A stretch of 64,000 nt of DNA, taken from contig NZ_CP060632.1 of the NCBI RefSeq assembly GCF_014337155.1, positions 1,185,001 to 1,249,000 of the forward strand, written 5' to 3'. Each line of letters begins with the position of its first letter. Positions within the stretch are counted from its first letter, which is position 1. Below are positions 1 through 64,000 of the stretch, in pieces. The notes beneath the pieces are model-generated. The model was not told the origin of the DNA. It saw only the letters and a list, made by a program, of their open reading frames with translations, and ran no database searches. The DNA is from Wujia chipingensis. GTDB taxonomy: Bacteria > Bacillota > Clostridia > Lachnospirales > Lachnospiraceae. The translations under genes and the position numbers were made by a program.

Positions 1-1
1 T

Positions 2-754
2 GTAACGAAGATTAAGGCGCGTCCTGCAGAGAACGATTTTGTCTCAGAGGATGGAATTACACATCGCGTATGGCTGGTAACAGATGCAGCGGATATTGCG
101 GCAATTGAGCATGTATTTTCTGAGATGTCACAGATCTACATTGCAGATGGACACCATCGTGCAGCGTCAGCGGTCAAAGTTGGAATCAAACGCAGAAATG
201 CAAATCCGAACCATACCGGAGAGGAAGAATACAATTATTTCCTGTCGGTTCTGTTTCCGCATGATCAGCTGAAAATCCTGCCATACAATCGTGTTGTACA
301 TGATTTGAATGGGTATACTGCGGATGCATTTATAGATGCGGTCAAGGCAGATTTCGAAGTAGAAGCGGTTACGGAAGCATATCAGCCGGAAGAAAAGGCA
401 GCCTTTGGCATGTATCTGGATGGTATCTGGTATAAGTTGCGTGCAAAATCACATATACTATCTGAAGATCCGGTGGATGGACTTGATGTTTCAATTTTAC
501 AGGATCATCTCCTTGCACCGATTCTTGGAATTGAAAATCCGAGAACCGATAAAAGAATCGATTTTATCGGAGGAATCCGCGGTCTTGCGGAGTTGGAACG
601 ACGTGCAAACAGTGATATGAAGCTTGCATTTTCGATGTATCCGACATCAATTGAGGAGCTTTTTGCGGTTGCTGATGCAAAACGGTTGATGCCACCGAAG
701 TCAACCTGGTTTGAACCAAAGCTAAGAAGTGGAATCTTCATTCATAAATTGTAG
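2..754 (+). CDS. DUF1015 family protein, 5' truncated by the window edge
   Basis: The frame is open from the first complete codon at base 2 to TAG at 754, so the gene starts before the window and about 250 C-terminal residues are seen. The segment IADGHHRAAS (around residue 47 of the visible part) is the His-rich signature of the DUF1015 family, followed by the usual long alpha/beta C-terminal half with FIGGIRGL. The molecular function of the family is not established; in Clostridia it is often found near serine biosynthesis genes, but that neighbourhood would lie outside this window. The gene ends 18 bases before glgB with no terminator between, so the two are probably co-transcribed. Family assignment is confident; role is unknown. 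Confidence 0.85.
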   Translation, partial: VTKIKARPAENDFVSEDGITHRVWLVTDAADIAAIEHVFSEMSQIYIADGHHRAASAVKVGIKRRNANPNHTGEEEYNYFLSVLFPHDQLKILPYNRVVHDLNGYTADAFIDAVKADFEVEAVTEAYQPEEKAAFGMYLDGIWYKLRAKSHILSEDPVDGLDVSILQDHLLAPILGIENPRTDKRIDFIGGIRGLAELERRANSDMKLAFSMYPTSIEELFAVADAKRLMPPKSTWFEPKLRSGIFIHKL

Positions 755-772
755 AGAGGAGACACATTTGAC

Positions 773-2980
773 ATGTCCAAAAGAAAAGCAGTTTTTGCTA
801 TAAACTGGATGGAAGTCGATGCTTTGGTCCAGGGTATTCATAACAACCCGCATCATATTCTTGGTATGCATGAGTGTATCGATGATCTGTATATCAATGC
901 ATATCTGCCGGGGGCAAAGGTTGTGAATGCCATTGAGGCATCCACGAAGAAGAAGTACACGCTTGTATCGGAGCGTGTGCCGGGTTTTTTCTCTGTGGTT
1001 ATAAAAGATAAGAAACCATTTGAATATAAATTGAACGTCCGGTTTGACAATGGTGACGAAGTGACATATTTTGATCCGTACGTGTTCGAACCGGTAATTG
1101 ATCCGATTGATATCAGTTTGTTCAATGAGGGAAAACATTATAGCATCTATGAGAAGATGGGTGCACATCCAATGACCGTGGATGGTGTGGAAGGTGTACT
1201 GTTTGCTGTATGGGCACCGAATGCAGACCGAGTATCGGTGGTTGGTAATTTCAATAACTGGGATGGCAGACGGCATCCGATGCGGAAGTTGGATTATTCC
1301 GGTATTTATGAGTTGTTTATCCCGGGTAAGCTGGTTGGAGAGATCTACAAGTATGAGATTAAAGCAAAGTCCGGACAGGTATTCATGAAGAGTGATCCGT
1401 ATGCATTCAGCAGTGAGGTGCGTCCGGCAAATGCATCCCGCATCGTGGATATTTCCTATAAATGGAAGGATGCCGCGTGGATGGAGAAGCGGGAAAATAA
1501 GAATACCGACGAACAGCCAATGGCAATCTATGAGATGCATCTTGGTTCCTGGAAGCGTCCAACGGATGGCAGAGAGTTCTACAATTATCGCGATATCGCA
1601 AGCCTGCTTGCGGATTATCTGTTGATGATGAATTATAATTATGTCGAGTTGATGCCAATCATGGAGCATCCGTATGATCCGTCCTGGGGCTATCAGGTAA
1701 CCGGATATTATGCACCGACCTCCCGTTATGGTTCACCGGCAGATTTTATGTATTTTGTTGATTATCTGCATAGCAAGGGAATCGGCGTGATCTTAGACTG
1801 GGTTCCGGCACATTTTCCGAAGGATGAGCATGGACTTGGCAGATTTGATGGCACAGCACTTTATGAGCATGAGGACCCTAAGCGTGGGGAACATCCACAC
1901 TGGGGGACATATATATACAATTACGGACGCAATGAAGTCCGGAATTTCTTAGTTGCGAATGCTCTTTACTGGGCGGAGAAATATCATATTGATGGTATCC
2001 GGATTGACGCGGTCGCATCCATGTTGTATCTGGATTATGGACGTGGCGATGGTGAGTGGCTGCCGAACATCTATGGTGGCAATGAGAATCTCGAAGCGAT
2101 TGATTTCATTAAGGAATTAAACAGCAAGATGCATGAACTGCACAAGGGAGTTATCATGATTGCGGAGGAGTCAACCGCATGGCCGATGATGACGCATCCG
2201 GTTGAGGCTGGCGGACTTGGATTTGATTACAAGTGGAATATGGGATGGATGAATGATTTCCTGAACTATATGAAGCTTGATCCGTTGTACCGCAAATATC
2301 ATCACAACGATCTGACGTTCAGTATGGTATATGCATACAGCGAGAAATTTATTCTCGTACTTTCCCATGACGAGGTTGTTCATGAGAAAGGATCTATGAT
2401 TGCGAAGATGCCGGGCGGATACGAAGACAAATTCTCGAATCTGCGTGTGGCATATGGGTATATGATGACGCATCCGGGCAAGAAGCTTTTGTTCATGGGA
2501 CAGGAGATTGCGCAGTTTACGGAATTCAACGAGAATGCGGAAGTAGACTGGTCACTGTTCGAGTTTGATGCACATGTATTTATGCAGGGGTACGTTAAAG
2601 AGTTGAATGAACTTTACAAGACGGAACCTGCATTGTATGAGCTTGATTCTTCACCGGAAGGATTCACATGGATCAACTGTAATAGTGCAAATACAAGCCT
2701 TCTTTCTTATGTTAGAAAAGGTAAGAAGGAGAGCGATACGCTTTTGATCATCTGTAACTTCACACCGATGGAACACAAAGCATACAAGCTTGCTACTCCA
2801 TCCGGCGGAAGATGGCAGGAGATTTTCTCCAGCGATAACAACCGTTATGGTGGCGAGGGCAGAAATAACAAGACAGTGAAACAGGCGAAGAAAGCAGAGT
2901 GTGACGGACAGGAACATTATATCTCCGTTACAGTACCACCACTTTCTATCAGCGTATTCAAGAAGAAAATTGGCAAATAA
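773..2980 (+). CDS. glgB: 1,4-alpha-glucan branching enzyme GlgB
   Basis: This 735-residue protein has the usual length and layout of bacterial glycogen branching enzymes. An N-terminal beta-sandwich region and a CBM48-type module (about residues 130-220, FAVWAPNADRVSVVGNFNNW) are followed by a GH13 barrel and a C-terminal beta domain. The catalytic motifs are present: DGIRIDAVAS with the nucleophile Asp, MIAEESTAWP with the acid Glu, and LSHDEVVHEKGS with the transition-state His-Asp. It transfers alpha-1,4 glucan chains to make alpha-1,6 branches in cytosolic glycogen. The ATG at 773 is preceded by AGAGGAG. No other glg gene is in the window; the upstream partner is a DUF1015 gene, which is not an obvious pathway link. 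A hairpin follows the stop. Confidence 0.97.
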   Translation: MSKRKAVFAINWMEVDALVQGIHNNPHHILGMHECIDDLYINAYLPGAKVVNAIEASTKKKYTLVSERVPGFFSVVIKDKKPFEYKLNVRFDNGDEVTYFDPYVFEPVIDPIDISLFNEGKHYSIYEKMGAHPMTVDGVEGVLFAVWAPNADRVSVVGNFNNWDGRRHPMRKLDYSGIYELFIPGKLVGEIYKYEIKAKSGQVFMKSDPYAFSSEVRPANASRIVDISYKWKDAAWMEKRENKNTDEQPMAIYEMHLGSWKRPTDGREFYNYRDIASLLADYLLMMNYNYVELMPIMEHPYDPSWGYQVTGYYAPTSRYGSPADFMYFVDYLHSKGIGVILDWVPAHFPKDEHGLGRFDGTALYEHEDPKRGEHPHWGTYIYNYGRNEVRNFLVANALYWAEKYHIDGIRIDAVASMLYLDYGRGDGEWLPNIYGGNENLEAIDFIKELNSKMHELHKGVIMIAEESTAWPMMTHPVEAGGLGFDYKWNMGWMNDFLNYMKLDPLYRKYHHNDLTFSMVYAYSEKFILVLSHDEVVHEKGSMIAKMPGGYEDKFSNLRVAYGYMMTHPGKKLLFMGQEIAQFTEFNENAEVDWSLFEFDAHVFMQGYVKELNELYKTEPALYELDSSPEGFTWINCNSANTSLLSYVRKGKKESDTLLIICNFTPMEHKAYKLATPSGGRWQEIFSSDNNRYGGEGRNNKTVKQAKKAECDGQEHYISVTVPPLSISVFKKKIGK

Positions 2981-2992
2981 TTAAGATGAAAC

Positions 2993-3020
2993 GGGCTGTC
3001 CTTCGTGAGAAGGGCAGCCT
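2993..3020 (+). terminator. Hairpin after glgB, probable terminator
   Basis: GGCTGTCCTTC pairs with GAAGGGCAGCC (one G-U pair) around a GTGA loop. The U-tract is weak (TTTT only, about eight bases after the stem), so termination may be incomplete. Confidence 0.6.
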
Positions 3021-3079
3021 GTGAAGTTTTATGGATAAATGAATATTTACTTATATGAACATAAAAAGGAGGGACTTGA

Positions 3080-3931
3080 TTGGAAGACATCAAAGACATT
3101 GAATCGTCCAAGATCGAAGAGTATCTGAGCAAGCTTGGAGACTGGGCGTTAAATAAAGGGTTTCAGTTAGTACTTGCAATTATATGTATGTATATCGGCA
3201 TGAAGCTGTCGAAGCTGATCGTGAAGATGATACGCAAATCCTTCAAGAAATCAAACATGGAGGAAAGTGTTGCATCTTTTCTGTTATCGCTGATTAAATT
3301 CACTTTTTATGCTATCGTATTTATCACGGCTGCATCTATTGTCGGATTTCAGGTGACATCGTTAGTTACGATTCTTGGTACTGCCAGTTTAGCAATCGGT
3401 CTTGCGCTACAGGGTAGTCTGGCAAACTTCGCAGGCGGTGTGCTGATCCTGATACTCAAGCCGTTCCGTGTCGGGGATTATATCATTGAGAACGACAAGC
3501 AGTGTGAAGGTACGGTCGTGTCGATCGACATTTTCTACACGAAGCTGCAGACATACGATAACCGGATCATTGTGATTCCGAACGGAAACATTACATCCCA
3601 TTCGCTTGTCAATGTGACAGCAGCAGGAATAAGAAAACTGGATATCTCAATCGGCGTTGCGTATGATTCTGATCTGAAAAAGGTGAAGGATACGCTGTAT
3701 CAGGTTGTGACGGAGAACCAGTATTATGATAAGACGAAGGAAGTCGATGTGTTCGTGGATTCCTTCGGGGACAGCAGCATCAAGATGGGTGTCCGCTGTA
3801 TGGTTGCGACAGAGAACTACTGGAAGGCAAAATGGGAGATACAGGAAGCAATCAAATATGCATTTGATGCGCAGGGAATCGAGATTCCGTTTGACCAGAT
3901 GGAAGTGACTTTGAAGAATAAGGATGTATAG
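3080..3931 (+). CDS. Small-conductance mechanosensitive channel, MscS family
   Basis: A 283-residue membrane protein with three N-terminal hydrophobic segments (about residues 20-40, 65-90, 95-125). The pore-lining third helix is rich in Gly and Ala (SLAIGLALQGSLANFAGGVLILILKPFRVGDYI), the hallmark of MscS. The beta domain follows (VVSIDIFYTKLQTYDNRIIVIPNG) and then the cytoplasmic vestibule domain ending FDQMEVTL. It opens under membrane tension to release osmolytes. The start is TTG at 3080, chosen because AAAAGGAGGGA at 3064-3073 sits at the right distance and no ATG lies nearby. Length is typical for the short MscS/YggB type. It looks monocistronic, between the glgB hairpin and the metal operon. 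Confidence 0.93.
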   Translation: MEDIKDIESSKIEEYLSKLGDWALNKGFQLVLAIICMYIGMKLSKLIVKMIRKSFKKSNMEESVASFLLSLIKFTFYAIVFITAASIVGFQVTSLVTILGTASLAIGLALQGSLANFAGGVLILILKPFRVGDYIIENDKQCEGTVVSIDIFYTKLQTYDNRIIVIPNGNITSHSLVNVTAAGIRKLDISIGVAYDSDLKKVKDTLYQVVTENQYYDKTKEVDVFVDSFGDSSIKMGVRCMVATENYWKAKWEIQEAIKYAFDAQGIEIPFDQMEVTLKNKDV

Positions 3932-4008
3932 CATATGGAAAAAATAATAGAAATGTGCTATTATATAAAGTTGACAAAAATAGAAATAATTTTTAGGAGG
4001 CAATAGAG

Positions 4009-5139
4009 ATGACAAAGATTGATATTCTTTCAGGATTTTTAGGTGCAGGCAAGACAACATTGATTAAGAAACTGATTGCCGAGGCATATCAGGGTGAGAA
4101 GCTTGTATTGATCGAGAATGAATTTGGTGAGATCGGTATTGATGGCGGTTTCATGAAGGATGCAGGTGTGGAAGTCACAGAGATGAATTCCGGTTGTATC
4201 TGCTGTTCCCTTGTTGGAGATTTTGGTACAGCATTGAAGAAGGTAATCGTGGATTATGCACCAGATCGTGTAATCATCGAGCCATCCGGTGTTGGTAAGC
4301 TGTCAGATGTTATGAAGGCAGTTGAAGATGCAAAGCAGGATGCGGATGTTGTAATCAACAGTGCAACAACCGTTGTTGATGTGGCAAAGTGCAAGATGTA
4401 TATGAAGAACTTCGGTGAGTTCTTCAACAACCAGGTAGAAAGTGCTGGAACGATTGTACTTTCCCGTACACAGAATGTACCGGAGAAGAAGGTAAACGAT
4501 ACAGTTGCTATGCTGCGTGAGCATAACAAGGATGCAGCCATTATCACAACACCTTGGGATGACATCGACGGTAAGGTAATCTTGGATGCGATGGAACATG
4601 CAAATACGCTCGATAAGCTGATCAAAGAGGCAGTTGAGATTGCAAGAAAGCATGAGGAAGAGCATCATCACCACGATCACGATCATGACCATGAGGAGCA
4701 TGAACATCATCATGATCACGAGCATGAGGAGCATGAACATCATCATGATCACGAGCATGAGGAACACGAGCATCATCATGATCACGACCATCACGAGCAT
4801 GGACCTGGATGTACATGTGGCTGCCACGACCATGACCACCATCATGATCATCATGCAGATGAGGTATTTACAAGCTGGGGCAAGGAGACTGCTAAGAAGT
4901 TTGCAGATGCCGATATGGAACAGATCCTGAAGACACTGGCTGACAACGCAGACGAATATGGTATCATCCTGCGTGCCAAGGGTATTGTTCCAAATACGGA
5001 CGGCGAGTGGATTCACTTCGACCTGACACCGGGCGAATATGAGATCCGTAAGGGCACAGCTGATTACACAGGTAAGCTTTGTGTCATCGGAAGCAATCTG
5101 AAGGAAGATAAGCTGGCAGAGTTGTTCGGGGTTGCATAA
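4009..5139 (+). CDS. CobW/COG0523-family GTPase with long His-rich metal-binding loop
   Basis: A 376-residue P-loop GTPase of the G3E class. The N-terminus reads FLGAGKTTLIKK (Walker A), then the GCICC metal site (C-x-C-C) at about residues 63-67, and a CobW C-terminal domain near residues 290-376. Between them (about 218-283) is an extreme His/Asp/Glu loop containing CTCGC, built partly from a tandem DNA repeat. Members of this family act as metallochaperones or metal-allocation GTPases, commonly for zinc. It is the first gene of a tight run: a second CobW GTPase, then a metal ABC importer. That neighbourhood strongly suggests zinc. AGGAGGC precedes the ATG by eight bases. Which client protein receives the metal cannot be read from sequence. 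Confidence 0.93.
   Translation: MTKIDILSGFLGAGKTTLIKKLIAEAYQGEKLVLIENEFGEIGIDGGFMKDAGVEVTEMNSGCICCSLVGDFGTALKKVIVDYAPDRVIIEPSGVGKLSDVMKAVEDAKQDADVVINSATTVVDVAKCKMYMKNFGEFFNNQVESAGTIVLSRTQNVPEKKVNDTVAMLREHNKDAAIITTPWDDIDGKVILDAMEHANTLDKLIKEAVEIARKHEEEHHHHDHDHDHEEHEHHHDHEHEEHEHHHDHEHEEHEHHHDHDHHEHGPGCTCGCHDHDHHHDHHADEVFTSWGKETAKKFADADMEQILKTLADNADEYGIILRAKGIVPNTDGEWIHFDLTPGEYEIRKGTADYTGKLCVIGSNLKEDKLAELFGVA
4690..4788 (+). repeat. Three tandem 33-bp repeats encoding the His-rich loop
   Basis: Units start at 4690, 4723 and 4756. The first two are identical and the third differs at a few positions. Each encodes an 11-residue block of the form HEEHEHHHDHE, in frame with the GTPase, so copy number can change without breaking the protein. 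Confidence 0.9.
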
Positions 5140-5183
5140 TCCCGGCACTTTGCGTAAAGGATAGAGAAGAAAGGAAATAGAGT

Positions 5184-6146
5184 ATGGGACCAACAAAGGA
5201 AGTAGAAGAGATTCCGGTATATATGTTTATGGGCTTTCTGGAAAGCGGAAAGACAACCTTTGCGAACGAAACTCTGATTGACCGTGGATTTACAGAAGGC
5301 GAACCGACCCTTCTGCTTGTCTGCGAAGAGGGAATCGAGGAGTACGATGAGGAGTATCTGAAGAGTCAGAATATCTTCGTGGAATATCTGGAGGAATCCA
5401 ACTTAAATACCGAATATCTGCTTGACCTGCAGGATAAGTATAAGCCGACCCGTGTGATGATCGAGTATAACGGTACATGGAAGATGGATAAGCTGTTTTC
5501 CATCCGCGTGCCAAAGGGCTGGACAATCGTACAGGTAATCACATTTGTCGATGCATCCACCTTTGATGTATATGTAGCAAATATGAAAGCGATGATGATG
5601 GAACAGTTATCGAGCGCAGATATGATCATCTTCAACCGATGCGATGAGAATACAAAGCGTGCGGAGTACCGCCGGAGCATTCGTGCGGTAAATCGTCGTG
5701 CGCAGGTGATCTTCGAGAACAAGGATGGCGCAGCCGATGTCGGTGATGAGGAGTTAGATCTGCCATATGAGATCGACAAGCCAAGTATCACACTCGAGGA
5801 TGAAGATTATGGTATCTTCTATATTGATGCCTGCGACAATCCGGACAAATACGTCGGAAAGCAGATCACATTTAAGGCGATGGTACACAAGCCGAAAAGC
5901 TACAAGGCAAACGAATTCGTACCAGGTAGATTTGCGATGACCTGCTGTGCCGAAGATGTCGCATTTATCGGATTTAAGTGCTATTCCGATCTGGCAAAGC
6001 ATCTGAAGGACAGACAGTGGGTAACAGTTACGGGAACCATTGACAAAGAATTTTATCCGGAGTTTGAGGGCGAAGGACCTGTGATCCGTGCCACGAAGAT
6101 CGAACCGGCCAAACCAGCCGAAGAAGAACTTGTATATTTCAACTAA
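5184..6146 (+). CDS. CobW-like GTPase fused to a YcgQ/DUF1980-like C-terminal domain
   Basis: This 320-residue protein begins with a G3E-like P-loop (MGFLESGKTTFANE, residues about 16-29) but lacks the C-x-C-C metal motif of its upstream neighbour. The middle reads as a CobW-type GTPase (VITFVDASTFDVYV, MIIFNRCDENTKRAEYRRSIRAVN). From about residue 205 it changes to a beta-rich domain (DKYVGKQITFKAMV, GRFAMTCCAEDVAFIGF, WVTVTGTIDKEFYPEF, ending ELVYFN). That matches my memory of the C-terminal domain of YcgQ-type proteins (TIGR03943/DUF1980), which partner YcgR permeases. It lies between a CobW GTPase and a metal ABC importer. A role in metal delivery is inferred; the fusion is the notable point. 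Confidence 0.8.
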   Translation: MGPTKEVEEIPVYMFMGFLESGKTTFANETLIDRGFTEGEPTLLLVCEEGIEEYDEEYLKSQNIFVEYLEESNLNTEYLLDLQDKYKPTRVMIEYNGTWKMDKLFSIRVPKGWTIVQVITFVDASTFDVYVANMKAMMMEQLSSADMIIFNRCDENTKRAEYRRSIRAVNRRAQVIFENKDGAADVGDEELDLPYEIDKPSITLEDEDYGIFYIDACDNPDKYVGKQITFKAMVHKPKSYKANEFVPGRFAMTCCAEDVAFIGFKCYSDLAKHLKDRQWVTVTGTIDKEFYPEFEGEGPVIRATKIEPAKPAEEELVYFN

Positions 6147-6175
6147 TTAAGGAGAATTAGAAAGGAGGAACCGCG

Positions 6176-6892
6176 ATGGTTCTATCATGTGAAGATGTAT
6201 CCCTTGGATACGAAGGAAAACCAGTGGTTGAACATCTGAATTTCCGTCTCGAACAAGGAGATTATCTCTGCATCCTTGGAGAAAACGGTTCCGGAAAAAG
6301 TACTCTGATGAAAGCGATTCTGGGACTGAAAAGTCCTATGCAGGGAATGCTTGTCAGAGGCGAAGATTTGAAAGCAAATGAAATTGGATATCTGCCACAG
6401 CAGACTGTGACACAACGCGATTTTCCTGCATCCGTGCAGGAAATCGTTTTGTCAGGGTTCTTGTCGAAACGTGGCATGCGTCCATTCTATAACAAAGAGG
6501 AGCGGAAAATCGCACAGAAGAACATGAAACGGCTGGAGATTGAACCATTCATGAAGAAATGCTACCGCGATCTGTCCGGTGGACAGCAGCAGCGCGTGTT
6601 GCTTGCGCGGGCACTCTGTGCAACCTCGAAGCTCCTGTTGCTTGATGAGCCGGTAGCGGGATTGGATCCACGTGTGACAGCCGAGATGTATGAGCTGATC
6701 CAGAAGCTGAACCGGGAAGGTATCACGATCATTATGGTATCGCACGATACACAGGCAGCCGCACAATATGCGAACAAGGTGCTGCATGTGAGTGATAAAC
6801 CAGAGTTTTTCGATTCCAAGGAAGCGTATTTGAAGAGCGCAATCGGCAGACAGTATGCGGATTACGCAACGACAAGAGAAGAAGGAGTATAG
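6176..6892 (+). CDS. znuC: Metal (probably zinc) ABC transporter ATP-binding protein
   Basis: A 238-residue ABC ATPase with all core motifs: Walker A GENGSGKST (about residues 36-44), Q-loop QQTV, signature LSGGQQQR, Walker B LLLLDEP and the switch His in VSHDT. It is the ZnuC/AdcC/MntB type by size and by being followed directly by a nine-helix type permease and a His-rich binding protein. It couples ATP hydrolysis to metal import. GGAGG precedes the ATG, and the gene is separated from the permease by two bases. The name is by analogy; zinc rather than manganese is suggested by the upstream CobW pair and the His-rich lipoprotein. Confidence 0.92.
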   Translation: MVLSCEDVSLGYEGKPVVEHLNFRLEQGDYLCILGENGSGKSTLMKAILGLKSPMQGMLVRGEDLKANEIGYLPQQTVTQRDFPASVQEIVLSGFLSKRGMRPFYNKEERKIAQKNMKRLEIEPFMKKCYRDLSGGQQQRVLLARALCATSKLLLLDEPVAGLDPRVTAEMYELIQKLNREGITIIMVSHDTQAAAQYANKVLHVSDKPEFFDSKEAYLKSAIGRQYADYATTREEGV

Positions 6893-6894
6893 AT

Positions 6895-7734
6895 ATGTGG
6901 AATACATTAGTTGAATACCTGCAATATCCATTTGTCCGTCGGATCTTAGTTGCTGGTGTGCTGGTTGCCTTTTGTGCATCCATGCTTGGCGTGACACTTG
7001 TGTTAAAACGCTTTTCTTATATTGGAGACGGACTGTCCCATGTGGCATTTGCTGCGATGGCAATCGCGATGGTGCTGCGGATGACGAACAATACACTTAT
7101 AATATTGCCGATCACGGTTGTGGCAGCAATCCTGATGCTGAAGACTGGACAGAATGCGAAGATCAACGGAGATGCCGTGATCGCGATGCTTTCCGTTGGA
7201 TCGCTGGCATTTGGATATCTGATCATGAATGTATCCGGAACATCGCAGAATGTATCCGGGGATGTGTGCTCGACACTGTTTGGCGCGGCATCCATACTCA
7301 CATTATCGAATACAGATGTGTGGATCTGCCTGATTATGTCGCTGTTGGTACTTGTGTTCTACATCTTGTACTATCACAAGATCTTCTCGGTGACATTTGA
7401 TGAGAATTTTGCACGCGCAACCGGTATTCATACGGGCGCCTACAATGTGCTGATGGCGGTAGTCACAGCCGTTGTGATCGTAGTTGCGATGAATATCGTC
7501 GGATCACTTCTGGTATCGGCGCTGATCATATTCCCGGCACTTTCCGCAATGCGTGTATTTAAGAATTATAAGAGTGTGTTTATCTGTTCTGCTGTGTATG
7601 GTGTGGTATCCTCTGGCGTGGGAATCCTCATTTCCATCGCGGCATCGACACCGGTCAGTGCGACGATCGTAGCGATTGACATCGTATTATTTGTGATATT
7701 CAGCATCATCGGAATCGCACTGCACAGAGAGTAG
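6895..7734 (+). CDS. znuB: Metal (probably zinc) ABC transporter permease
   Basis: A 279-residue, highly hydrophobic protein with about eight or nine predicted membrane helices. Family signatures of ABC-3 permeases include LVLKRFSYIGDGLSHVAFAA near residue 40-60 and NIVGSLLVSALIIFPALSAM near residue 200-220. It forms the membrane channel of the importer with the ATPase immediately upstream and receives metal from the lipoprotein immediately downstream. Start and stop positions are almost contiguous with both neighbours, so a single transcript is likely. The final helix pair (VVSSGVGILISI, IVAIDIVLFVIFSIIGIAL) is complete, so the gene is intact. Confidence 0.93.
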   Translation: MWNTLVEYLQYPFVRRILVAGVLVAFCASMLGVTLVLKRFSYIGDGLSHVAFAAMAIAMVLRMTNNTLIILPITVVAAILMLKTGQNAKINGDAVIAMLSVGSLAFGYLIMNVSGTSQNVSGDVCSTLFGAASILTLSNTDVWICLIMSLLVLVFYILYYHKIFSVTFDENFARATGIHTGAYNVLMAVVTAVVIVVAMNIVGSLLVSALIIFPALSAMRVFKNYKSVFICSAVYGVVSSGVGILISIAASTPVSATIVAIDIVLFVIFSIIGIALHRE

Positions 7735-7742
7735 AGGTGGCG

Positions 7743-8804
7743 ATGATGAAGCACAGACATTTAAAATCAATCGGGATTGCTCTTGTTCTTTGTCTGTCCC
7801 TGCTTTCCGGGTGTGCCAAGCCGGTGCAAATGGCGAACAAAGACGAAAATGTGATCCTATGTACGACCTTTGCGGCGTATGACTGGGTGCGGGAAATCCT
7901 TGGAGACACAGATACATTTACATGCCGGATGCTGGTCGATAACGGTGTGGACTTACACAGCTACCAGCCAAGTGCACAGGATATCATGAAGATCGCGAAT
8001 TGCCGGATGTTAGTCTATGTCGGTGGCGAGAGCGATACATGGGTGAGCGATGCGCTTGTGGAGTCCGGAAATGAAAATATTGTTGCAATCAGTCTGTTAG
8101 ATCTGGTTGGTAACCGCGCGTTAAATGAAGTGGAGTTAGAGGGTGTGGAAGAACACCATCATCACGATCATGACGATGAAGACCATGACCATGAAGCAGA
8201 ACCGGCAGACCATGCAGAGGGCGAAGCAGACAATACGGATGGACAGAATGCTGCAGAAGATGACCATTACGATGAACATGTGTGGTTATCCCTGAAAAAT
8301 GCAATCGTCTGCACCGAGACGTTAGCAGATGCTATTACGGAACTGGATTCTGACAATGCAAAACAGTATGTGGCAAACGCTAAAACATATACTGGAAAGC
8401 TGGAAGCGTTAGATGATGACTATCAGACGATGCGGGACGCAGCCACACAGACGACGATCTTGGTCGGCGACCGGTTCCCGTTCCTGTATCTGGCAGAGGA
8501 TTATGATATTCATTACTTTGCCGCATATTCGGGCTGTTCTGCAGATGTGGAGGCAAGTGTGCATACAGTTACCTATCTGGCGGAGAAGCTGCAGGAGTAC
8601 AAGTTGCAAGCCATCTATGTGGTGGACAATGGTACCGACAGCCTCGCGAATACGATTGCGGAATCCGCAGAGATGCAACCCAAAATTCTGCATTTGTCGT
8701 CCATGCAGTCCGTGACGAAGGACGACATAGAAAAAGGATGCACATACCTGTCTTATATGGAAGAAAATCTGCAAATGCTGAAACAAGGTTTGCAGGCACC
8801 ATAA
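7743..8804 (+). CDS. znuA: Metal ABC transporter substrate-binding lipoprotein, His-rich
   Basis: The protein starts with a lipoprotein signal peptide ending LSLLSGCAKP, so it is anchored to the membrane outer face by the Cys. It is a cluster A-I (ZnuA/AdcA) binding protein: an early ligand region with VDLHSYQPSAQDIMKIA, a central His/Asp/Glu-rich loop (about residues 136-160, HHHHDHDDEDHDHE), DEHVWLSLKNAIVC, and the later lobe with FAAYSGCSADVEASVHTVTYL. It captures zinc or a similar ion and hands it to the permease. I start at ATG 7743, because AGAGGTGG at 7733-7740 is its ribosome site; an in-frame GTG at 7737 lies inside that site and ATG 7746 is a close alternative. Last gene of the operon. 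Confidence 0.92.
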   Translation: MMKHRHLKSIGIALVLCLSLLSGCAKPVQMANKDENVILCTTFAAYDWVREILGDTDTFTCRMLVDNGVDLHSYQPSAQDIMKIANCRMLVYVGGESDTWVSDALVESGNENIVAISLLDLVGNRALNEVELEGVEEHHHHDHDDEDHDHEAEPADHAEGEADNTDGQNAAEDDHYDEHVWLSLKNAIVCTETLADAITELDSDNAKQYVANAKTYTGKLEALDDDYQTMRDAATQTTILVGDRFPFLYLAEDYDIHYFAAYSGCSADVEASVHTVTYLAEKLQEYKLQAIYVVDNGTDSLANTIAESAEMQPKILHLSSMQSVTKDDIEKGCTYLSYMEENLQMLKQGLQAP

Positions 8805-8916
8805 ATGGAATTCACATTTTCTTGACATTTTCTTCAAAATTTAACCATAGCTTGGGGTTATGATTAAGCCATAACAAAGATAAGTAATAAAACTTATGTC
8901 GAATGGAGGAATTGAT

Positions 8917-10557
8917 ATGATGGATGAATTTGAGAATAACAGAGAAAATGAACATGTGGATCAGACACCACATGCGGAGACACCGTATGACACCGGAGAT
9001 GGTAATACGGATAATTTGAAGCGTACTGAACAGCAAACAGAACAGCATGCAGAGCATAGACAGGAGGATGCCTATACACAGGCACAGCAGTATGGAAGTA
9101 CTTACTACGGTGATATGCGTACACAGGAATATATGCAGGCGATGGCAGAACGTGCCCAGCAGATGAGCCAGGGTACCGAGCATTATTATAATAACAATTA
9201 CCAGCAGCCGAATCAGAATGCATATAATTATGGACAGAACAATTATTATCAGAACGGTTTCCAGAATGCAGACGCAGAACAGCCAAAGGCAAAGGTAAAG
9301 AAAGCAAAGAAACAGAGAGTCAAGAAAGCAAAATCACCGAAGACGCCACATAACAAGCGTACCTTCTGGAAGAAGGGTGTGGCAGTTGTTGCAAGTGCAG
9401 CCGTATTTGGTGGTGTTGCAGGTGGTGCATTCTACGGAATCGCCGGAAACCAGATCAAGAAGCTTGATGCACTTACAAACACAACGACAGAGGTCGCTTC
9501 CACAACATCGGCAGCGACAACCCAGTCTTTGAGCCTGACATCAACCGCTTCGGTTGGAAATGGCATGGATGTCTCCACAATCGCAGAAAATGTTATGCCA
9601 AGCGTTGTTGCCATTAACATCTCGGCAATCGTGGAGCAGCAGGGTATGTTTGGTTATACACAGCAGTATGAGGCAGAAGGCTCCGGCTCCGGTATTATCA
9701 TCGGTGAGAATGACAGCGAGCTTTTGATGGTGACAAACAACCATGTTGTCAGTGATGCCACAACCGTAAATGTAACGTTTGCAGATGGTGAGAGCTACGA
9801 GGCACAGGTAAAGAGTACCGATAGCGACACGGACCTTGCAATCGTTGTTGTAAAGCTCAGTGATATAAAGGAATCCACGATGAATCAGATCAAGATCGCC
9901 ACGATTGGTGATTCGGATTCCCTGAAGGTCGGTGAACAGGTCGTAGCCATTGGTAATGCACTTGGCTATGGACAATCCGTTACAACCGGTATTGTCAGTG
10001 CAAAGGATCGTACAAACAGCACGAATACAACACCGCTCATTCAGACCGATGCAGCCATTAACCCTGGTAACAGTGGCGGCGCACTTCTGAATATGAAGGG
10101 CGAAGTTATTGGTATTAACTCTTCGAAGTATTCCGATACAACGGTTGAAGGTATGGGATATGCAATTCCAATTACAGCCGTGCAGGATCGTCTGGATGAT
10201 CTGATGAACCGTCAGACACGTGAAAAGGTTGACGAGAGCGAGAAAGGTTATCTTGGAATCTCCTGTGCAACCGTATCTTCCGATGTGTCAGAAGCATATG
10301 GTATTCCAGAGGGCGTGCTTGTCACAGATGTTGCAAGCAAGAGTGCCGCTGAGAAGGCAGGTATCAAAGCAAATTATGTGATTACAAAGATTGATGGACA
10401 ATCCATCAGCAGTGCTGAGGAACTGACAGAAAAGCTGAATTATTATGCAGTTGGTGAGACAGTGCCAATCACATATGAATACCTGAAAGACGATGCGTAT
10501 GTGGAGAAAACTGTCGATGTTACATTGATGGAAAATCCAAACGCAAATAACAAATAA
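8917..10557 (+). CDS. htrA: HtrA/DegP-like membrane-anchored serine protease with PDZ domain
   Basis: About 546 residues. A long hydrophilic N-terminus rich in Gln, Asn, Tyr and Lys (1-145) leads into one membrane helix (about 150-175), placing the protease outside the cell. After a Ser/Thr linker comes the trypsin-like domain with the catalytic triad in TNNHVVSDA, SDTDLAIV and NPGNSGGALLN, then one PDZ domain (about 435-535, GYLGISCATVSSDVSEAYGIPEG). Such proteins degrade misfolded exported proteins. The ATG at 8917 is preferred over the in-frame ATG at 8896, because GGAGGA (8905-8910) lies between them. The cytoplasmic-side tail is longer than usual for the family. A terminator follows, so it is separate from the heat-shock operon. 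Confidence 0.93.
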   Translation: MMDEFENNRENEHVDQTPHAETPYDTGDGNTDNLKRTEQQTEQHAEHRQEDAYTQAQQYGSTYYGDMRTQEYMQAMAERAQQMSQGTEHYYNNNYQQPNQNAYNYGQNNYYQNGFQNADAEQPKAKVKKAKKQRVKKAKSPKTPHNKRTFWKKGVAVVASAAVFGGVAGGAFYGIAGNQIKKLDALTNTTTEVASTTSAATTQSLSLTSTASVGNGMDVSTIAENVMPSVVAINISAIVEQQGMFGYTQQYEAEGSGSGIIIGENDSELLMVTNNHVVSDATTVNVTFADGESYEAQVKSTDSDTDLAIVVVKLSDIKESTMNQIKIATIGDSDSLKVGEQVVAIGNALGYGQSVTTGIVSAKDRTNSTNTTPLIQTDAAINPGNSGGALLNMKGEVIGINSSKYSDTTVEGMGYAIPITAVQDRLDDLMNRQTREKVDESEKGYLGISCATVSSDVSEAYGIPEGVLVTDVASKSAAEKAGIKANYVITKIDGQSISSAEELTEKLNYYAVGETVPITYEYLKDDAYVEKTVDVTLMENPNANNK

Positions 10558-10588
10558 TATTTACAATCATCCGTGATTTTTCTCCCCT

Positions 10589-10616
10589 AAAGAGTGCGGT
10601 TTTCCGCACTCTTTTC
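10589..10616 (+). terminator. Rho-independent terminator after htrA
   Basis: An eleven-base stem, AAAGAGTGCGG with CCGCACTCTTT around TTTT, runs into a T-rich tail. Confidence 0.93.
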
Positions 10617-10664
10617 TTATACATGGAAATACACAATTTTTTCACAAAATTATGATAATTTTCC

Positions 10665-10693
10665 TTGACATTTACTATATGTAGTGGTAGTCT
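10665..10693 (+). promoter_or_regulatory. Sigma-A type promoter of the heat-shock operon
   Basis: TTGACA (10665-10670), 17 bases, then TAGTCT with an extended -10 TGG just before it. The predicted start lies immediately upstream of the CIRCE operator, so HrcA binding would block transcription. Confidence 0.75.
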
Positions 10694-10703
10694 ACCAATA
10701 GGG

Positions 10704-10730
10704 TTAGCACTCGATAGATATGAGTGCTAA
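10704..10730 (+). promoter_or_regulatory. CIRCE operator
   Basis: TTAGCACTC-N9-GAGTGCTAA is a perfect match to the CIRCE consensus bound by HrcA. It lies just before hrcA, so HrcA represses its own operon. Confidence 0.98.
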
Positions 10731-10750
10731 TAAATAAAAGAGGTGATAAG

Positions 10751-11803
10751 ATGGAATTAGATGAGCGTAAGGTAAAAATCCTGAAAGCCATTATTTCCAA
10801 TTACCTAGAGACTGGGGAACCGGTAGGTTCCAGAACAATCTCAAAGTACACGGATCTGAATTTAAGTTCCGCTACGATTCGTAACGAGATGGCAGATCTG
10901 GAGGAAATGGGATACATTATTCAGCCACATACATCGGCAGGACGGATTCCGACAGATGCCGGATACCGGTTCTATGTCGATCAGCTGATGGATGAAAAGG
11001 AAGAGTTTGCAGAGGTTGCAAAGCAGGAGCGTGACACACTGTTAGAGCGGGTGGATCGCATGGAGGTGCTCTTAAAGCAGGTTGCAAAGGTACTGGCGTA
11101 CAATACCAATTATGCAACGATGGTAACAGCACCAAATTATGAGAAAACAGTCAAGTTTATCCAGCTTTCCCTTGTTGATGAAAAAACACTTCTTGCCGTC
11201 ATAGTGGTTGAGGGTAACATTATTAAGAATCAGATGATTCACATCAATGTAAGCCTTGATAATGAAGATGTTCTGAAATTTAATATCTTATTGAATACCT
11301 TCTTACAGGGTGCAAGCTTAGAAGACATCAATTTAGAGATGATTCAGGCGATGAAGAAGCAATCCGGAGGGTATGGCGAGATATTAGACCAGATCTTTCA
11401 GGGAATTGTGGAAGCGATACATGAGGCACAGGAACTTGAGGTTTATACCAGCGGTGCGACAAACATTTTGAAGTATCCGGAGCTTGGAGATATCTCCAAG
11501 ACGAGTGAGCTGCTTGAAAAGCTGGAAGATAAAAATGAAGTATCACATTTGCTGGAAGAGACGACCGGAAAGACAAACGAATCCGGAATTCAGGTATATA
11601 TTGGAGATGAGACACCAAGCCTGAAAGATTGCTCTCTTGTTACAGCGACCTACCAGATGCCGGAAGGCGCAAAGGGAACGATTGGAATATTGGGACCGAA
11701 GAGAATGGATTATAAGAAGGTTGTCAGCACACTGAAGAATCTGACAATTGAACTCGATGAGATATTCAAGAAAGGCGAAGGGGTGAATGAGAATGGCCAA
11801 TAA
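10751..11803 (+). CDS. hrcA: Heat-inducible transcription repressor HrcA
   Basis: A 350-residue protein with an N-terminal winged helix (residues 1-75: ILKAIISNYLETGEPVGSRTI, SSATIRNEMADLEEMGYI, PHTSAGRIPTDAGYRFYVD) that is diagnostic for HrcA, then the GAF-like dimerisation core and the C-terminal YKKVVSTLKNLTIELDEIF. It binds the CIRCE element 20 bases upstream and is stabilised by GroE chaperonins in known systems. The ATG at 10751 has AGAGGTG upstream; a GTG at 10724 in the same frame is inside the CIRCE half-site and is rejected. Its 3' end overlaps grpE by 17 bases. No groESL is present in the window. Confidence 0.97.
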   Translation: MELDERKVKILKAIISNYLETGEPVGSRTISKYTDLNLSSATIRNEMADLEEMGYIIQPHTSAGRIPTDAGYRFYVDQLMDEKEEFAEVAKQERDTLLERVDRMEVLLKQVAKVLAYNTNYATMVTAPNYEKTVKFIQLSLVDEKTLLAVIVVEGNIIKNQMIHINVSLDNEDVLKFNILLNTFLQGASLEDINLEMIQAMKKQSGGYGEILDQIFQGIVEAIHEAQELEVYTSGATNILKYPELGDISKTSELLEKLEDKNEVSHLLEETTGKTNESGIQVYIGDETPSLKDCSLVTATYQMPEGAKGTIGILGPKRMDYKKVVSTLKNLTIELDEIFKKGEGVNENGQ

Positions 11804-12446
11804 GACAAATGTAAATGCAAATAAAGAAGCGGAGACAGTCGAGGAAGTAAAGGCTGTGGATGATGCTCCGGTAACAGAAGGAACCGACGTGAAGGTGAAC
11901 GAGGAAGAAACTGTTCCGGCAGACAAGAAAGAAGAAGTGGAAGCTGCAAAGCCGAAGCCGGTATCCAAGGGAAACCGCAGAGGCAGCAAGGCCCTTCAGC
12001 TGGAACTTGAGAAAGCGAAGGAGCTGGCAGCCGGAAACGAAGAAAAGTATAAGCGTCTGCTGGCAGAGTTTGAGAATATGCGCCAGCGTAACGAGAAGGA
12101 ATCCAAGAAGATGTATGATATCGGAGCCAAGGAAGTTTTAGAGAAGCTGCTTCCGGTTGTTGACAACTTGGAACGTGCACTTTCCAGTATTCCGGAAGAG
12201 GATATGGACCGGGCATTTGAACAGGGTGTCGATAAAATCTACCGGCAGCTCATGGTATCACTTGAGGGACTTGGCGTAAAGCCGATGGATGCAGAAGGCA
12301 AGCCATTTGATCCGGATTACCATAATGCGGTAACACATGTAGAGGATGAGAATTACGGAGAGAATGTCGTAGCCGAAGAGATGCAGAAAGGCTATATGTA
12401 CAAGGATCAGGTATTGCGATACAGCATGGTAAAGGTTGCAAATTAA
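11787..12446 (+). CDS. grpE: Nucleotide exchange factor GrpE
   Basis: A 219-residue protein. The first 65 residues are a disordered Lys/Glu/Val-rich tail. The long helix with LAEFENMRQRNEKESKKMYDIGAKEVLEKLLPVVDNLERAL and the C-terminal beta domain (HNAVTHVEDENYGENVVAEEMQKGYMYKDQVLRYSMVKVAN) are the GrpE signature. It promotes ADP release from DnaK. Translation begins within the end of hrcA (ATG 11787, or ATG 11793 two codons on), suggesting translational coupling. Second gene of the CIRCE operon. Confidence 0.97.
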   Translation: MRMANKTNVNANKEAETVEEVKAVDDAPVTEGTDVKVNEEETVPADKKEEVEAAKPKPVSKGNRRGSKALQLELEKAKELAAGNEEKYKRLLAEFENMRQRNEKESKKMYDIGAKEVLEKLLPVVDNLERALSSIPEEDMDRAFEQGVDKIYRQLMVSLEGLGVKPMDAEGKPFDPDYHNAVTHVEDENYGENVVAEEMQKGYMYKDQVLRYSMVKVAN

Positions 12447-12478
12447 CCTTTTACAATAAATCAATCAGCATATTTTAA

Positions 12479-14350
<1,872 letters not shown>

Positions 14351-14409
14351 GCGTTAAGACGGGGAGCAAGTTGATAAAAGCAGATTACGAATAATAAGGG
14401 TGAGTGCAG

Positions 14410-15576
14410 ATGTCTGATAAAAGAGATTATTATGAAGTCCTCGGAGTCACAAAAGGTGTCTCCGAGGCGGATTTGAAAAAAGCTTACCGTAAGGTAGCGA
14501 AGAAATATCACCCGGACACAAACCCGGGAGACAAAGAAGCGGAAGAAAAGTTCAAAGAGGCTGCAGAGGCATATGCTGTACTGTCCGATCCTGAGAAGCG
14601 TGCAAAGTATGACCAGTATGGTCATGCTGCATTCGAGCAGGGCGGTGGTCCGGGCGGCTTCGGTGGATTTGACTTCTCAGATATGGGAGATATCTTCGGA
14701 GATATCTTCGGAGATATGTTCGGTGGCGGCAGCCGTCAGAGACAGTCCAATGGTCCGGTTAAGGGTGCAAATATCAAGACAACAGTGCGTGTAAGTTTTA
14801 CAGACGCTGTATTTGGTACACAGACAGAGCTGGAGCTTCCGCTCAAGGATGAATGTACGGTCTGTCATGGTACAGGAGCGCAGCCGGGACATCAGCCGGA
14901 GACTTGTAGCAAATGTGCCGGAAAAGGTCAGGTTGTCTATACCCAGCAGTCATTGTTCGGTATGGCAAGAACCGTATCCGTATGTCCGGATTGTGGCGGT
15001 TCCGGAAAGATTATCAAGTATAAGTGCAGCAACTGTGCAGGCTCTGGTTATGTAAAGAGTAAGAAGAAGATTCAGGTCGCTATTCCGGCAGGTATTGACA
15101 ATGGTCAGAGTATCCGTATTCGTGCAAAGGGCGAGCCGGGTATCAACGGCGGTGAACGTGGAGACCTGCTTGTAACCGTGCTTGTTGACCGGGATCCTAG
15201 ATTCCAGAGACAGGAGTATGATCTTTACTCTTCTGAGCCGATTACATTTACACAGGCAGCGCTGGGAGGCAAGATCACAGTTACAACGATTGATGGACCT
15301 TATGAACTGGAGATTAAGCCAGGTACACAGACCGATACAAAGGTAAAACTGAAGGGCAAGGGTGTTCCGACACTTCGTAACAAGACAGTACGAGGCGATC
15401 ATTACATCACACTGGTTGTTCAGGTACCAGATAAGCTGACAGAAGAGCAGAAATCGATTTTGAACCAGTATGCAAATACAACAGTAAATGCACGTTCCTC
15501 TACGGATGCGGCATCGTCCGGTTCTTCGATTTTTGGCGATCATAAGAGAAAGAAAGGGTTCAAAAAAGGATTATAG
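14410..15576 (+). CDS. dnaJ: Chaperone DnaJ (Hsp40)
   Basis: A 388-residue type I J-protein. The J domain occupies residues 1-70 with the HPD tripeptide ([11 protein letters not shown]), followed by a Gly/Phe-rich linker ([19 protein letters not shown]). Four zinc-binding CxxCxGxG repeats follow ([36 protein letters not shown]), then two beta-barrel substrate domains. It delivers clients to DnaK and stimulates its ATPase. The ATG at 14410 is chosen over the in-frame GTG at 14404, because AAGGGTGA lies directly upstream. Fourth gene of the operon; prmA follows after 10 bases. Confidence 0.98.
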
Positions 15577-15586
15577 GTAAGGTAAA

Positions 15587-16591
15587 ATGATGTGGACAAA
15601 ACTGACCATCGATACAACGGTGGAAGCTGTTGATCTCATCTCTGCATTCTTGGATGAAAAGGGTGTGGAAGGTGTGATGATAGAAGATCATGTGCCACTT
15701 ACCGAGGAAGATAAGGCTGCTATGTTTGTGGATATCCCGCTGGTTGATGGCGTGGATGATGGAACGGCAAAGGTTTCCTGCTACATAGATGACTCTTTCA
15801 ATATAGAAACGTTAAGGGCGGATATAGCTGCAGAGCTTACCCGCCTTGAAGCGTTTATACCGGTAGGCAGCAAGAATATAACACTCTCGAATACAGAGGA
15901 CAAAGACTGGATGAACAACTGGAAGCAGTTCTTCCATCCGATCCGTCTCTATGATGATATTGTCATCAAACCAACATGGGAGACGGTGGAAGATGCGAAG
16001 CCAGATGACATCGTGATCGAGATCGATCCGGGGATTGCATTTGGTACCGGATCGCATGAGACGACGAAACTTTGTATCGGACAGTTAAAGAAATATTTAA
16101 AGCCGGGCGATATGGTGTTTGATGTCGGCTGTGGAAGTGGTATCTTATCCATGATCGCATCAAGGCTTGGAGCAGGCTTTGTACATGGCATGGATATTGA
16201 TGAGCTGGCTGTGCGGGCAAGTGAGGAAAATGCGAAACTCAATCATATGGGCGAAGATAAGATCAAGTTCTCGTGTGGCAATCTGCTTGCAGATAATTAC
16301 ATTGGAAAGGGAACAACCTTCCAGCTTGACCGTTCGACGATCAAGGAGACACAGCACCTTGATGTAGACAGACAGTATGATATCGTTGTTGCCAATATTC
16401 TGGCAGACGTGATCGTGCCGCTCTCTGCGGTAATCGGCCCATATTTGAAGGACGATGGATATTTTATTACATCTGGAATTCTGGATGTGAAAGAAAACGA
16501 TGTTACAGATGCGATGAAGGCGAATGGATTTGAAGTCATCGATGTTGTGCATATGAATGATTGGGTATCCGTGATCGGAAGAAAGAAATAA
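15587..16591 (+). CDS. prmA: Ribosomal protein L11 methyltransferase PrmA
   Basis: A 334-residue SAM-dependent methyltransferase. After an N-terminal substrate-recognition domain comes the class I fold with PGIAFGTGSHETTKLC, motif I VFDVGCGSGILSMIASRLGA and the catalytic-region NILADVIVPL. The family trimethylates several amino groups of L11. At 334 residues it is slightly longer than common homologues, owing to an inserted hydrophilic stretch (about residues 240-260) before YDIVVANILA. prmA following dnaJ is a conserved Firmicutes order. Two consecutive ATGs (15587, 15590) are possible starts. Confidence 0.96.
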   Translation: MMWTKLTIDTTVEAVDLISAFLDEKGVEGVMIEDHVPLTEEDKAAMFVDIPLVDGVDDGTAKVSCYIDDSFNIETLRADIAAELTRLEAFIPVGSKNITLSNTEDKDWMNNWKQFFHPIRLYDDIVIKPTWETVEDAKPDDIVIEIDPGIAFGTGSHETTKLCIGQLKKYLKPGDMVFDVGCGSGILSMIASRLGAGFVHGMDIDELAVRASEENAKLNHMGEDKIKFSCGNLLADNYIGKGTTFQLDRSTIKETQHLDVDRQYDIVVANILADVIVPLSAVIGPYLKDDGYFITSGILDVKENDVTDAMKANGFEVIDVVHMNDWVSVIGRKK

Positions 16592-16617
16592 TTTGCGACA
16601 AATGGGGAGAACGCGGA

Positions 16618-18345
16618 ATGATTGAAAGTCCGTCAAATCGCAGTATGAGTAACACCCGGTGTTTAAAGCCGGGTGTTATTTTAAAAGAGCGATATAAAAT
16701 TGAAGAGGTGATCGGGGCAGGTGGATTCGGAATCACATACCGTGCATGGGATCCGCTCTTACAGTCGTATGTTGCAATCAAGGAGTATTATCCGTCCGGG
16801 ATTGCGACGCGGAGCGCAGATTCGTCGAAGGTCTGTGTGCCGGTTGGACAGGAGCAGCGGGAATACCATCGGGGAAGAATTCGCTTTTTAAAAGAAGCGC
16901 AGGATGTGGCGCGGTTTCAGTCGGAGCCCAATATTGTAAGCATCTATGATTATCTGGAGGAAAATGATACTGCCTATATGGTCATGGAGTATCTGCATGG
17001 CTGTACGCTGAAACAATACATTCGGGAGCATGGAGGACGGCTGGATACGGATCATATCCTCCATATCTGTCTGTCGGTGTTGGACGCACTTGCAGTTGTT
17101 CACAAGGCGGGCATGATTCACCGAGATATCAGTCCGGAGAATATTTTTATCTGTGAGGATCTGACCGTCAAGCTGATCGATTTCGGCGCGGCAAAGCAGG
17201 TGTATCTCGATGGGGAACAGACGATGTCGGTTGTCTTAAAACCGGGATATGCACCGCCAGAGCAGTATGCAAAAAAGGATAAACAGGGACCGTGGACAGA
17301 CATCTACGCGCTTGGTGCGACACTTTATTTTGCGGCGACCGGAGAGAAGCCGGAGGAATCGTTTGGACGTGTACTGGAGGATACGATAAAGCCAGTCTGT
17401 GAGGTGAACCCGGAGATCCCGCGTGCAATGTCGCAGGTGATCATGCGTGCGATGTCAGTAAAGATTGAGGACCGCTACCAGACGGTGGAGGCAATGCGGG
17501 AGGCATTGCTTGCCGGAGAGGGGCAGAATGCGCAGATGGAGCCGTATGTGATCCCAGCATCCCGGATTTCAAAGCGGGATTTGCCGAAGAAACGGGGCTT
17601 TCTGATTGGTGTAGCTTTCTGTATCGTAATTATGCTTGTAGTGACAGGAATCTGGATGGCGGGGCGTGTAGCGAAGAAGGCAGGGACGGCAACAGCAACT
17701 GAAATGAATGCAGCATCGACAGAGGCGCAGACAGCAACGATGGCGGATGCACAGACTGCCACGGACGCTGAACAGGCAGCAACAGAGGCGGAGAAAACGA
17801 CACAGGCGGACAATCCGATGGTTATGCATGTGCCAACGAAGGAGGAGCTTGCCGAGCAGGAAAAATCCGATGCGATCCTGAATATCACGTCCTCGGAGAC
17901 GGAACGCGTCAGTATTGATGCATTTGAATATATGAAGGATGGAAATCAGGGATACAGGATGGAATCCGCAGATGGTCTGGCGGCGGTTGCATATGAGGGA
18001 GACTGCGTAAAACTCTGCTTAAAGTATTATGACAGCATTCTGGGGGATACGCCGCAGGTGACAGATGATTTGATCTATTCCTATACCTTTGAACGATATG
18101 ATTCCGACTATGGAATATACCGGGCAATCTATGATGCGGATGATACATCGGGTTACTGGGACTATGCAACTTTATATCCGCCAGAGTTTCATTTTGCAGA
18201 TGATTCCTTTACATTGTATATTCCGCTTACTTCGGGGCTGGAGGATGGAAGGTACAAGCTATATTTTTCTTACGAAGATCCTGCTACACAGAAATCGGTG
18301 TTTCAGGCGACAATTGAATTTTATCTGAACAGGAGCGCGATGTAA
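16618..18345 (+). CDS. Membrane Ser/Thr protein kinase with extracellular C-terminal domain
   Basis: About 575 residues. A Hanks-type kinase domain lies at about 27-290: Gly loop VIGAGGFGITYRAWD, Lys in VAIKEYYPSG, catalytic HRDISPENIF, Mg-binding DFGAAK and PGYAPPEQY. A basic segment precedes one membrane helix at about 326-348 (FLIGVAFCIVIMLVVTGIWMAG). An Ala/Thr/Glu-rich linker (350-405) then leads to a roughly 165-residue external domain that I do not recognise; there are no PASTA repeats. The ATG at 16618 follows GGGGAG, and a longer frame reaching back into prmA is rejected. The next genes downstream encode LytTR regulators, one with an FHA domain, a natural phospho-threonine reader, so this kinase may head a small signalling unit. 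Confidence 0.93.
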   Translation: MIESPSNRSMSNTRCLKPGVILKERYKIEEVIGAGGFGITYRAWDPLLQSYVAIKEYYPSGIATRSADSSKVCVPVGQEQREYHRGRIRFLKEAQDVARFQSEPNIVSIYDYLEENDTAYMVMEYLHGCTLKQYIREHGGRLDTDHILHICLSVLDALAVVHKAGMIHRDISPENIFICEDLTVKLIDFGAAKQVYLDGEQTMSVVLKPGYAPPEQYAKKDKQGPWTDIYALGATLYFAATGEKPEESFGRVLEDTIKPVCEVNPEIPRAMSQVIMRAMSVKIEDRYQTVEAMREALLAGEGQNAQMEPYVIPASRISKRDLPKKRGFLIGVAFCIVIMLVVTGIWMAGRVAKKAGTATATEMNAASTEAQTATMADAQTATDAEQAATEAEKTTQADNPMVMHVPTKEELAEQEKSDAILNITSSETERVSIDAFEYMKDGNQGYRMESADGLAAVAYEGDCVKLCLKYYDSILGDTPQVTDDLIYSYTFERYDSDYGIYRAIYDADDTSGYWDYATLYPPEFHFADDSFTLYIPLTSGLEDGRYKLYFSYEDPATQKSVFQATIEFYLNRSAM

Positions 18346-18360
18346 TTCGCGCTCCTGTTT
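18328..18360 (+). terminator. Terminator overlapping the end of the kinase gene
   Basis: A perfect 13-base stem (AACAGGAGCGCGA with TCGCGCTCCTGTT) carries the TAA stop codon in its six-base loop. The final codons are thus part of the stem. Confidence 0.85.
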
Positions 18361-18369
18361 GCATAAAAG

Positions 18370-18491
18370 CGTAAGATATACCAAATTTTACAAATTTTTG
18401 TATATTATTTGCATTTTTTGTTTGAGATTCCTCGCTTTTGTTAAGATGTGTTCAATCCATATTTGTAAATAAAACGTAAATTATACCGAAT
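18370..18491 (+). repeat. Two direct 17-base repeats upstream of the LytTR genes
   Basis: CGTAAGATATACCAAAT at 18370-18386 and CGTAAATTATACCGAAT at 18475-18491 agree at 14 of 17 positions and start exactly 105 bases apart, about ten helical turns. The stretch between is very AT-rich and holds no ORF. LytTR proteins bind paired direct repeats, so these are candidate operators for the two regulators that follow. A weak promoter (TTGATG, 16 bases, TATTTA at 18519-18546) sits just after the second copy. Confidence 0.5.
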
Positions 18492-18583
18492 ATATAGCCA
18501 AATTAGCAGGATTCAGTTTTGATGGTATTTTTTATGATACTATTTATAAAATGAATATTTGGGACTGGGGAAGAGAACAAACG

Positions 18584-19294
18584 ATGAAAATTGGAATTTG
18601 CGATGACCGTTATGAAATACGGCACAAAGTAAAGGAAATATTACAGGAAACATATACAGAGGAACAAGGATTCTTAATTCATTCATATACTCCAAACGAA
18701 ATAAAAATTGATATCGAAGATATGGTATTTGACTGTGAAATCCTGATCATGAATACGGATTATCCAGAGAGCGGCTTGCGGGGGGTGGCGATTGCCAAGC
18801 AGATCAATGCAGCATTTCCATTTTGTAAGATTATCTATCTGACCGAGAATGAAAATGCAATCAAGGATGTGTATGAGACCAATCATTGCTATTTTGTCCG
18901 GCAAAAGGATGCAGATCAAGTCATGGAGCTTGCAATGCAAAAAGCCGTTAATATGGTAAAGCAGGATACGGCGCGGAAATCACTGGAGATTATCTGTGAC
19001 GGGCATCATGTATTTATCAATCGTCCGGATATTATTTATATCGAGAAGTGTGGAAGAACCATTAAAATCGTGACGCGGTTCCGGGAATACACCAGTTACA
19101 AGTCATTGGCAGGCATCCGCAAAATGCTGGGAGACAATATGATACGTGTGCATGGTGGATATGTTGTGAATTTGACGTATATCACTTATTTAGGTGTGGA
19201 AACGCTGGAAGTACAGAATGGAAAGACAATCCCGATCGGCAGGACATACGACAAAGAAGTCAGAAAAGCCTATCAGGAATATTGGAAAAAATAA
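18584..19294 (+). CDS. LytTR-type regulator with degenerate receiver domain (Asp to Asn)
   Basis: A 236-residue protein laid out as an AgrA/ComE-type regulator: a receiver-like domain (1-120) and a LytTR DNA-binding domain (about 135-236: IYIEKCGRTIKIVTRFREY, MIRVHGGYVVNLTYI). The acidic pocket CDDR is present. At the usual phospho-acceptor position, four residues before the Pro of DYPES, there is Asn57 (IMNTDYP), and the usual Lys-Pro pair is replaced (FVRQKD). It therefore should not be activated by ordinary aspartyl phosphorylation. ATG 18584 with GGGGAAG upstream is preferred over an in-frame ATG at 18551. Next to it are a second degenerate LytTR gene and a Ser/Thr kinase; no histidine kinase is present. 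Confidence 0.85.
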   Translation: MKIGICDDRYEIRHKVKEILQETYTEEQGFLIHSYTPNEIKIDIEDMVFDCEILIMNTDYPESGLRGVAIAKQINAAFPFCKIIYLTENENAIKDVYETNHCYFVRQKDADQVMELAMQKAVNMVKQDTARKSLEIICDGHHVFINRPDIIYIEKCGRTIKIVTRFREYTSYKSLAGIRKMLGDNMIRVHGGYVVNLTYITYLGVETLEVQNGKTIPIGRTYDKEVRKAYQEYWKK

Positions 19295-19310
19295 AAGAAC
19301 ATGGTAAAAT
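19282..19310 (+). promoter_or_regulatory. Promoter of the LytTR-FHA gene
   Basis: TTGGAA, 17 bases, TAAAAT. It overlaps the stop codon of the preceding gene, and the predicted start point falls inside the terminator stem that follows. A transcript begun here would therefore not form the complete hairpin and would escape it. Confidence 0.65.
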
Positions 19311-19342
19311 AAAAATCGAGTATGTAAATACTCGATTTTTTT
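19311..19342 (+). terminator. Terminator between the two LytTR genes
   Basis: AAAAATCGAGTAT pairs with ATACTCGATTTTT around GTAA, followed by further T residues. The A-tract and T-tract are symmetrical, so it could also act on the other strand. Confidence 0.85.
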
Positions 19343-19358
19343 ATGTGAGGACAAAACG

Positions 19359-20423
19359 ATGTTGCGAATTGGAATCTGTGATGAAAATACGAAAGACCGG
19401 ACGGTAATCCGACAGATTGTGACGGACACATTGTTCCGGGAAGAAGAATTAAGCTATATTGAATATGCGGAAGCAGAGACATTGGAACAGGAGATACAGG
19501 CAAGTACAGTGCCGTTTGATCTGTTGCTAATGGAAATGAAATATAAAAATACAAGTGGGTTACAGCTGGCAAAGCAGATACGGGAGAAAAATCTGGATGT
19601 TGATCTGCTGTTTGTAACAGATGAGTCAGATCATGTGTATGAAGGCTATCATGTGCAGGCACAGGGATATGTCTTAAAAGAAGATATGAAGACACAGCTT
19701 CCAGACTGTCTGCGGCAATATATGAAACGACGGGCGCAGACTGGTACGATTCTTGTGAAATCAGAGTCGGTTGTGCGCAGTATTCCGATTGCCACAATCC
19801 GCTATATAGAAAGCCGCGCCAGAGTGCTGTTGTTACATACAAAAAACGAAGTGATTCCATTTTATGGAAAGCTGGCGGATATTGAACATAAGGTGTTACA
19901 ACATGGATTTGTGCGTATCCATCAGAGCTTTCTTGTACGGAAGGCCGCGATTGCAGCAATCAATGGATATGAGGCCGTTGTCGGGGAGGATACGCTTCCA
20001 ATCAGCCGGAAATATTATAAAACGGTGCAGATGCAGTTTCAGCTCAAGCAGAAGATACAGGTGGCAGAGGAGGATATAGATCCGACAGTCACACGGAGTC
20101 TGGCGAAAAGCATGGAAAATAATGGCGCAATCATTGGAACAAAGGGCGAGTTGCTTGGAATCATCTACCGCATGAAAGATGGTGAAAGTCTGACGATTGG
20201 CAGAGATGCCGAAAAATGTCAGATCGTGCTGAAAAAATCCAACGTGAGCCGGGAACACTGTATTGTAAGACGGCTTGACGATGACACCTATGAAGTGGAG
20301 GACTGCTCAAAAAATGGTGTCTATGTGGAAGGTGCCTATCTTGGAAAAGGAAATAAGGTACAGGCGGAGACCGGAAACCGGGTATGGCTGTGTGATGAAT
20401 CACAGGAATTTCGATTGGGATAG
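19359..20423 (+). CDS. Receiver-like/LytTR/FHA three-domain regulator
   Basis: A 354-residue protein with three parts. The receiver-like domain (1-120) has Glu59 at the phospho-acceptor position (LLLMEMKYKNTSG), an Asp-to-Glu change that often mimics phosphorylation. The LytTR domain spans about 130-235 (IRYIESRARVLLLHTKNEV, FVRIHQSFLVRKAAI). The C-terminal FHA domain (about 262-352) shows all key residues: TIGRDAEKC, NVSREHC and CSKNGVYVEG. FHA domains bind phospho-threonine peptides, and a membrane Ser/Thr kinase lies three genes upstream; a regulatory link is inferred. RBS GTGAGGA precedes the ATG. Fusing FHA to LytTR is, to my knowledge, uncommon. Confidence 0.88.
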   Translation: MLRIGICDENTKDRTVIRQIVTDTLFREEELSYIEYAEAETLEQEIQASTVPFDLLLMEMKYKNTSGLQLAKQIREKNLDVDLLFVTDESDHVYEGYHVQAQGYVLKEDMKTQLPDCLRQYMKRRAQTGTILVKSESVVRSIPIATIRYIESRARVLLLHTKNEVIPFYGKLADIEHKVLQHGFVRIHQSFLVRKAAIAAINGYEAVVGEDTLPISRKYYKTVQMQFQLKQKIQVAEEDIDPTVTRSLAKSMENNGAIIGTKGELLGIIYRMKDGESLTIGRDAEKCQIVLKKSNVSREHCIVRRLDDDTYEVEDCSKNGVYVEGAYLGKGNKVQAETGNRVWLCDESQEFRLG

Positions 20424-20444
20424 TGGAAAGCGGGAGTGAGACAA

Positions 20445-20606
20445 ATGATCATAAAATGTGAAAAGGGAAAACATTACTATAACACAGTGGAGCATAGTGT
20501 GTGTCCATTTTGTGTACAGGTGGAGAAAAAGATAAATGAGCAGAAAAGTGAATTAAATAAACAGGAAGATGAATCTATTTGTATAACGGAAACAACAGAT
20601 CTGTAA
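20445..20606 (+). CDS. 53-residue zinc-ribbon-like peptide
   Basis: A small gene with ATG at 20445 and TAA at 20604, preceded by GGGAGTGAG at good spacing. The peptide begins MIIKCEKGKHYYN and continues VCPFC, giving a C-x-H/Y-C-x2-C arrangement like the short zinc ribbons that open many FHA, kinase and von Willebrand proteins in Clostridia (form KC-x-GHYY-CPxC). The second half is a charged Lys/Glu/Gln-rich tail with one more Cys. Here the ribbon is a free peptide, 21 bases after the FHA gene, so it probably belongs to the same unit. Function unknown; coding status is supported by ribosome site, motif and context rather than length. Confidence 0.7.
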   Translation: MIIKCEKGKHYYNTVEHSVCPFCVQVEKKINEQKSELNKQEDESICITETTDL

Positions 20607-20623
20607 GAATATATAAAATATTC

Positions 20624-20652
20624 TTTCAAAACGTTATCAGATAAGGTATGAT
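20624..20652 (+). promoter_or_regulatory. Promoter of rsmE
   Basis: TTTCAA, 17 bases, TATGAT, 38 bases before the ATG. The -10 is good; the -35 is weak. Confidence 0.5.
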
Positions 20653-20689
20653 AGGAGACATGCAGAAAAGCAGGAGGTAAATATTCGCT

Positions 20690-21436
20690 ATGCCAAGGTT
20701 TTATGTGGAAGGATGTCAGGATGCACAGACTGGTATTACGATTATGGGAGAAGATGTGAACCATATAAAAAATGTATTGCGTTTGACAATCGGAGATACC
20801 ATTACTGTGTGTGATGGTGCTGGAAAAGAGTATGAGTGTGAGATCGCGGAGATATCCAAAGAGCAGGTATATGCAAATATCGTAGATATCAATCAGAATG
20901 CAGCAGAACTTCCGTGTAATATCACATTGTTTCAGGGAATGCCAAAATCAGATAAAATGGAATTTATCATCCAGAAGGCGGTAGAACTTGGAGCAGCCGG
21001 GATTGTTCCGGTTATGATGAAACGGACTGTCGTGAAACTTGAAGATAAGAAGAAAGACAAAAAAAGAGAACGTTATCAGATGATTGCGGAGTCTGCGGCG
21101 AAACAGTCCGGACGAGGTATAATTCCTGAAGTCACCGGATTTATGTCATTTCGTGAAGCACTTCAATATGCAGGAAAGTTTGACCTGCTGATTGTACCGT
21201 ATGAGAGTGCGGATGGAATTGCATACGCAAGGGAGATAATTGCACAGGCATCAAACCTTCCAGACGGCGCGAATATCGGAATTTTTATCGGACCGGAAGG
21301 TGGATTTGCAAAAGAAGAAATTGATGTAGCAAAGGAAGCTGGTGCGAAGATTATCACATTAGGAAACCGGATTTTGCGGACAGAGACTGCAGGGCTTGCA
21401 GTTTTATCTATTTTGATGTTCCAAATGGAGCAGTAG
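20690..21436 (+). CDS. rsmE: 16S rRNA (uracil-1498-N3)-methyltransferase RsmE
   Basis: A 248-residue SPOUT-class methyltransferase of normal length. The N-terminal PUA-like domain includes HIKNVLRLTIGDTITVCDG. The C-terminal knot carries IGPEGGFAKEEIDVAKEAGAKIITLGNRILRTETAGLAVLS, which is diagnostic. It methylates U1498 in the decoding region of 16S rRNA using SAM. In many Firmicutes rsmE follows prmA directly; here the two are split by the kinase/LytTR/FHA block, which suggests that block was inserted between them. AGGAGG is 11 bases before the ATG. Confidence 0.97.
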   Translation: MPRFYVEGCQDAQTGITIMGEDVNHIKNVLRLTIGDTITVCDGAGKEYECEIAEISKEQVYANIVDINQNAAELPCNITLFQGMPKSDKMEFIIQKAVELGAAGIVPVMMKRTVVKLEDKKKDKKRERYQMIAESAAKQSGRGIIPEVTGFMSFREALQYAGKFDLLIVPYESADGIAYAREIIAQASNLPDGANIGIFIGPEGGFAKEEIDVAKEAGAKIITLGNRILRTETAGLAVLSILMFQMEQ

Positions 21437-21484
21437 AGAAAATTAGAAATTTGTTCAGCACAGATTGATAGAAGGAAAAAAGTT

Positions 21485-22630
21485 ATGGAATGTTATTTTG
21501 ATAATGCAGCAACAACAGCTGTATTCCCAGAGGTAAAGGAACTGATGATGACACTGCTGGACGTGAATTATGGAAATCCATCGTCCCAGCACAAGAAGGG
21601 ATTAACGGCGAAAGACTATGAGCGCACCGCGACAGAACAGGTCGCAAAGACGCTTAAATGTATGCCGAAGGAGATCGTATTTACATCCGGCGGCACAGAG
21701 GCAAATAACCTTGCTTTAATCGGAGCGGCACTGGCACACCGCCGTGCGGGCAAGCATATTATCACGACACCGATCGAGCATGCGTCAGTGCTTTCCACGG
21801 TGGAGTTCCTGCAGAAGGAAGGCTTCGAGATCAGTTTCATGGAAGTCGGTTCTGACGGAAAGGTAGATTTAGACAGCCTCTCGAAGCTGTTGCGTGACGA
21901 TACGATATTAGTCAGCTGCATGTATGTAAATAATGAGATCGGAAGTATCCAGCCAATCGAGGCGCTTGTAAAGCTGGTAAAGGCGCACAATCCGCAGACA
22001 CTTGTGCATGTCGATGCGGTACAGGCATATGGCAAATTAAAATTCACACCGAAGCAGCTCGGCGTGGATCTGCTCTCTGTGAGCGGGCATAAGATTCACG
22101 GACCGAAGGGAAGTGGAGCACTCTATATCAAGGACAAGACGTTGATCCGCCCGATCATTTACGGAGGTGGACAGCAGAATTTCATGCGTTCCGGTACGGA
22201 GAATCTACCGGGAATCGCAGGCATGGGACTTGCCGCAGAGATGATCTATACCGACCATGAGGCGAAGATGCAGCATGTACGCGAGGTGCGGGATTATCTA
22301 GTATCGGAGGTAACGAAGATCGAGGGTGTCTATGACCATTCCGGTGAGGCACCGCATATCGCGAGTATCAGCTTTGAAGGGGTGCGCGCTGCCGTTTTGA
22401 TGCGTGCGATCGGCGATAAGGGTATCTATGTATCAGCAGGTTCTGCCTGTTCATCGAACAAACCACAGGTAAGCCATGTCCTGACCGCAATCGGATTGTC
22501 ACAGGAGCAGTTGGAGTCGACACTCCGGTTCAGCTTCTGTGAGTGGAACACAAAGGAAGAAGTGGATTATTGCGTGGAAGTATTAAAGGAAACCCTTCCA
22601 ATGCTGCGGCGCTATACACGGAAGAAATAA
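21485..22630 (+). CDS. Cysteine desulfurase (NifS/IscS-like)
   Basis: A 381-residue PLP enzyme. It starts CYFDNAATTAVFPEV, has FTSGGTEANNLALIGAA, the PLP-lysine region SVSGHKIHGPKGSGALYI and the sulfur-carrying Cys loop SAGSACSSNKPQVSHVL. It converts cysteine to alanine and a protein persulfide. The next gene is thiI, which needs a persulfide donor for 4-thiouridine in tRNA, so this copy is probably the dedicated ThiI partner (NifZ-like role in Bacillus) rather than the general Fe-S cluster IscS. The gene is complete. Confidence 0.94.
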   Translation: MECYFDNAATTAVFPEVKELMMTLLDVNYGNPSSQHKKGLTAKDYERTATEQVAKTLKCMPKEIVFTSGGTEANNLALIGAALAHRRAGKHIITTPIEHASVLSTVEFLQKEGFEISFMEVGSDGKVDLDSLSKLLRDDTILVSCMYVNNEIGSIQPIEALVKLVKAHNPQTLVHVDAVQAYGKLKFTPKQLGVDLLSVSGHKIHGPKGSGALYIKDKTLIRPIIYGGGQQNFMRSGTENLPGIAGMGLAAEMIYTDHEAKMQHVREVRDYLVSEVTKIEGVYDHSGEAPHIASISFEGVRAAVLMRAIGDKGIYVSAGSACSSNKPQVSHVLTAIGLSQEQLESTLRFSFCEWNTKEEVDYCVEVLKETLPMLRRYTRKK

Positions 22631-22659
22631 TTGCTATTCCTCGTTATTTCTGTTATAGT
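22631..22659 (+). promoter_or_regulatory. Promoter of thiI
   Basis: TTGCTA, 17 bases, TATAGT, directly after the cysteine desulfurase stop codon. thiI can thus be transcribed on its own as well as by read-through. Confidence 0.7.
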
Positions 22660-22707
22660 GAAACGATGGAAATAAAACAACTATGGTAGTAGGAAATGAG
22701 GATTACG

Positions 22708-23889
22708 ATGCAGTATAAGATGTTTTTGATCAAATATGCGGAGATCGGAACGAAAGGAAAGAATCGTTACGTCTTCGAGGAAATTATGTGCAAGCGTATG
22801 CGTGCACGCTTAAAGCCACTGGGCAAGTTTGAGGTACGCCGGGAATACGGACGTATTTTCGTCGAGGCGTTCTCGGATTACGATTACGAGGATGTCATGA
22901 AGGTACTCACAACGATCTTCGGTATCGTCGGTGTGTGCCCGGTCAAGGTTGTGGAGGAGTTGAGCTACGAGGCAATCTCCAAGGCAGTCGTTGCGCATGT
23001 GGCAGAAGAATATAACGATAAGCATTTTACATTCAAGGTAAATGCAAGAAGAAATAATAAGACATTTCCAAAGACTTCGATGGAGTTAAACTGTGATCTT
23101 GGAGCCGATCTTCTGGATGCCTATCCAGATATGACGGTCGACATTCATAAACCGGATGTATTCATCAACGTGGAAGTGCGAAATGTCACCTATATTTATT
23201 CCCAGATCATTCCGGGACCGGGCGGACTTCCGGTCGGCACGAACGGTAAGGGTATGACGCTTCTTTCCGGCGGTATCGACAGTCCGGTTGCGGCATATAT
23301 GATTGCCAAGCGTGGTGTGGAGATCGAAGCGGTGTATTTCCATGCGCCACCATTTACAAGCGAGCAGGCGCGGACGAAGGTTATCGATCTTGCGAAGATT
23401 GTGTCGAAGTATTCAGGTGTGATCAAACTTCATGTGGTGCCGTTTACCGATGTGCAGCTTGCCATCTATGACAATTGTCCTCATGATGAACTGACGATCA
23501 TCATGAAGCGGATCATGTATCAGATCGCGCAGGAGATCGCACTAAAAGAAGACTGCCAGTGCCTGATCACCGGAGAGAGTATCGGACAGGTATCGAGCCA
23601 GACGACACAGAGTCTGCTCGTCATCGACAGCGCAATCGATAAGCTTCCGGTATTCCGTCCATGTATCGGTATGGATAAGCAGGAGATCATTGATATCTCA
23701 GAGAAGATCGGAACGTATGAGACGTCCATTCTTCCATATGAAGACTGCTGTACAACATTTGTAGCACAGCATCCGGTGACAAAGCCGAAGATGGAGCAGA
23801 TCTTAGAATCAGAGAAGGCACTTGTCGGTAAGATTGAGCCTCTGATCGCGAAGGCAGTCGAAGACGTCGAAATTGTATATTGTCGTTAA
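22708..23889 (+). CDS. thiI: tRNA 4-thiouridine synthase ThiI
   Basis: A 393-residue protein with a ferredoxin-like/THUMP N-terminus (FLIKYAEIGTKGKNRYVFE, FTFKVNARRNNKTFP) and a PP-loop ATP pyrophosphatase domain (LLSGGIDSPVAAYMIAKRG). The later part contains ITGESIGQVSSQT and the Cys region EDCCTTFVAQHP. There is no C-terminal rhodanese domain, as in Bacillus-type ThiI. It adenylates U8 of tRNA and inserts sulfur delivered by the upstream desulfurase. ATG 22708 with GAGGA upstream is favoured over ATG 22696. Confidence 0.97.
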   Translation: MQYKMFLIKYAEIGTKGKNRYVFEEIMCKRMRARLKPLGKFEVRREYGRIFVEAFSDYDYEDVMKVLTTIFGIVGVCPVKVVEELSYEAISKAVVAHVAEEYNDKHFTFKVNARRNNKTFPKTSMELNCDLGADLLDAYPDMTVDIHKPDVFINVEVRNVTYIYSQIIPGPGGLPVGTNGKGMTLLSGGIDSPVAAYMIAKRGVEIEAVYFHAPPFTSEQARTKVIDLAKIVSKYSGVIKLHVVPFTDVQLAIYDNCPHDELTIIMKRIMYQIAQEIALKEDCQCLITGESIGQVSSQTTQSLLVIDSAIDKLPVFRPCIGMDKQEIIDISEKIGTYETSILPYEDCCTTFVAQHPVTKPKMEQILESEKALVGKIEPLIAKAVEDVEIVYCR

Positions 23890-23922
23890 TAAACAGGATA
23901 AATCAGGCAGGAAGTGAGAGAC

Positions 23923-24819
23923 GTGGAAAAAAGTAAAAAGGGAATCGTATGTATTTTGTTATCTGCATTCTGCTTTTCTCTTATGAGCTTATTTATCCGG
24001 CTAGCCGGAGATGTGCCGACGATGCAGAAATGCTTCTTCCGGAATCTGGTTGCGATGCTTATCGCAATCGCTGCACTGGTGAAGGCACATCAGCCATTTC
24101 GAATCGGAAAGGGAAATCTGAAGTATCTGCTCTGTCGTGCCATCGGTGGTACGTGTGGATTGATCTGTAATTTTTATGCGGTCGATCATATTTCTATATC
24201 AGATGCTTCCATGCTCAATAAGCTGTCACCGTTTTTTGCGATTATCTGCTCGTTCTTCGTGTTGAAGGAGGTTGCGAGTAAGCTGGACTGGGTGACCGTA
24301 ATTGCAGCATTCGTCGGAATGCTGCTTGTTGTGAAGCCGACGATGAGCATGGAGACAGTGCCGGCTCTGATCGGGGCACTCGGCGGATTTGGCGCCGGTT
24401 TTGCGTATACGTTTGTCAGAAAGCTTGGACAACGCGGAGAAAATAGTATGATTATCGTATTGTTCTTCTCCGCCTTTTCCTGTGCAGTGACATTGCCTTT
24501 TTTCGTGTTCCAATATCAGCCGATGAGCGGGCTTCAATGGCTGTTTCTGATCTGTACGGGAATTTCGGCTGCAGGAGGCCAGATCTTCATCACGAAGGCG
24601 TATTCGTATGCACCGGCAAGGGAAATCTCGGTGTATGATTTCTCTATTGTGCTTTTTACGGCATTATGGGGATTCCTGTTCTTAGATCAGATCCCGGATT
24701 ACCTGAGCGTGATCGGATATGTGGTGATCATCGGAACGTCTGTGGTGAAGTGGTATATCACGATTGAACGGCCGCACAGACAGGAAATTCACAGGGAACA
24801 TGAGTTAAATGATAGATAA
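23923..24819 (+). CDS. EamA/DMT family membrane transporter
   Basis: About 298 residues with ten predicted membrane helices in two EamA halves. Recognisable features are FCFSLMSLFIRLAGDVPTMQK near the N-terminus and the second half-repeat LGALGGFGAGFAYTFVRKLG. These drug/metabolite transporters export amino acids or other small molecules; the substrate cannot be read. GTG 23923 is preferred because GGAAGTGAG lies just before it; an in-frame GTG at 23914 sits inside that site. The stop overlaps the start of the radical SAM gene by 11 bases. Confidence 0.9.
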   Translation: MEKSKKGIVCILLSAFCFSLMSLFIRLAGDVPTMQKCFFRNLVAMLIAIAALVKAHQPFRIGKGNLKYLLCRAIGGTCGLICNFYAVDHISISDASMLNKLSPFFAIICSFFVLKEVASKLDWVTVIAAFVGMLLVVKPTMSMETVPALIGALGGFGAGFAYTFVRKLGQRGENSMIIVLFFSAFSCAVTLPFFVFQYQPMSGLQWLFLICTGISAAGGQIFITKAYSYAPAREISVYDFSIVLFTALWGFLFLDQIPDYLSVIGYVVIIGTSVVKWYITIERPHRQEIHREHELNDR

Positions 24820-25750
24820 TACAGAGAATAGTCAGAGAAAGAATAAGATAGAAGATACAGAGCAGTCAGCCTGTACGCTTTGCCCGCGGGATTGTAAGAA
24901 AAATCGTGCGGACGGCGAGATCGGTGTCTGTGGAGAGACCGCTGCCATGCGGATCGGACGGGCTGCTCTGCATATGTGGGAGGAACCGTGTATTTCCGGA
25001 GAGAAAGGCTCCGGGGCGGTTTTTTTCACCGGGTGTCCGCTTCACTGCGTGTATTGCCAGAATTACGCAATCTCGGATGGCGGCACCGGCAGGCAGATCA
25101 CAGTGGAAGCGCTTGTGCAGATATTTCGTGATTTAGAAGCACAGGGCGCGGCGAATATCAATCTGGTCACTGCGGATCATTTTATCCCGCAGGTGGCACA
25201 GGCAATCCGACAGGCAAAGGAGCAGGGCTTTTCCCTGCCATTTATCTATAATACAAGCAGTTATGTGCGGGTGGAAGCACTGCGCATGTTAGAAGGACTG
25301 GTGGATGTCTATCTGCCAGACATGAAATATATGGATGCGGATACGGCGGAGAGGTATTCCCATGCACCGGATTATCCGGTGGTGGCGAAGGCTGCGATTG
25401 CGGAGATGGTGCGCCAGTGTGGTGAGGTTGTCCTTGATGCGGAGGATGCGTATATAAGACGTGGCGTGATCGTACGGCATATGTTACTGCCAAAGCATCT
25501 GTTAGAAGCAGAGAAGATTATACGATATCTTTACGAGACGTATGGAAACCGGATCTATATCAGTATGATGAGCCAGTACACACCGGTTGGTGATATCGGG
25601 GTAAGGTTCCCGGAGCTTGCAGATAAAGTTCGCCGGAAATCGTACCGCAAACTGCTTGATTATGCAGTGAACTTAGGCGTGGAGCAGGCGTTTTATCAGG
25701 AAGGGGAAGTGGCAAAAGAAAGCTTCATCCCGGAATTTTATAAGGAATAA
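24809..25750 (+). CDS. Radical SAM protein, PflX/COG1313 type
   Basis: A 313-residue protein with an N-terminal Cys cluster (CTLCPRDCKKNR, GVCG) and the radical SAM core motif GCPLHCVYCQNYAIS (C-x3-C-x2-C) that binds a 4Fe-4S cluster and SAM. The layout matches COG1313, the PflX homologues of pyruvate formate-lyase activase. The physiological target of that family is not established. Start overlaps the preceding transporter, and tex follows 13 bases later, so the three are probably one transcript. Confidence 0.9.
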   Translation: MIDNTENSQRKNKIEDTEQSACTLCPRDCKKNRADGEIGVCGETAAMRIGRAALHMWEEPCISGEKGSGAVFFTGCPLHCVYCQNYAISDGGTGRQITVEALVQIFRDLEAQGAANINLVTADHFIPQVAQAIRQAKEQGFSLPFIYNTSSYVRVEALRMLEGLVDVYLPDMKYMDADTAERYSHAPDYPVVAKAAIAEMVRQCGEVVLDAEDAYIRRGVIVRHMLLPKHLLEAEKIIRYLYETYGNRIYISMMSQYTPVGDIGVRFPELADKVRRKSYRKLLDYAVNLGVEQAFYQEGEVAKESFIPEFYKE

Positions 25751-25763
25751 CAGGAGAGACAAC

Positions 25764-27905
25764 ATGGATATATTACAGGTAATCGCAGATGAATTGCAGA
25801 TTAAAAAAGGTCAGGTAGAAAAGTCGGTTGAACTGATCGACGAGGGTGCTACGATTCCTTTTATCGCAAGATACCGGAAGGAAGTGACCGGCTCCTTAAA
25901 TGATGAGCAGTTACGTGCGCTGTCTGAGCGTCTTGTGTATCTGCGGAACTTAGAGGAGAAGAAAGCGTCCGTACTTGCAACGATCGAGGAGCAGGGCAAG
26001 CTGACAGACGAATTAAAGAGACAGATCGAAGCAGTAATGACGATGGTAGCATTGGAGGATCTGTACCGTCCATACCGTCCAAAGCGTCGGACAAGAGCGA
26101 CAATCGCCAAGGAGAAGGGCTTGGAACCACTTGCAGAGATCTTACGTGCACAGGCAACAACAAGGACGATCGAGGAAGAGGCAACCGCTTTTGTTGATGC
26201 AGAAAAAGGCGTGGAAAGCGTACAGGATGCCATCGACGGAGCCAAGGATATTCTCGCAGAAGTGTATGCGGATGATGCGGATTACCGGACGAAGCTTCGT
26301 GCGATGACAAAGGAGAGCGGAAGCCTTGTAGCAAAGGCGAAGGACCAGGAAGCAGATTCGGTCTATGAGATGTATTATGATTTCTCAGAGCCAATCAAAA
26401 AGCTGGTTGGACACCGGATTTTAGCAATCAATCGTGGCGAGGCAGAGAAATTTCTGACAGTGAAGATCGAGGCACCAAGACAGGAAATTTTACTCTGGCT
26501 TGTAAAGCAGATTATCGGAAATATGAAGCATGATAGTGCAAGCTATCTCTATGAGGCAATTATAGACAGTTATGACCGTCTGATCGCGCCTTCCATCGAG
26601 CGTGAAATACGGAATGAACTGACAGAGAAGGCAGAGGAGGGCGCCATCGGCGTATTCGGCAAGAACCTCCATCAGCTTTTGATGCAGCCGCCGATCTCCG
26701 GACAGGTTGTACTTGGCTGGGATCCGGGATTTGCACACGGAAGCAAGCTGGCAGTTGTCGATGAGACCGGAAAAGTGCTTGATACCGTCATTATCTACCC
26801 GACAAAGGGACAGAAAAACTATGATGCGGCGAAGCAGGTGTTGAAGAAGCTGATCGCAAAATATCATGTGACACTTATTTCTCTCGGAAATGGTACCGCA
26901 AGCCGGGAGTCGGAAGCGATGATCGTCGAGCTGATGAAGGAACTGAACGTGGACTTAAAATATGTCATCACGGATGAGGCGGGCGCATCGATTTATTCTG
27001 CAAGCAAGGAAGCAACCGAGGAATTCCCGGATTTCGATGAGTGGCAGAGAAGTGCGGCAAGTATTGCAAGAAGAATTCAGGATCCGCTCGCAGAGCTAGT
27101 GAAGATCGATCCGAAATCCATCGGTGTCGGACAGTACCAGCATGACATGAACCAGAAGAATCTTGGCAATGCCCTTAACAATGTTGTGGAAGATTGTGTA
27201 AACTCAGTCGGAATTGATTTGAATACAGCCAGCCCGGCATTGCTTTCGTATGTGTCCGGTATCAATAAGACACTGGCAAAATCAATCGTGTCATACCGCG
27301 AGACAAATGGCAGCTTCAAGAACCGTAAGGAGCTTTTGAAGGTGCCGAAGCTTGGACCAAAGGCATACGAGCAGTGTGCCGGTTTCCTGCGTATCCATGG
27401 CGGAAGCGAAGCACTGGATGCGACAAGCGTTCATCCGGAAAGCTACGAGGCAACCAAGGCTTTGATGGAGAAAATCGGTGTTTCCGAGGATGATATCAAG
27501 CATGGCGGCATGAAAGGCATCAGCAAGAAAACAAAGGATACGAAGAAGCTTGCGGAAGAGCTTGGAATCGGTGAACCGACGCTTGTCGATATCGTGAAGG
27601 AACTGGAGAAGCCGGGCAGAGATCCGCGAGAGGAGATGCCAAAGCCGATCCTTCGAAGCGATGTACTGGAGATGAAAGATTTAAAACCGGGTATGGAGCT
27701 GAAAGGAACGGTGCGGAATGTGATCGACTTTGGTGCGTTTGTCGATATCGGTGTGCATCAGGATGGACTCGTGCATATTTCCCGGATGTCAGACAAATAC
27801 ATCAAGCATCCGCTGGAGGTTGTATCGGTTGGAGATATCGTGGATGTGACGGTGATGAGTGTCGATCTGGACAAGCATCGGATACAGTTATCTATGATAA
27901 AATAG
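25764..27905 (+). CDS. tex: Tex-family S1 RNA-binding transcription accessory protein
   Basis: A 713-residue protein with the full Tex order. A helical N-terminus (GATIPFIARYRKEVTGSLNDEQL) is followed by a YqgF-like RNase H fold (GWDPGFAHGSKLAVVDETG, SLGNGTASRESE). Then come helix-hairpin-helix segments (VGIDLNTASPALLSYVSGI) and a C-terminal S1 domain (GTVRNVIDFGAFVDIGVHQDGLVHIS). Tex binds nucleic acids and influences transcription in several bacteria; its exact role is unclear. The gene is intact and of standard length. Confidence 0.96.
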   Translation: MDILQVIADELQIKKGQVEKSVELIDEGATIPFIARYRKEVTGSLNDEQLRALSERLVYLRNLEEKKASVLATIEEQGKLTDELKRQIEAVMTMVALEDLYRPYRPKRRTRATIAKEKGLEPLAEILRAQATTRTIEEEATAFVDAEKGVESVQDAIDGAKDILAEVYADDADYRTKLRAMTKESGSLVAKAKDQEADSVYEMYYDFSEPIKKLVGHRILAINRGEAEKFLTVKIEAPRQEILLWLVKQIIGNMKHDSASYLYEAIIDSYDRLIAPSIEREIRNELTEKAEEGAIGVFGKNLHQLLMQPPISGQVVLGWDPGFAHGSKLAVVDETGKVLDTVIIYPTKGQKNYDAAKQVLKKLIAKYHVTLISLGNGTASRESEAMIVELMKELNVDLKYVITDEAGASIYSASKEATEEFPDFDEWQRSAASIARRIQDPLAELVKIDPKSIGVGQYQHDMNQKNLGNALNNVVEDCVNSVGIDLNTASPALLSYVSGINKTLAKSIVSYRETNGSFKNRKELLKVPKLGPKAYEQCAGFLRIHGGSEALDATSVHPESYEATKALMEKIGVSEDDIKHGGMKGISKKTKDTKKLAEELGIGEPTLVDIVKELEKPGRDPREEMPKPILRSDVLEMKDLKPGMELKGTVRNVIDFGAFVDIGVHQDGLVHISRMSDKYIKHPLEVVSVGDIVDVTVMSVDLDKHRIQLSMIK

Positions 27906-27954
27906 GGTGAAATAGAAAAATTTCAAAAAAAATCAAAAAATATGAAAATTTTTC

Positions 27955-27983
27955 TTGCATATTGAAAAGTTATTTGGTAAAAT
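27955..27983 (+). promoter_or_regulatory. Promoter of rpmB
   Basis: TTGCAT, 17 bases, TAAAAT, preceded by an A-rich stretch that could act as an UP element. Confidence 0.8.
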
Positions 27984-27994
27984 AGCCTATGTTG

Positions 27995-28030
27995 TGAGCC
28001 CGCAAAGAAGAAATATGCAGGCAGGGCTTA
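27995..28030 (+). other. Hairpin spanning the rpmB mRNA leader
   Basis: TGAGCCC pairs with GGGCTTA (with one G-U) across a 22-base loop that can form a further GCA/TGC pair. It begins near the predicted transcript start and ends ten bases before the ribosome site. It might serve autoregulation, but I know no published L28 leader of this shape. Confidence 0.35.
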
Positions 28031-28054
28031 ATATTTGTCAAGGAGGTGCTAACG

Positions 28055-28240
28055 GTGGCAAAGTGTAGTATTTGTGAAAAAGGAGCTCATTTCGGTAACA
28101 ATGTGAGCCATTCTCATAGAAGATCAAACAGAATGTGGAAATCAAACATCAAGTCTGTGAAGGCAGTAGTTAACGGTACTCCTAAGAAGATTTATGTTTG
28201 CACACAGTGCTTGAAGTCTGGTAAGGTTGAGAGAGCCTAA
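28055..28240 (+). CDS. rpmB: 50S ribosomal protein L28
   Basis: A 61-residue protein starting MAKCSICEKGAHFGNNVSHSH and containing VNGTPKKIYVCTQCLKSGKVERA. The two C-x2-C pairs form the zinc site of the C-plus type of L28. The GTG at 28055 follows AAGGAGGTG; an in-frame GTG at 28046 lies in that site. Monocistronic with its own promoter and terminator, as is usual in Firmicutes, and followed by the asp23-fakA-recG cluster. Confidence 0.97.
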   Translation: MAKCSICEKGAHFGNNVSHSHRRSNRMWKSNIKSVKAVVNGTPKKIYVCTQCLKSGKVERA

Positions 28241-28255
28241 GCAGATGGTAAAAAA

Positions 28256-28281
28256 CAGCATATTAGTATGCTGTTTTTTTT
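28256..28281 (+). terminator. Terminator after rpmB
   Basis: CAGCATA-TTAG-TATGCTG followed by eight T residues and preceded by an A-tract. Confidence 0.93.
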
Positions 28282-28339
28282 ATGCCGTCCGTTGATACGC
28301 AGAGATGACAAATAAATAGAATTGCATAGCAGGTAAAAG

Positions 28340-28368
28340 TTGCTAAATCCTGTTAAAAAGGGTATAAT
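28340..28368 (+). promoter_or_regulatory. Promoter of the asp23-fakA operon
   Basis: TTGCTA, 17 bases, perfect TATAAT; about 64 bases before the first ATG. Confidence 0.85.
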
Positions 28369-28431
28369 GTCACTATATGACTTTAAACAGCCGGAATCAG
28401 TCTGGCTTATTACGGAAACGGAGGTAAACGC

Positions 28432-28791
28432 ATGAAGGGTTATTTATCGAATGAAAACGGTGAAATCATTATAGAGAATGAAGTTATTGCCCAGTATGCC
28501 GGACACGCTGCATTGGAGTGCTTCGGTATTGTTGGTATGGCAACCATCAGCATGAAGGATGGTATTGCGAAGCTTTTGAAGGGCGACAGTATCAGCAAGG
28601 GTGTCAATGTAGTCATCGGTGAGAACAATGAGCTGTCTATTGATTTTCACATCATTGTGGCATATGGTGTCAGCATTTCGACGGTATGTGACAATCTGAT
28701 CAGTACCGTACAGTATTCCATCGAAGAGATGACAGGTATGAAGGTGAAGGCAATCAACATCTTTGTTGAGGGCGTTCGTGTGATAGATTAA
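28432..28791 (+). CDS. Asp23/Gls24 family envelope protein (YloU-like)
   Basis: A 119-residue protein with the Asp23 fold: GEIIIENEVIAQYAGHAALECFGIVGM near the N-terminus and VKAINIFVEGVRV at the end. The family is linked to envelope stress and membrane-proximal scaffolding in Firmicutes. It precedes a FakA-like gene by 26 bases, the same order as yloU-yloV in Bacillus subtilis, so a functional link to fatty acid kinase is likely but unproven. Confidence 0.93.
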   Translation: MKGYLSNENGEIIIENEVIAQYAGHAALECFGIVGMATISMKDGIAKLLKGDSISKGVNVVIGENNELSIDFHIIVAYGVSISTVCDNLISTVQYSIEEMTGMKVKAINIFVEGVRVID

Positions 28792-28817
28792 TAACATAGA
28801 TCAGGAGGACAGACAAA

Positions 28818-30485
28818 GTGGCTACAAAGGTAATTGATGCCCAGTTGTTACAGAAAGCATTTATTGCTGGCGCATACAACTTAGAGAGAAATAAAGATTA
28901 TATCAACGAATTGAACGTATTCCCAGTGCCGGATGGCGATACAGGTTCCAATATGTCACTTACGATCATGGCGGCAGCCAGAGAGGTAAGTGCACTGGAG
29001 AACCCATCGATGGATGAGCTTTCCAAGAAGATTTCCAGCGGTTCCCTGCGTGGAGCAAGAGGAAATTCCGGTGTTATCTTATCCCAGCTTCTGCGTGGCT
29101 TCTGCAAGGAGATCAAGGGCAAGAAGCAGATTACAGTATCGGTACTTGCAGATGGTTTCGTACGTGCCGTAGAGACGGCATATAAGGCAGTTATGAAGCC
29201 AAAGGAAGGTACAATCCTGACTGTGGCAAAGGGCGTCGCAGAGAAGGCAGTGGAGCTTTCTGAGATGGACATGGATTTCGAGACACTCGGACAGGAGATT
29301 CTCGATCATGGTAACGAAGTGTTAAAGCAGACACCAGAGCTGTTGCCAGTATTAAAGGAAGCAGGCGTGGTTGATTCTGGCGGACAGGGACTGATGGAGT
29401 TTCTGACTGGCGCTTACAATGGCCTGACAGGAAAAGAAGAGATCAAAGAGCCGGTGACATCCGGCGGTGCAGCGAAGGCACAGACGATGTCTTCGGAAGA
29501 GATTGATACATCCCATATCAAATATGGTTACTGTACAGAGTTTATCATTATGCTCGAGAAGGAATACAATGCAGAAATCGAGGCAAAGTTCAAGGAGTTC
29601 TTAACTTCAATCGGTGATTCTCTCGTTGTTGTATCGGATGATGAGATCGTGAAGGTACATGTGCATACGAATCATCCGGGACTTGCGTTTGAGAAAGGTC
29701 TGGAGTATGGTTCCCTTACAAGCATGAAGGTTGACAATATGCGTGAGGAGCATAAAGAAAAGGTCATTCATGAGCAGGATCGCAAGAAGGCTGCCGAGCA
29801 GGAAGCTGCGAAGGAAGAGCCGAAGAAGCCATTTGGGTTTGTGGCAGTTTCCGTCGGAGAAGGCTTGAATGATATCTTCAAGGATCTCGGTGTCGATCAT
29901 ATCATTGAGGGTGGACAGACGATGAATCCAAGTACGGAGGATGTGTTAGACGCAATCTCCAAGGTAAATGCAGAAACTGTATTTGTATTCCCGAATAACA
30001 AGAATATTATCTTAGCAGCCAATCAGGCAGCCGAGATTGAGGAAGAGAAACAGGTGATTGTGATTCCAACCAAGACGATTCCACAGGGTATCAGTGCGCT
30101 CATTTCGTTTGATGAGACAGCAACTGCCGAGGCAAATCAGGCTGGCATGGAAGATGCGATTACTGCAGTGAAGAGTGGACAGGTTACCTATGCCGTGCGT
30201 GATACTTCCATCGATGGCAAGGAGATCAAGACCGGCGATTATATGGGTATCGACGATGCAGGTATTCAGGCAGTTGGACAGGATATCACAGAGGTGGTAA
30301 AGGATCTGATTGGTGCGATGGCAGATGAGGATTCCGAGCTTCTGAGCATCTACTACGGCAGCGATGTCGAGGAGGAGAAGGCAAATGCACTGGTAGAAGC
30401 TGTGCAGGCAGCGTATCCGGACTTTGAAGTCGAAGCGCATGCAGGCGGACAGCCAATCTACTATTACATTTTGTCTCTGGAATAA
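28818..30485 (+). CDS. fakA: DAK2-domain fatty acid kinase FakA-like (YloV)
   Basis: A 555-residue protein. The N-terminal DAK2 domain has NVFPVPDGDTGSNMSLTI and SLRGARGNSGVILSQLLRG, the nucleotide/Mg motifs. The middle and C-terminal parts (YCTEFIIMLEK, HVHTNHPGLAFEKGLEYG, VEAHAGGQPIYYYILSLE) match FakA/YloV. FakA phosphorylates fatty acids bound to FakB, feeding phospholipid synthesis. A GTG start at 28818 follows AGGAGGAC. No FakB (DegV) gene is in the window. Two hairpins separate it from recG. Confidence 0.93.
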   Translation: MATKVIDAQLLQKAFIAGAYNLERNKDYINELNVFPVPDGDTGSNMSLTIMAAAREVSALENPSMDELSKKISSGSLRGARGNSGVILSQLLRGFCKEIKGKKQITVSVLADGFVRAVETAYKAVMKPKEGTILTVAKGVAEKAVELSEMDMDFETLGQEILDHGNEVLKQTPELLPVLKEAGVVDSGGQGLMEFLTGAYNGLTGKEEIKEPVTSGGAAKAQTMSSEEIDTSHIKYGYCTEFIIMLEKEYNAEIEAKFKEFLTSIGDSLVVVSDDEIVKVHVHTNHPGLAFEKGLEYGSLTSMKVDNMREEHKEKVIHEQDRKKAAEQEAAKEEPKKPFGFVAVSVGEGLNDIFKDLGVDHIIEGGQTMNPSTEDVLDAISKVNAETVFVFPNNKNIILAANQAAEIEEEKQVIVIPTKTIPQGISALISFDETATAEANQAGMEDAITAVKSGQVTYAVRDTSIDGKEIKTGDYMGIDDAGIQAVGQDITEVVKDLIGAMADEDSELLSIYYGSDVEEEKANALVEAVQAAYPDFEVEAHAGGQPIYYYILSLE

Positions 30486-30496
30486 AGTGAATCAAC

Positions 30497-30560
30497 GAAA
30501 TTGTCGGAAAACAATTTCATGTATAAATCCTGACAGAACGTGTGTTTTGTCAGGATTTTG
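30497..30560 (+). terminator. Two hairpins between fakA and recG; the second is a probable terminator
   Basis: The first (30497-30518) pairs GAAATTGT with ACAATTTC around CGGAAA. The second (30525-30558) pairs AAATCCTGACA with TGTCAGGATTT over a 12-base loop and runs into TTTTGTTG. Possible partial termination before recG. Confidence 0.65.
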
Positions 30561-30583
30561 TTGTAGAAGATGGAAAGAAAAAT

Positions 30584-32596
30584 ATGAGAAAAGAAGACAG
30601 TATCCAGACAATTAAAGGCATTGGAGAGAAAACGGCAGAAAGCTTTGCGCGGCTTGGTATTTTTACGATCGATGATCTGCTGCATACATATCCTCGTAAC
30701 TATCTAAGCTACGAGGAACCGGTGTGTATCCGGGATGCAGCAGTTGGCGAGCGGCATGCGATCCGGGCGATGATCACCTCTTATGTGACTGTCAAGCAGG
30801 TGCGGAGTCTGAAGCTTACAATCCTGACGGTCAGTGACGGTGATATGACGATGCATATGACATGGTTTAATCAGCCATTTTTAAGAAATGTGTTCCACAA
30901 GGGGGATTCGTATATCTTCGTTGGAACGGTCAAAGTAAAAAATGGCATGCGTGTCATGGAGCAGGCAGAGTATTATAAACTTCCGGTGTATGCCGGGATG
31001 CAGCAGGAAATGCAGCCGGTTTATCCGCTTACGAGCGGACTTTCGAACAAGACATTCCAGAAAGCCATCATGGCAACACGGGAGCTGATTTGTCAGATGG
31101 ACGATTATGTACCGGAGGAGGTACGGGCAGAGCACAGTCTGATGGAATTATCGGAGGCGTATGAGAACATTCATTTTCCGATGAATCAGGCTGTCTTAAA
31201 AAATGCGATCCGCAGACTTGCTTTTGACGAGTTTTATCAGTTCCTCTATGATATGGCATCCATGAAGAAGACAACGCAGTTACAGGAGAATCTGCATAAG
31301 ATCGTACAGGGCAAGGCAGTTGCGGATTACATATCGAATCTTCCGTTTTCCCTTACAAAGGGGCAACAGCAGGCAATCGAGGATATCTTAGCAGATATGG
31401 GTGGCGATGGTGTGATGAACCGCCTGATCCAGGGAGATGTTGGATCGGGAAAGACGGTCGTTGCGGCTGCAGCTCTGCTTGCCTGTGCGAAGGCTGGGTA
31501 TCAGGGTGCGCTCATGGCACCGACGGAGGTGCTTGCGCGACAGCATTACGAGGAGTTGGCGGAGCAGTTTGCACAGTATGATATCCGCACGGCATGTCTC
31601 GTTGGCTCGACTCCACTGAAAGAGAAGCGGAGAATTTACGAAGCAATCCAGCAGGGGGAAGTCGATATTGTGATCGGTACGCATGCGCTGCTGGAAGATA
31701 AGGTGGAATTCAAAGATCTGGCACTGGTTGTAACCGATGAACAGCACCGGTTCGGCGTCAACCAGCGAAAGAAATTATCAGACAAAGGGTATGGTGTTCA
31801 TACGCTTGTCATGTCTGCGACACCGATTCCGCGGACGCTTGCCATTATCTTATATGCAGATATGGATATCTCGATCATCAAAGAGTTACCAAAGGGCAGA
31901 AAACCGATCAAAAACTGTGTGGTTGGCACGAATTACCGCCAGACGGCATATCAGTTTATCGCCGGACAGATCGCCGAGCACAGTCAGATCTATGTGGTCT
32001 GTCCGATGGTGGAAGAAAGCGAGACGCTCGACGTGACGAATGTCACAGAATATGTGGATACGATGCGGGCAAATTTACCTGCAGGCACACGGATTGAGAT
32101 GCTGCACGGACAGATGCGGGCAGATGAGAAAAATGAGATCATGAAACGGTTTTCGGAAGGTGAGATTGACGTGCTTGTATCGACAACGGTTATCGAGGTG
32201 GGCGTCAACAATCCGAATGCAACCGTGATGATGGTGGAAAATGCAGAGCGGTTTGGACTGGCACAGCTGCATCAGCTGAGGGGCAGAGTCGGACGTGGAA
32301 AGAAGCAGTCGTATTGTATCTTCATCAATGGGAAAGAATCCGAAGAATCAATGGAACGTCTGCGCGTGCTGGAAAATTCCAACGATGGATTCTTTATCGC
32401 AAGTGAAGACCTGAAACTCCGAGGACCGGGAGATTTCTTTGGAATCCGACAGAGCGGCGATGCATTGTTTGAGCTTGCGGATATCTACAATCATGCGGAT
32501 ATGCTGCAGCTTGCACAGGACATGCTCAAAAAATACGGAAAGACGATACAGCCGGTCCGCAGAAACCGGGGAGGAATCTCTGAGACCGTGTTATAG
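30584..32596 (+). CDS. recG: ATP-dependent DNA helicase RecG
   Basis: About 671 residues, normal for RecG. The N-terminal wedge region includes KGIGEKTAESFARLGIFTIDDLLHTYPRNY and an OB fold. Helicase motifs are complete: GDVGSGKTVVAAAAL (Walker A), VVTDEQHRFGVNQR (DEQH box), MSATPIPRTLA, VVEVG-type TTVIEVGVNNPNATVM and QLRGRVGRGKKQSYC. It remodels stalled replication forks and Holliday junctions. ATG 30584 is chosen; an in-frame GTG at 30542 falls inside the upstream terminator hairpin. The pairing fakA-recG is conserved in Firmicutes. Confidence 0.96.
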   Translation: MRKEDSIQTIKGIGEKTAESFARLGIFTIDDLLHTYPRNYLSYEEPVCIRDAAVGERHAIRAMITSYVTVKQVRSLKLTILTVSDGDMTMHMTWFNQPFLRNVFHKGDSYIFVGTVKVKNGMRVMEQAEYYKLPVYAGMQQEMQPVYPLTSGLSNKTFQKAIMATRELICQMDDYVPEEVRAEHSLMELSEAYENIHFPMNQAVLKNAIRRLAFDEFYQFLYDMASMKKTTQLQENLHKIVQGKAVADYISNLPFSLTKGQQQAIEDILADMGGDGVMNRLIQGDVGSGKTVVAAAALLACAKAGYQGALMAPTEVLARQHYEELAEQFAQYDIRTACLVGSTPLKEKRRIYEAIQQGEVDIVIGTHALLEDKVEFKDLALVVTDEQHRFGVNQRKKLSDKGYGVHTLVMSATPIPRTLAIILYADMDISIIKELPKGRKPIKNCVVGTNYRQTAYQFIAGQIAEHSQIYVVCPMVEESETLDVTNVTEYVDTMRANLPAGTRIEMLHGQMRADEKNEIMKRFSEGEIDVLVSTTVIEVGVNNPNATVMMVENAERFGLAQLHQLRGRVGRGKKQSYCIFINGKESEESMERLRVLENSNDGFFIASEDLKLRGPGDFFGIRQSGDALFELADIYNHADMLQLAQDMLKKYGKTIQPVRRNRGGISETVL

Positions 32597-32625
32597 AAAA
32601 AACGCCAGATTTCCTATGAAAACGG

Positions 32626-32654
32626 TTGCCGAAAAGGGCAAAAAAGCATATAAT
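32626..32654 (+). promoter_or_regulatory. Promoter of the gene at 32692
   Basis: TTGCCG, 17 bases, perfect TATAAT. Confidence 0.8.
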
Positions 32655-32691
32655 AGGCACGTGTTTAATTAAATAAGATAAGAGGAATGAC

Positions 32692-33171
32692 ATGAAAGTA
32701 AAAGTAGGGTATATTACACGCTGGAGAAGAGCCATTTTCTTTACTCTGGTGGCATGTATTGTTGTATTTGGACTGGTATCTACCGTATGTGCGAAGCTGA
32801 TCGAAGCGGCACTTGTTTCGAATATGGTAAGTGTTGCGGCACTGCTTCTGTGCATCGTTGTATTTGTGCTTGTATTGAGTGACAAATGGGAACGCTTTGA
32901 GGGCGAAGGAATCGCCGCGATTGAGAACGGGGAATTTACATATCATGATAAGAAGCGCCATATCGAGATTGCGATGGATGATATAAAAAGTGTAGATATC
33001 AAACCGATTACACTTGGACAGACAAGCAAGACGAATCTTGCGTATCTGCTCGTGATCAAGACGAATAAGAAGAAATATCAGATTGAGTCGGAGCGCGCCA
33101 GAGGACAGGCATACGATGAGGTTGACCTGCACCGATTATATATCTGGATACAGGAAAAACGTACAAAGTAA
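32692..33171 (+). CDS. Small membrane protein with PH-like tail, unknown function
   Basis: A 159-residue protein with two membrane helices (about residues 15-35 and 45-63) followed by a soluble tail with alternating beta pattern (EGIAAIENGEFTYHDKKRHIEIAMDDIKSVDIKPI, TNLAYLLVIKTNKKKYQIESE). This resembles bacterial PH-like membrane proteins, but I do not recognise a specific family. It has its own promoter and is followed by the GH5 gene 32 bases later, so the two may share a transcript. GAGGAATG lies before the ATG. Confidence 0.75.
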   Translation: MKVKVGYITRWRRAIFFTLVACIVVFGLVSTVCAKLIEAALVSNMVSVAALLLCIVVFVLVLSDKWERFEGEGIAAIENGEFTYHDKKRHIEIAMDDIKSVDIKPITLGQTSKTNLAYLLVIKTNKKKYQIESERARGQAYDEVDLHRLYIWIQEKRTK

Positions 33172-33203
33172 GAGGGTTACAGGGGAAGGAATCAGGTGAA
33201 GCA

Positions 33204-34754
33204 ATGAAGAAAAATAATAATAAGGTATGGATTGCGGTGATCGCAGTGCTGGTTGTCGTGATCGCGGCATTGATCGTAGTGCTGGTGCGCAGAAAACCGA
33301 AGGATGACGTCGAGAAGGTAACCTCCGAGGAGGCAATCCAGACGGAGACAGAGGCAACGCCGGAGACAGCCTCGGATGCGACAGAAGCGGCAACAACAGA
33401 GGCGCAGGCGACACAGGATTGTTTTGTCAAAGTGACCAACAGCAATTCGTGGGAGAGTGCAAACGGATACAGCGGACAGCTCGATTCAACGATCACGAAC
33501 AAGACAAGCGGTGCACTGAAAAACTGGGAGATTCGGATGACGGTGCCAGATAAGACGACATTAGATAGCTCATGGAATGGAACATTCAAGCTGGATGGAA
33601 CGACATTATCGGTAAAGTGTGTGGATTACAATGCAGAGGTTCCAGCAAACGGCAATCTGAAGGATATCGGCGTCATCGTAACTGTGCCTTCACAGGCAGA
33701 TCTGAAGGCCATCTGTGACAGCGCCGTGCTGTATGTAGATGGAAAAGAATACAAAGGAAGCAGTGCGTCTTCAACAACAGAGGCAACGGAGGCAAAGGAA
33801 GAGACGAAGCCGAAGGAAAAGACAGAGCCGGAGAGCGGTACCCCAGTTGACAATCATGGCAAGCTTACATTGAAGGGAACGGATATTGTTGATAAAAATG
33901 GAGACAAATATCAGTTAAAGGGTGTCAGTACACATGGTATCGCGTGGTTCCCGGAATATGTGAATCAGGATGCGTTCCAGAGTCTGCGTGATGATATGGG
34001 TGCAAATCTGATTCGTATCGCGATGTATTCCGGTGAAAATAACGGATATTGCACCGGTGGTGACCAGAAGCAGTTAAAGGAATTGGTGAAAACGGGTGTG
34101 GATGCAGCAACGAACCTTGGTATGTATGTTATTATCGACTGGCATGTATTAGGTGACCAGAATCCACAGACCTATAAAGAAGAGGCAAAGGCATTTTTTG
34201 AAGAAATGTCTTCTCTGTATAAAGATTATGATAATGTGATTTATGAAATCTGTAATGAGCCAAATGGTGGAACGACATGGGCAGACGTAAAATCCTATGC
34301 GGAAGAGGTGATTCCGATTATCCGCAAGAATACGAAGGATGCCCTGATCATCGTAGGAACACCAACATGGTCACAGGATGTAGATATTGCGGCAGAAGAT
34401 CCTGTTACCGGATATGACAATATCATGTATGCCGTTCATTTCTATGCGGCAACACATACGGATAACATCCGGAACAAAGTGACAACGGCGCTTTCCAAAG
34501 GACTGCCGATCTTTGTCAGTGAATTTTCCATCTGCGATGCATCTGGAAATGGTGCGATTGATTACGATCAGGCAGCAAAATGGTTTGATCTGATTGATTC
34601 CAACAATCTGTCTTATGCCGCATGGAACTTATCGAACAAGGCAGAGACGTCATCCTTGATTGATTCGTCCTGTACAAAGACATCTGGCTGGACAGACGAG
34701 GATTATTCTGAGACAGGAAAATGGCTCAAAAAGCAGATGCATGGAGAAAACTGA
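33204..34754 (+). CDS. Membrane-anchored GH5 endoglucanase with CBM2-like domain
   Basis: A 516-residue extracellular enzyme. An N-terminal membrane anchor (residues 8-30) is followed by an Ala/Thr/Glu linker and a beta-sandwich module (about 72-175, VTNSNSWESANGYSGQLDST, LKNWEIRMTVPDKT) that looks like a CBM2-type cellulose-binding domain. A second Thr/Glu/Lys linker leads to a GH5 barrel, subfamily 2 type: LKGVSTHGIAWFPEYVN, IIDWHVLGDQNP, acid/base Glu in YEICNEPNG and nucleophile Glu in FVSEFSICD. It should cut internal beta-1,4-glucan bonds at the cell surface. With two linkers and an uncleaved anchor it is tethered, not freely secreted. Confidence 0.9.
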   Translation: MKKNNNKVWIAVIAVLVVVIAALIVVLVRRKPKDDVEKVTSEEAIQTETEATPETASDATEAATTEAQATQDCFVKVTNSNSWESANGYSGQLDSTITNKTSGALKNWEIRMTVPDKTTLDSSWNGTFKLDGTTLSVKCVDYNAEVPANGNLKDIGVIVTVPSQADLKAICDSAVLYVDGKEYKGSSASSTTEATEAKEETKPKEKTEPESGTPVDNHGKLTLKGTDIVDKNGDKYQLKGVSTHGIAWFPEYVNQDAFQSLRDDMGANLIRIAMYSGENNGYCTGGDQKQLKELVKTGVDAATNLGMYVIIDWHVLGDQNPQTYKEEAKAFFEEMSSLYKDYDNVIYEICNEPNGGTTWADVKSYAEEVIPIIRKNTKDALIIVGTPTWSQDVDIAAEDPVTGYDNIMYAVHFYAATHTDNIRNKVTTALSKGLPIFVSEFSICDASGNGAIDYDQAAKWFDLIDSNNLSYAAWNLSNKAETSSLIDSSCTKTSGWTDEDYSETGKWLKKQMHGEN

Positions 34755-34815
34755 TCAGGATGAACATGGCATATAGTCCAGGCATTCTAAAATAAATAGT
34801 AAAAGGAAGAAGAAT

Positions 34816-35370
34816 ATGCGTGTAATAGCTGGAACGGCACGTAGTCTGCCGTTAAAAACGATAGAAGGTCTGGAGACGCGACCGACGACAGACCGGATCA
34901 AAGAGACATTATTTAATATGCTGACCGGGTATGTGCCGCAGGCAAAATTCTTGGATTTATTTGCAGGAAGCGGCGGCATCGGAATTGAAGCGCTGTCCCG
35001 TGGGGCAGAGAGCTGTACCTTTGTCGAGCAGGCAAAAAATGCAGCCGCATGTATCGAGGATAACCTGAAATTCACGAAGCTTGCAGATAAGGCACAGGTG
35101 CGGAAGTTTGATGCGGTAAGTTTTGTCTCATCCCTGCCGGAAATTGATTATGATGTGATCTTTATGGATCCTCCATATAGCAAGGGACTGGAGCGCAGAG
35201 TATTAGAGGTGCTTTCCACAAAGAAATTTACGACAGATACCCTGATTGTAGTGGAAGCCGCATTGGACGAGGATTTCTCGTATGTGGATGCACTTGGATT
35301 TGAAATAACAAAAGATAAGCATTATAAGACGAACAAGCATATCTTTTTGATGCAGAAGGAGAACGTATGA
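34816..35370 (+). CDS. rsmD: 16S rRNA (guanine-966-N2)-methyltransferase RsmD
   Basis: A 184-residue SAM methyltransferase starting [15 protein letters not shown], with [16 protein letters not shown], motif [21 protein letters not shown] and the catalytic FMDPPYSKG. It methylates G966 of 16S rRNA. The last four bases overlap coaD (ATGA), the order rsmD-coaD seen as ylbH-ylbI in Bacillus. Complete and of standard length. Confidence 0.96.
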
Positions 35371-35864
35371 GCATAGCAGTTTACCCGGGCAGCTTTGATC
35401 CGGTTACGCTTGGACATCTGGATATCATTCGCAGATCAGCGGCGATATTCGACCATGTAATTGTCGGAGTTTTGAATAATACATCGAAAAAACCATTGTT
35501 TTCTTTGGAAGAACGTGTTAATATGTTGAAAGATGTAGTTTCCGAGATTGAAAATGTATCGGTAGAATCGTTTGACGGTTTGCTGGTGGACTTCGTCCGT
35601 CAGAAGAATACGAACGTGATCATCCGGGGACTTCGTGCCTTAACAGATTTTGATTTAGAGATGCAGATGGCACAGAGCAACCGCATGGTTGCCAAGGATG
35701 TCGACACTGTGTTTTTGTCGACAAGCACGCAGTACTCGTATCTGAGTTCCAGCGTGGTAAAGGAATATGCAAGGTATGGTGTTGACCTGACTGAATTTGT
35801 TCCCGCGTGCATTATTCCCAAATTAATCGAGCGAATGAATGAGTTGGATATAAAGAGGTCATAG
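35367..35864 (+). CDS. coaD: Phosphopantetheine adenylyltransferase CoaD
   Basis: A 165-residue nucleotidyltransferase. It begins [21 protein letters not shown] with the T-x-G-H motif, then [24 protein letters not shown] and [21 protein letters not shown]. It makes dephospho-CoA from 4'-phosphopantetheine and ATP. It overlaps rsmD, and the gene for a coiled-coil protein follows 13 bases later. Confidence 0.97.
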
Positions 35865-35877
35865 GAGGATTCTTAAG

Positions 35878-36654
35878 ATGGGTAAAAAAGGCGTTGAAAG
35901 TATGATCGAGGAGATCAAGGTATACATTGAAAATTGTAAGCCAATGCCATTGTCACAGACAAAGATTTCAGTACAGAAGCCAGAGCTTCTCTCTATGTTG
36001 GATGAATTAGAGTTAAAGCTTCCAGGCGAGATTGAACGTTGTAAGAAGATTATGCGTAACAAGGAAATGATTCTTGCCGATGCAAGAACCCGTTCCGATG
36101 CGATTATCACAGAGTCAGTCAATGAAGCAAATCGTATGATTGAACAGAACGAGATCACACGTCTTGCCAACATTCGTGCAGACGAGATTCTGGAGAATGC
36201 CAGAAATCAGGCACAGCAGATCGTAGATCAAGCTTCTGAGGAAGCAAATGAGATCCGTCTGGGTGCAATGTATTATACAAAGGACAAGCTTACAGAAATG
36301 CGTGATATCTTCCAGAAGATTCATGACATGGAGAAGGAAAATTACCGTGTTCTGATCGAGTCTCTGGAGAACGATACGTATGTGATCGAGACAAATATGA
36401 CAGAGATGGATACGAACATCAATATGTTCACTGCTTCTTCTAACATGTCTTATGAGGAGACGGATGATCTTGACAGCGCATTCTCAAATGAGCCAGCTCC
36501 AGCTCCGGCACCACAGCCAGCTCCAAGCTATCAGGAGGAAGCCGCTGAGGATGAGGAAGAGCCAGAAGAGGACGATGACGATGTCGACGTATACGGCGAG
36601 CGTGACGAGGAAGAGGATGACGACGATGATTTTGATGATTTCTTAGACGAGTAA
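35878..36654 (+). CDS. Coiled-coil protein with acidic tail, unknown function
   Basis: A 258-residue protein. Residues about 1-170 are helical and rich in Glu, Ile, Asn and Ala, with a coiled-coil pattern (ILADARTRSDAIITESVNEA, ILENARNQAQQIVDQASEEA) like DivIVA-type or V-ATPase stalk proteins. After a Pro/Ala linker the last 40 residues are almost all Asp and Glu. Clostridial relatives are usually named only 'ATPase' without evidence. Its place after coaD suggests a conserved Lachnospiraceae neighbour. The 3' end overlaps the convergent ylbJ by 12 bases. Confidence 0.75.
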   Translation: MGKKGVESMIEEIKVYIENCKPMPLSQTKISVQKPELLSMLDELELKLPGEIERCKKIMRNKEMILADARTRSDAIITESVNEANRMIEQNEITRLANIRADEILENARNQAQQIVDQASEEANEIRLGAMYYTKDKLTEMRDIFQKIHDMEKENYRVLIESLENDTYVIETNMTEMDTNINMFTASSNMSYEETDDLDSAFSNEPAPAPAPQPAPSYQEEAAEDEEEPEEDDDDVDVYGERDEEEDDDDDFDDFLDE

Positions 36655-37599
36655 GAGATACATTGCAAAACCAGTCATACATCCACAGATACATTTGACA
36701 ACGAAATAATAAATCATGGACAGCCCGGATTTTTTCGTGACCTGTAAGGTTTGGAGAAAGGCAGAGATGCCGCCAAACGAGGTACACGCAAGAATCAGGG
36801 CTGTTTTGCTTGCAAGGGGAAATGCACTTGCGGCAAGCACGGTGCTTCCCTGAGTGATCTCGAGTATGCCGCACAGGACGGTCGATACATCCTGTGGCAG
36901 GCCCGGGATGGCGCAGACAAGTGCAAACAGGATGGAACAGATCATGATGTACAGACCGACATAGGTGATCTGAATGACGGATTGTAACAGCAGATCGTTT
37001 GTCTGCATGGATATGGCTTGCTGAGATACACCTTTCTGGGGATATTTATAGGTATGTACAGATGGGGGTGATAAATGACTGGTAATGGCAGCTTCTTTGG
37101 ATGCAGGATGCAGTTTGGAGAATGCGGATGCATATTTATGTTTCTTGATCACATGAAAAACAAGAAATACGATGGATGTGACAAGCACATACGGCACATA
37201 GAGAATTACAAGCAGAAACCAGAACGGAAACCGATCCTGCAGCACAGTGTGACCGATATAGCCGGACAGAAACATTGGACTGATGTTATTACACAGAGGG
37301 AGCAGTATCGTGGCGGTGGATGGCTTGATATAGCCTTCCTTCGTGAAGTCGGAAGCCATCTTTGCACCGAGCGGATAGCCACATAGAAGTCCGAGCAGGA
37401 ATAAGACAGGAATCGCATAGGCGGCGCCTGTTTTTTTCGTGCGGATTTTCAGGACGAAGAGGTTTGATAAGAGCATAAAGGGAAGAAGCAGGGGCAGGAC
37501 ATCGTGAAACCAGAGCATAAGTCCGGCACGTGCCCCGGTGACTACGACCTGATTTTCCCCGATGAGTGTCAGAAGAAAAATAATCAGACAAAATAGCAT
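36643..37599 (-). CDS. ylbJ: YlbJ-like nucleoside-recognition/sporulation membrane protein
   Basis: About 318 residues with eight or so membrane helices and the Gate-like motifs GARAGLMLWFHDVLPLLLPFMLLSNLF and LCGYPLGAKMASDF. Size, motif and neighbours (coaD upstream on the other strand, tmcAL next to it) fit YlbJ, a sporulation membrane protein in Bacillus. The start at 37599 is chosen because GGGAG lies seven bases upstream on the minus strand; longer in-frame starts run into the tmcAL gene. It is the second gene of a minus-strand pair with tmcAL. A role in sporulation here is inferred only. Confidence 0.82.
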   Translation of the reverse strand: MLFCLIIFLLTLIGENQVVVTGARAGLMLWFHDVLPLLLPFMLLSNLFVLKIRTKKTGAAYAIPVLFLLGLLCGYPLGAKMASDFTKEGYIKPSTATILLPLCNNISPMFLSGYIGHTVLQDRFPFWFLLVILYVPYVLVTSIVFLVFHVIKKHKYASAFSKLHPASKEAAITSHLSPPSVHTYKYPQKGVSQQAISMQTNDLLLQSVIQITYVGLYIMICSILFALVCAIPGLPQDVSTVLCGILEITQGSTVLAASAFPLASKTALILACTSFGGISAFLQTLQVTKKSGLSMIYYFVVKCICGCMTGFAMYLLLV

Positions 37600-37648
37600 A
37601 GAAAAACTCCCATATCTTCCATAATAAAATGTATGAACGTGGAAGGTG

Positions 37649-38884
37649 TTATAGAACCGGGAGTTTTCTTGTATAATCGTTCGGAAGTGTGATGCCGTAA
37701 TGATTATAGTAGATGCAGTTGTAAAGTTCAGTTGCACGCAGATCGTATTGCCACATGGTGCGTGCGAGTTCTGTGTCAATGGCAGGATAGGCGGAAAGTA
37801 TAGTGTCAAAATCAGCTTTCTTCGTGATGACTGGAATCATAGATGATTCATGTAGCTGCCGGATCAAGCTGCTGGATTCCTTTTTCAGCGCCAGTATATT
37901 TGCATAACATGCATAGCCGGATCCGATAAACTTCTGCCGGTCGGACTCGGTATAGCCAAGCAGCAGATGCAGGAGCGCCCGGGCGATGCGGCTTCTTGTG
38001 ATGTCCTTCGTCTTTAACTGCTCGACAAGCACTTCATAGTCGATTGGATATGGGGCATGCTGCAGTTTATCCGCAAGTGCCGGGGAGATATCACAGATAT
38101 CCGAAAGCTCCGGTTCCCGAAGTCTGCAAGCCTGTACGAAAGGTGTCAGCATTGCATCCGACAGATAGGTGTGGTCGGGTGTCTCCATGCGCAAATAGGT
38201 TGCCGGTGGAACCTGTGCGGCAAGTGCTGAAAAGTCCGTTCCTTTCGCAAGGGCTGTCCGGATGGCAGTTGCCGAGCTGATCTGTGCCTGTAGATCGGTA
38301 TCGTGATAGTCATTTGAAATCCGTTTGATAAAGATTGGTCTGATATTGGCATGTAGCTTCTTAATCGCGCACAGATAGGAGAGCGCGAGCGTATTGTTTG
38401 GTGCCTTAAGAAGCGCGGCTGCCGAATCTCCGCAGATTGCGGCGATTGCAGTCTGTCTCGCTCTCGGGTAGGAAACTCCGACTTTTAATGCCTGCTTTAA
38501 GGCAAGCTGATAGTTCTCCGGTTCCTCGGTCAGAAACTCTGCCACCTGTTCAAATACGTCCGGTTCTGCCTCTTCAACGCCAAACGCCAGATAGTCAATC
38601 GCATGAAGGTTCTTTAAGATTGCGACAGCACCATCCGCAAAATCTCCGGCACTTCCGGTCGCATACACAAACGGAAGCTCTAAGCACAGGTCAAATCCAT
38701 CCGCAACCGCCATTTCCGCGCGTGTGTATTTGTCCCACAGGGCGATACTGCCACGCTGCAAGAAATTTCCGCTCATCAGCGCAATTGCGTGGTCGGCATG
38801 CGAAAGAGACATCGCTTCCTCGAAGAGATAGTGATGTCCGTTGTGATATGGATGAAATTCTGCTATGACTGCTACGTTACTCAT
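37649..38884 (-). CDS. tmcAL: tRNA(Met) cytidine acetate ligase TmcAL (YlbM)
   Basis: A 411-residue nucleotidyltransferase-fold protein. It begins NVAVIAEFHPYHNGHHYLFEE with an HIGH-like motif, then ALMSGNFLQRGSIALWDKYTRAEMA, both typical of YlbM/TmcAL. The enzyme uses acetate and ATP to make N4-acetylcytidine at the wobble base of elongator tRNA-Met. The start at 38884 leaves only six bases after the -10 box and no ribosome site, so the message may be leaderless. Downstream ylbJ is 49 bases away. Confidence 0.94.
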   Translation of the reverse strand: MSNVAVIAEFHPYHNGHHYLFEEAMSLSHADHAIALMSGNFLQRGSIALWDKYTRAEMAVADGFDLCLELPFVYATGSAGDFADGAVAILKNLHAIDYLAFGVEEAEPDVFEQVAEFLTEEPENYQLALKQALKVGVSYPRARQTAIAAICGDSAAALLKAPNNTLALSYLCAIKKLHANIRPIFIKRISNDYHDTDLQAQISSATAIRTALAKGTDFSALAAQVPPATYLRMETPDHTYLSDAMLTPFVQACRLREPELSDICDISPALADKLQHAPYPIDYEVLVEQLKTKDITRSRIARALLHLLLGYTESDRQKFIGSGYACYANILALKKESSSLIRQLHESSMIPVITKKADFDTILSAYPAIDTELARTMWQYDLRATELYNCIYYNHYGITLPNDYTRKLPVL

Positions 38885-38890
38885 ATCGTT

Positions 38891-38919
38891 ATTATACCAA
38901 TCCGGTTAGGATTCATCAA
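38891..38919 (-). promoter_or_regulatory. Minus-strand promoter of tmcAL
   Basis: Read on the minus strand: TTGATG, 17 bases, TATAAT. Its -10 ends six bases before the ATG at 38884, so transcription would start at or next to the first codon. Confidence 0.75.
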
Positions 38920-38956
38920 GGCTTGCCGGCTGGGATTTGGTGGAAACTTATTTTGG

Positions 38957-38985
38957 TTGGCATTTTTTTAACTATGATATATAAT
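38957..38985 (+). promoter_or_regulatory. Promoter of the DMT transporter at 39043
   Basis: TTGGCA, 17 bases, perfect TATAAT, divergent from the tmcAL promoter. Confidence 0.85.
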
Positions 38986-39042
38986 ATGGAATCGTTGATG
39001 ATATAGGACATTGACATTCAGGGATAAAATGGAGAATAGACG

Positions 39043-39981
39043 ATGAAGAACGAACAAGAAAAAACAGAATGGATGCAGAAACCGGTTGTAGTATGGCTTG
39101 GTGCGATGCTTTGCTGCTTCCTGTGGGGAAGCGCATTTCCGTGTATCAAGATCGGTTATAAGCTGTGGGAGATCAATTCTCTGGATACGGCATCGCAAAT
39201 TTTATTTGCGGGTATGCGTTTTTTGCTTGCGGGCATACTGGCAATCGTGCTCGGAAGTATGCTTGAGCGGCGGTTTTTGAAACCGGAGCAGGGCGCAGCA
39301 GGGAAGATTCTGTGGTTGTCGCTTCTGCAGACAGTCGCACAGTATATGTTCTTCTATATCGGACTGGCACATACAAGCGGCGTGAAGGCGTCGATTATAG
39401 AGGCAGTCAATGTGTTTGTCGCAATCCTTGTATCGGGGTGTCTGTTCCGGCAGGAGACGATCCATGCCAGACAGATGATCGGCTGTCTGATCGGATTTGC
39501 GGGTGTAGTGCTGATTAACTTAAATGGCGTAGACTTCCATATGCAGGCAAATGGAGAGGGCTTTATCCTGTTATCGACGATTGCCTACGCATTTTCATCC
39601 GTGTTCCTGAAGCGATATTCTGCAAAGCATAATCCGGTGATGCTTTCCGGCTATCAGTTCATCGTGGGTGGCATTATTTTGATCCTGTGTGGCCTGCTGC
39701 TTGGCGGACGGATGGGTGCGGTATCAGCATCCGCTATCGGAATTCTTGTGTATCTGGCGTTTGTGTCCGCCGTTGCCTACTCGCTGTGGGGACTGCTCTT
39801 AAAATACAATCCGGTATCGAAGGTGGCAGTGTTCGGATTCATGAATCCGGTGTTCGGTGTGATCTTATCCGCATGGCTGTTGGATGAGCGGGAGCAGGCA
39901 TTTGGTGTACTGAGCATAATTTCGCTTGCACTTGTCTGTGTGGGAATCTATATTGTCAATAAAAGAAATGAGAATTGTTAA
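39043..39981 (+). CDS. EamA/DMT family membrane transporter (second)
   Basis: A 312-residue protein with ten membrane helices. The EamA features include AMLCCFLWGSAFPCIKIGYKLW, MRFLLAGILAIVLG and the C-terminal KYNPVSKVAVFGFMNPVFGVILSAWLLDE. It is not closely similar to the transporter at 23923. It probably exports a small metabolite, substrate unknown. It has its own promoter and no ribosome site stronger than GGAG near the ATG. Confidence 0.9.
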   Translation: MKNEQEKTEWMQKPVVVWLGAMLCCFLWGSAFPCIKIGYKLWEINSLDTASQILFAGMRFLLAGILAIVLGSMLERRFLKPEQGAAGKILWLSLLQTVAQYMFFYIGLAHTSGVKASIIEAVNVFVAILVSGCLFRQETIHARQMIGCLIGFAGVVLINLNGVDFHMQANGEGFILLSTIAYAFSSVFLKRYSAKHNPVMLSGYQFIVGGIILILCGLLLGGRMGAVSASAIGILVYLAFVSAVAYSLWGLLLKYNPVSKVAVFGFMNPVFGVILSAWLLDEREQAFGVLSIISLALVCVGIYIVNKRNENC

Positions 39982-39988
39982 TTTGCTC

Positions 39989-40019
39989 TTGACCTAAAGG
40001 TAGGTGTAGGTGGTATAAC
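39989..40019 (+). promoter_or_regulatory. MerR-type promoter with 19-base spacer and dyad operator
   Basis: TTGACC and TATAAC are separated by 19 bases, the unusual spacing activated by MerR-family regulators. Within the spacer, ACCTA (39992-39996) and TAGGT (40007-40011) form an inverted repeat centred between the boxes. No MerR gene is in the window, so the regulator is encoded elsewhere. Confidence 0.75.
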
Positions 40020-40056
40020 GTAAGAGAACAATTATAGATACAGGAGATGAAACAAG

Positions 40057-40929
40057 ATGGAAAAGCAGATCAGACAGACATATTTCGAGGGCGAACGCCC
40101 ATTGTTTGGTGCGGAGCATCTGTCCATTCAAGATACGATTTTCGGGGAAGGAGAATCCCCGCTTAAGGAGAGCCGTGATATTTCGTTGGAAGGGAGCATT
40201 TTCCAGTGGAAATATCCGCTCTGGTACAGTAAGAATATTGCGGTGAAAGACGGCACATGGGCGGAAATGGCGCGTGCCGGTGTCTGGTACACCGATGATA
40301 TGACAGTCGAGCGCGCGCTGATCGAGGCACCGAAGAATTTCCGGCGCTGTCGCAGACTGACGCTCAAAGAAGTTGCCCTTCCAAATGCTTTAGAGACATT
40401 GTGGCACTGTACAGATGTGACACTCGATCACGTGATGGCAAAGGGCGATTATTTCGCGATGGACTGCGAGAACATGAAGATTCAGGACTTCCAGCTTGCG
40501 GGAAATTATTCGTTCGATGGAGCAAAAAATGTGGAGATCCACAATGCGAAGCTGCTCTCGAAGGATGCATTCTGGAACAGTGAGAATGTGACTGTCTATG
40601 ATTCGGTGATTTCCGGCGAATATCTGGGCTGGAATTCGAAGAATCTGACACTGATTAACTGTACGATCGAGAGCCTGCAGGGCATGTGTTATATTGAGAA
40701 TCTTGTGATGAAGAACTGCAAGCTGGTCAACACAACGCTTGCGTTTGAGTATTCGACGGTCGATGTGGAGATACAGGGCGGTATCGACAGCGTAATCAAT
40801 CCGACGTCCGGTGTGCTACGGGCAGATTCGATTGGAACGCTCATCATGGAGAAGGAGCGGGTGAACCCTGCAGATACAGAGATTATCTGTAAAGAGATCA
40901 AAGAGACGAGGGATCATGCTCCGAAGTAA
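40057..40929 (+). CDS. DUF3737 family protein
   Basis: A 290-residue protein of repeating short beta strands with Asn/Ser/Trp (SLEGSIFQWKYPLWYSKNI, VTLDHVMAKGDYFAMDCENM, NLTLINCTIESLQGM), the right-handed parallel beta-helix pattern of DUF3737. The family is widespread in Firmicutes and has no established function. It is the first gene behind the MerR-type promoter and is followed by a MalY/PatB gene 96 bases on, a pairing that hints at a shared stress or metabolite response. Confidence 0.88.
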   Translation: MEKQIRQTYFEGERPLFGAEHLSIQDTIFGEGESPLKESRDISLEGSIFQWKYPLWYSKNIAVKDGTWAEMARAGVWYTDDMTVERALIEAPKNFRRCRRLTLKEVALPNALETLWHCTDVTLDHVMAKGDYFAMDCENMKIQDFQLAGNYSFDGAKNVEIHNAKLLSKDAFWNSENVTVYDSVISGEYLGWNSKNLTLINCTIESLQGMCYIENLVMKNCKLVNTTLAFEYSTVDVEIQGGIDSVINPTSGVLRADSIGTLIMEKERVNPADTEIICKEIKETRDHAPK

Positions 40930-41025
40930 GATTAAGGCTATAATGAAGCAGGTTGATGTGTACGTAGGTCATCACGCTATCGCGAGGTGACAAATGATAT
41001 GAATGTTGCAGATGGAGAAGACGTT

Positions 41026-42183
41026 ATGGCATATGATTTTGATAAAATAGTAGATCGTTCCAATACGAATTCCATGAAATGGAACGTGGCAGAAGGCGAA
41101 CTTCCGATGTGGGTAGCGGATATGGATTTCGAGACAGCACCGGCAATTATGGAAGCAATCAGCAAGCGCGCGAGGCACGGTTGTTTCGGCTATACAGAGG
41201 TGCCGGATGCATGGTATCAGGCGTATATCGACTGGTGGAAGATACGCCATGATTTTACAATGGAGAAGGACTGGCTGATGTTTTGTACCGGTGTTGTACC
41301 GGCGATTTCGTCAATCGTGCGGAAGCTGACAACACCTGCCGAGAAAGTGCTGGTGCAGACGCCGGTGTACAATATATTTTTCAATTCGATTCTGAATAAT
41401 GGCAGACAGGTATTGGAAAGTCCGCTTGTATTCGACGGAAATGCATATCATATTGATTTTGAAGACTTGGAAAAGAAACTCGCAGATCCGCAGACGATGT
41501 TGATGATTCTCTGTAACCCACACAATCCGATTGGAAAGATCTGGGACAAAGCAACACTGGAACGAATTGGTGCTTTGTGCGCGAAGCATCATGTAATCGT
41601 GCTTTCAGATGAGATTCACTGTGATCTGACCGATCCGGGACGTGGATATATTCCGTTTGCATCGGTGTCCGATATCTGCCGGGATAACAGTATTACCTGT
41701 ATAGCTCCGACGAAGACATTCAATCTGGCAGGTTTGCAGACGGCAGCCATCTCTGTACCGAATCCGGTGATTCGCCATAAGGTATGGCGTGGGATCAACA
41801 CTGATGAAGTTGCAGAGCCGAATGCATTTGCGGTTGACGCGGCAATCGCGGCATTTACCAAGGGCGCAGACTGGCTAGATGCGCTCCGTGCCTATATCTA
41901 CGAGAACAAGCAATATGCAGTTCAGTATGTGAAGGAACAGATACCGGAGGTGGAGATTCTTTCTTCGGAGGCAACCTACCTGTTATGGATCTACTGCAAG
42001 GATCTTCCGGGAAATTCGCGCGAAATCGCACACCGCATCCGCAAGAAGACGGGATTGTTCCTGTCCGCCGGAAGCGGATTCTCCGGGGATGGGGACCGAT
42101 TCCTGCGACTGAATATCGCCTGTCCAAGAGCGTTGTTAAAAGACGGTATGGAGCGGTTGAAACGTGGGGTGGAATCACTATGA
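41026..42183 (+). CDS. MalY/PatB family PLP-dependent C-S lyase
   Basis: About 385 residues of a fold-type I aminotransferase. It begins YDFDKIVDRSNTNSMKWN and has ELPMWVADMDFETAPAI, both typical of MalY/PatB. The PLP-lysine region is APTKTFNLAGLQTAAIS, and NPHNPIGKIWDK lies before it. PatB-type enzymes split cystathionine or cysteine conjugates to thiol, pyruvate and ammonia. I choose ATG 41026, as it gives the family N-terminus and has GGAG eight bases upstream; in-frame GTG 40987 and ATG 40999 are longer alternatives. The stop overlaps the Nudix start (ATGA). Confidence 0.9.
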   Translation: MAYDFDKIVDRSNTNSMKWNVAEGELPMWVADMDFETAPAIMEAISKRARHGCFGYTEVPDAWYQAYIDWWKIRHDFTMEKDWLMFCTGVVPAISSIVRKLTTPAEKVLVQTPVYNIFFNSILNNGRQVLESPLVFDGNAYHIDFEDLEKKLADPQTMLMILCNPHNPIGKIWDKATLERIGALCAKHHVIVLSDEIHCDLTDPGRGYIPFASVSDICRDNSITCIAPTKTFNLAGLQTAAISVPNPVIRHKVWRGINTDEVAEPNAFAVDAAIAAFTKGADWLDALRAYIYENKQYAVQYVKEQIPEVEILSSEATYLLWIYCKDLPGNSREIAHRIRKKTGLFLSAGSGFSGDGDRFLRLNIACPRALLKDGMERLKRGVESL

Positions 42184-42641
42184 GAATGACAACATTATGT
42201 TATATCGAGCAGGATGGGAAATACCTCATGCTGCATCGGACGAAGAAAAAGAAAGATATCAATAAGGATAAATGGATCGGTGTCGGCGGACATGCCGAGG
42301 AGGGCGAAGGACCGGAAGAATGTCTGCTTCGCGAAGTGAAGGAAGAGACAGGGCTGACACTTACGTCGTACCGGTTCCGCGGGCTGATTACATTTATCAG
42401 CAACGAGTGTGAGCCAGAGCTGATGTGCCTGTTCACGGCAGACGGATTTACCGGAGAGCTGATCACCTGCAATGAGGGGGATCTGGTCTGGGTGGATAAA
42501 ACACAGGTGCCGGAGCTTCCGACCTGGAGCGGAGACGCCATATTCCTGAAGCAGATCCTGTCAGACGATCCAAGGTTTTTCACACTGCGGCTTGTGTATG
42601 TGGGCGATACGCTGGTGGAACACCGGTTACAATTTTATTAG
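42180..42641 (+). CDS. Nudix hydrolase, MutT-like
   Basis: A 153-residue Nudix protein. The Nudix box is complete: GGHAEEGEGPEECLLREVKEETGL fits G-x5-E-x7-RE-U-x-EE-x-GU around residues 39-61. The N-terminus TLCYIEQDGKYLMLHRT is the form found in 8-oxo-dGTP diphosphatases (MutT/YtkD-like), so a role in cleaning the nucleotide pool is plausible, but specificity is uncertain. It starts within the stop of the MalY/PatB gene, so the two are translationally coupled. Its end overlaps the convergent MATE gene by 15 bases. Confidence 0.9.
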   Translation: MRMTTLCYIEQDGKYLMLHRTKKKKDINKDKWIGVGGHAEEGEGPEECLLREVKEETGLTLTSYRFRGLITFISNECEPELMCLFTADGFTGELITCNEGDLVWVDKTQVPELPTWSGDAIFLKQILSDDPRFFTLRLVYVGDTLVEHRLQFY

Positions 42642-43952
42642 GCGGTAAATCACATACGCTGCAACCGCGGAGATGGTCTCTGTGGCCGGGAATGCCCAGA
42701 AGACTCCATTGGCACCGAGGACGCGGCTTAAAACAAAGGCAGCAGGTATCATGACAACGGCATAACGCGACAACGAAATCAGCAGGGACGCCATTCCCTT
42801 TTGCAGGGCTTCGAGCGCACCGCAACAGGTGACCGAAACTGCCGAGATGATAAATCCGATGCATATGATCGTGAGTGCCTTGACACCGATCTCAACCGTC
42901 GTCTCATTGTCGGTGAAAAGTCCGATCATCTGTCCCGGTATGAGCAGGGAAAGCAGCACACCGACCGCCATCACACCGGCGGTCAGACAGAGTGTAGTCC
43001 GGAAGATCTGCCGGACACGTTTCTTCTCGCCGGCACCGTAGTTGAAGCTGATGATCGGTCGAATACCCTGGATGATTCCGTTTGCAGACAGGTAAATAAA
43101 TGTCTGCAGCTTATAATAAGCCCCAAGCACGAGGACGTATTTCTCCGAAAATGCTGTCAGGATACCGTTCAGACAGGAGATCATGAGCGACGGCAGCGCC
43201 ATGTTCAGGGAAGCCGGAATGCCGACGGCGTATAGATTCCCAAGCAATGCCTTGTTAAACGACAGGTTCTTACGCTTGAAGGACAGCGGCAACGGACGGA
43301 AGATGCAGAATAGCACATAGACAAGTAATGTGATCGTCTGTCCGATTCCGGTTGCGTAAGCGGCTCCCGCCATCCCCATCTTCGGAAATGGTCCGATGCC
43401 GAAGATCATCAGCGGATCGAGTACGATGTTGGAGATAAAGCCGCACATCATACTGAGCATGGAAACCTTCATTCTGCCGACCGACTGGAAGATCTTCTCC
43501 AGCGAGATTCCAAGCATGATGATGACCGAGAACACGAATACGTGGTTGGCGTAGGTAAGTCCCATCTCGATGATTGCTTCATCCTTCGTATAAAGTCTCA
43601 GAAAATGCGGCATACCGGCCATACAGGCAACCATCAGAATGATTCCGTGGATCACACTTAAGAACATGCCTGTGACCGCTGCCTCGTCCGCTTTCTCCTG
43701 ATCCTTCGCACCAAGACAAAATGCAATTCTTGCATTCATCGCGATACCGAATCCAACCGCAATCGCAGTCATCAGATTCTGCAGCGGATATACAAGCGAG
43801 ATTGCAGTCATGGCATCTTCACTGATCTTCGCCACAAAATAGCTGTCGACGATGTTGTATAGGGAATTGATTGCCATGGAAATAACCATCGGCAATGACA
43901 TCGAGATAACCAACGGTAAAATCGGTTTTTCTTTCATAAAATTCTGGTTCAT
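42627..43952 (-). CDS. MATE family multidrug efflux transporter
   Basis: About 441 residues with twelve membrane helices. MATE features are VISMSLPMVISMAINSLYNIVDSYFVAK, VGFGIAMNARIAFCLGAKD and IIQGIRPIISFNYGAGEKKRVR in the second half. It resembles the MepA-like branch that exports cationic drugs by ion antiport. The ATG at 43952 is set by AGGAG nine bases upstream. A leader of about 208 bases with conserved-looking hairpins and an intrinsic terminator precedes it, so expression is probably controlled by transcript folding. Confidence 0.93.
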   Translation of the reverse strand: MNQNFMKEKPILPLVISMSLPMVISMAINSLYNIVDSYFVAKISEDAMTAISLVYPLQNLMTAIAVGFGIAMNARIAFCLGAKDQEKADEAAVTGMFLSVIHGIILMVACMAGMPHFLRLYTKDEAIIEMGLTYANHVFVFSVIIMLGISLEKIFQSVGRMKVSMLSMMCGFISNIVLDPLMIFGIGPFPKMGMAGAAYATGIGQTITLLVYVLFCIFRPLPLSFKRKNLSFNKALLGNLYAVGIPASLNMALPSLMISCLNGILTAFSEKYVLVLGAYYKLQTFIYLSANGIIQGIRPIISFNYGAGEKKRVRQIFRTTLCLTAGVMAVGVLLSLLIPGQMIGLFTDNETTVEIGVKALTIICIGFIISAVSVTCCGALEALQKGMASLLISLSRYAVVMIPAAFVLSRVLGANGVFWAFPATETISAVAAYVIYRLIKL

Positions 43953-43986
43953 GTTTTTCACTCCTGTGTAATTGTTGTGTATATCA

Positions 43987-44021
43987 CCCTGCCTGCGGGC
44001 AGGGCAAACCCGTCTGCCGGG
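43987..44021 (-). other. GC-rich hairpins just before the MATE ribosome site
   Basis: CCCTGCC pairs perfectly with GGCAGGG around a four-base loop (43987-44004), and a second stem CCCG/CGGG lies at 44009-44021. On the minus strand they sit about 20 bases upstream of the AGGAG site, where they could shape ribosome access or the anti-terminator fold. Confidence 0.5.
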
Positions 44022-44046
44022 CAGGACAAGAAGAATTGTCTTGCAT

Positions 44047-44078
44047 AAAAAAGCCACACAGCAAATATACTGTGTGGC
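44047..44078 (-). terminator. Intrinsic terminator inside the MATE leader
   Basis: On the minus strand GCCACACAG pairs with CTGTGTGGC over an eight-base loop, followed by six T residues. It lies between the MATE promoter and gene, so transcription must read through it. Confidence 0.88.
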
Positions 44079-44084
44079 GAAAAA

Positions 44085-44158
44085 AGAATTCTCTTAAAAA
44101 ATCCACTCCCGTAAAGGGTTTTGGTATGTGATTGCGTGTCCGGTATGATTCCGGACAC
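44085..44158 (-). promoter_or_regulatory. Candidate riboswitch aptamer upstream of MATE, possibly guanidine-IV (mepA) type
   Basis: Right after the predicted transcript start comes a perfect eight-base hairpin, GTGTCCGG/CCGGACAC with a seven-base loop (44136-44158). After a single-stranded ACATACC-AAAA segment comes a small CCC/GGG hairpin (44108-44118), and then the terminator. Aptamer-like folds followed by a terminator ahead of a MepA-like MATE gene are the context of guanidine-IV riboswitches. I cannot compare with the consensus, so the class is a guess; the regulatory leader itself is well supported. Within the 380-base gap 43953-44332 no ORF is credible. Confidence 0.5.
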
Positions 44159-44166
44159 TTTCTGTA

Positions 44167-44195
44167 TTCTAACGGGTGGGAGGATATTTGTCAAG
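44167..44195 (-). promoter_or_regulatory. Minus-strand promoter of the MATE leader
   Basis: On the minus strand: perfect TTGACA, 17 bases, TAGAAT. The transcript start is expected near 44160. Confidence 0.85.
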
Positions 44196-44227
44196 TGGGG
44201 AGAGATAGATGCTGATCTGAATTTCCA

Positions 44228-44260
44228 GCTATCACTTTTTGCTATTTTAGTGTAAAATAA
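44228..44260 (+). repeat. Copy 1 of a 33-base terminator-like motif
   Basis: This copy starts GCTATCACTTTTT and ends AGTGTAAAATAA. Near-identical 33-base copies occur at 46318-46350 and 48195-48227. A degenerate upstream half (GATA and GCTG) could pair with CAGC and TATC. The TGTAAAATAA end may also serve as a -10 region for the WYL gene. Confidence 0.55.
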
Positions 44261-44332
44261 GATAAACACAAAGCTGATGCAGGTAACGGCTTGGAAGAGT
44301 CATAGATTATACTATAAGAAGGGGATAACACG

Positions 44333-45373
44333 ATGGATAACACATCAGAACAGAAAACAGAAAATCAGGAAAAAAAGAAGATTGTCCGGGGACCAAGACT
44401 CAACCAGAAACTAAAAATCATGTATCTGATGAAGATTCTGCTCGAAGAGACAGACGAAGATCATGACCTGACACTGAACGAAATCGTTGAGAAACTGAAA
44501 GCATACAATGTCACAGCAGAGCGGAAGAGCCTGTACAGTGATATCGAGAATCTGCGAACGTTTGGTCTGGATATCATAGGTATGCAATATGGCAAGACCT
44601 ACCATTATAAGGTTGCAAGCCGGCAATTCCAGCTTGTCGAGCTGAAACTTCTCGTAGATGCGGTGCAGTCCTCCAGATTCATCACAGAGAAGAAATCCGA
44701 CGAGCTGATCGCGAAGCTTGAGAGCTACGCAAGCAAATACGAGGCGAAGAAGCTGGCACGTCAGGTCAATGTAAATGGACGCGTGAAGACGATGAACGAA
44801 CGCATCTATTACAGCGTGGATAAGATTCACGAGGCGTTAAATGAGGAGAGCCAGATCAAATTCCAATATTTCACATGGACGGCAGATAAGAAGATGGAAT
44901 TGAAGCATGGCGGGGCTTACTATAGTGTCAGCCCGTGGGCGCTGTGCTGGGATGACGAGAAATACTATCTGGTAGGATATGACAATAGAGAATACAAGAT
45001 CAAACATTTCCGCGTCGATAAGATGGCAGACGTGTCTGTGGTCTATGAGGAGCGGGAAGGAAAAGAGGAATTCTCGAAAATGCAGATGTCGGAGTACACG
45101 AACAGGCTTTTCGGCATGTTCGATGGCAATTTGGAAACAGTAACGCTTCTGTGTGAGAACCATGCTGCAAATGTGATTATTGACCGTTTCGGAACCGATA
45201 TTCCGCTCATGAAGACCGACGCAGAACATTTCACAGTCCGGGTACGGGTCTCCGTCAGCAAATTGTTCCTTAGCTGGATCATGGCAATCCCGGGAGTGAA
45301 GATCGTGGCTCCCGAGCGCACGGTAGATATGATGAAATCAGAGATTAAGCGGCTGCAGGAAATGTATCTGTAA
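44333..45373 (+). CDS. WYL-domain transcription regulator
   Basis: A 346-residue protein with an N-terminal winged helix (about 25-85: KIMYLMKILLEETDEDHDLTLNEIVEKL, ERKSLYSDIENLRTFGLDI), a WYL domain (about 165-230: IKFQYFTWTADKKMELK, VSPWALCWDDEKYYLVGYD) and a C-terminal WCX region ending KSEIKRLQEMYL. WYL proteins sense nucleic acids or nucleotides, and many control defence loci. It is divergent from the MATE gene and is the last gene before the accessory region, but I see no direct proof that it controls either. Confidence 0.92.
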   Translation: MDNTSEQKTENQEKKKIVRGPRLNQKLKIMYLMKILLEETDEDHDLTLNEIVEKLKAYNVTAERKSLYSDIENLRTFGLDIIGMQYGKTYHYKVASRQFQLVELKLLVDAVQSSRFITEKKSDELIAKLESYASKYEAKKLARQVNVNGRVKTMNERIYYSVDKIHEALNEESQIKFQYFTWTADKKMELKHGGAYYSVSPWALCWDDEKYYLVGYDNREYKIKHFRVDKMADVSVVYEEREGKEEFSKMQMSEYTNRLFGMFDGNLETVTLLCENHAANVIIDRFGTDIPLMKTDAEHFTVRVRVSVSKLFLSWIMAIPGVKIVAPERTVDMMKSEIKRLQEMYL

Positions 45374-45463
45374 GAGAGGGATGGGGAGTCAATGATTAAA
45401 CTGTAAGTATAATGACAGACAAATAATGCTGTGGTATCCTGTTAACAACGAAGAAACAGACAT

Positions 45464-45501
45464 GCCCGTATAGTTAAATGGATAGAATAATCGGCTACGA
45501 C
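45464..45501 (+). other. 5' half of a tRNA-Arg(ACG)-like gene
   Basis: The stretch contains a GCCCGTA acceptor strand, TA, a D-arm with the invariant-like TGGATAGAAT, the 5' anticodon stem ATCGG and a seven-base loop CTACGAC with anticodon ACG (45497-45499). After the loop the sequence should read CCGAT to close the stem, but reads ATTCTG, and no T-arm or matching 3' acceptor follows. It looks like a tRNA gene cut exactly at the anticodon loop, at the junction of core and accessory DNA. The remainder of the 291-base gap 45374-45664 holds no ORF. Confidence 0.4.
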
Positions 45502-45664
45502 ATTCTGTAATATCTTTTCGATTTCAGATTTAACTTTCCAAGTTGCACTCATAATTTGTTTCGCGAAGAATTCAATATTGCAAGACCATATTTATGACAG
45601 TTGTTTTTGGTAGGCTGTGGGGATAAAGAATGGTATACCAGATCAAAAGAGGGGGGGATACAAT

Positions 45665-46297
45665 ATGTTAGTTGTAATTAGTGATCGAAATAAGGAGAAA
45701 AAAATAATATATCATTTGCCGGAATGCAAATATGCAAAGATGATAAAAACGGAGAACAGATTTGTAATCAGTTCAGAACAGGCATCGAAAAGGAAACTTT
45801 GTGCGTGCCAATATTGTTCCGGACTGCGTGGAATAATGAGAGTCTACAAAGATATATTGGCTAAGTGGGAGACAAAATATGATATTTCAATTACATATGA
45901 TAAGAATTCGGATAGGATATATGTAAAGACAGACATCGGTTTTTGGAGAATATATTTAAGAAACGACGATAATCAATATTTATTATTTCATCGTAATAAA
46001 TACGATTCTTCAATTCCTTATGAGGTAGCGATATCTGGGAATTATCATAGGCAGAAGGATGTAAAAGCAACGCAGTCATTGCAGAAAATCATAGAGTATA
46101 TAGCAGCGCATGATAAAGCCAAAATGATTATCGCTGACGATTATCACAATCTTCCAAGAAAAACAAAAAGACAGAAAAAATATTACAAAATAGCTAAGAA
46201 AAAAGCCGCCAGAAAACAAGCAAAAAGGATGGATATGCTATTTGCCAAGGTAGAGCAGGAATTACATGGAAATGGGAAAAAGGCATGTGGTTTGTAA
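45665..46297 (+). CDS. Protein with Ada-like zinc site, unknown function
   Basis: About 210 residues. Near the N-terminus YHLPECKYAKMIK followed by KRKLCACQYC gives H-x3-C plus C-x2-C, the layout of the small Ada-type metal site seen at the ends of several bacterial nucleic-acid and envelope proteins. The middle is a mixed alpha/beta region with many Tyr and Asp, and the last 50 residues are strongly basic (KTKRQKKYYKIAKKKAARKQ), consistent with nucleic acid binding. ATG 45665 follows a G-rich ribosome site. AT content is higher than in the core genes. Family not recognised. Confidence 0.65.
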   Translation: MLVVISDRNKEKKIIYHLPECKYAKMIKTENRFVISSEQASKRKLCACQYCSGLRGIMRVYKDILAKWETKYDISITYDKNSDRIYVKTDIGFWRIYLRNDDNQYLLFHRNKYDSSIPYEVAISGNYHRQKDVKATQSLQKIIEYIAAHDKAKMIIADDYHNLPRKTKRQKKYYKIAKKKAARKQAKRMDMLFAKVEQELHGNGKKACGL

Positions 46298-46317
46298 AAA
46301 TGCCGTCATCAATTGGG

Positions 46318-46350
46318 GCTACCACATTTTTCGGATTAGGTGTAAAATAA
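46318..46350 (+). repeat. Copy 2 of the 33-base terminator-like motif
   Basis: GCTACCACATTTTT to GGTGTAAAATAA. ATGTGGT at 46284-46290 can pair with ACCACAT at 46321-46327, so this is a plausible terminator for the gene ending at 46297. Confidence 0.6.
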
Positions 46351-46391
46351 ATCCATGTTTTGTATGCGTAATAGAGTTGAAAGGATCAATT

Positions 46392-46802
46392 ATGGTAAAG
46401 AAAATTATGCGCGATCCGCTGTTCCTGGCACAGAAATCGGTGGATGCAACGGAAGCAGATAAACAGGTTATAACAGATTTGCTCGATACACTCCGGGCGA
46501 ATCTGGATCATTGCGTCGGCATGGCGGCAAATATGATCGGCGTAAAGAAGAATATCATCGTCGTGGCAAGCGGACCGTTCCAATTCGCGATGGTGAATCC
46601 GGTTATCACGAAGAAAACAGGCGCGTATCAGGTGGAAGAGGGATGTCTGTCGCTCGACGGGACACGCCCATGTACGAGATATCAGGAGATAGAAGTCGAT
46701 TACCTCGACCAGCATTTCAAGAGGCAGCATGGGAAATATTCCGGCTGGGTGGCACAGATTATTCAGCATGAAGTGGATCATTGCAACGGGGTTGTGATAT
46801 AA
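46392..46802 (+). CDS. Short peptide deformylase homologue with altered motif 1
   Basis: A 136-residue protein of the peptide deformylase fold. Motif 2 EEGCLS (about residues 83-88) and motif 3 QHEVDHCNG (about 124-132) supply the Cys and two His metal ligands and the catalytic Glu. Motif 1 reads GMAANMIG where true deformylases have a Gln (G-x-AA-x-Q), so the oxyanion-stabilising Gln is Met. Activity is therefore uncertain; this may be a divergent deformylase or a related hydrolase. ATG 46392 with AAAGGA upstream is preferred over longer in-frame starts from 46266, which run through the upstream terminator. Confidence 0.8.
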   Translation: MVKKIMRDPLFLAQKSVDATEADKQVITDLLDTLRANLDHCVGMAANMIGVKKNIIVVASGPFQFAMVNPVITKKTGAYQVEEGCLSLDGTRPCTRYQEIEVDYLDQHFKRQHGKYSGWVAQIIQHEVDHCNGVVI

Positions 46803-46831
46803 CTTTATGTTACAAAAAGAGAAGATAATAC

Positions 46832-46950
46832 TTGAATGTTCATAATGCAAGTACTTATTTATGACAGTTGCTTTGCGTAAGATGGAGATACAAAGAAACG
46901 GAAATAAGAAGCATGGAGTCGTAAGATTCACGGAGGTTATCATTATGAGC
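46832..46950 (+). repeat. Duplicated upstream region, copy A
   Basis: About 119 bases ending at the start of the gene at 46945 are repeated with few changes at 48252-48370, ahead of its paralogue. Shared blocks include CTTGAATGTTCATA, TTTATGA(C/T)AGTTGCTTTG, GATGGAGATACAAAGAAACG and GAGTCGTAAGATTC, then the GGAGG ribosome site. Confidence 0.85.
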
Positions 46951-47448
46951 GGAAATAATAATCAGAAATCAGTAGGTTATGCAATACTTGGAGTTATCAT
47001 AGTGTTCGCAATAATCGGATTCTTCGTATCTTTGACCGAAAAAGAAGATCCGAAGTGTGCATTTGCAGGATGCGATAACACGGTATCAACGGAGGGCGGT
47101 TACTGCTATCAGCACAACACACCCGGAAAGCGCAGAAAGGCTGCATATGGAACAAGCAGCTCGCACAGTCATTCTACAACAAGCAGTACGACAGGCAGCG
47201 GTTCCTCATCAAATAGTTCGGGCAGCAGTTCGAATTCCAGTTCATCGTCTGGCAGTTACAAGCCAAGCAGTTCGAGTAGCAAATATAACAGCAGCTATTC
47301 GCATGATTCTTACGATAGCGGCTACGATGATGTCTACATGGATGGCGATTATGATCAGGACCGGTACGACCGGGATGATGATTATGCAACCGGTGTGGAT
47401 GATGCCATCGATGATGATATCGAGGATGGAGACGAAGGGGACTGGTAA
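46945..47448 (+). CDS. TM/zinc-finger/Ser-rich/Asp-rich protein, paralogue A
   Basis: A 167-residue protein in four parts: a membrane helix (about 12-32), a compact zinc-finger-like CAFAGCDNTVSTEGGYCYQH (C-x4-C-x10-C-x2-H, about 40-60), a low-complexity Ser/Asn/Gly stretch (about 75-115), and an Asp/Tyr-rich acidic tail ending DGDEGDW. The tail resembles calcium- or cation-binding acidic repeats. No family is recognised. A near copy at 48365 shares the tail almost residue for residue, as well as the flanking DNA. ATG 46945 follows CGGAGG; a longer frame from 46861 is rejected. Confidence 0.75.
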   Translation: MSGNNNQKSVGYAILGVIIVFAIIGFFVSLTEKEDPKCAFAGCDNTVSTEGGYCYQHNTPGKRRKAAYGTSSSHSHSTTSSTTGSGSSSNSSGSSSNSSSSSGSYKPSSSSSKYNSSYSHDSYDSGYDDVYMDGDYDQDRYDRDDDYATGVDDAIDDDIEDGDEGDW

Positions 47449-47525
47449 GGGAAGTATCTGGGAATTTCTTATATCAGGAACGGAAACGTAAAAGACGGTG
47501 TAACGACGAAATAAAGGATGTATAT

Positions 47526-48047
47526 ATGAAGAATTTTGAGATGCTGCAGAAAGTATGTATAGATGAAGTTCTTGGCGCAGGTATCGAGCCGGGAAATATT
47601 GTCTCATGGGATATAAACCGCCGCGCAAAAACAAGATGGGGAATGTGCACGAAAAATCCGGATGGAACATGCATTATACAGATTGCTGCCAGACTGATCG
47701 AGGATGAGCGTATATCCGAACAAGCATGCAAGGAAACTATGATCCACGAGATCCTACATACCTGCAAAGGCTGTAAGGGACATACCGGATTGTGGCTCAT
47801 ATATGCGAATATCATGAATAAGAAATATGGATATAACATAAAGCGAACCACCTCCGGCGAGGAAAAGGGCGTGGAGAATTACACCGCCTCTAAGAGACTT
47901 GATTATAAATATTGTTTTGTATGCGAGAATTGTGGTCAGATTATAAAAAGAAAAAAACAGTGCGAATTCACGAAGTATTACCGCAATTATACATGCGGGA
48001 TATGCGGAAGGAAGCGGGCATTTCATAAGGTAAAATATATGCAATAA
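47526..48047 (+). CDS. SprT-like zinc metalloprotein with C-terminal zinc ribbon
   Basis: A 173-residue protein. TRWGMCTKNPDGTCIIQIAARL matches the SprT N-terminal strand region, and IHEILHTCKGCKGHTGLW provides HExxH (residues 74-78) plus a third His, the metal-binding site of SprT/Spartan-type proteins. The C-terminal part YCFVCENCG and YTCGICGRKRAF forms a four-Cys zinc ribbon. SprT-type proteins act on DNA-bound proteins in eukaryotes; bacterial roles are not settled. It lies between the two copies of the duplicated Ser/Asp-rich gene. Confidence 0.85.
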   Translation: MKNFEMLQKVCIDEVLGAGIEPGNIVSWDINRRAKTRWGMCTKNPDGTCIIQIAARLIEDERISEQACKETMIHEILHTCKGCKGHTGLWLIYANIMNKKYGYNIKRTTSGEEKGVENYTASKRLDYKYCFVCENCGQIIKRKKQCEFTKYYRNYTCGICGRKRAFHKVKYMQ

Positions 48048-48364
48048 ATTTTGCCCGGTTGGCTTAAGAGGAAGAAGTTGGATTGGGTGGCGATGAAGGG
48101 GATTGGTGAGGAAATTTATTAAAAAGAATGGGAGAATTCTGTGCAGAGGGAAGATAATACCTAAAAGAGTGGTGGCTCTAGTTCTGAACATAGGGCTACC
48201 ACTTTTTGTTGTTTTGGTGTAAAATAAAACTATATTTTTTGTCGAAAAAACTTGAATGTTCATAGTGCAAGTACTGATTTATGATAGTTGCTTTGTATAG
48301 GATGGAGATACAAAGAAACGGAAACAAAAAGCATTGAGTCGTAAGATTCGCGGAGGTAATCATT
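48048..48364 (+). other. 317-base intergenic region: terminator then duplicated leader
   Basis: No ORF is credible here. The region holds the terminator at 48168-48207 and copy B of the duplicated upstream region (48252-48370). Confidence 0.7.
48168..48207 (+). terminator. Terminator after the SprT-like gene, containing motif copy 3
   Basis: AGTGGTGGCTC pairs with GGGCTACCACT over 14 bases, followed by five T residues. Its 3' arm and the following bases (48195-48227) are copy 3 of the 33-base motif at 44228 and 46318. Confidence 0.85.
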
Positions 48365-48370
48365 ATGAAG
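48252..48370 (+). repeat. Duplicated upstream region, copy B
   Basis: Partner of 46832-46950, ahead of paralogue B. A shorter piece (ATTTATGACAGTTG) also occurs at 45590-45603 upstream of the gene at 45665. Confidence 0.85.
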
Positions 48371-48868
48371 TACAGGCATTTAACTACAGGTCAGGTAGTA
48401 CTGTTGATAATCGGTATGATAGCGATACTTGGAATCTGCTATGCTTTGGAAAGTAACGGAAAAGATGATGCAACGTGTGCATTTGCCGGATGCAACAGGA
48501 CAGTCACACACAAGGGTGACTATTGCTATCAGCATGATACGTATGCAAAGCGGAGAAAAGCAACATATGGAACAGGCAGTTCGTACAGCCATTCTACATC
48601 GAGCAGTATGACAAGCAGCGGTTCTTTGTCAAATAGTTCGAGCAGCAGTTCTAATTCTAGTTCGTCATCTAGTAGCTACAAGCCAAGCAGTTCGAACAGT
48701 AAGTATAATAGCAGCCATTCGTATGATTCTTATGATAGTGGTTACGATGATGTCTACATGGATGGTGATTATGATCAGGACCGGTATGACCGGGATGACG
48801 ATTATGCAACTGGCGTGGATGATGCTATCGAAGATGATATGGAAGATGGCGATGAAGGGGATTGGTAA
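48365..48868 (+). CDS. TM/zinc-finger/Ser-rich/Asp-rich protein, paralogue B
   Basis: A 167-residue protein, the same length as paralogue A. The N-terminal helix (VVLLIIGMIAILGICYAL) differs in sequence, while the zinc-finger CAFAGCNRTVTHKGDYCYQH, the Ser/Asn run and the acidic tail (YDSGYDDVYMDGDYDQDRYD) are nearly the same as in A. DNA similarity runs from the leader through the gene into about 60 bases after the stop. The two copies enclose the SprT-like gene, suggesting a duplication event or an insertion between tandem copies. Function unknown. Confidence 0.75.
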   Translation: MKYRHLTTGQVVLLIIGMIAILGICYALESNGKDDATCAFAGCNRTVTHKGDYCYQHDTYAKRRKATYGTGSSYSHSTSSSMTSSGSLSNSSSSSSNSSSSSSSYKPSSSNSKYNSSHSYDSYDSGYDDVYMDGDYDQDRYDRDDDYATGVDDAIEDDMEDGDEGDW

Positions 48869-48967
48869 GGGTACTATCTAAATATCTCTTATATTAGGAA
48901 TGGAAGAGTAAATGATAGTTTAGCAATTAAGTGAATTAGCAAATAAATGAATGGGAGGATGATGCGT

Positions 48968-49234
48968 ATGTTAGGTTCAGATGGAAGATTATATGATGAA
49001 GATTTTGATTTCGATGGTGACGGAAAGCTGAATGCGTATGAGTATTCGGTTATGGATGATGTTGTGTTCGGAGATCATGACGAAGTGGATGATGATTCAG
49101 AGGAAGAGGATGATCTGGAGTTTGATCTTGCAGTAGCTGGACTTGATATGGATGAGTTGGAAGATATGGACGAGGATGAGAGACGGGAAGCTCTGGAGGA
49201 TGCAGGACTGGATCCAGATGATTATGATTTTTAG
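48968..49234 (+). CDS. Acidic EF-hand protein, 88 residues
   Basis: The N-terminus reads MLGSDGRLYDEDFDFDGDGKLNAYEYS; DFDGDGKLNAYE is a complete 12-residue EF-hand loop with Asp at 1, 3 and 5 and Glu at 12, so calcium binding is likely. The rest is extremely acidic (DDDSEEEDDLEFD, MDELEDMDEDERREALEDAGL). ATG 48968 lies nine bases after GGGAGG; in-frame ATGs at 48947, 48959 and 48962 are before or touching that site. It is the last gene before the BREX locus and may belong with the acidic paralogues upstream. Confidence 0.7.
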   Translation: MLGSDGRLYDEDFDFDGDGKLNAYEYSVMDDVVFGDHDEVDDDSEEEDDLEFDLAVAGLDMDELEDMDEDERREALEDAGLDPDDYDF

Positions 49235-49283
49235 AATAGCCGGGGGTATATCAGAACAAGCCGGCAAAGAAACAAGAGAACGT

Positions 49284-49313
49284 TTCACAAGGCAATATTT
49301 GCAAATTTATAAA
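49284..49313 (+). promoter_or_regulatory. Candidate promoter of the BREX operon
   Basis: TTCACA, 18 bases, TATAAA, 35 bases before brxA. No other promoter is visible between here and brxC, since the genes are nearly contiguous. Confidence 0.5.
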
Positions 49314-49348
49314 AGACAAAGATAAATAACCGTATTGGAGAGTTCAAA

Positions 49349-49948
49349 ATGGCAGAGTTAGTATATAGCGCAGGACTTACATCAAAATTATTCTGGTTAC
49401 AGGAGTCCAGAAAGACCGCAGGATATATCCTGGATGGATATAGTAAGGCGGATATCCGCAAGATAGCCTGGAAAGAGAATATCTATCAGGTAAAAGCAGA
49501 ATATCGAGCTCATGAGGTATTGAATGGTACTTATCGTAGAGTAGCTACTTTACCGGAAGCAGTGCTTCAGACTTTTACCACTTGTGATGTGGAGACAGCA
49601 AAGATTTTAAACTTAATTGCAATTCTCATGGATAGCCGGCTATTTTTTGAATTTCTTCATGAAGTATATGTTGAAAAAATCAGGCTTGGTGAAAAAGAAA
49701 TCACAGATAGGGATTTGAATGTATTCTTTTCTGATAAAGCATTGCAGAGTGATGTTGTGGCAGGATGGACGGACACAGCTGTACGCAAATTAAAACAGTG
49801 CTTCGCAAGAATGATGTTTGAAGCGGGATTGCTTGAAAGTAGTGTAAAACCAAGAATAATCAAGCCAATTCACATTGACTATCGCACAGAGGAATTGTTG
49901 ATTGCAAATGGACTGGGAGAATACTTGAAAGCTGTGAAAGGAGCCTGA
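49349..49948 (+). CDS. brxA: BREX protein BrxA (DUF1819)
   Basis: A 199-residue protein matching the DUF1819/BrxA family by size and pattern: YSAGLTSKLFWLQESRKTAGYILDGYSKADIRKIA at the N-terminus and FARMMFEAGLLESSVKPRIIKP near the end. BrxA is a small DNA-binding component of BREX phage-defence systems. It is followed at once by brxB and brxC, the standard type 1 order. Identification rests on both sequence and order. Confidence 0.88.
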   Translation: MAELVYSAGLTSKLFWLQESRKTAGYILDGYSKADIRKIAWKENIYQVKAEYRAHEVLNGTYRRVATLPEAVLQTFTTCDVETAKILNLIAILMDSRLFFEFLHEVYVEKIRLGEKEITDRDLNVFFSDKALQSDVVAGWTDTAVRKLKQCFARMMFEAGLLESSVKPRIIKPIHIDYRTEELLIANGLGEYLKAVKGA

Positions 49949-49950
49949 AT

Positions 49951-50538
49951 ATGGCAAAGTTAAGTTTGGATGATAGACTGAACCAGATAGAAGACATAAT
50001 ATCAGAAAAGTCGTTTAGAGAGAATAAAGGACTTGGAAATGAAGTCGGATATTATATATTCGATTATGATCCAAGAGAGGAGCTGTATGTGAGAAATCAT
50101 ATAGCGTATCTTAAAGATAGAATAAACAATGGAAACAAGGATTTCAGAATAGTTGAGTTTGATCTGTTTCATTTGATGATTGAGATATTGCAGGAGGAAG
50201 GGTATCTGGACGCATTCTTTGATTTAGAAAAAGAGAATGGATTTTTTGAGATGGCAGACAGCCTTGTAGAGACTTTGGGACTGGATGAGACAAATGAGCT
50301 GAATCTAATCATATCAAGAATATTGCAGGAAGATTTGACAGACAGTGTGGTATTTCTTACCGGAGTAGGCAAGTGCCATCCTATTATAGCCAGCCATAAT
50401 ATATTGAATAATTTACATCAGGTGCTTGACACTGTGCCAGTTGTGCTTTTTTATCCGGGAGAATATAGTGGACAGGATTTAAAGCTATTTGGGACTATGG
50501 ACTCACGCAATTATTACAGAGCGTTCCGTTTAGTGTAG
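49951..50538 (+). CDS. brxB: BREX protein BrxB (DUF1788)
   Basis: A 195-residue protein of the DUF1788/BrxB family, with LSLDDRLNQIEDIISEKSFRENKGLGNEVGYYIFDYDP at the start and VVFLTGVGKCHPIIASHNILNNL and VPVVLFYPGEYSGQDLKLFG later. It starts two bases after brxA stops. The molecular role is unknown, but it is essential for defence in tested BREX systems. Confidence 0.88.
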   Translation: MAKLSLDDRLNQIEDIISEKSFRENKGLGNEVGYYIFDYDPREELYVRNHIAYLKDRINNGNKDFRIVEFDLFHLMIEILQEEGYLDAFFDLEKENGFFEMADSLVETLGLDETNELNLIISRILQEDLTDSVVFLTGVGKCHPIIASHNILNNLHQVLDTVPVVLFYPGEYSGQDLKLFGTMDSRNYYRAFRLV

Positions 50539-50550
50539 GGGAGGAAAACG

Positions 50551-53500
50551 ATGCAGATAAAGAATATGTTTGAGAAGAAGATTGATCGAGATATCAAGGG
50601 CGTTATTAAAGTAGGTCAGTCGGATGAAGAAAATGTATATCAGGAATTAGATGAATATGTAGTGACCAAGGAACTTCTGAAGCATTTCAGAGATTTCTTC
50701 AACAATTATGAAAAGGGTGTAGATGGATATACAGATAAGATGGGTGTCTGGATTTCCGGATTCTTTGGAAGTGGTAAATCTCACTTCTTAAAAATACTGT
50801 CTTATTTATTAAAAAACAGCACAGTAGAGGGTAAAAGAGCTATTGAGTATTTTACAGATGGTAAAAAGATAGAAGATCCGATGCTTATTGCAGAGATGAC
50901 AAAGGCTGGAACAATTGAGTCAGATGTCATGCTTTTCAATATTGATTCAAAAGGTTCTGCAAAGGTAGGCTCCGGCAAGGAGGCTATCGTTGAAGTGTTT
51001 ATGAAGGTGTTCAATGAGATGCAGGGATATTGTGGTTCCATTCCTTATCTTGCAGAATTTGAACGTCAGTTGGATAACGAGGGCAGATTTGAAGAGTTCA
51101 AAGAGAAGTTCGAGGCAAATGCAGGTGCACCTTGGGAGAAAAAGAGACAGGCATTTGCAGTTATTCAGGATAAAGTAGTAAAGACATTAGTCGAGATGAA
51201 TTTCATGAGTGAGGAGGCAGCCCGTAACTGGTGCAAGAATGCAAAGGGTAACTATGACCTCAGTATCGAGAAGTTTGTATCACTTGTGCAGGAGTATTGT
51301 GCGAAGAAAGGACCAAATCATCATGTTATCTTCTTAGTTGATGAGATCGGTCAGTATATTGCAGATGACACACAGCTTATGCTCAACCTCCAGACAATCG
51401 TGGAAGACCTTGGAACAGCCTGCAAAGGTAAGGCATGGGTTATCGTAACAAGCCAGGAGGATATTGATTCTATTACAAAAACAAAGGGAAATGACTTCTC
51501 TAAGATTCAGGGACGTTTTGATACGAGACTTTCTCTTTCAGCATCCAATGTTGACGAAGTAATCCGTAAGCGTGTGCTTGCAAAGAACGAGACAGCAACA
51601 CAGATACTCAGACTGCTCTATGAGCAGAAAGAATCTATTATTAAGAATCTTATTACATTTACAGCGGATACAGCAGATAAGAAGCTGTATGCAGATAAGG
51701 CAGATTTTGCAGACTGCTATCCGTTCATACCATATCAGTTCAATCTTTTGGGACAGGTACTTACTGCTGTCAGAACACATGGTGCAAGTGGAAAGCATCT
51801 GTCTGATCAGTCACGTTCTATGCTTGCACTGTTTCAGGAGTCAGCAATCAGAGTAATGGATAAAGAGGATGGGGTATTGGTTCCGTTTAGCTTCTTCTAT
51901 GATCCATTACATAAATTTATTGACCACCAGCACAGTCAGGTAATCTCAGATGCAGAGAATAATAATAAGCTGGATGAATTCGATGTAGAGCTTTTGAAAG
52001 TTCTCTTTATGATTAAATATGTCAAGGAAATCAAGGCGAATGTGGACAACCTTACTACGCTTATGATTTCAAACATTGATGATGACAGAATTGAAGTCCG
52101 TTCTAAGATTGAAGAGGCATTAAAGAAACTGATCAAAGAGACACTTGTACAGAAAAATGGTGAAATATACATTTTCCTGACAAATGAGGAGCAGGAAATC
52201 AATAATGCCATTAATAACGAGTCAGTAGAGATGGGAGAAATCATCGGAGAGGCTTCGACAGTTATCTTTGAGGAAATTTATACAGAGAAGAAATACAGAT
52301 ACAGCAACAGATATCTGTTTGCATTTAATCAGAAAGTAGATGACCGATTCTTCAAGGGCAATCAGTCTAACGATATCGGAGTGACAGTAATTACATCTTA
52401 TGGCGGAGATTATGCAGACTCTGCACTTCGTCTTCTCTCAACACAGGAAAACAGTGTGATTGTGAAGCTGCCCAATGATAGTACATTCCTTGATGAGATT
52501 ACAGAATCCATCAAGATATATAAATTCCTTAATAAAAATGCGCCCAGTGCTAGAGGCAGCTTTGACAGTATCCGCAGGGCAAAAGAGGATGAGCGTATTG
52601 AGAAGAAAGACAGAATCCGAATCTTTATTGAGGATGCATTAAAGAATGCTGATATCTATGTAAATGGTGATAAGGCAACTATTTCAGCTAAGGAGCCGGC
52701 AACAAGAATCAATGAAGCACTTGGTAAGCTCGTAGCAATGAAATACAATAAGCTTACATATATGGAGACAGCACCTGAGCTTTCAGATATCAGTGCTATC
52801 TTTAAGCATAGCGATGGTCAGATGAGTTTCCTTGGCACAAGTGATACCACACCGAATAAGCTTGCATTAGAGGAAGTGGTACAGGTAATCGGATTAAATA
52901 ATGCCAGACATATGAAGACATCCCTTAAGTCATTACAGGATAAGTTTGGTGCAGCACCGTATGGATTTGATCCAAAGGATGTGCAGTGGCTTGTTGCAAT
53001 GTTGTTCAAGCTGGGAAGAGTGTCTCTTACTCTTAACAGTCAGAGCTTGTCATTACTTTCAACGAATCCGGATGAATTAGTTAGATATATTACAAAGCGT
53101 GAATATGTAGAGAAACTCTTGGTAGACATCAGAGAAAGAGCAACGGACGGACAGATTCGTTCTGCAAAAGAAGTTATGAAGGATTACTTCGGATTTACTG
53201 TATCCAGTGATGATGATGACAAAATCATGAGCAGCTTCAAGAACAGAGCCAAGGATATAGTCAAAGTATATGATGACATCCTTGTAGAGTACCGAATCAA
53301 TCCGCAATATCCTTGTAAGAGACTGATGGAAGAGGCAAGAAAGAGACTTGCAGAAATTCTTGATATCAATGAGCCTACAGAGTTCTTCAAGACAGTAGAT
53401 AAGAAGAAAGATGACCTGTTAGATGATGCAGAGGATACTGCACCCGTATTTGACTTCTTTAAGGGAGATCAGAGAAAAATTTTTGAAGCGGCAGTGAAGA

Positions 53501-54141
53501 ACCTTGTATATTTTGGAAACAGCAAGACATATGTAAGTGACCAAGAGCTGTTAAAAGTAGTTGAAGAGATAGAGACTATCGTGGAGGACAGCAAGCCTTT
53601 CGGTAAGATTCAGAGATTGCCGGAATTGAACAAGAGGTTTGAAGACCTTCATATGGGATTGCTTGAAAAGGAAGCAGCCATCATGGATCCATTAGTACAT
53701 GATGACTTCCTTAAAGTGAAAGAGGTATTGGATACCAAGCCATTTGCTGAGGTACTTCGTCCGCGTATTAATCAGAGGTTTGAAGAAATCTGGGATAAGC
53801 TGAAAAAATCAAATGATATAGCTGCAATTAAGAATATCAAGCTGGAAAGTGATACTTTGAAAATTAAGTGTCTGGATGAGATTGATGAATATGAGAGGGC
53901 ACATCAGCCTGCACCGGAACCACCTGTTGCACCGGTAGTACCGGGTAAAGAGCCGGTTAGTCCTACACCAGCACCGACTAAAGTAAAGACAAAGAGACGT
54001 AAGAATGTTTCCATCAGTAATGTAGCAGGGGCTAGAACATATTCGATTGAGACCGAGCAGGATATTGATAAGTTCCTTTCCGAGATGAAGCAGAAACTGA
54101 TGGATGAACTGGAAGAAGACACAATCATTACATTGAGCTGA
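50551..54141 (+). CDS. brxC: BREX P-loop ATPase BrxC
   Basis: A 1196-residue protein, standard for BrxC. Near the N-terminus MGVWISGFFGSGKSHFLKILSYLL holds the Walker A motif (about residues 67-78). HHVIFLVDEIGQYIADDTQLMLNLQTIVEDLG is the Walker B region, and WVIVTSQEDIDSIT a sensor-like strand. The second half is helical, ending in a Pro-rich linker (PAPEPPVAPVVPGKEPV) and a C-terminal helix. BrxC is an AAA-like ATPase related to origin-recognition proteins. RBS GGGGAGG precedes the ATG. Confidence 0.95.
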   Translation: MQIKNMFEKKIDRDIKGVIKVGQSDEENVYQELDEYVVTKELLKHFRDFFNNYEKGVDGYTDKMGVWISGFFGSGKSHFLKILSYLLKNSTVEGKRAIEYFTDGKKIEDPMLIAEMTKAGTIESDVMLFNIDSKGSAKVGSGKEAIVEVFMKVFNEMQGYCGSIPYLAEFERQLDNEGRFEEFKEKFEANAGAPWEKKRQAFAVIQDKVVKTLVEMNFMSEEAARNWCKNAKGNYDLSIEKFVSLVQEYCAKKGPNHHVIFLVDEIGQYIADDTQLMLNLQTIVEDLGTACKGKAWVIVTSQEDIDSITKTKGNDFSKIQGRFDTRLSLSASNVDEVIRKRVLAKNETATQILRLLYEQKESIIKNLITFTADTADKKLYADKADFADCYPFIPYQFNLLGQVLTAVRTHGASGKHLSDQSRSMLALFQESAIRVMDKEDGVLVPFSFFYDPLHKFIDHQHSQVISDAENNNKLDEFDVELLKVLFMIKYVKEIKANVDNLTTLMISNIDDDRIEVRSKIEEALKKLIKETLVQKNGEIYIFLTNEEQEINNAINNESVEMGEIIGEASTVIFEEIYTEKKYRYSNRYLFAFNQKVDDRFFKGNQSNDIGVTVITSYGGDYADSALRLLSTQENSVIVKLPNDSTFLDEITESIKIYKFLNKNAPSARGSFDSIRRAKEDERIEKKDRIRIFIEDALKNADIYVNGDKATISAKEPATRINEALGKLVAMKYNKLTYMETAPELSDISAIFKHSDGQMSFLGTSDTTPNKLALEEVVQVIGLNNARHMKTSLKSLQDKFGAAPYGFDPKDVQWLVAMLFKLGRVSLTLNSQSLSLLSTNPDELVRYITKREYVEKLLVDIRERATDGQIRSAKEVMKDYFGFTVSSDDDDKIMSSFKNRAKDIVKVYDDILVEYRINPQYPCKRLMEEARKRLAEILDINEPTEFFKTVDKKKDDLLDDAEDTAPVFDFFKGDQRKIFEAAVKNLVYFGNSKTYVSDQELLKVVEEIETIVEDSKPFGKIQRLPELNKRFEDLHMGLLEKEAAIMDPLVHDDFLKVKEVLDTKPFAEVLRPRINQRFEEIWDKLKKSNDIAAIKNIKLESDTLKIKCLDEIDEYERAHQPAPEPPVAPVVPGKEPVSPTPAPTKVKTKRRKNVSISNVAGARTYSIETEQDIDKFLSEMKQKLMDELEEDTIITLS

Positions 54142-54166
54142 TAAGCTTGATTGGAGGATATAGCTC

Positions 54167-57100
54167 ATGAACAAAAATGCAATTAAGAAATTTGCAATAG
54201 ATGCAAGAAATAAGCTGATAGCATCCGTTACGGATAAAGCTGGTATGCTTGGAATTACACCGGATAATTGCAGTGAAACAATCACAAAAGGAGCAGATTT
54301 TGAGGTATACAAGACAGTAGCAGGAACAGAGGTAACACTTAACAAAAAACAGTGTGAGCAGAGAGGAAAACTGGTAGACCAGATTCATGCAAGAGGCTTT
54401 GAAGCGGTGGTGGAAGAAGTGGCATATACATGGTTTAACAGAATCTGTGCTATTCGTTTTATGGAAGTGAACGATTATATGTATCCTGTAAGAGTTCGTG
54501 TGCTTTCTTCTGAAAAAGAGGGAAAGAATGAGCCTGATGTGGTAACAATGGCACCTGATATTGATTGGAATCTTACAGATAAAGAGAGAGAAGAAATCAT
54601 TGATGCCAAGATGAATAACAGGCTTGATGATTTATTCAGAATGCTCTTTATCAAGCAGTGTAATCTGCTTCATGAAGTGTTACCGGGACTTTTTGAAGAG
54701 ACAGAAGACTATACAGAAATGCTTCTTAACATCTCATTTACGAATGAAGATGATGTAATTCGTATGCTTGTAGACGGTATTGATGAGAAAGATTTTAATA
54801 TCGCAACTGTTGATGAAGATGGTAAGACAGCAGGACAGGTGGAAATCATCGGCTGGTTATATCAGTATTACAATACAGAGCCTAAAAATAAAGCATTTGC
54901 AAAGAAAGCTAAAATTACAAAAGAAGAAGTACCGGCAGTCACCCAGCTTTTTACTCCAGATTGGATTGTACGATACATGGTTGAAAACAGCCTTGGCAGA
55001 ATGTGGGTAGAAGGACATCCGGATGATGAATTGAAGAGCAAATGGAAATACTATTTGGATGAGGAAGAGCAGGAAGAATCTGTACAGCAGGAACTTGATA
55101 AGATAAAGGCAGAGTATGCAACATTAAAGCCGGAAGATATAAAACTTATTGATCCATGTATGGGCTCCGGACATATTCTGGTGTATGCATTTGATGTATT
55201 TATGCAGATATATGAAAATGCAGGATGGTCACAGAGAGATGCAGCCCAGAGCATTATCCAAAATAATATTTATGGACTTGATATAGATGACAGAGCTGCA
55301 CAGTTGAGTTATTTTGCAGTGTTGATGAAAGCAAGACAGTATGATAGAAGAATCCTGACCAGAGGTATAGGACCGAATGTATATGCGGTGCAGGAGAGTA
55401 ATGGCATTAATCGCAGTCAGCTTAAATACTTTGGCGCAGGACTGACAGAAGAAGAGAAAAAAACAGCGTTAATGCAGTTGGAAGGATTTCTTAATACATT
55501 GAATGATGCAAAAGAATATGGTTCTTTGCTTAATGTGGAAGACTATGATTGGAAGCTGTTAGAGAAATTTGTAGAGAATACAGATACAGAAAGCCAGATT
55601 TCTTTTGATACGTATGGACTGGATGAGACAGCAGAGCAGTTGAAACAATTGATTAGAATTGGCAAGGTGATGGCACAGAAGTATGAAATAGTTGCTACGA
55701 ACCCACCATATGCTGGAACAAGCAATCTTAGTGCAAAGGTTAATAATTTTGTGAAGAAAAATTATCCGGATAGCAAGGCAGATTTATTTGCAGTGTTCAT
55801 TGAGCGTTGTGGAGAAATGCTAAAGAAAAATGGGTATCAGGCGATGATAACACAGCATGCATGGATGTTTTTGTCTAGTTATGAGAAACTTAGAGAAAAA
55901 TTATTGCATAAAAAATTGATTAACCTTGTGCATTTAGGATCTCATGCCTTTGATGAGATAAATGGTGAAGTTGTACAAACGTCTAGTTTTGTGTTTTGTA
56001 ATGAAAATGAAGCAAAATATAAAAGTACTTTTATTCAACTTGTGAGTGGAAAAAATGAAGATGCAAAAGCAACATTGTTTTTATCTAGAAATTGTAGATT
56101 TTATAAGACAAATATACAATTAGGTGAGATTAAAGGAACTCCATATACTTCATATTGGGCATCGGATATTGTTTTGACCGCCTTTAAAACGGCAAAGCTC
56201 GTTGGTGAAATATCAGAACCCCGTGTTGGAATGGCAACAGCAAATAATGATAGATTTGTGCGCCTTTGGTTTGAAATAAATATAGAAAAATTGGGGCTAA
56301 ATCTTTTATCAAGAGAAAATGCAATTGCAAGTGGGAAAAAATGGTTTCCATTTGCAAAAGGTGGAGAACAAAGAAAATGGTATGGAAATAATGATACAGT
56401 TGTAAATTGGGAAAACGATGGATTTGAAATACAGAACTTTAAAGATGAGAAAACAGGACGAATACGGTCACATAACTATAATTTAGATTATATATTTCAA
56501 TCTGCATTAACATGGACAGTAATTGGAACGCAAAAGACAACTTTCAGATTTTGCCCAGTTGGTTTTTTATATTCTAATAGTGGCTACGGAATGTTTTGTG
56601 ATAATGAGGCAACAAAATATTATCTACTTGGATTTATGAATTCAAAAGTGGCTATGTCACTTTTAAATATACTTTCACCATCAATGGGATTTGAATCTGG
56701 TTATCTTAGGAAGTTACCAATTATTGAATCAAATCACAAGGATGAAGTTGTTAATAAAGTAAAAAAATGTATTAATGAAAGTAATATTGATTGGGATTCA
56801 TTTGAAATCTCATGGGATTTTAAACGTCACCCTTTAATATCTGTTATTTCACAGAATAGATTACTTTTTGATGATACAACAGATATTGATTTAGCAGAAT
56901 GCTATATCTGCTGGGAGAATGAATGCAATGAGCGTTTTAATTTGCTTAAAGCTAATGAAGAAGAACTGAACCGAATTTTTATTGATATTTATGGTTTGCA
57001 GGATGAATTGACACCAGAGGTAGAAGATAAAGATGTCACAGTTCGCAAAGCAGATTTACAGCGTGATATAAAGAGTCTGATTTCTTATGCTGTTGGTTGT

Positions 57101-57883
57101 ATGTTTGGACGTTATTCTATTTACCAAGATGGATTGATGTATGCAGGTGGCATATGGGATTATAGCAAGTATAAGGATGCTGCATGGAGAGCAGAAGGAA
57201 GACCGGATGTATCTGATTTTTATACAAAAAATCATTATATGCCAGATTTTGATAATATTATTCCAATTACAGATGAAGAATATTTTACAGATGATATTGT
57301 TGGACTGTTTGAAGATTTTATAAAAACGGTGTATGGGAAGGGAGCACTGGAGAAAAATCTTGATTTCGTAGCCAAAGCACTTGGCAATAAGGGCAATACA
57401 AGCAGGGAAGTAATCAGAAATTATTTCTTAAATGACTTCTTCAAGGATCATTGTAATGCGTATTCTGTTACAGGTTCCGGTAAGCGTCCTATTTACTGGC
57501 TGTTCGATAGTGGCAAGCAGAATGGCTTTAAGGCACTTATTTACATGCATCGTTATGATGCTGACACAGTCGGTAAAGTAAGAACAGAATATCTGCACAA
57601 GGCACAGAAGTATGTGGAGACTGCAATGCAGAGCGCTCAATATACGATTGATAATGCAACATCTTCATCAGAAAAAACAAAAGCTACAAAGGCGGTAACA
57701 AAGTACACTAAACAGCTTGCAGAGATGAAGATATATGATGAAGCCATTGCCCATGTAGCCAATCAGAGAATTGAGATTGACTTGGATGATGGAGTAAAGG
57801 TAAATTATGCGAAGTTCCAAGGTGTGGAAGTGTCACAGGAAGGTAAGAAAGCATTAAAGATTGATCTTTTGGCAAAAATATAA
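54167..57883 (+). CDS. pglX: BREX adenine-specific DNA methyltransferase PglX
   Basis: A 1238-residue type IIG-like methyltransferase. SAM motif I is DPCMGSGHILVYAFDVF (about residue 330) and the catalytic motif IV is ATNPPYAGTSN (about 510), the NPPY of N6-adenine enzymes. The N-terminal region and long C-terminal helices match PglX of type 1 BREX. It methylates one strand of a non-palindromic host site, marking self DNA. Roughly bases 55,850-57,000, covering the expected target-recognition region, are visibly more AT-rich than the flanks, which suggests exchange of specificity segments. Confidence 0.95.
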   Translation: MNKNAIKKFAIDARNKLIASVTDKAGMLGITPDNCSETITKGADFEVYKTVAGTEVTLNKKQCEQRGKLVDQIHARGFEAVVEEVAYTWFNRICAIRFMEVNDYMYPVRVRVLSSEKEGKNEPDVVTMAPDIDWNLTDKEREEIIDAKMNNRLDDLFRMLFIKQCNLLHEVLPGLFEETEDYTEMLLNISFTNEDDVIRMLVDGIDEKDFNIATVDEDGKTAGQVEIIGWLYQYYNTEPKNKAFAKKAKITKEEVPAVTQLFTPDWIVRYMVENSLGRMWVEGHPDDELKSKWKYYLDEEEQEESVQQELDKIKAEYATLKPEDIKLIDPCMGSGHILVYAFDVFMQIYENAGWSQRDAAQSIIQNNIYGLDIDDRAAQLSYFAVLMKARQYDRRILTRGIGPNVYAVQESNGINRSQLKYFGAGLTEEEKKTALMQLEGFLNTLNDAKEYGSLLNVEDYDWKLLEKFVENTDTESQISFDTYGLDETAEQLKQLIRIGKVMAQKYEIVATNPPYAGTSNLSAKVNNFVKKNYPDSKADLFAVFIERCGEMLKKNGYQAMITQHAWMFLSSYEKLREKLLHKKLINLVHLGSHAFDEINGEVVQTSSFVFCNENEAKYKSTFIQLVSGKNEDAKATLFLSRNCRFYKTNIQLGEIKGTPYTSYWASDIVLTAFKTAKLVGEISEPRVGMATANNDRFVRLWFEINIEKLGLNLLSRENAIASGKKWFPFAKGGEQRKWYGNNDTVVNWENDGFEIQNFKDEKTGRIRSHNYNLDYIFQSALTWTVIGTQKTTFRFCPVGFLYSNSGYGMFCDNEATKYYLLGFMNSKVAMSLLNILSPSMGFESGYLRKLPIIESNHKDEVVNKVKKCINESNIDWDSFEISWDFKRHPLISVISQNRLLFDDTTDIDLAECYICWENECNERFNLLKANEEELNRIFIDIYGLQDELTPEVEDKDVTVRKADLQRDIKSLISYAVGCMFGRYSIYQDGLMYAGGIWDYSKYKDAAWRAEGRPDVSDFYTKNHYMPDFDNIIPITDEEYFTDDIVGLFEDFIKTVYGKGALEKNLDFVAKALGNKGNTSREVIRNYFLNDFFKDHCNAYSVTGSGKRPIYWLFDSGKQNGFKALIYMHRYDADTVGKVRTEYLHKAQKYVETAMQSAQYTIDNATSSSEKTKATKAVTKYTKQLAEMKIYDEAIAHVANQRIEIDLDDGVKVNYAKFQGVEVSQEGKKALKIDLLAKI

Positions 57884-57904
57884 TGTAAAAGGAGTACTGT
57901 TGTT

Positions 57905-58660
57905 ATGAATTTACAAGACAAATTAATAAAATTATACAATGAGATTGATGAATTAAAAAATAAAAAAAGTTCTAGTGATAGTGATTTTAAAGCATGGAGA
58001 ACAGATGTACAATTATGTCTTTCTGGTCTTTATGGTGAAAAAAGTATTCAACTTAAAAATTTTAATAACCGACCATTTTCCCCAATGGTAATTGTTGGAA
58101 ATACTGATTTTCATGAACCATATGTGCGAGATTTGGAGACTACAAAGAAAGAATTTGAAAGATATATTGGTGATTTTGAGGATGTAAGCACAGATACCAA
58201 TGTGAAAAATCACATTTCAGTAAATAACAAGGTGTTTATTGTTCATGGTCATGATGGTGAACTAAAAGAGAAGGTCGCTAGGAGATTAGAACAACAAGGT
58301 ATTGAAGCAATAATCCTTAGCGAGCAAGCTAATAGAGGAAAAACGATAATTGAAAAAATAGAAGCATATTCAGATGTACATATGGCAATTGCATTATTTA
58401 CACAAGATGATATTGGAGTGGACAAGGAAGAAAAAGGAAACGAAAAATATAGGGCTAGGCAGAATGTCGTTTTCGAAGCGGGCTATTTTATGGGATATTT
58501 AGGTAGAGAGAATGTAATTATGATTGCAGAAGAAAATCTTGAAATTCCAGGGGATTTATCAGGGATGGTATATACAACAAAAGACAACTGGGAATTCGAA
58601 ATGTTAAAGGAACTTAATGCTGCAGGAATGAAAATTGATATGAATAAACTACTTGGCTAA
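57905..58660 (+). CDS. TIR-like nucleotide-binding protein (PF10137 type)
   Basis: A 251-residue protein. After a helical N-terminal part of about 110 residues comes KVFIVHGHDGELKEKVARRLEQQGIEAIILSEQANRGKTIIEKIE. Later are MAIALFTQDDIGV, the catalytic-type Glu in RARQNVVFEAGYFMGYLGRENV, and VYTTKDNWEFEMLKEL. This is the PF10137 TIR-like domain used as an NAD-degrading effector in some antiphage systems. The N-terminal sensor part is unrecognised. The gene is AT-rich and lies 21 bases after pglX, inside the BREX operon, so it may be a companion suicide effector. Confidence 0.85.
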   Translation: MNLQDKLIKLYNEIDELKNKKSSSDSDFKAWRTDVQLCLSGLYGEKSIQLKNFNNRPFSPMVIVGNTDFHEPYVRDLETTKKEFERYIGDFEDVSTDTNVKNHISVNNKVFIVHGHDGELKEKVARRLEQQGIEAIILSEQANRGKTIIEKIEAYSDVHMAIALFTQDDIGVDKEEKGNEKYRARQNVVFEAGYFMGYLGRENVIMIAEENLEIPGDLSGMVYTTKDNWEFEMLKELNAAGMKIDMNKLLG

Positions 58661-58664
58661 ATAG

Positions 58665-59036
58665 GAATTATTTGCAAAAATACAAGTTTATAGAATTGTT
58701 CGTACAGTTATAATCAATTTTGTTAATTCACGAAATGTTGTAGAAAAGGAAGACTATGCATGGTATGACGATTTGCCGGGCACGAGGAGTGTAGAACTGC
58801 AGCCTAATTTATGGATAGGTAAAATCAATGATTTTAATTTTAGAAATATAGATAGGAATCTTGAGTCGTTATTATATTATATTGAAACTGAGTAAAAAGT
58901 TCCTGAAATGAATGAGCTTAAAGATGAAGACAATAATAGCTGTAAATTCTGGTATGAAAAAGCATATAGAAATACTGTAACTGATAAAGAATGGCAGGGT
59001 GAAATTTTGAAGGAAATTGAACTGATAAAGATATAA
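58665..59036 (+). pseudogene. Decayed ORF between the TIR-like and AlbA_2 genes
   Basis: One frame is open from 58665 to 58892, is stopped by TAA at 58893-58895, and continues open from 58896 to TAA at 59034-59036. The translated stretches (YAWYDDLPGTRSVELQPNLW, FWYEKAYRNTVTDKEWQGEI) look like real protein, but there is no start codon with a ribosome site. It is probably the 3' remnant of a former cargo gene. Family not recognised. It fills the 391-base gap before the next gene. Confidence 0.55.
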
Positions 59037-59052
59037 GCAGGAGGTTAGGCGA

Positions 59053-60555
59053 TTGAAGGAAGAGATTCTAGAAGAATTAAACATTAAAGAAGACCATGAA
59101 CGAGAATGCAAATTAGCAACTGGCGGACTTCCAGAGAGCATATGGGAGACTTACTCTTCTTTTGCAAATACAAATGGTGGTACGATTCTGCTTGGAATTC
59201 GTGAACACAGAGATTCTTTTACAGTTGAGGGACTGACAGATAAGCAGATTGTTAAATATCAGAAAGATTTCTGGAGTACATTGAATGACAGGAATAAGGT
59301 ATCAAAGAATATTTTGCTGAATCATCATGTCAGACCTATGACAATCGGAGATAAGGAAATACTCAGAATTGATGTCCCAGCGGCAGACAGACATGATAAG
59401 CCAGTATATATTGGAACAGATCCAATGAAGGGCACTTATAAAAGAGATTATGAGGGTGATTTCCTTTGTACTGAAGAGGCAGTCCGTGCAATGTTTGCAG
59501 ACCAAAGAGATGTATCTGGTGATGTGGAAGTGTTGGAAGAGTTCGGGTTAGACGTGTTGAATCAGGATACGATAAAAGGCTACAGAATCATTTTTGAACA
59601 GCTTCACAGTGGACATCCGTGGAATGCTTTGGAAAATGATGAGTTCCTTATGAAATTAAGGGCAGTAGCAAAGAATAAGAATGGCACATTATCTCCAACG
59701 ATAGCAGGACTTCTATTCTTTGGAGAAGCTTATCACATTACTGAGGTGTTTCCGAATTATTTTCTTGATTATCGTGAGGAATGCGATGATAAAGCAGTGC
59801 GCTGGTTATTCCGGACACATTCTAACGAAGGTGATTGGAGCGGTAATATATATGACTTTTTCTGCAAGGTGCGTACTAGAATGGACGATGATGTAGCAGT
59901 TCCGTTTGCAAATAGGCGAAATGGATATCGGGTAGACAGAGTGGATGTGCATGATGCATTGGAAGAAGCATTGGCAAATGCGCTGGCACATGCAAATTAT
60001 TATGGCAGACGAGGAATACTTGTTGTAAAGAAGGGCAAGGAACTTAGTATTTCTAATCCTGGTACTATTAGAGTAACAAAAGAGGAATTTTATGCGGGTG
60101 GTAATAGTGATCCAAGAAATCCGAATATCTTAAAGATGTTTGGTTTTGTAAATGTCGGTGAGCGTGCCGGAAGTGGTGTCGATAAGATTATGACTGCATG
60201 GGCAGAACAAAACTGGAAGAAACCGGAATTTGATTTCTCTGAGCGTAATGACAGAGTAACATTAAAGCTTGAAGTTGGACAAGTGGTATATATTCCGGGA
60301 GCTGCGAACTTACAGGCAAACATACAAGCAGACTCAACAGGAGCAGATGAAATACGCAATCTGAATAAAGAGCAAAGAGTAATATATTATCTTAAAAGCC
60401 ATGACAGCATTTCAACGCAACAGGCAATGGAATTGTGTGAATATAAAACACGAGCAGGTGCACGTAAGTTGCTAGATAAGATGATTCAGAATGATATTTT
60501 GAGAAAAACAGGAAGTGGACCTAGTACGAAATATATATTTAATGATAACAAGTAA
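59053..60555 (+). CDS. AlbA_2-domain ATP-binding regulator (COG2865 type)
   Basis: A 500-residue protein. The N-terminal AlbA_2/Schlafen-like domain contains ERECKLATGGLPESIWETYSSFANTNGGTILLGI. The central GHKL-like part has HDALEEALANALAHANYYGRRG and SISNPGTI...FVNVGERAGSGVDKIM. The C-terminus holds a winged-helix-like segment (HDSISTQQAMELCEYKTRAGARKLLDKMI). Such proteins are often mislabelled RecG helicases but have no helicase motifs. They occur in BREX operons between pglX and pglZ. The start is TTG at 59053, with AGGAGG eight bases before. Repeat clusters just downstream could be its operators. Confidence 0.85.
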   Translation: MKEEILEELNIKEDHERECKLATGGLPESIWETYSSFANTNGGTILLGIREHRDSFTVEGLTDKQIVKYQKDFWSTLNDRNKVSKNILLNHHVRPMTIGDKEILRIDVPAADRHDKPVYIGTDPMKGTYKRDYEGDFLCTEEAVRAMFADQRDVSGDVEVLEEFGLDVLNQDTIKGYRIIFEQLHSGHPWNALENDEFLMKLRAVAKNKNGTLSPTIAGLLFFGEAYHITEVFPNYFLDYREECDDKAVRWLFRTHSNEGDWSGNIYDFFCKVRTRMDDDVAVPFANRRNGYRVDRVDVHDALEEALANALAHANYYGRRGILVVKKGKELSISNPGTIRVTKEEFYAGGNSDPRNPNILKMFGFVNVGERAGSGVDKIMTAWAEQNWKKPEFDFSERNDRVTLKLEVGQVVYIPGAANLQANIQADSTGADEIRNLNKEQRVIYYLKSHDSISTQQAMELCEYKTRAGARKLLDKMIQNDILRKTGSGPSTKYIFNDNK

Positions 60556-60609
60556 AAAGAAACGATTTAATAGATACAATTGGTTATTTAATGGATGCTG
60601 GCAGCTATT

Positions 60610-60683
60610 TACTGGATACAAAGTATTCAATAAGTATCCAGTAGTATCCGATAAGTATCCATTAGTGACCACTTATTGGATAC
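60610..60683 (+). repeat. Cluster of five GTATCC motifs in direct and inverted order
   Basis: TACTGGATAC (60610-60619) is inverted to GTATCCAGTA (60634-60643). Further GTATCC copies occur at 60644 and 60655, and the reverse form TGGATAC at 60677-60683. Two nested inverted repeats in 74 bases form an operator-like cluster between the AlbA_2 gene and pglZ. Confidence 0.7.
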
Positions 60684-60711
60684 TATTTATCATACTGATT
60701 AAATAAATGTG

Positions 60712-60736
60712 ATTTGTGCAGACCATTTGCACAAAT
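60712..60736 (+). promoter_or_regulatory. Perfect nine-base inverted repeat upstream of pglZ
   Basis: ATTTGTGCA and TGCACAAAT are separated by seven bases, ending five bases before the pglZ ribosome site. There is no U-tract, so it looks like an operator rather than a terminator. Confidence 0.55.
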
Positions 60737-60753
60737 AGATTAGAAGGTGAAAT

Positions 60754-63300
60754 ATGGATTTACAGAACATACAGGATCAATTAAATACAGAATTTGCCAA
60801 GTCAGAGACAAGAATCATATTCTGGTTTGATGATAAAGGTGAATATGAGGATGAGGTATCGGAATTGCAGCTTGGTGATGCAAAGCTACATATTCTTGAT
60901 GGCACAAACTGGCTCTATTCAAAGTATTTATTAAACGAAGAGGATAAAGAGAGTAAATATCTTGTCTATGCAGCCTTTGCAAAGCCAAGTGATGCAGAGA
61001 ATCCGCTTGCAGACATGTATTATTACTCAACACCTTATTATACAGACAGAGTATCACAGATGTCACAGGAGATTGGCATTGATAATCGCTTTAAGGAGCA
61101 TTTATCACAGTACGGCAATTTCTGGAAGAATAAGCATCGTATTGAGAAGTTCAAGGAACTTGGAATTGACCATTACAATGCTCAGACAATTGATATTGGT
61201 TTGATTTCTGTACTCACGGATGTGAAGACTCCAAATTTTGAGGAAGTAGTTAAGCAGATGATGTTTGGTGACAATGAGAAGTATTGCAAAGCATTGGATG
61301 ATAATGGATTGACAGACAAGTTCTGGGAACTTTGCGAAAAATTCTTTGGATATAAGGCAGAAAAGCCAAACATAGATGATTTGTCTGCTTGCATGATATT
61401 AACTTATGCGTCATCCACATTAAAGGCTACAGTTCCGGAAGCAATGAGGACTTATATTCTTAAGAAGCGTAATGATGTTGTGGTCTTTATTCGTAACATC
61501 ATGGACAATGTGAATTATCAGGATGCTTATGACAAATTGGTAGAAAGAATAGATAAGTCATTGCGTTTTGTGACAAGAGTACAGGATGGATTAAAGAAAG
61601 ATGTAGAGAAGAAAAAAGACAGCTCTCTACAGCTCTCTGACATATTTGCTTGTGATGCGTTTGCCAGGTTAGATGACATTATTATTGACTGGGCATTGGC
61701 ACAGTTAAATGATGAGATTTTAGATGCGCAGATTGATGGACTTAATCTTGCTCAGGTAGCTGACCAGAGAATGTCTAAGGCATATCATTATAGCGAAAGA
61801 AACAAGAATGAATATACGACTATCAAGTATGCGTACTTGATGATGAAGTCTGTATCACTTATGGAATTTTCAAGTGATATTAAGACATTGGTTACAAATT
61901 ATCAGCAAGAGTCATACCTGATAGATTCATATTATAGATGGTTTTATTATGCATATGACCAGATTGAAGATAACAGTAAATTCTCTGATGTAAGACAGAG
62001 AGTAGAGAATATTTATGCGAATACATATTTGCAGAAGATAACACCTAAGTGGAATGAGAATTTCACGAATGAAGCAATGAATGTTACAGATATGCCTAAG
62101 CAGGAAGATTTCTACGAGCATTATCTTAGAGGCTATGATGGAAAGCAGAGAGTCATTGTTATTATTTCAGATGCTTTTCGGTATGAGTGTGCAAAAGAAC
62201 TTTTCGGTAGATTGGAATTGGATGAGAAGTGTACACCGAAGATGGAGTGTATGCTTAGCTGCTTGCCTTCTGTTACGTCAGTTGGAATGGCAAGTCTGCT
62301 TCCACACAAAGAGATGCAGGTGGATGGCAACTTGAATGTGACTGTTGATGGACGGGCATGTGTGAGTATGGAGCAGAGAGATAAGATTCTGAAATCATAT
62401 AATGAAAATAATGTGGCTTTGTCATTTGATGAAGTGGCAAATGCTAATCAAGCACGAATCAGAGAGTTGGTTCAGGGCAAGAATATCGTGTACATCTATC
62501 ACAATCAGGTGGATGCAAGAGGAGACAAGCCTGCAAGTGAGAATGAGGTATTCAATGCTTGTGAGGAAGCAATAGAAGAGATACATAAGTTGGTAAAGAA
62601 ACTCACTGGTTATGTATCTGCGCCGAAGTTTTTCATTACTGCGGATCATGGCTTCTTATATAAGAGAGACAGATTGCAGGAGTTTGATAAGGTAACATAT
62701 CCAAAGGATAAGTGTCTTTATACAAACAAAAGATTCCTGATTACGGAAGATGCAGTAAATGTGCAGGGAATCATGGCAAGAACAATGCCATATCTAAATA
62801 AATTTTATGTGGATACGCCGGTTGGAGCAGATATATTCAAGGTTGCTGGAGGTGGGCAGAACTATGTGCATGGTGGTTCGTCGTTGCAGGAGATGATAGT
62901 TCCTGTCATTGAGCTGACAACGAATACCAGAGGTGTGGCATACGATTATGTGGATGTTGTTCTGACATCTGTTACCCGTAAGGTGACGAATCTTATCACA
63001 TACTTTGATTTTATCCAGACAGAGAAAGTAACAGATACCATGAAAGCAAGAAGTATCGTGGCTTACTTTACTACGGAAGATGGCGAAAAGATTTCATTTG
63101 ATGTGCTTATGATTGCTAATAGCAGGGAAGATGCACCGGAGAAGAGAACTTTCCATGAGAAGTTCACTTTGAAGTCAAGAGAATATAAGTATGGAGACAA
63201 GTATTATCTTGTGTTGGCGGATGCTAATGACGAGAAGAATATCTTGCAACAGTATGAGTTTATGATTGATATTGCGTTTGTTGATGATTTTGGATTTTAA
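60754..63300 (+). CDS. pglZ: BREX phosphatase-domain protein PglZ (type 1)
   Basis: An 848-residue protein of the usual BREX type 1 PglZ length. The N-terminus SETRIIFWFDDKGEYEDEV is typical. The alkaline-phosphatase-like core has metal-site motifs RVIVIISDAFRYECAKELF (about residue 465) and FFITADHGFLYKRDRL (about 630), then GGGQNYVHGGSSLQEMIVPVIEL. Purified relatives act as metal-dependent nucleases or phosphatases; the role in BREX is still being worked out. It is preceded by the two operator-like repeats, so it may have separate control from brxA-pglX. Confidence 0.95.
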   Translation: MDLQNIQDQLNTEFAKSETRIIFWFDDKGEYEDEVSELQLGDAKLHILDGTNWLYSKYLLNEEDKESKYLVYAAFAKPSDAENPLADMYYYSTPYYTDRVSQMSQEIGIDNRFKEHLSQYGNFWKNKHRIEKFKELGIDHYNAQTIDIGLISVLTDVKTPNFEEVVKQMMFGDNEKYCKALDDNGLTDKFWELCEKFFGYKAEKPNIDDLSACMILTYASSTLKATVPEAMRTYILKKRNDVVVFIRNIMDNVNYQDAYDKLVERIDKSLRFVTRVQDGLKKDVEKKKDSSLQLSDIFACDAFARLDDIIIDWALAQLNDEILDAQIDGLNLAQVADQRMSKAYHYSERNKNEYTTIKYAYLMMKSVSLMEFSSDIKTLVTNYQQESYLIDSYYRWFYYAYDQIEDNSKFSDVRQRVENIYANTYLQKITPKWNENFTNEAMNVTDMPKQEDFYEHYLRGYDGKQRVIVIISDAFRYECAKELFGRLELDEKCTPKMECMLSCLPSVTSVGMASLLPHKEMQVDGNLNVTVDGRACVSMEQRDKILKSYNENNVALSFDEVANANQARIRELVQGKNIVYIYHNQVDARGDKPASENEVFNACEEAIEEIHKLVKKLTGYVSAPKFFITADHGFLYKRDRLQEFDKVTYPKDKCLYTNKRFLITEDAVNVQGIMARTMPYLNKFYVDTPVGADIFKVAGGGQNYVHGGSSLQEMIVPVIELTTNTRGVAYDYVDVVLTSVTRKVTNLITYFDFIQTEKVTDTMKARSIVAYFTTEDGEKISFDVLMIANSREDAPEKRTFHEKFTLKSREYKYGDKYYLVLADANDEKNILQQYEFMIDIAFVDDFGF

Positions 63301-63314
63301 TAGGAGTGATTAAT

Positions 63315-64000
63315 GTGACTACAAACAAAATACTTTTTTTAAGAAACTTGAATGATGAAGAACCGGAAAACTGGCAAAAATTTTGGAAAAGTTTTAATGC
63401 TTGGTTTGGATCAGATGCATTGAATAAAAATTTCATTAAGGATGAATACATATATTACAATAGTGGCTGGAATGGTGGAACATATGAATTAAATATTGAT
63501 ATGGAGCAGGAATATAACATTGAATATGGAGAGTCATATTCAGGTTTTAATATGTATGTAGATTATGAAAGTATTAAAAAGTTTGTAGAGATTGCATTTA
63601 GTAGATGGATAAAAAAAGAACAGCGATATGCATATACGATTAAGGTAAATGAACTTTTAAAAAAATTTGATTTGTCTTATAGGCTGAATCAAGGGAAATT
63701 AGCAAGAATAGGAGATCAGGATTTAGAATCGATTTCTAAAGTTAATGATATTAAATTGAATAAAGGTGATAGAGTATATTCTGCGTTTGAGACGTATACA
63801 ATCAGTGAATTTATTGCTCAAGGAGGTAATGGTAAGGTATATAAAGCAGAGGATTCTAGAAATAGAATAATAGCAATTAAAGTAGTATTGAGGGAACAGG
63901 GGAGTAAACTTGCAAGATTTAGTAATGAGATTAATTTTTGTGAAAGAAACCAAAATAAAAACATTATTGAAATCTATGATCATGGGACCATAGGTAATAA
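63315..64000 (+). CDS. Protein with Abi-like N-terminus and Ser/Thr kinase domain, 3' truncated
   Basis: A frame open from GTG 63315 (ribosome site TAGGAGTG) to the window end, 228 codons seen. The first 145 residues, rich in Tyr, Trp and Asn, end in a YRLNQGKLARIG element that resembles N-terminal domains of abortive-infection proteins (low certainty). From about residue 165 a protein kinase starts: YTISEFIAQGGNGKVYKAED (Gly loop) and IIAIKVVL (the invariant Lys). The rest lies outside the window. In type 1 BREX, brxL normally comes after pglZ; here a kinase takes that place. PglW kinases belong to type 2 BREX and are far larger, so this is probably something else. Confidence 0.75.
   Translation, partial: MTTNKILFLRNLNDEEPENWQKFWKSFNAWFGSDALNKNFIKDEYIYYNSGWNGGTYELNIDMEQEYNIEYGESYSGFNMYVDYESIKKFVEIAFSRWIKKEQRYAYTIKVNELLKKFDLSYRLNQGKLARIGDQDLESISKVNDIKLNKGDRVYSAFETYTISEFIAQGGNGKVYKAEDSRNRIIAIKVVLREQGSKLARFSNEINFCERNQNKNIIEIYDHGTIGN

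Follow-up and report, generated by a model that had tools for sequence, protein, structure and literature searches.

How LytTR-type transcription regulators are controlled when no histidine kinase is encoded beside them is the question raised by a four-gene cassette in Wujia chipingensis. Within the window, by which we mean the whole stretch of 64,000 nucleotides that was analyzed, the cassette encodes a membrane Ser/Thr kinase, two LytTR regulators (RR1 and RR2) and a short zinc-ribbon protein (Table 1). An earlier sequence-only reading had described these four genes, and all of them are present with domains borne out by Pfam or profile matches. It had also stated that there is no histidine kinase, and this holds across the window, as neither a GHKL profile nor a HisKA/HATPase query found one among the longest non-overlapping ORFs. 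We propose, as the probable though by no means secure answer, that the cassette carries out LytTR regulation gated by the Ser/Thr kinase through phospho-threonine and the FHA domain of RR2. The proposal draws on the gene content, the conserved pairing with the kinase, the missing histidine kinase neighbor, the intact FHA pocket and a linker motif, from which we infer the steps of sensing, phosphorylation, binding and regulation.

Table 1. Positions in the window of the cassette, its flanking genes and the elements discussed in the text
Feature	Positions	Strand	Basis or remark
prmA, left flank	15587..16591	+	name from sequence and sequence-only reading
Kinase gene	16618..18345	+	Pfam Pkinase, motifs, hydropathy
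Non-coding block, possible promoter/operator	18475..18583	+	5' of RR1; strong conservation across three species
RR1 (REC-LytTR)	18584..19294	+	Pfam LytTR; start codon by comparison with relative
RR1-RR2 spacer	19296..19351	+	perfect 13-nt inverted repeat, then T; matches G415 scar
RR2 (REC-LytTR-FHA)	19359..20423	+	Pfam, structure model, fold matches
TVTRSLA codons (T243, T245), candidate phospho-Thr motif	20085..20105	+	disordered linker 229-252 of RR2
FHA domain of RR2, residues 256-354	20124..20420	+	Pfam FHA 8.8e-14, model, Foldseek
Short zinc-ribbon protein gene	20436..20606	+	zinc-ribbon profile
rsmE, right flank	20690..21436	+	name from sequence and sequence-only reading

The kinase matches Pfam Pkinase over residues 26-294 (E 5.1e-38), and motif inspection found GAGGFG, VAIK, HRDISPEN, DFG and APPE, with the Gly loop, catalytic Lys, HRD and DFG of Hanks-type enzymes all present. 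It is thus classed as a Hanks-type membrane Ser/Thr kinase with intact catalytic motifs, and its closest solved relative by sequence is PpkA (5hnv). Hydropathy indicates a single hydrophobic stretch starting near residue 327 (TM ∼327-349), beyond which lie a Thr-rich stalk and a beta-rich extracytoplasmic domain. The model of residues 356-575, built from three rows, has a pLDDT of 60 and no PDB matches at E 0.001 or better, and "beta-rich" is all that can be said of this predicted domain. Defense kinases from PADLOC (e.g., PD-T4-6) were set aside as an identity because the match covers chiefly the kinase domain. Hypervariability was likewise rejected, since among the best 120 of 947 relatives, each given as a separate cluster, the 107 that are 575 aa long diverge by <0.6% from P0001, which points to strain or read noise and to no variable domain.

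The order kinase, RR1, RR2 and short zinc ribbon is also found in both other near-clade genomes that were found (G001/L001 and G422/L116), and this is more than chance. The cassette may not be one operon because inverted repeats lie 3' of the kinase gene and between RR1 and RR2; the latter is terminator-like by eye and is absent from the pattern-scan output. The start of RR1 is placed at ATG 18584 because an upstream ATG at 18551 is out of frame in the relative L116. No direct repeats of the LytTR operator kind were present in the four spacers inspected, no RNA elements were found within the window at gathering scores, and the block showed no PP2C gene. The sequence-only reading took the block to be inserted between prmA and rsmE, which stands in so far as these genes are directly adjacent in 6 of 37 genus genomes; the gap, however, holds varied cargo among genus genomes, the site being one of gene turnover, and in at least one genome the missing block has the look of a deletion. 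That case is G415, which lacks the block and retains a 57-bp scar, and which seems to have lost the block by deletion, a simpler course than two insertions flanking an old prmA terminator. By eye, the 3' ends of prmA and RR1 have in common a short A-rich stretch at the G415 junction. Composition gives no support for recent import (GC 0.441 in the block vs 0.437 in the window), and a phage origin was rejected as RR2 relatives were absent from viral contigs in a search that reached close relatives only.

The FHA domain at the C-terminus of RR2 was recognized in the sequence-only reading as a phospho-Thr-reading domain, and our analysis is consistent with this, as R282, S297, R298, H300 and N319, which we take to be the canonical phospho-Thr contact positions, are kept in all 22 rows. 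The adjacent linker (residues 229-252) is disordered in the structure model (pLDDT <50), and T243 and T245 are its only invariant positions in 14 of 14 near-clade proteins, including that of the window, within the motif T-x-T-[RK]-S-L. A Thr conserved within a disordered segment next to the FHA domain, the arrangement of self-switching FHA proteins, is therefore present throughout the near clade. The motif [VIL]T[RK]S[LI], with an aliphatic residue at +3, also occurs near the N-terminus in 16/16 stand-alone FHA proteins encoded directly 3' of a REC-LytTR gene, a set that was chosen for its position next to REC-LytTR genes once the motif was known, that includes several from one genome and an identical pair (L121 and L122), and that leaves out remoter FHA ORFs (e.g., L006:1989-2573). 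In divergent fused proteins (∼32% identity) T245 is found in three of eight, and at the most divergent loci the motif was not recovered by pattern. The domain arrangement in the RR2 model is unreliable (pTM 0.43); Foldseek gave full-length ComE (4cbv) as the top match to RR2, with EmbR (2ff4) and DgcB (6hc0/6hc1) among the matches.

We suggest that the membrane kinase would sense an extracellular cue and phosphorylate threonines of cytosolic partners, most likely T243/T245 of the RR2 linker, with the zinc-ribbon protein perhaps another substrate. The FHA domain would bind phospho-Thr either in its own linker, a switch like those of GarA, OdhI and DgcB, or on the autophosphorylated kinase, as in EmbR/PknH docking, and this interaction would set the DNA-binding state of the LytTR domain. 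Precedents are the action of StkP on ComE, the top fold match of RR2, and that of PknH on EmbR, both taken up below. The receivers would serve as dimerization modules, the Glu59 of RR2 may mimic phospho-Asp, and RR1, with its inert Asn, is possibly a partner or competitor at the same operators. Among the observations that count against gating are that RR1 has no FHA domain, that the linker motif is not retained in the more divergent fused proteins, that most regulator rows from FHA loci have the receiver Asp, that the block shows no PP2C gene and that inverted repeats may divide the genes among more than one operon. GarA/OdhI and DgcB are self-switches that resemble RR2 in having a conserved-Thr tail beside the FHA domain, and the +3 residue is described as crucial for self-binding in DgcB. 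They differ in that their tail is N-terminal, OdhI/GarA have the motif ETTS, and what they act through is a metabolic enzyme or a diguanylate cyclase instead of LytTR.

Docking without a switch in cis is an unlikely reading of the same data. In it the FHA domain only brings RR2 to a phosphoprotein, be it the autophosphorylated kinase or some other, while the site of regulation lies in the LytTR domain or receiver, like Thr128 of ComE. The EmbR of Mycobacterium tuberculosis, a DNA-binding regulator with a C-terminal FHA domain and a Ser/Thr kinase partner like RR2, requires its FHA domain for phosphorylation by PknH, and StkP of Streptococcus pneumoniae phosphorylates the LytTR-type regulator ComE on Thr128, so that regulator phosphorylation is documented in both systems and FHA docking in that of EmbR. 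ComE is also the best fold match of RR2 and resembles it as a REC-LytTR regulator with a Ser/Thr kinase, although ComE is reported to have a histidine kinase, ComD, as well. EmbR differs in being a SARP protein (OmpR-type DNA-binding plus BTA) with no receiver and no LytTR domain, and the only Pfam domains above cut-off in RR2 are REC, LytTR and FHA, with no SARP or BTA. To our knowledge, ComE has no FHA domain and no gene link to StkP. What docking leaves unexplained is why T243 and T245 are the sole invariants of a disordered linker and why the same motif recurs in every one of the adjacent stand-alone FHA proteins.

Both regulators have a LytTR DNA-binding domain (E 1.7e-14 in RR1, 4.9e-17 in RR2), and neither has the phosphate-accepting Asp of a response regulator. 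The receiver of RR1, which falls under the Pfam cut-off, has Asn57 at the phosphosite and Gln in place of the receiver Lys and is probably a pseudo-receiver; among 22 rows the site is Asn in 15, Asp in four, Glu in two and a gap in one. RR2 (Response_reg 3.8e-9) has Glu59 and retains D8-E9, T87 and K107, and the near-clade RR2 proteins (n = 14) have Glu in 12 and Asp in two. These alignments confirm the substitutions that the sequence-only reading had reported. Its interpretation is borne out in part. Its use of the Asp-less receiver as a hallmark of the system is not supported at family level, since the normal Asp that it named as refuting evidence is found in 19/24 regulator rows from FHA loci (best 80 of 428 loci) and in those two near-clade proteins. 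The phosphosite rows (E 1e-15 and ≥190 aa; 24 from FHA loci and 40 controls) include two from L001, none from L067 and one, L069, with no letters at the site, and they suggest that Asp loss is mainly confined to the window's own clade. In L037, L041, L065 and L074 the Asp is at its site, yet the acid pair and Thr are lost. Glu at the phosphosite with other receiver residues retained is the expected look of a phospho-mimic, and RR2 has this look, which would suit constitutive regulators in which Glu59 locks RR2 on, Asn57 locks RR1 off, expression level decides, the kinase acts on other substrates and the FHA domain is a relic. We regard this as improbable given the invariant FHA pocket and a kinase pairing that persists across diverged loci.

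That pairing was surveyed in the best 80 of 428 loci ranked by similarity to RR2, split by tblastn hits into 24 that are FHA-linked and 56 that are FHA-less. A related kinase is encoded in flanks of up to 8 kb at 21/24 FHA-linked loci vs 1/56 FHA-less loci (18/24 vs 1/56 within 3 kb). LytTR regulators commonly adjoin GHKL kinases, which were found within 8 kb at 46/56 FHA-less loci (37/56 within 3 kb) vs 0/24 FHA-linked loci and at 0/12 further loci, the window among them, with a profile built on 21 seeds from a loose pattern (a stricter one gave two ORFs). Fisher tests of these contrasts gave p values of 4e-15, 7e-12 and 8e-13 for loci that are not fully independent, as the regulators of L004/L007, L009/L011 and L037/L074 are >60% identical; L126 duplicates L012. 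The three FHA loci without the kinase are L005, where the contig ends ∼1.6 kb past the gene, L013, where it ends 83 bases past, and L067, on a 4.8-kb contig. Co-occurrence beyond the window, a check proposed by the sequence-only reading, is thus borne out, and the kinase/FHA-LytTR link appears to be conserved and to stand where a GHKL kinase usually is. HisKA-type kinases occur in two further loci (L118 and L119), and Asp phosphorylation is possible in the wider family because most rows keep the Asp and a hybrid HisKA histidine kinase lies near the LytTR/FHA pair in G401 and G404. An ordinary two-component regulator with a distant histidine kinase, lying incidentally within an FHA/Ser-Thr-kinase cluster, would fit those two genomes and the Asp, acid pair, Thr and Lys kept in most FHA-linked receivers, but is very improbable with Asp missing from both regulators of the window's clade, save 2/14 RR2 proteins, and GHKL kinases absent from every FHA locus of the survey.

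The zinc-ribbon protein (56 aa), which the sequence-only reading had called a free peptide, is supported as a real gene by a zinc-ribbon profile run on the 756 window ORFs of ≥25 aa (E 1e-9; runner-up 0.084) and is reclassified as a putative short member of a zinc-ribbon-FHA family, comprising its N-terminal part with the FHA portion missing; short forms also occur in L001 and L116. Relatives' clusters also contain PP2C phosphatases and zinc-ribbon-FHA, VWA-FHA and FHA-ABC proteins. The carriers belong to Lachnospiraceae and other Clostridia, a large share of them sampled from animal guts according to the record descriptions, and the RR2 cluster of the window represents 1487 member sequences. 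A class-level profile search with at most five candidates scored per genome was positive in 67/391 genomes, where the listed rows other than G001 stop at residue 247 or before and are REC-LytTR proteins without FHA.

Among known systems, the AgrC/AgrA-type GHKL-LytTR pairs have the same REC-LytTR output (RR2 scores 50 bits, E 2.2e-13, with NF046049 AgrA, whose cut-off is 400) but here a Ser/Thr kinase takes the place of GHKL, FHA is added and the Asp is lost in the window's clade. The type VI secretion PpkA-Fha-PppA threonine phosphorylation pathway is similar in that the kinase is nearest to PpkA among solved structures and kinase, FHA and PP2C genes occur together in relatives, whereas the present system ends in a transcription regulator; by eye, no secretion genes are apparent beside the cassette. 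Searches of a library of papers found LytTR together with neither "FHA domain" nor "forkhead-associated" and nothing on this cassette, the zero for "Ser Thr kinase" being a weak one that misses the spelling "serine/threonine". The apparent pairing in some Lachnospiraceae of a LytTR regulator with a threonine kinase and phospho-Thr reader would be an undescribed wiring from signal to DNA. More tentatively, and at somewhat less than even chances, it may be a class of LytTR signaling free of histidine kinases, in which a Ser/Thr kinase captured the REC-LytTR output through the gain of a Thr switch motif and an FHA domain, the latter initially as a separate protein and then by fusion, with later decay of Asp to Glu or Asn. 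The series from GHKL-LytTR, through LytTR with stand-alone FHA proteins, kinases and Asp, to fused FHA without Asp would then represent the stages by which Thr replaced Asp as the phosphate currency. A family with a consistent swap of GHKL for a Ser/Thr kinase and phospho-Thr reader would show how two-component output can be rewired to Hanks-type kinases, and it offers T243, T245, R282 and Glu59 as named residues for testing.

Four genes flanked by prmA and rsmE make up the block (table below), and the sequence-only reading of it, as a Ser/Thr kinase, two LytTR regulators carrying Asn57 and Glu59, an FHA domain on the second and a small zinc protein, is borne out by Pfam and by the residues themselves. 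The kinase has complete catalytic motifs and a single hydrophobic stretch. The first regulator, RR1 (REC-LytTR), carries Asn57 at the phosphosite and a Gln in place of the receiver Lys; in the second, RR2 (REC-LytTR-FHA), the phosphosite is Glu59, and the acid pair, Thr and Lys are retained. Upstream of RR1, a non-coding stretch (18475-18583) is strongly conserved in three species and the remaining spacer drifts; it is a possible operator, and a search of this stretch for direct repeats returned none.

Genes of the prmA-rsmE block in the window
Feature	Position	Strand	Domain evidence
Ser/Thr kinase	16618-18345	+	Pfam Pkinase
RR1	18584-19294	+	Pfam LytTR; receiver below cut-off
RR2	19359-20423	+	Pfam receiver above cut-off, LytTR, C-terminal FHA
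56-aa protein	20436-20606	+	zinc-ribbon profile match

Scanning genomes with an alignment of 19 relatives of RR2 yielded 428 loci, of which the best 80 were taken; an FHA domain is fused to or follows the LytTR gene in 24 of these and is absent from 56. By profiles derived from these same loci, 21 of the 24 FHA loci hold a related Ser/Thr kinase versus one of the 56 FHA-less loci, while a GHKL histidine kinase was found in none of the 24 versus 46 of the 56 (HATPase_c_5 in 3/3 seeds checked by Pfam, from 21 GHKL seeds overall). Within 3 kb of the REC-LytTR gene the corresponding counts among these best 80 loci are 18/24 versus 1/56 for the kinase and 0/24 versus 37/56 for GHKL. Hence in the FHA-LytTR group a Ser/Thr kinase occupies the place usually held by a histidine kinase, and the co-occurrence of kinase and FHA-LytTR genes, on which the earlier interpretation depended, extends beyond the window. 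Twelve further loci (11 fetched stretches and the window), several of which share genomes, hold the kinase in nine cases and GHKL in none. Two genomes, G401 and G404, count against the kinase swap as they have a hybrid HisKA histidine kinase near a LytTR/FHA pair; a phmmer search with this protein found no match in the 24 FHA loci or the window.

It had also been proposed that aspartyl transfer is bypassed in these regulators, and this fits the clade of the window, where the RR2 phosphosite is Glu in 12 of 14 proteins and Asp in two, but it cannot be extended to all relatives. Asp is present in 39/40 control regulators (from FHA-less loci) versus 19/24 FHA-locus rows and 10/18 further-locus rows, the loci being from the best 80 of 428 and the further set, so an Asp-less receiver is not a general feature. 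The more distant fused proteins have five Asp and three Glu (n = 8), and 22 RR1 rows, including a copy of the window's own, have Asn in 15, Asp in four, Glu in two and a gap in one. Loss of Asp is thus recurrent and commoner than in controls, yet it does not define the FHA-LytTR system.

An AlphaFold2 model of RR2 from 22 sequences (mean pLDDT 82, pTM only 0.43) has locally confident receiver, LytTR and FHA domains, with residues 229-252, in the linker preceding the FHA domain, disordered. Within this stretch only T243 and T245 are identical in all 14 near-clade RR2 proteins; 13 of them retain S247, and 12 have L, V or M at position 248. In 16/16 stand-alone FHA proteins whose genes immediately follow a REC-LytTR gene, the same motif, as [VIL]T[RK]S[LI], lies near the N-terminus. 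T245 is retained in only 3/8 distant fused proteins and the linker pattern has no match in the most divergent fused loci; the FHA pocket residues are invariant in 22/22 sequences. Foldseek ranks full-length ComE first for this model (E 2.6e-14); EmbR is among the hits to the FHA part, as is Bdellovibrio DgcB, with its own phosphorylated tail. A tail Thr of DgcB is reported to be read by its own FHA domain, the +3 residue being described as crucial, and OdhI and GarA have a phosphorylatable ETTS motif and an FHA domain that docks on autophosphorylated PknG. From these conserved residues, fold matches and analogies we infer that RR2 holds a candidate phospho-Thr switch, which would operate in cis or in trans.

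An RR2 match at 1e-30 occurs in six of 397 sampled family genomes. Among 37 genomes of the genus of G001, full-length near-clade RR2 is limited to G001 (92%) and G422 (59%), both of which have the block between prmA and rsmE; in five others (G401, G404, G414, G416 and G417) a separate FHA piece lies beside a REC-LytTR gene. One 479-aa RR2 (P0005) has, by eye, an internally repeated receiver stretch, perhaps an assembly artefact. In six of the 37 genomes (G415, G420, G403, G402, G412 and G407) prmA and rsmE are at most ~550 bp apart. Five other gaps that were read hold, with labels from a look at the sequence, MBOAT-like genes (G401, G404), a large GTPase-like gene (G405, G409) or a small two-gene pair (G413), and in G414 one further ORF; none of this cargo matches the kinase, RR1, RR2 or the zinc peptide at 1e-3. 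Across L127 and L142-L148 the cargo of this gap differs by species, with a small toxin-antitoxin-like pair, by look, in L146. At L001, the locus of G001, three extra genes (9309-12674; MBOAT-like by look, with companions) separate the zinc peptide from rsmE, and by look they resemble those filling the G401 and G404 gaps. The gap looks like a site of gene turnover. G415 lacks the block, with prmA 97% and rsmE 90% identical to those of the window, and its 136-bp gap matches the RR1-RR2 spacer (alignment score 60; in 3542 other comparisons the score never exceeded 26), which argues that the block was probably lost there. Base composition of the block gave no sign of recent import. Farther along the window (49349-63300) is a BREX-like defence cassette with BrxA, BrxB, BrxC, PglX and PglZ by PADLOC models, in which PglX and PglZ are separated by a TIR-like PDC-S35 protein and by another ORF that weakly matches a pAgo model.

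Both halves of this arrangement have precedents: ComE-StkP, in which a LytTR-type regulator is acted on by a Ser/Thr kinase, and EmbR-PknH, in which the FHA domain of a regulator mediates its phosphorylation by a kinase. In the literature searched, mostly outside subscription papers, LytTR was never found together with "FHA domain" or "forkhead-associated", and the conserved LytTR-FHA fusion and the kinase-type swap appear to be undescribed there.

The commonest gene order, REC-LytTR-FHA, zinc-ribbon protein, kinase, is found in six of the 24 FHA loci from the best 80 of 428 (L003, L004, L007, L008, L011 and L069), and other arrangements are also present. By pattern, the zinc-ribbon family comprises 29 ORFs of 166-315 aa with an N-terminal ribbon and occurs in 15 of these 24 loci, with one more by eye (L065); at some loci the gene is several kb from the regulator. 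Pfam finds FHA in 3/3 members tested (L004, L037, L042). The 56-aa protein of the window matches the ribbon profile at 1e-9 and ends before any FHA domain, and short versions also occur in L001 and L116 (the G422 locus). The tails of these three short proteins differ and all include a TET triplet, making them possible kinase targets. One further ORF family has members in 10 of the 24 FHA loci (best 80 of 428), and Pfam identified all five of those tested as BspA-type LRR proteins. Larger clusters of relatives also hold PP2C, VWA-FHA, CHAP and FHA-ABC proteins. Those at L117-L124 include several Ser/Thr kinases, in one of which the kinase domain is followed by a solute-binding-protein-like stretch, together with PP2C and FHA-ABC transporter genes. 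We infer that the block in W. chipingensis may be a minimal version of a phospho-Thr signalling cluster that is larger in relatives.
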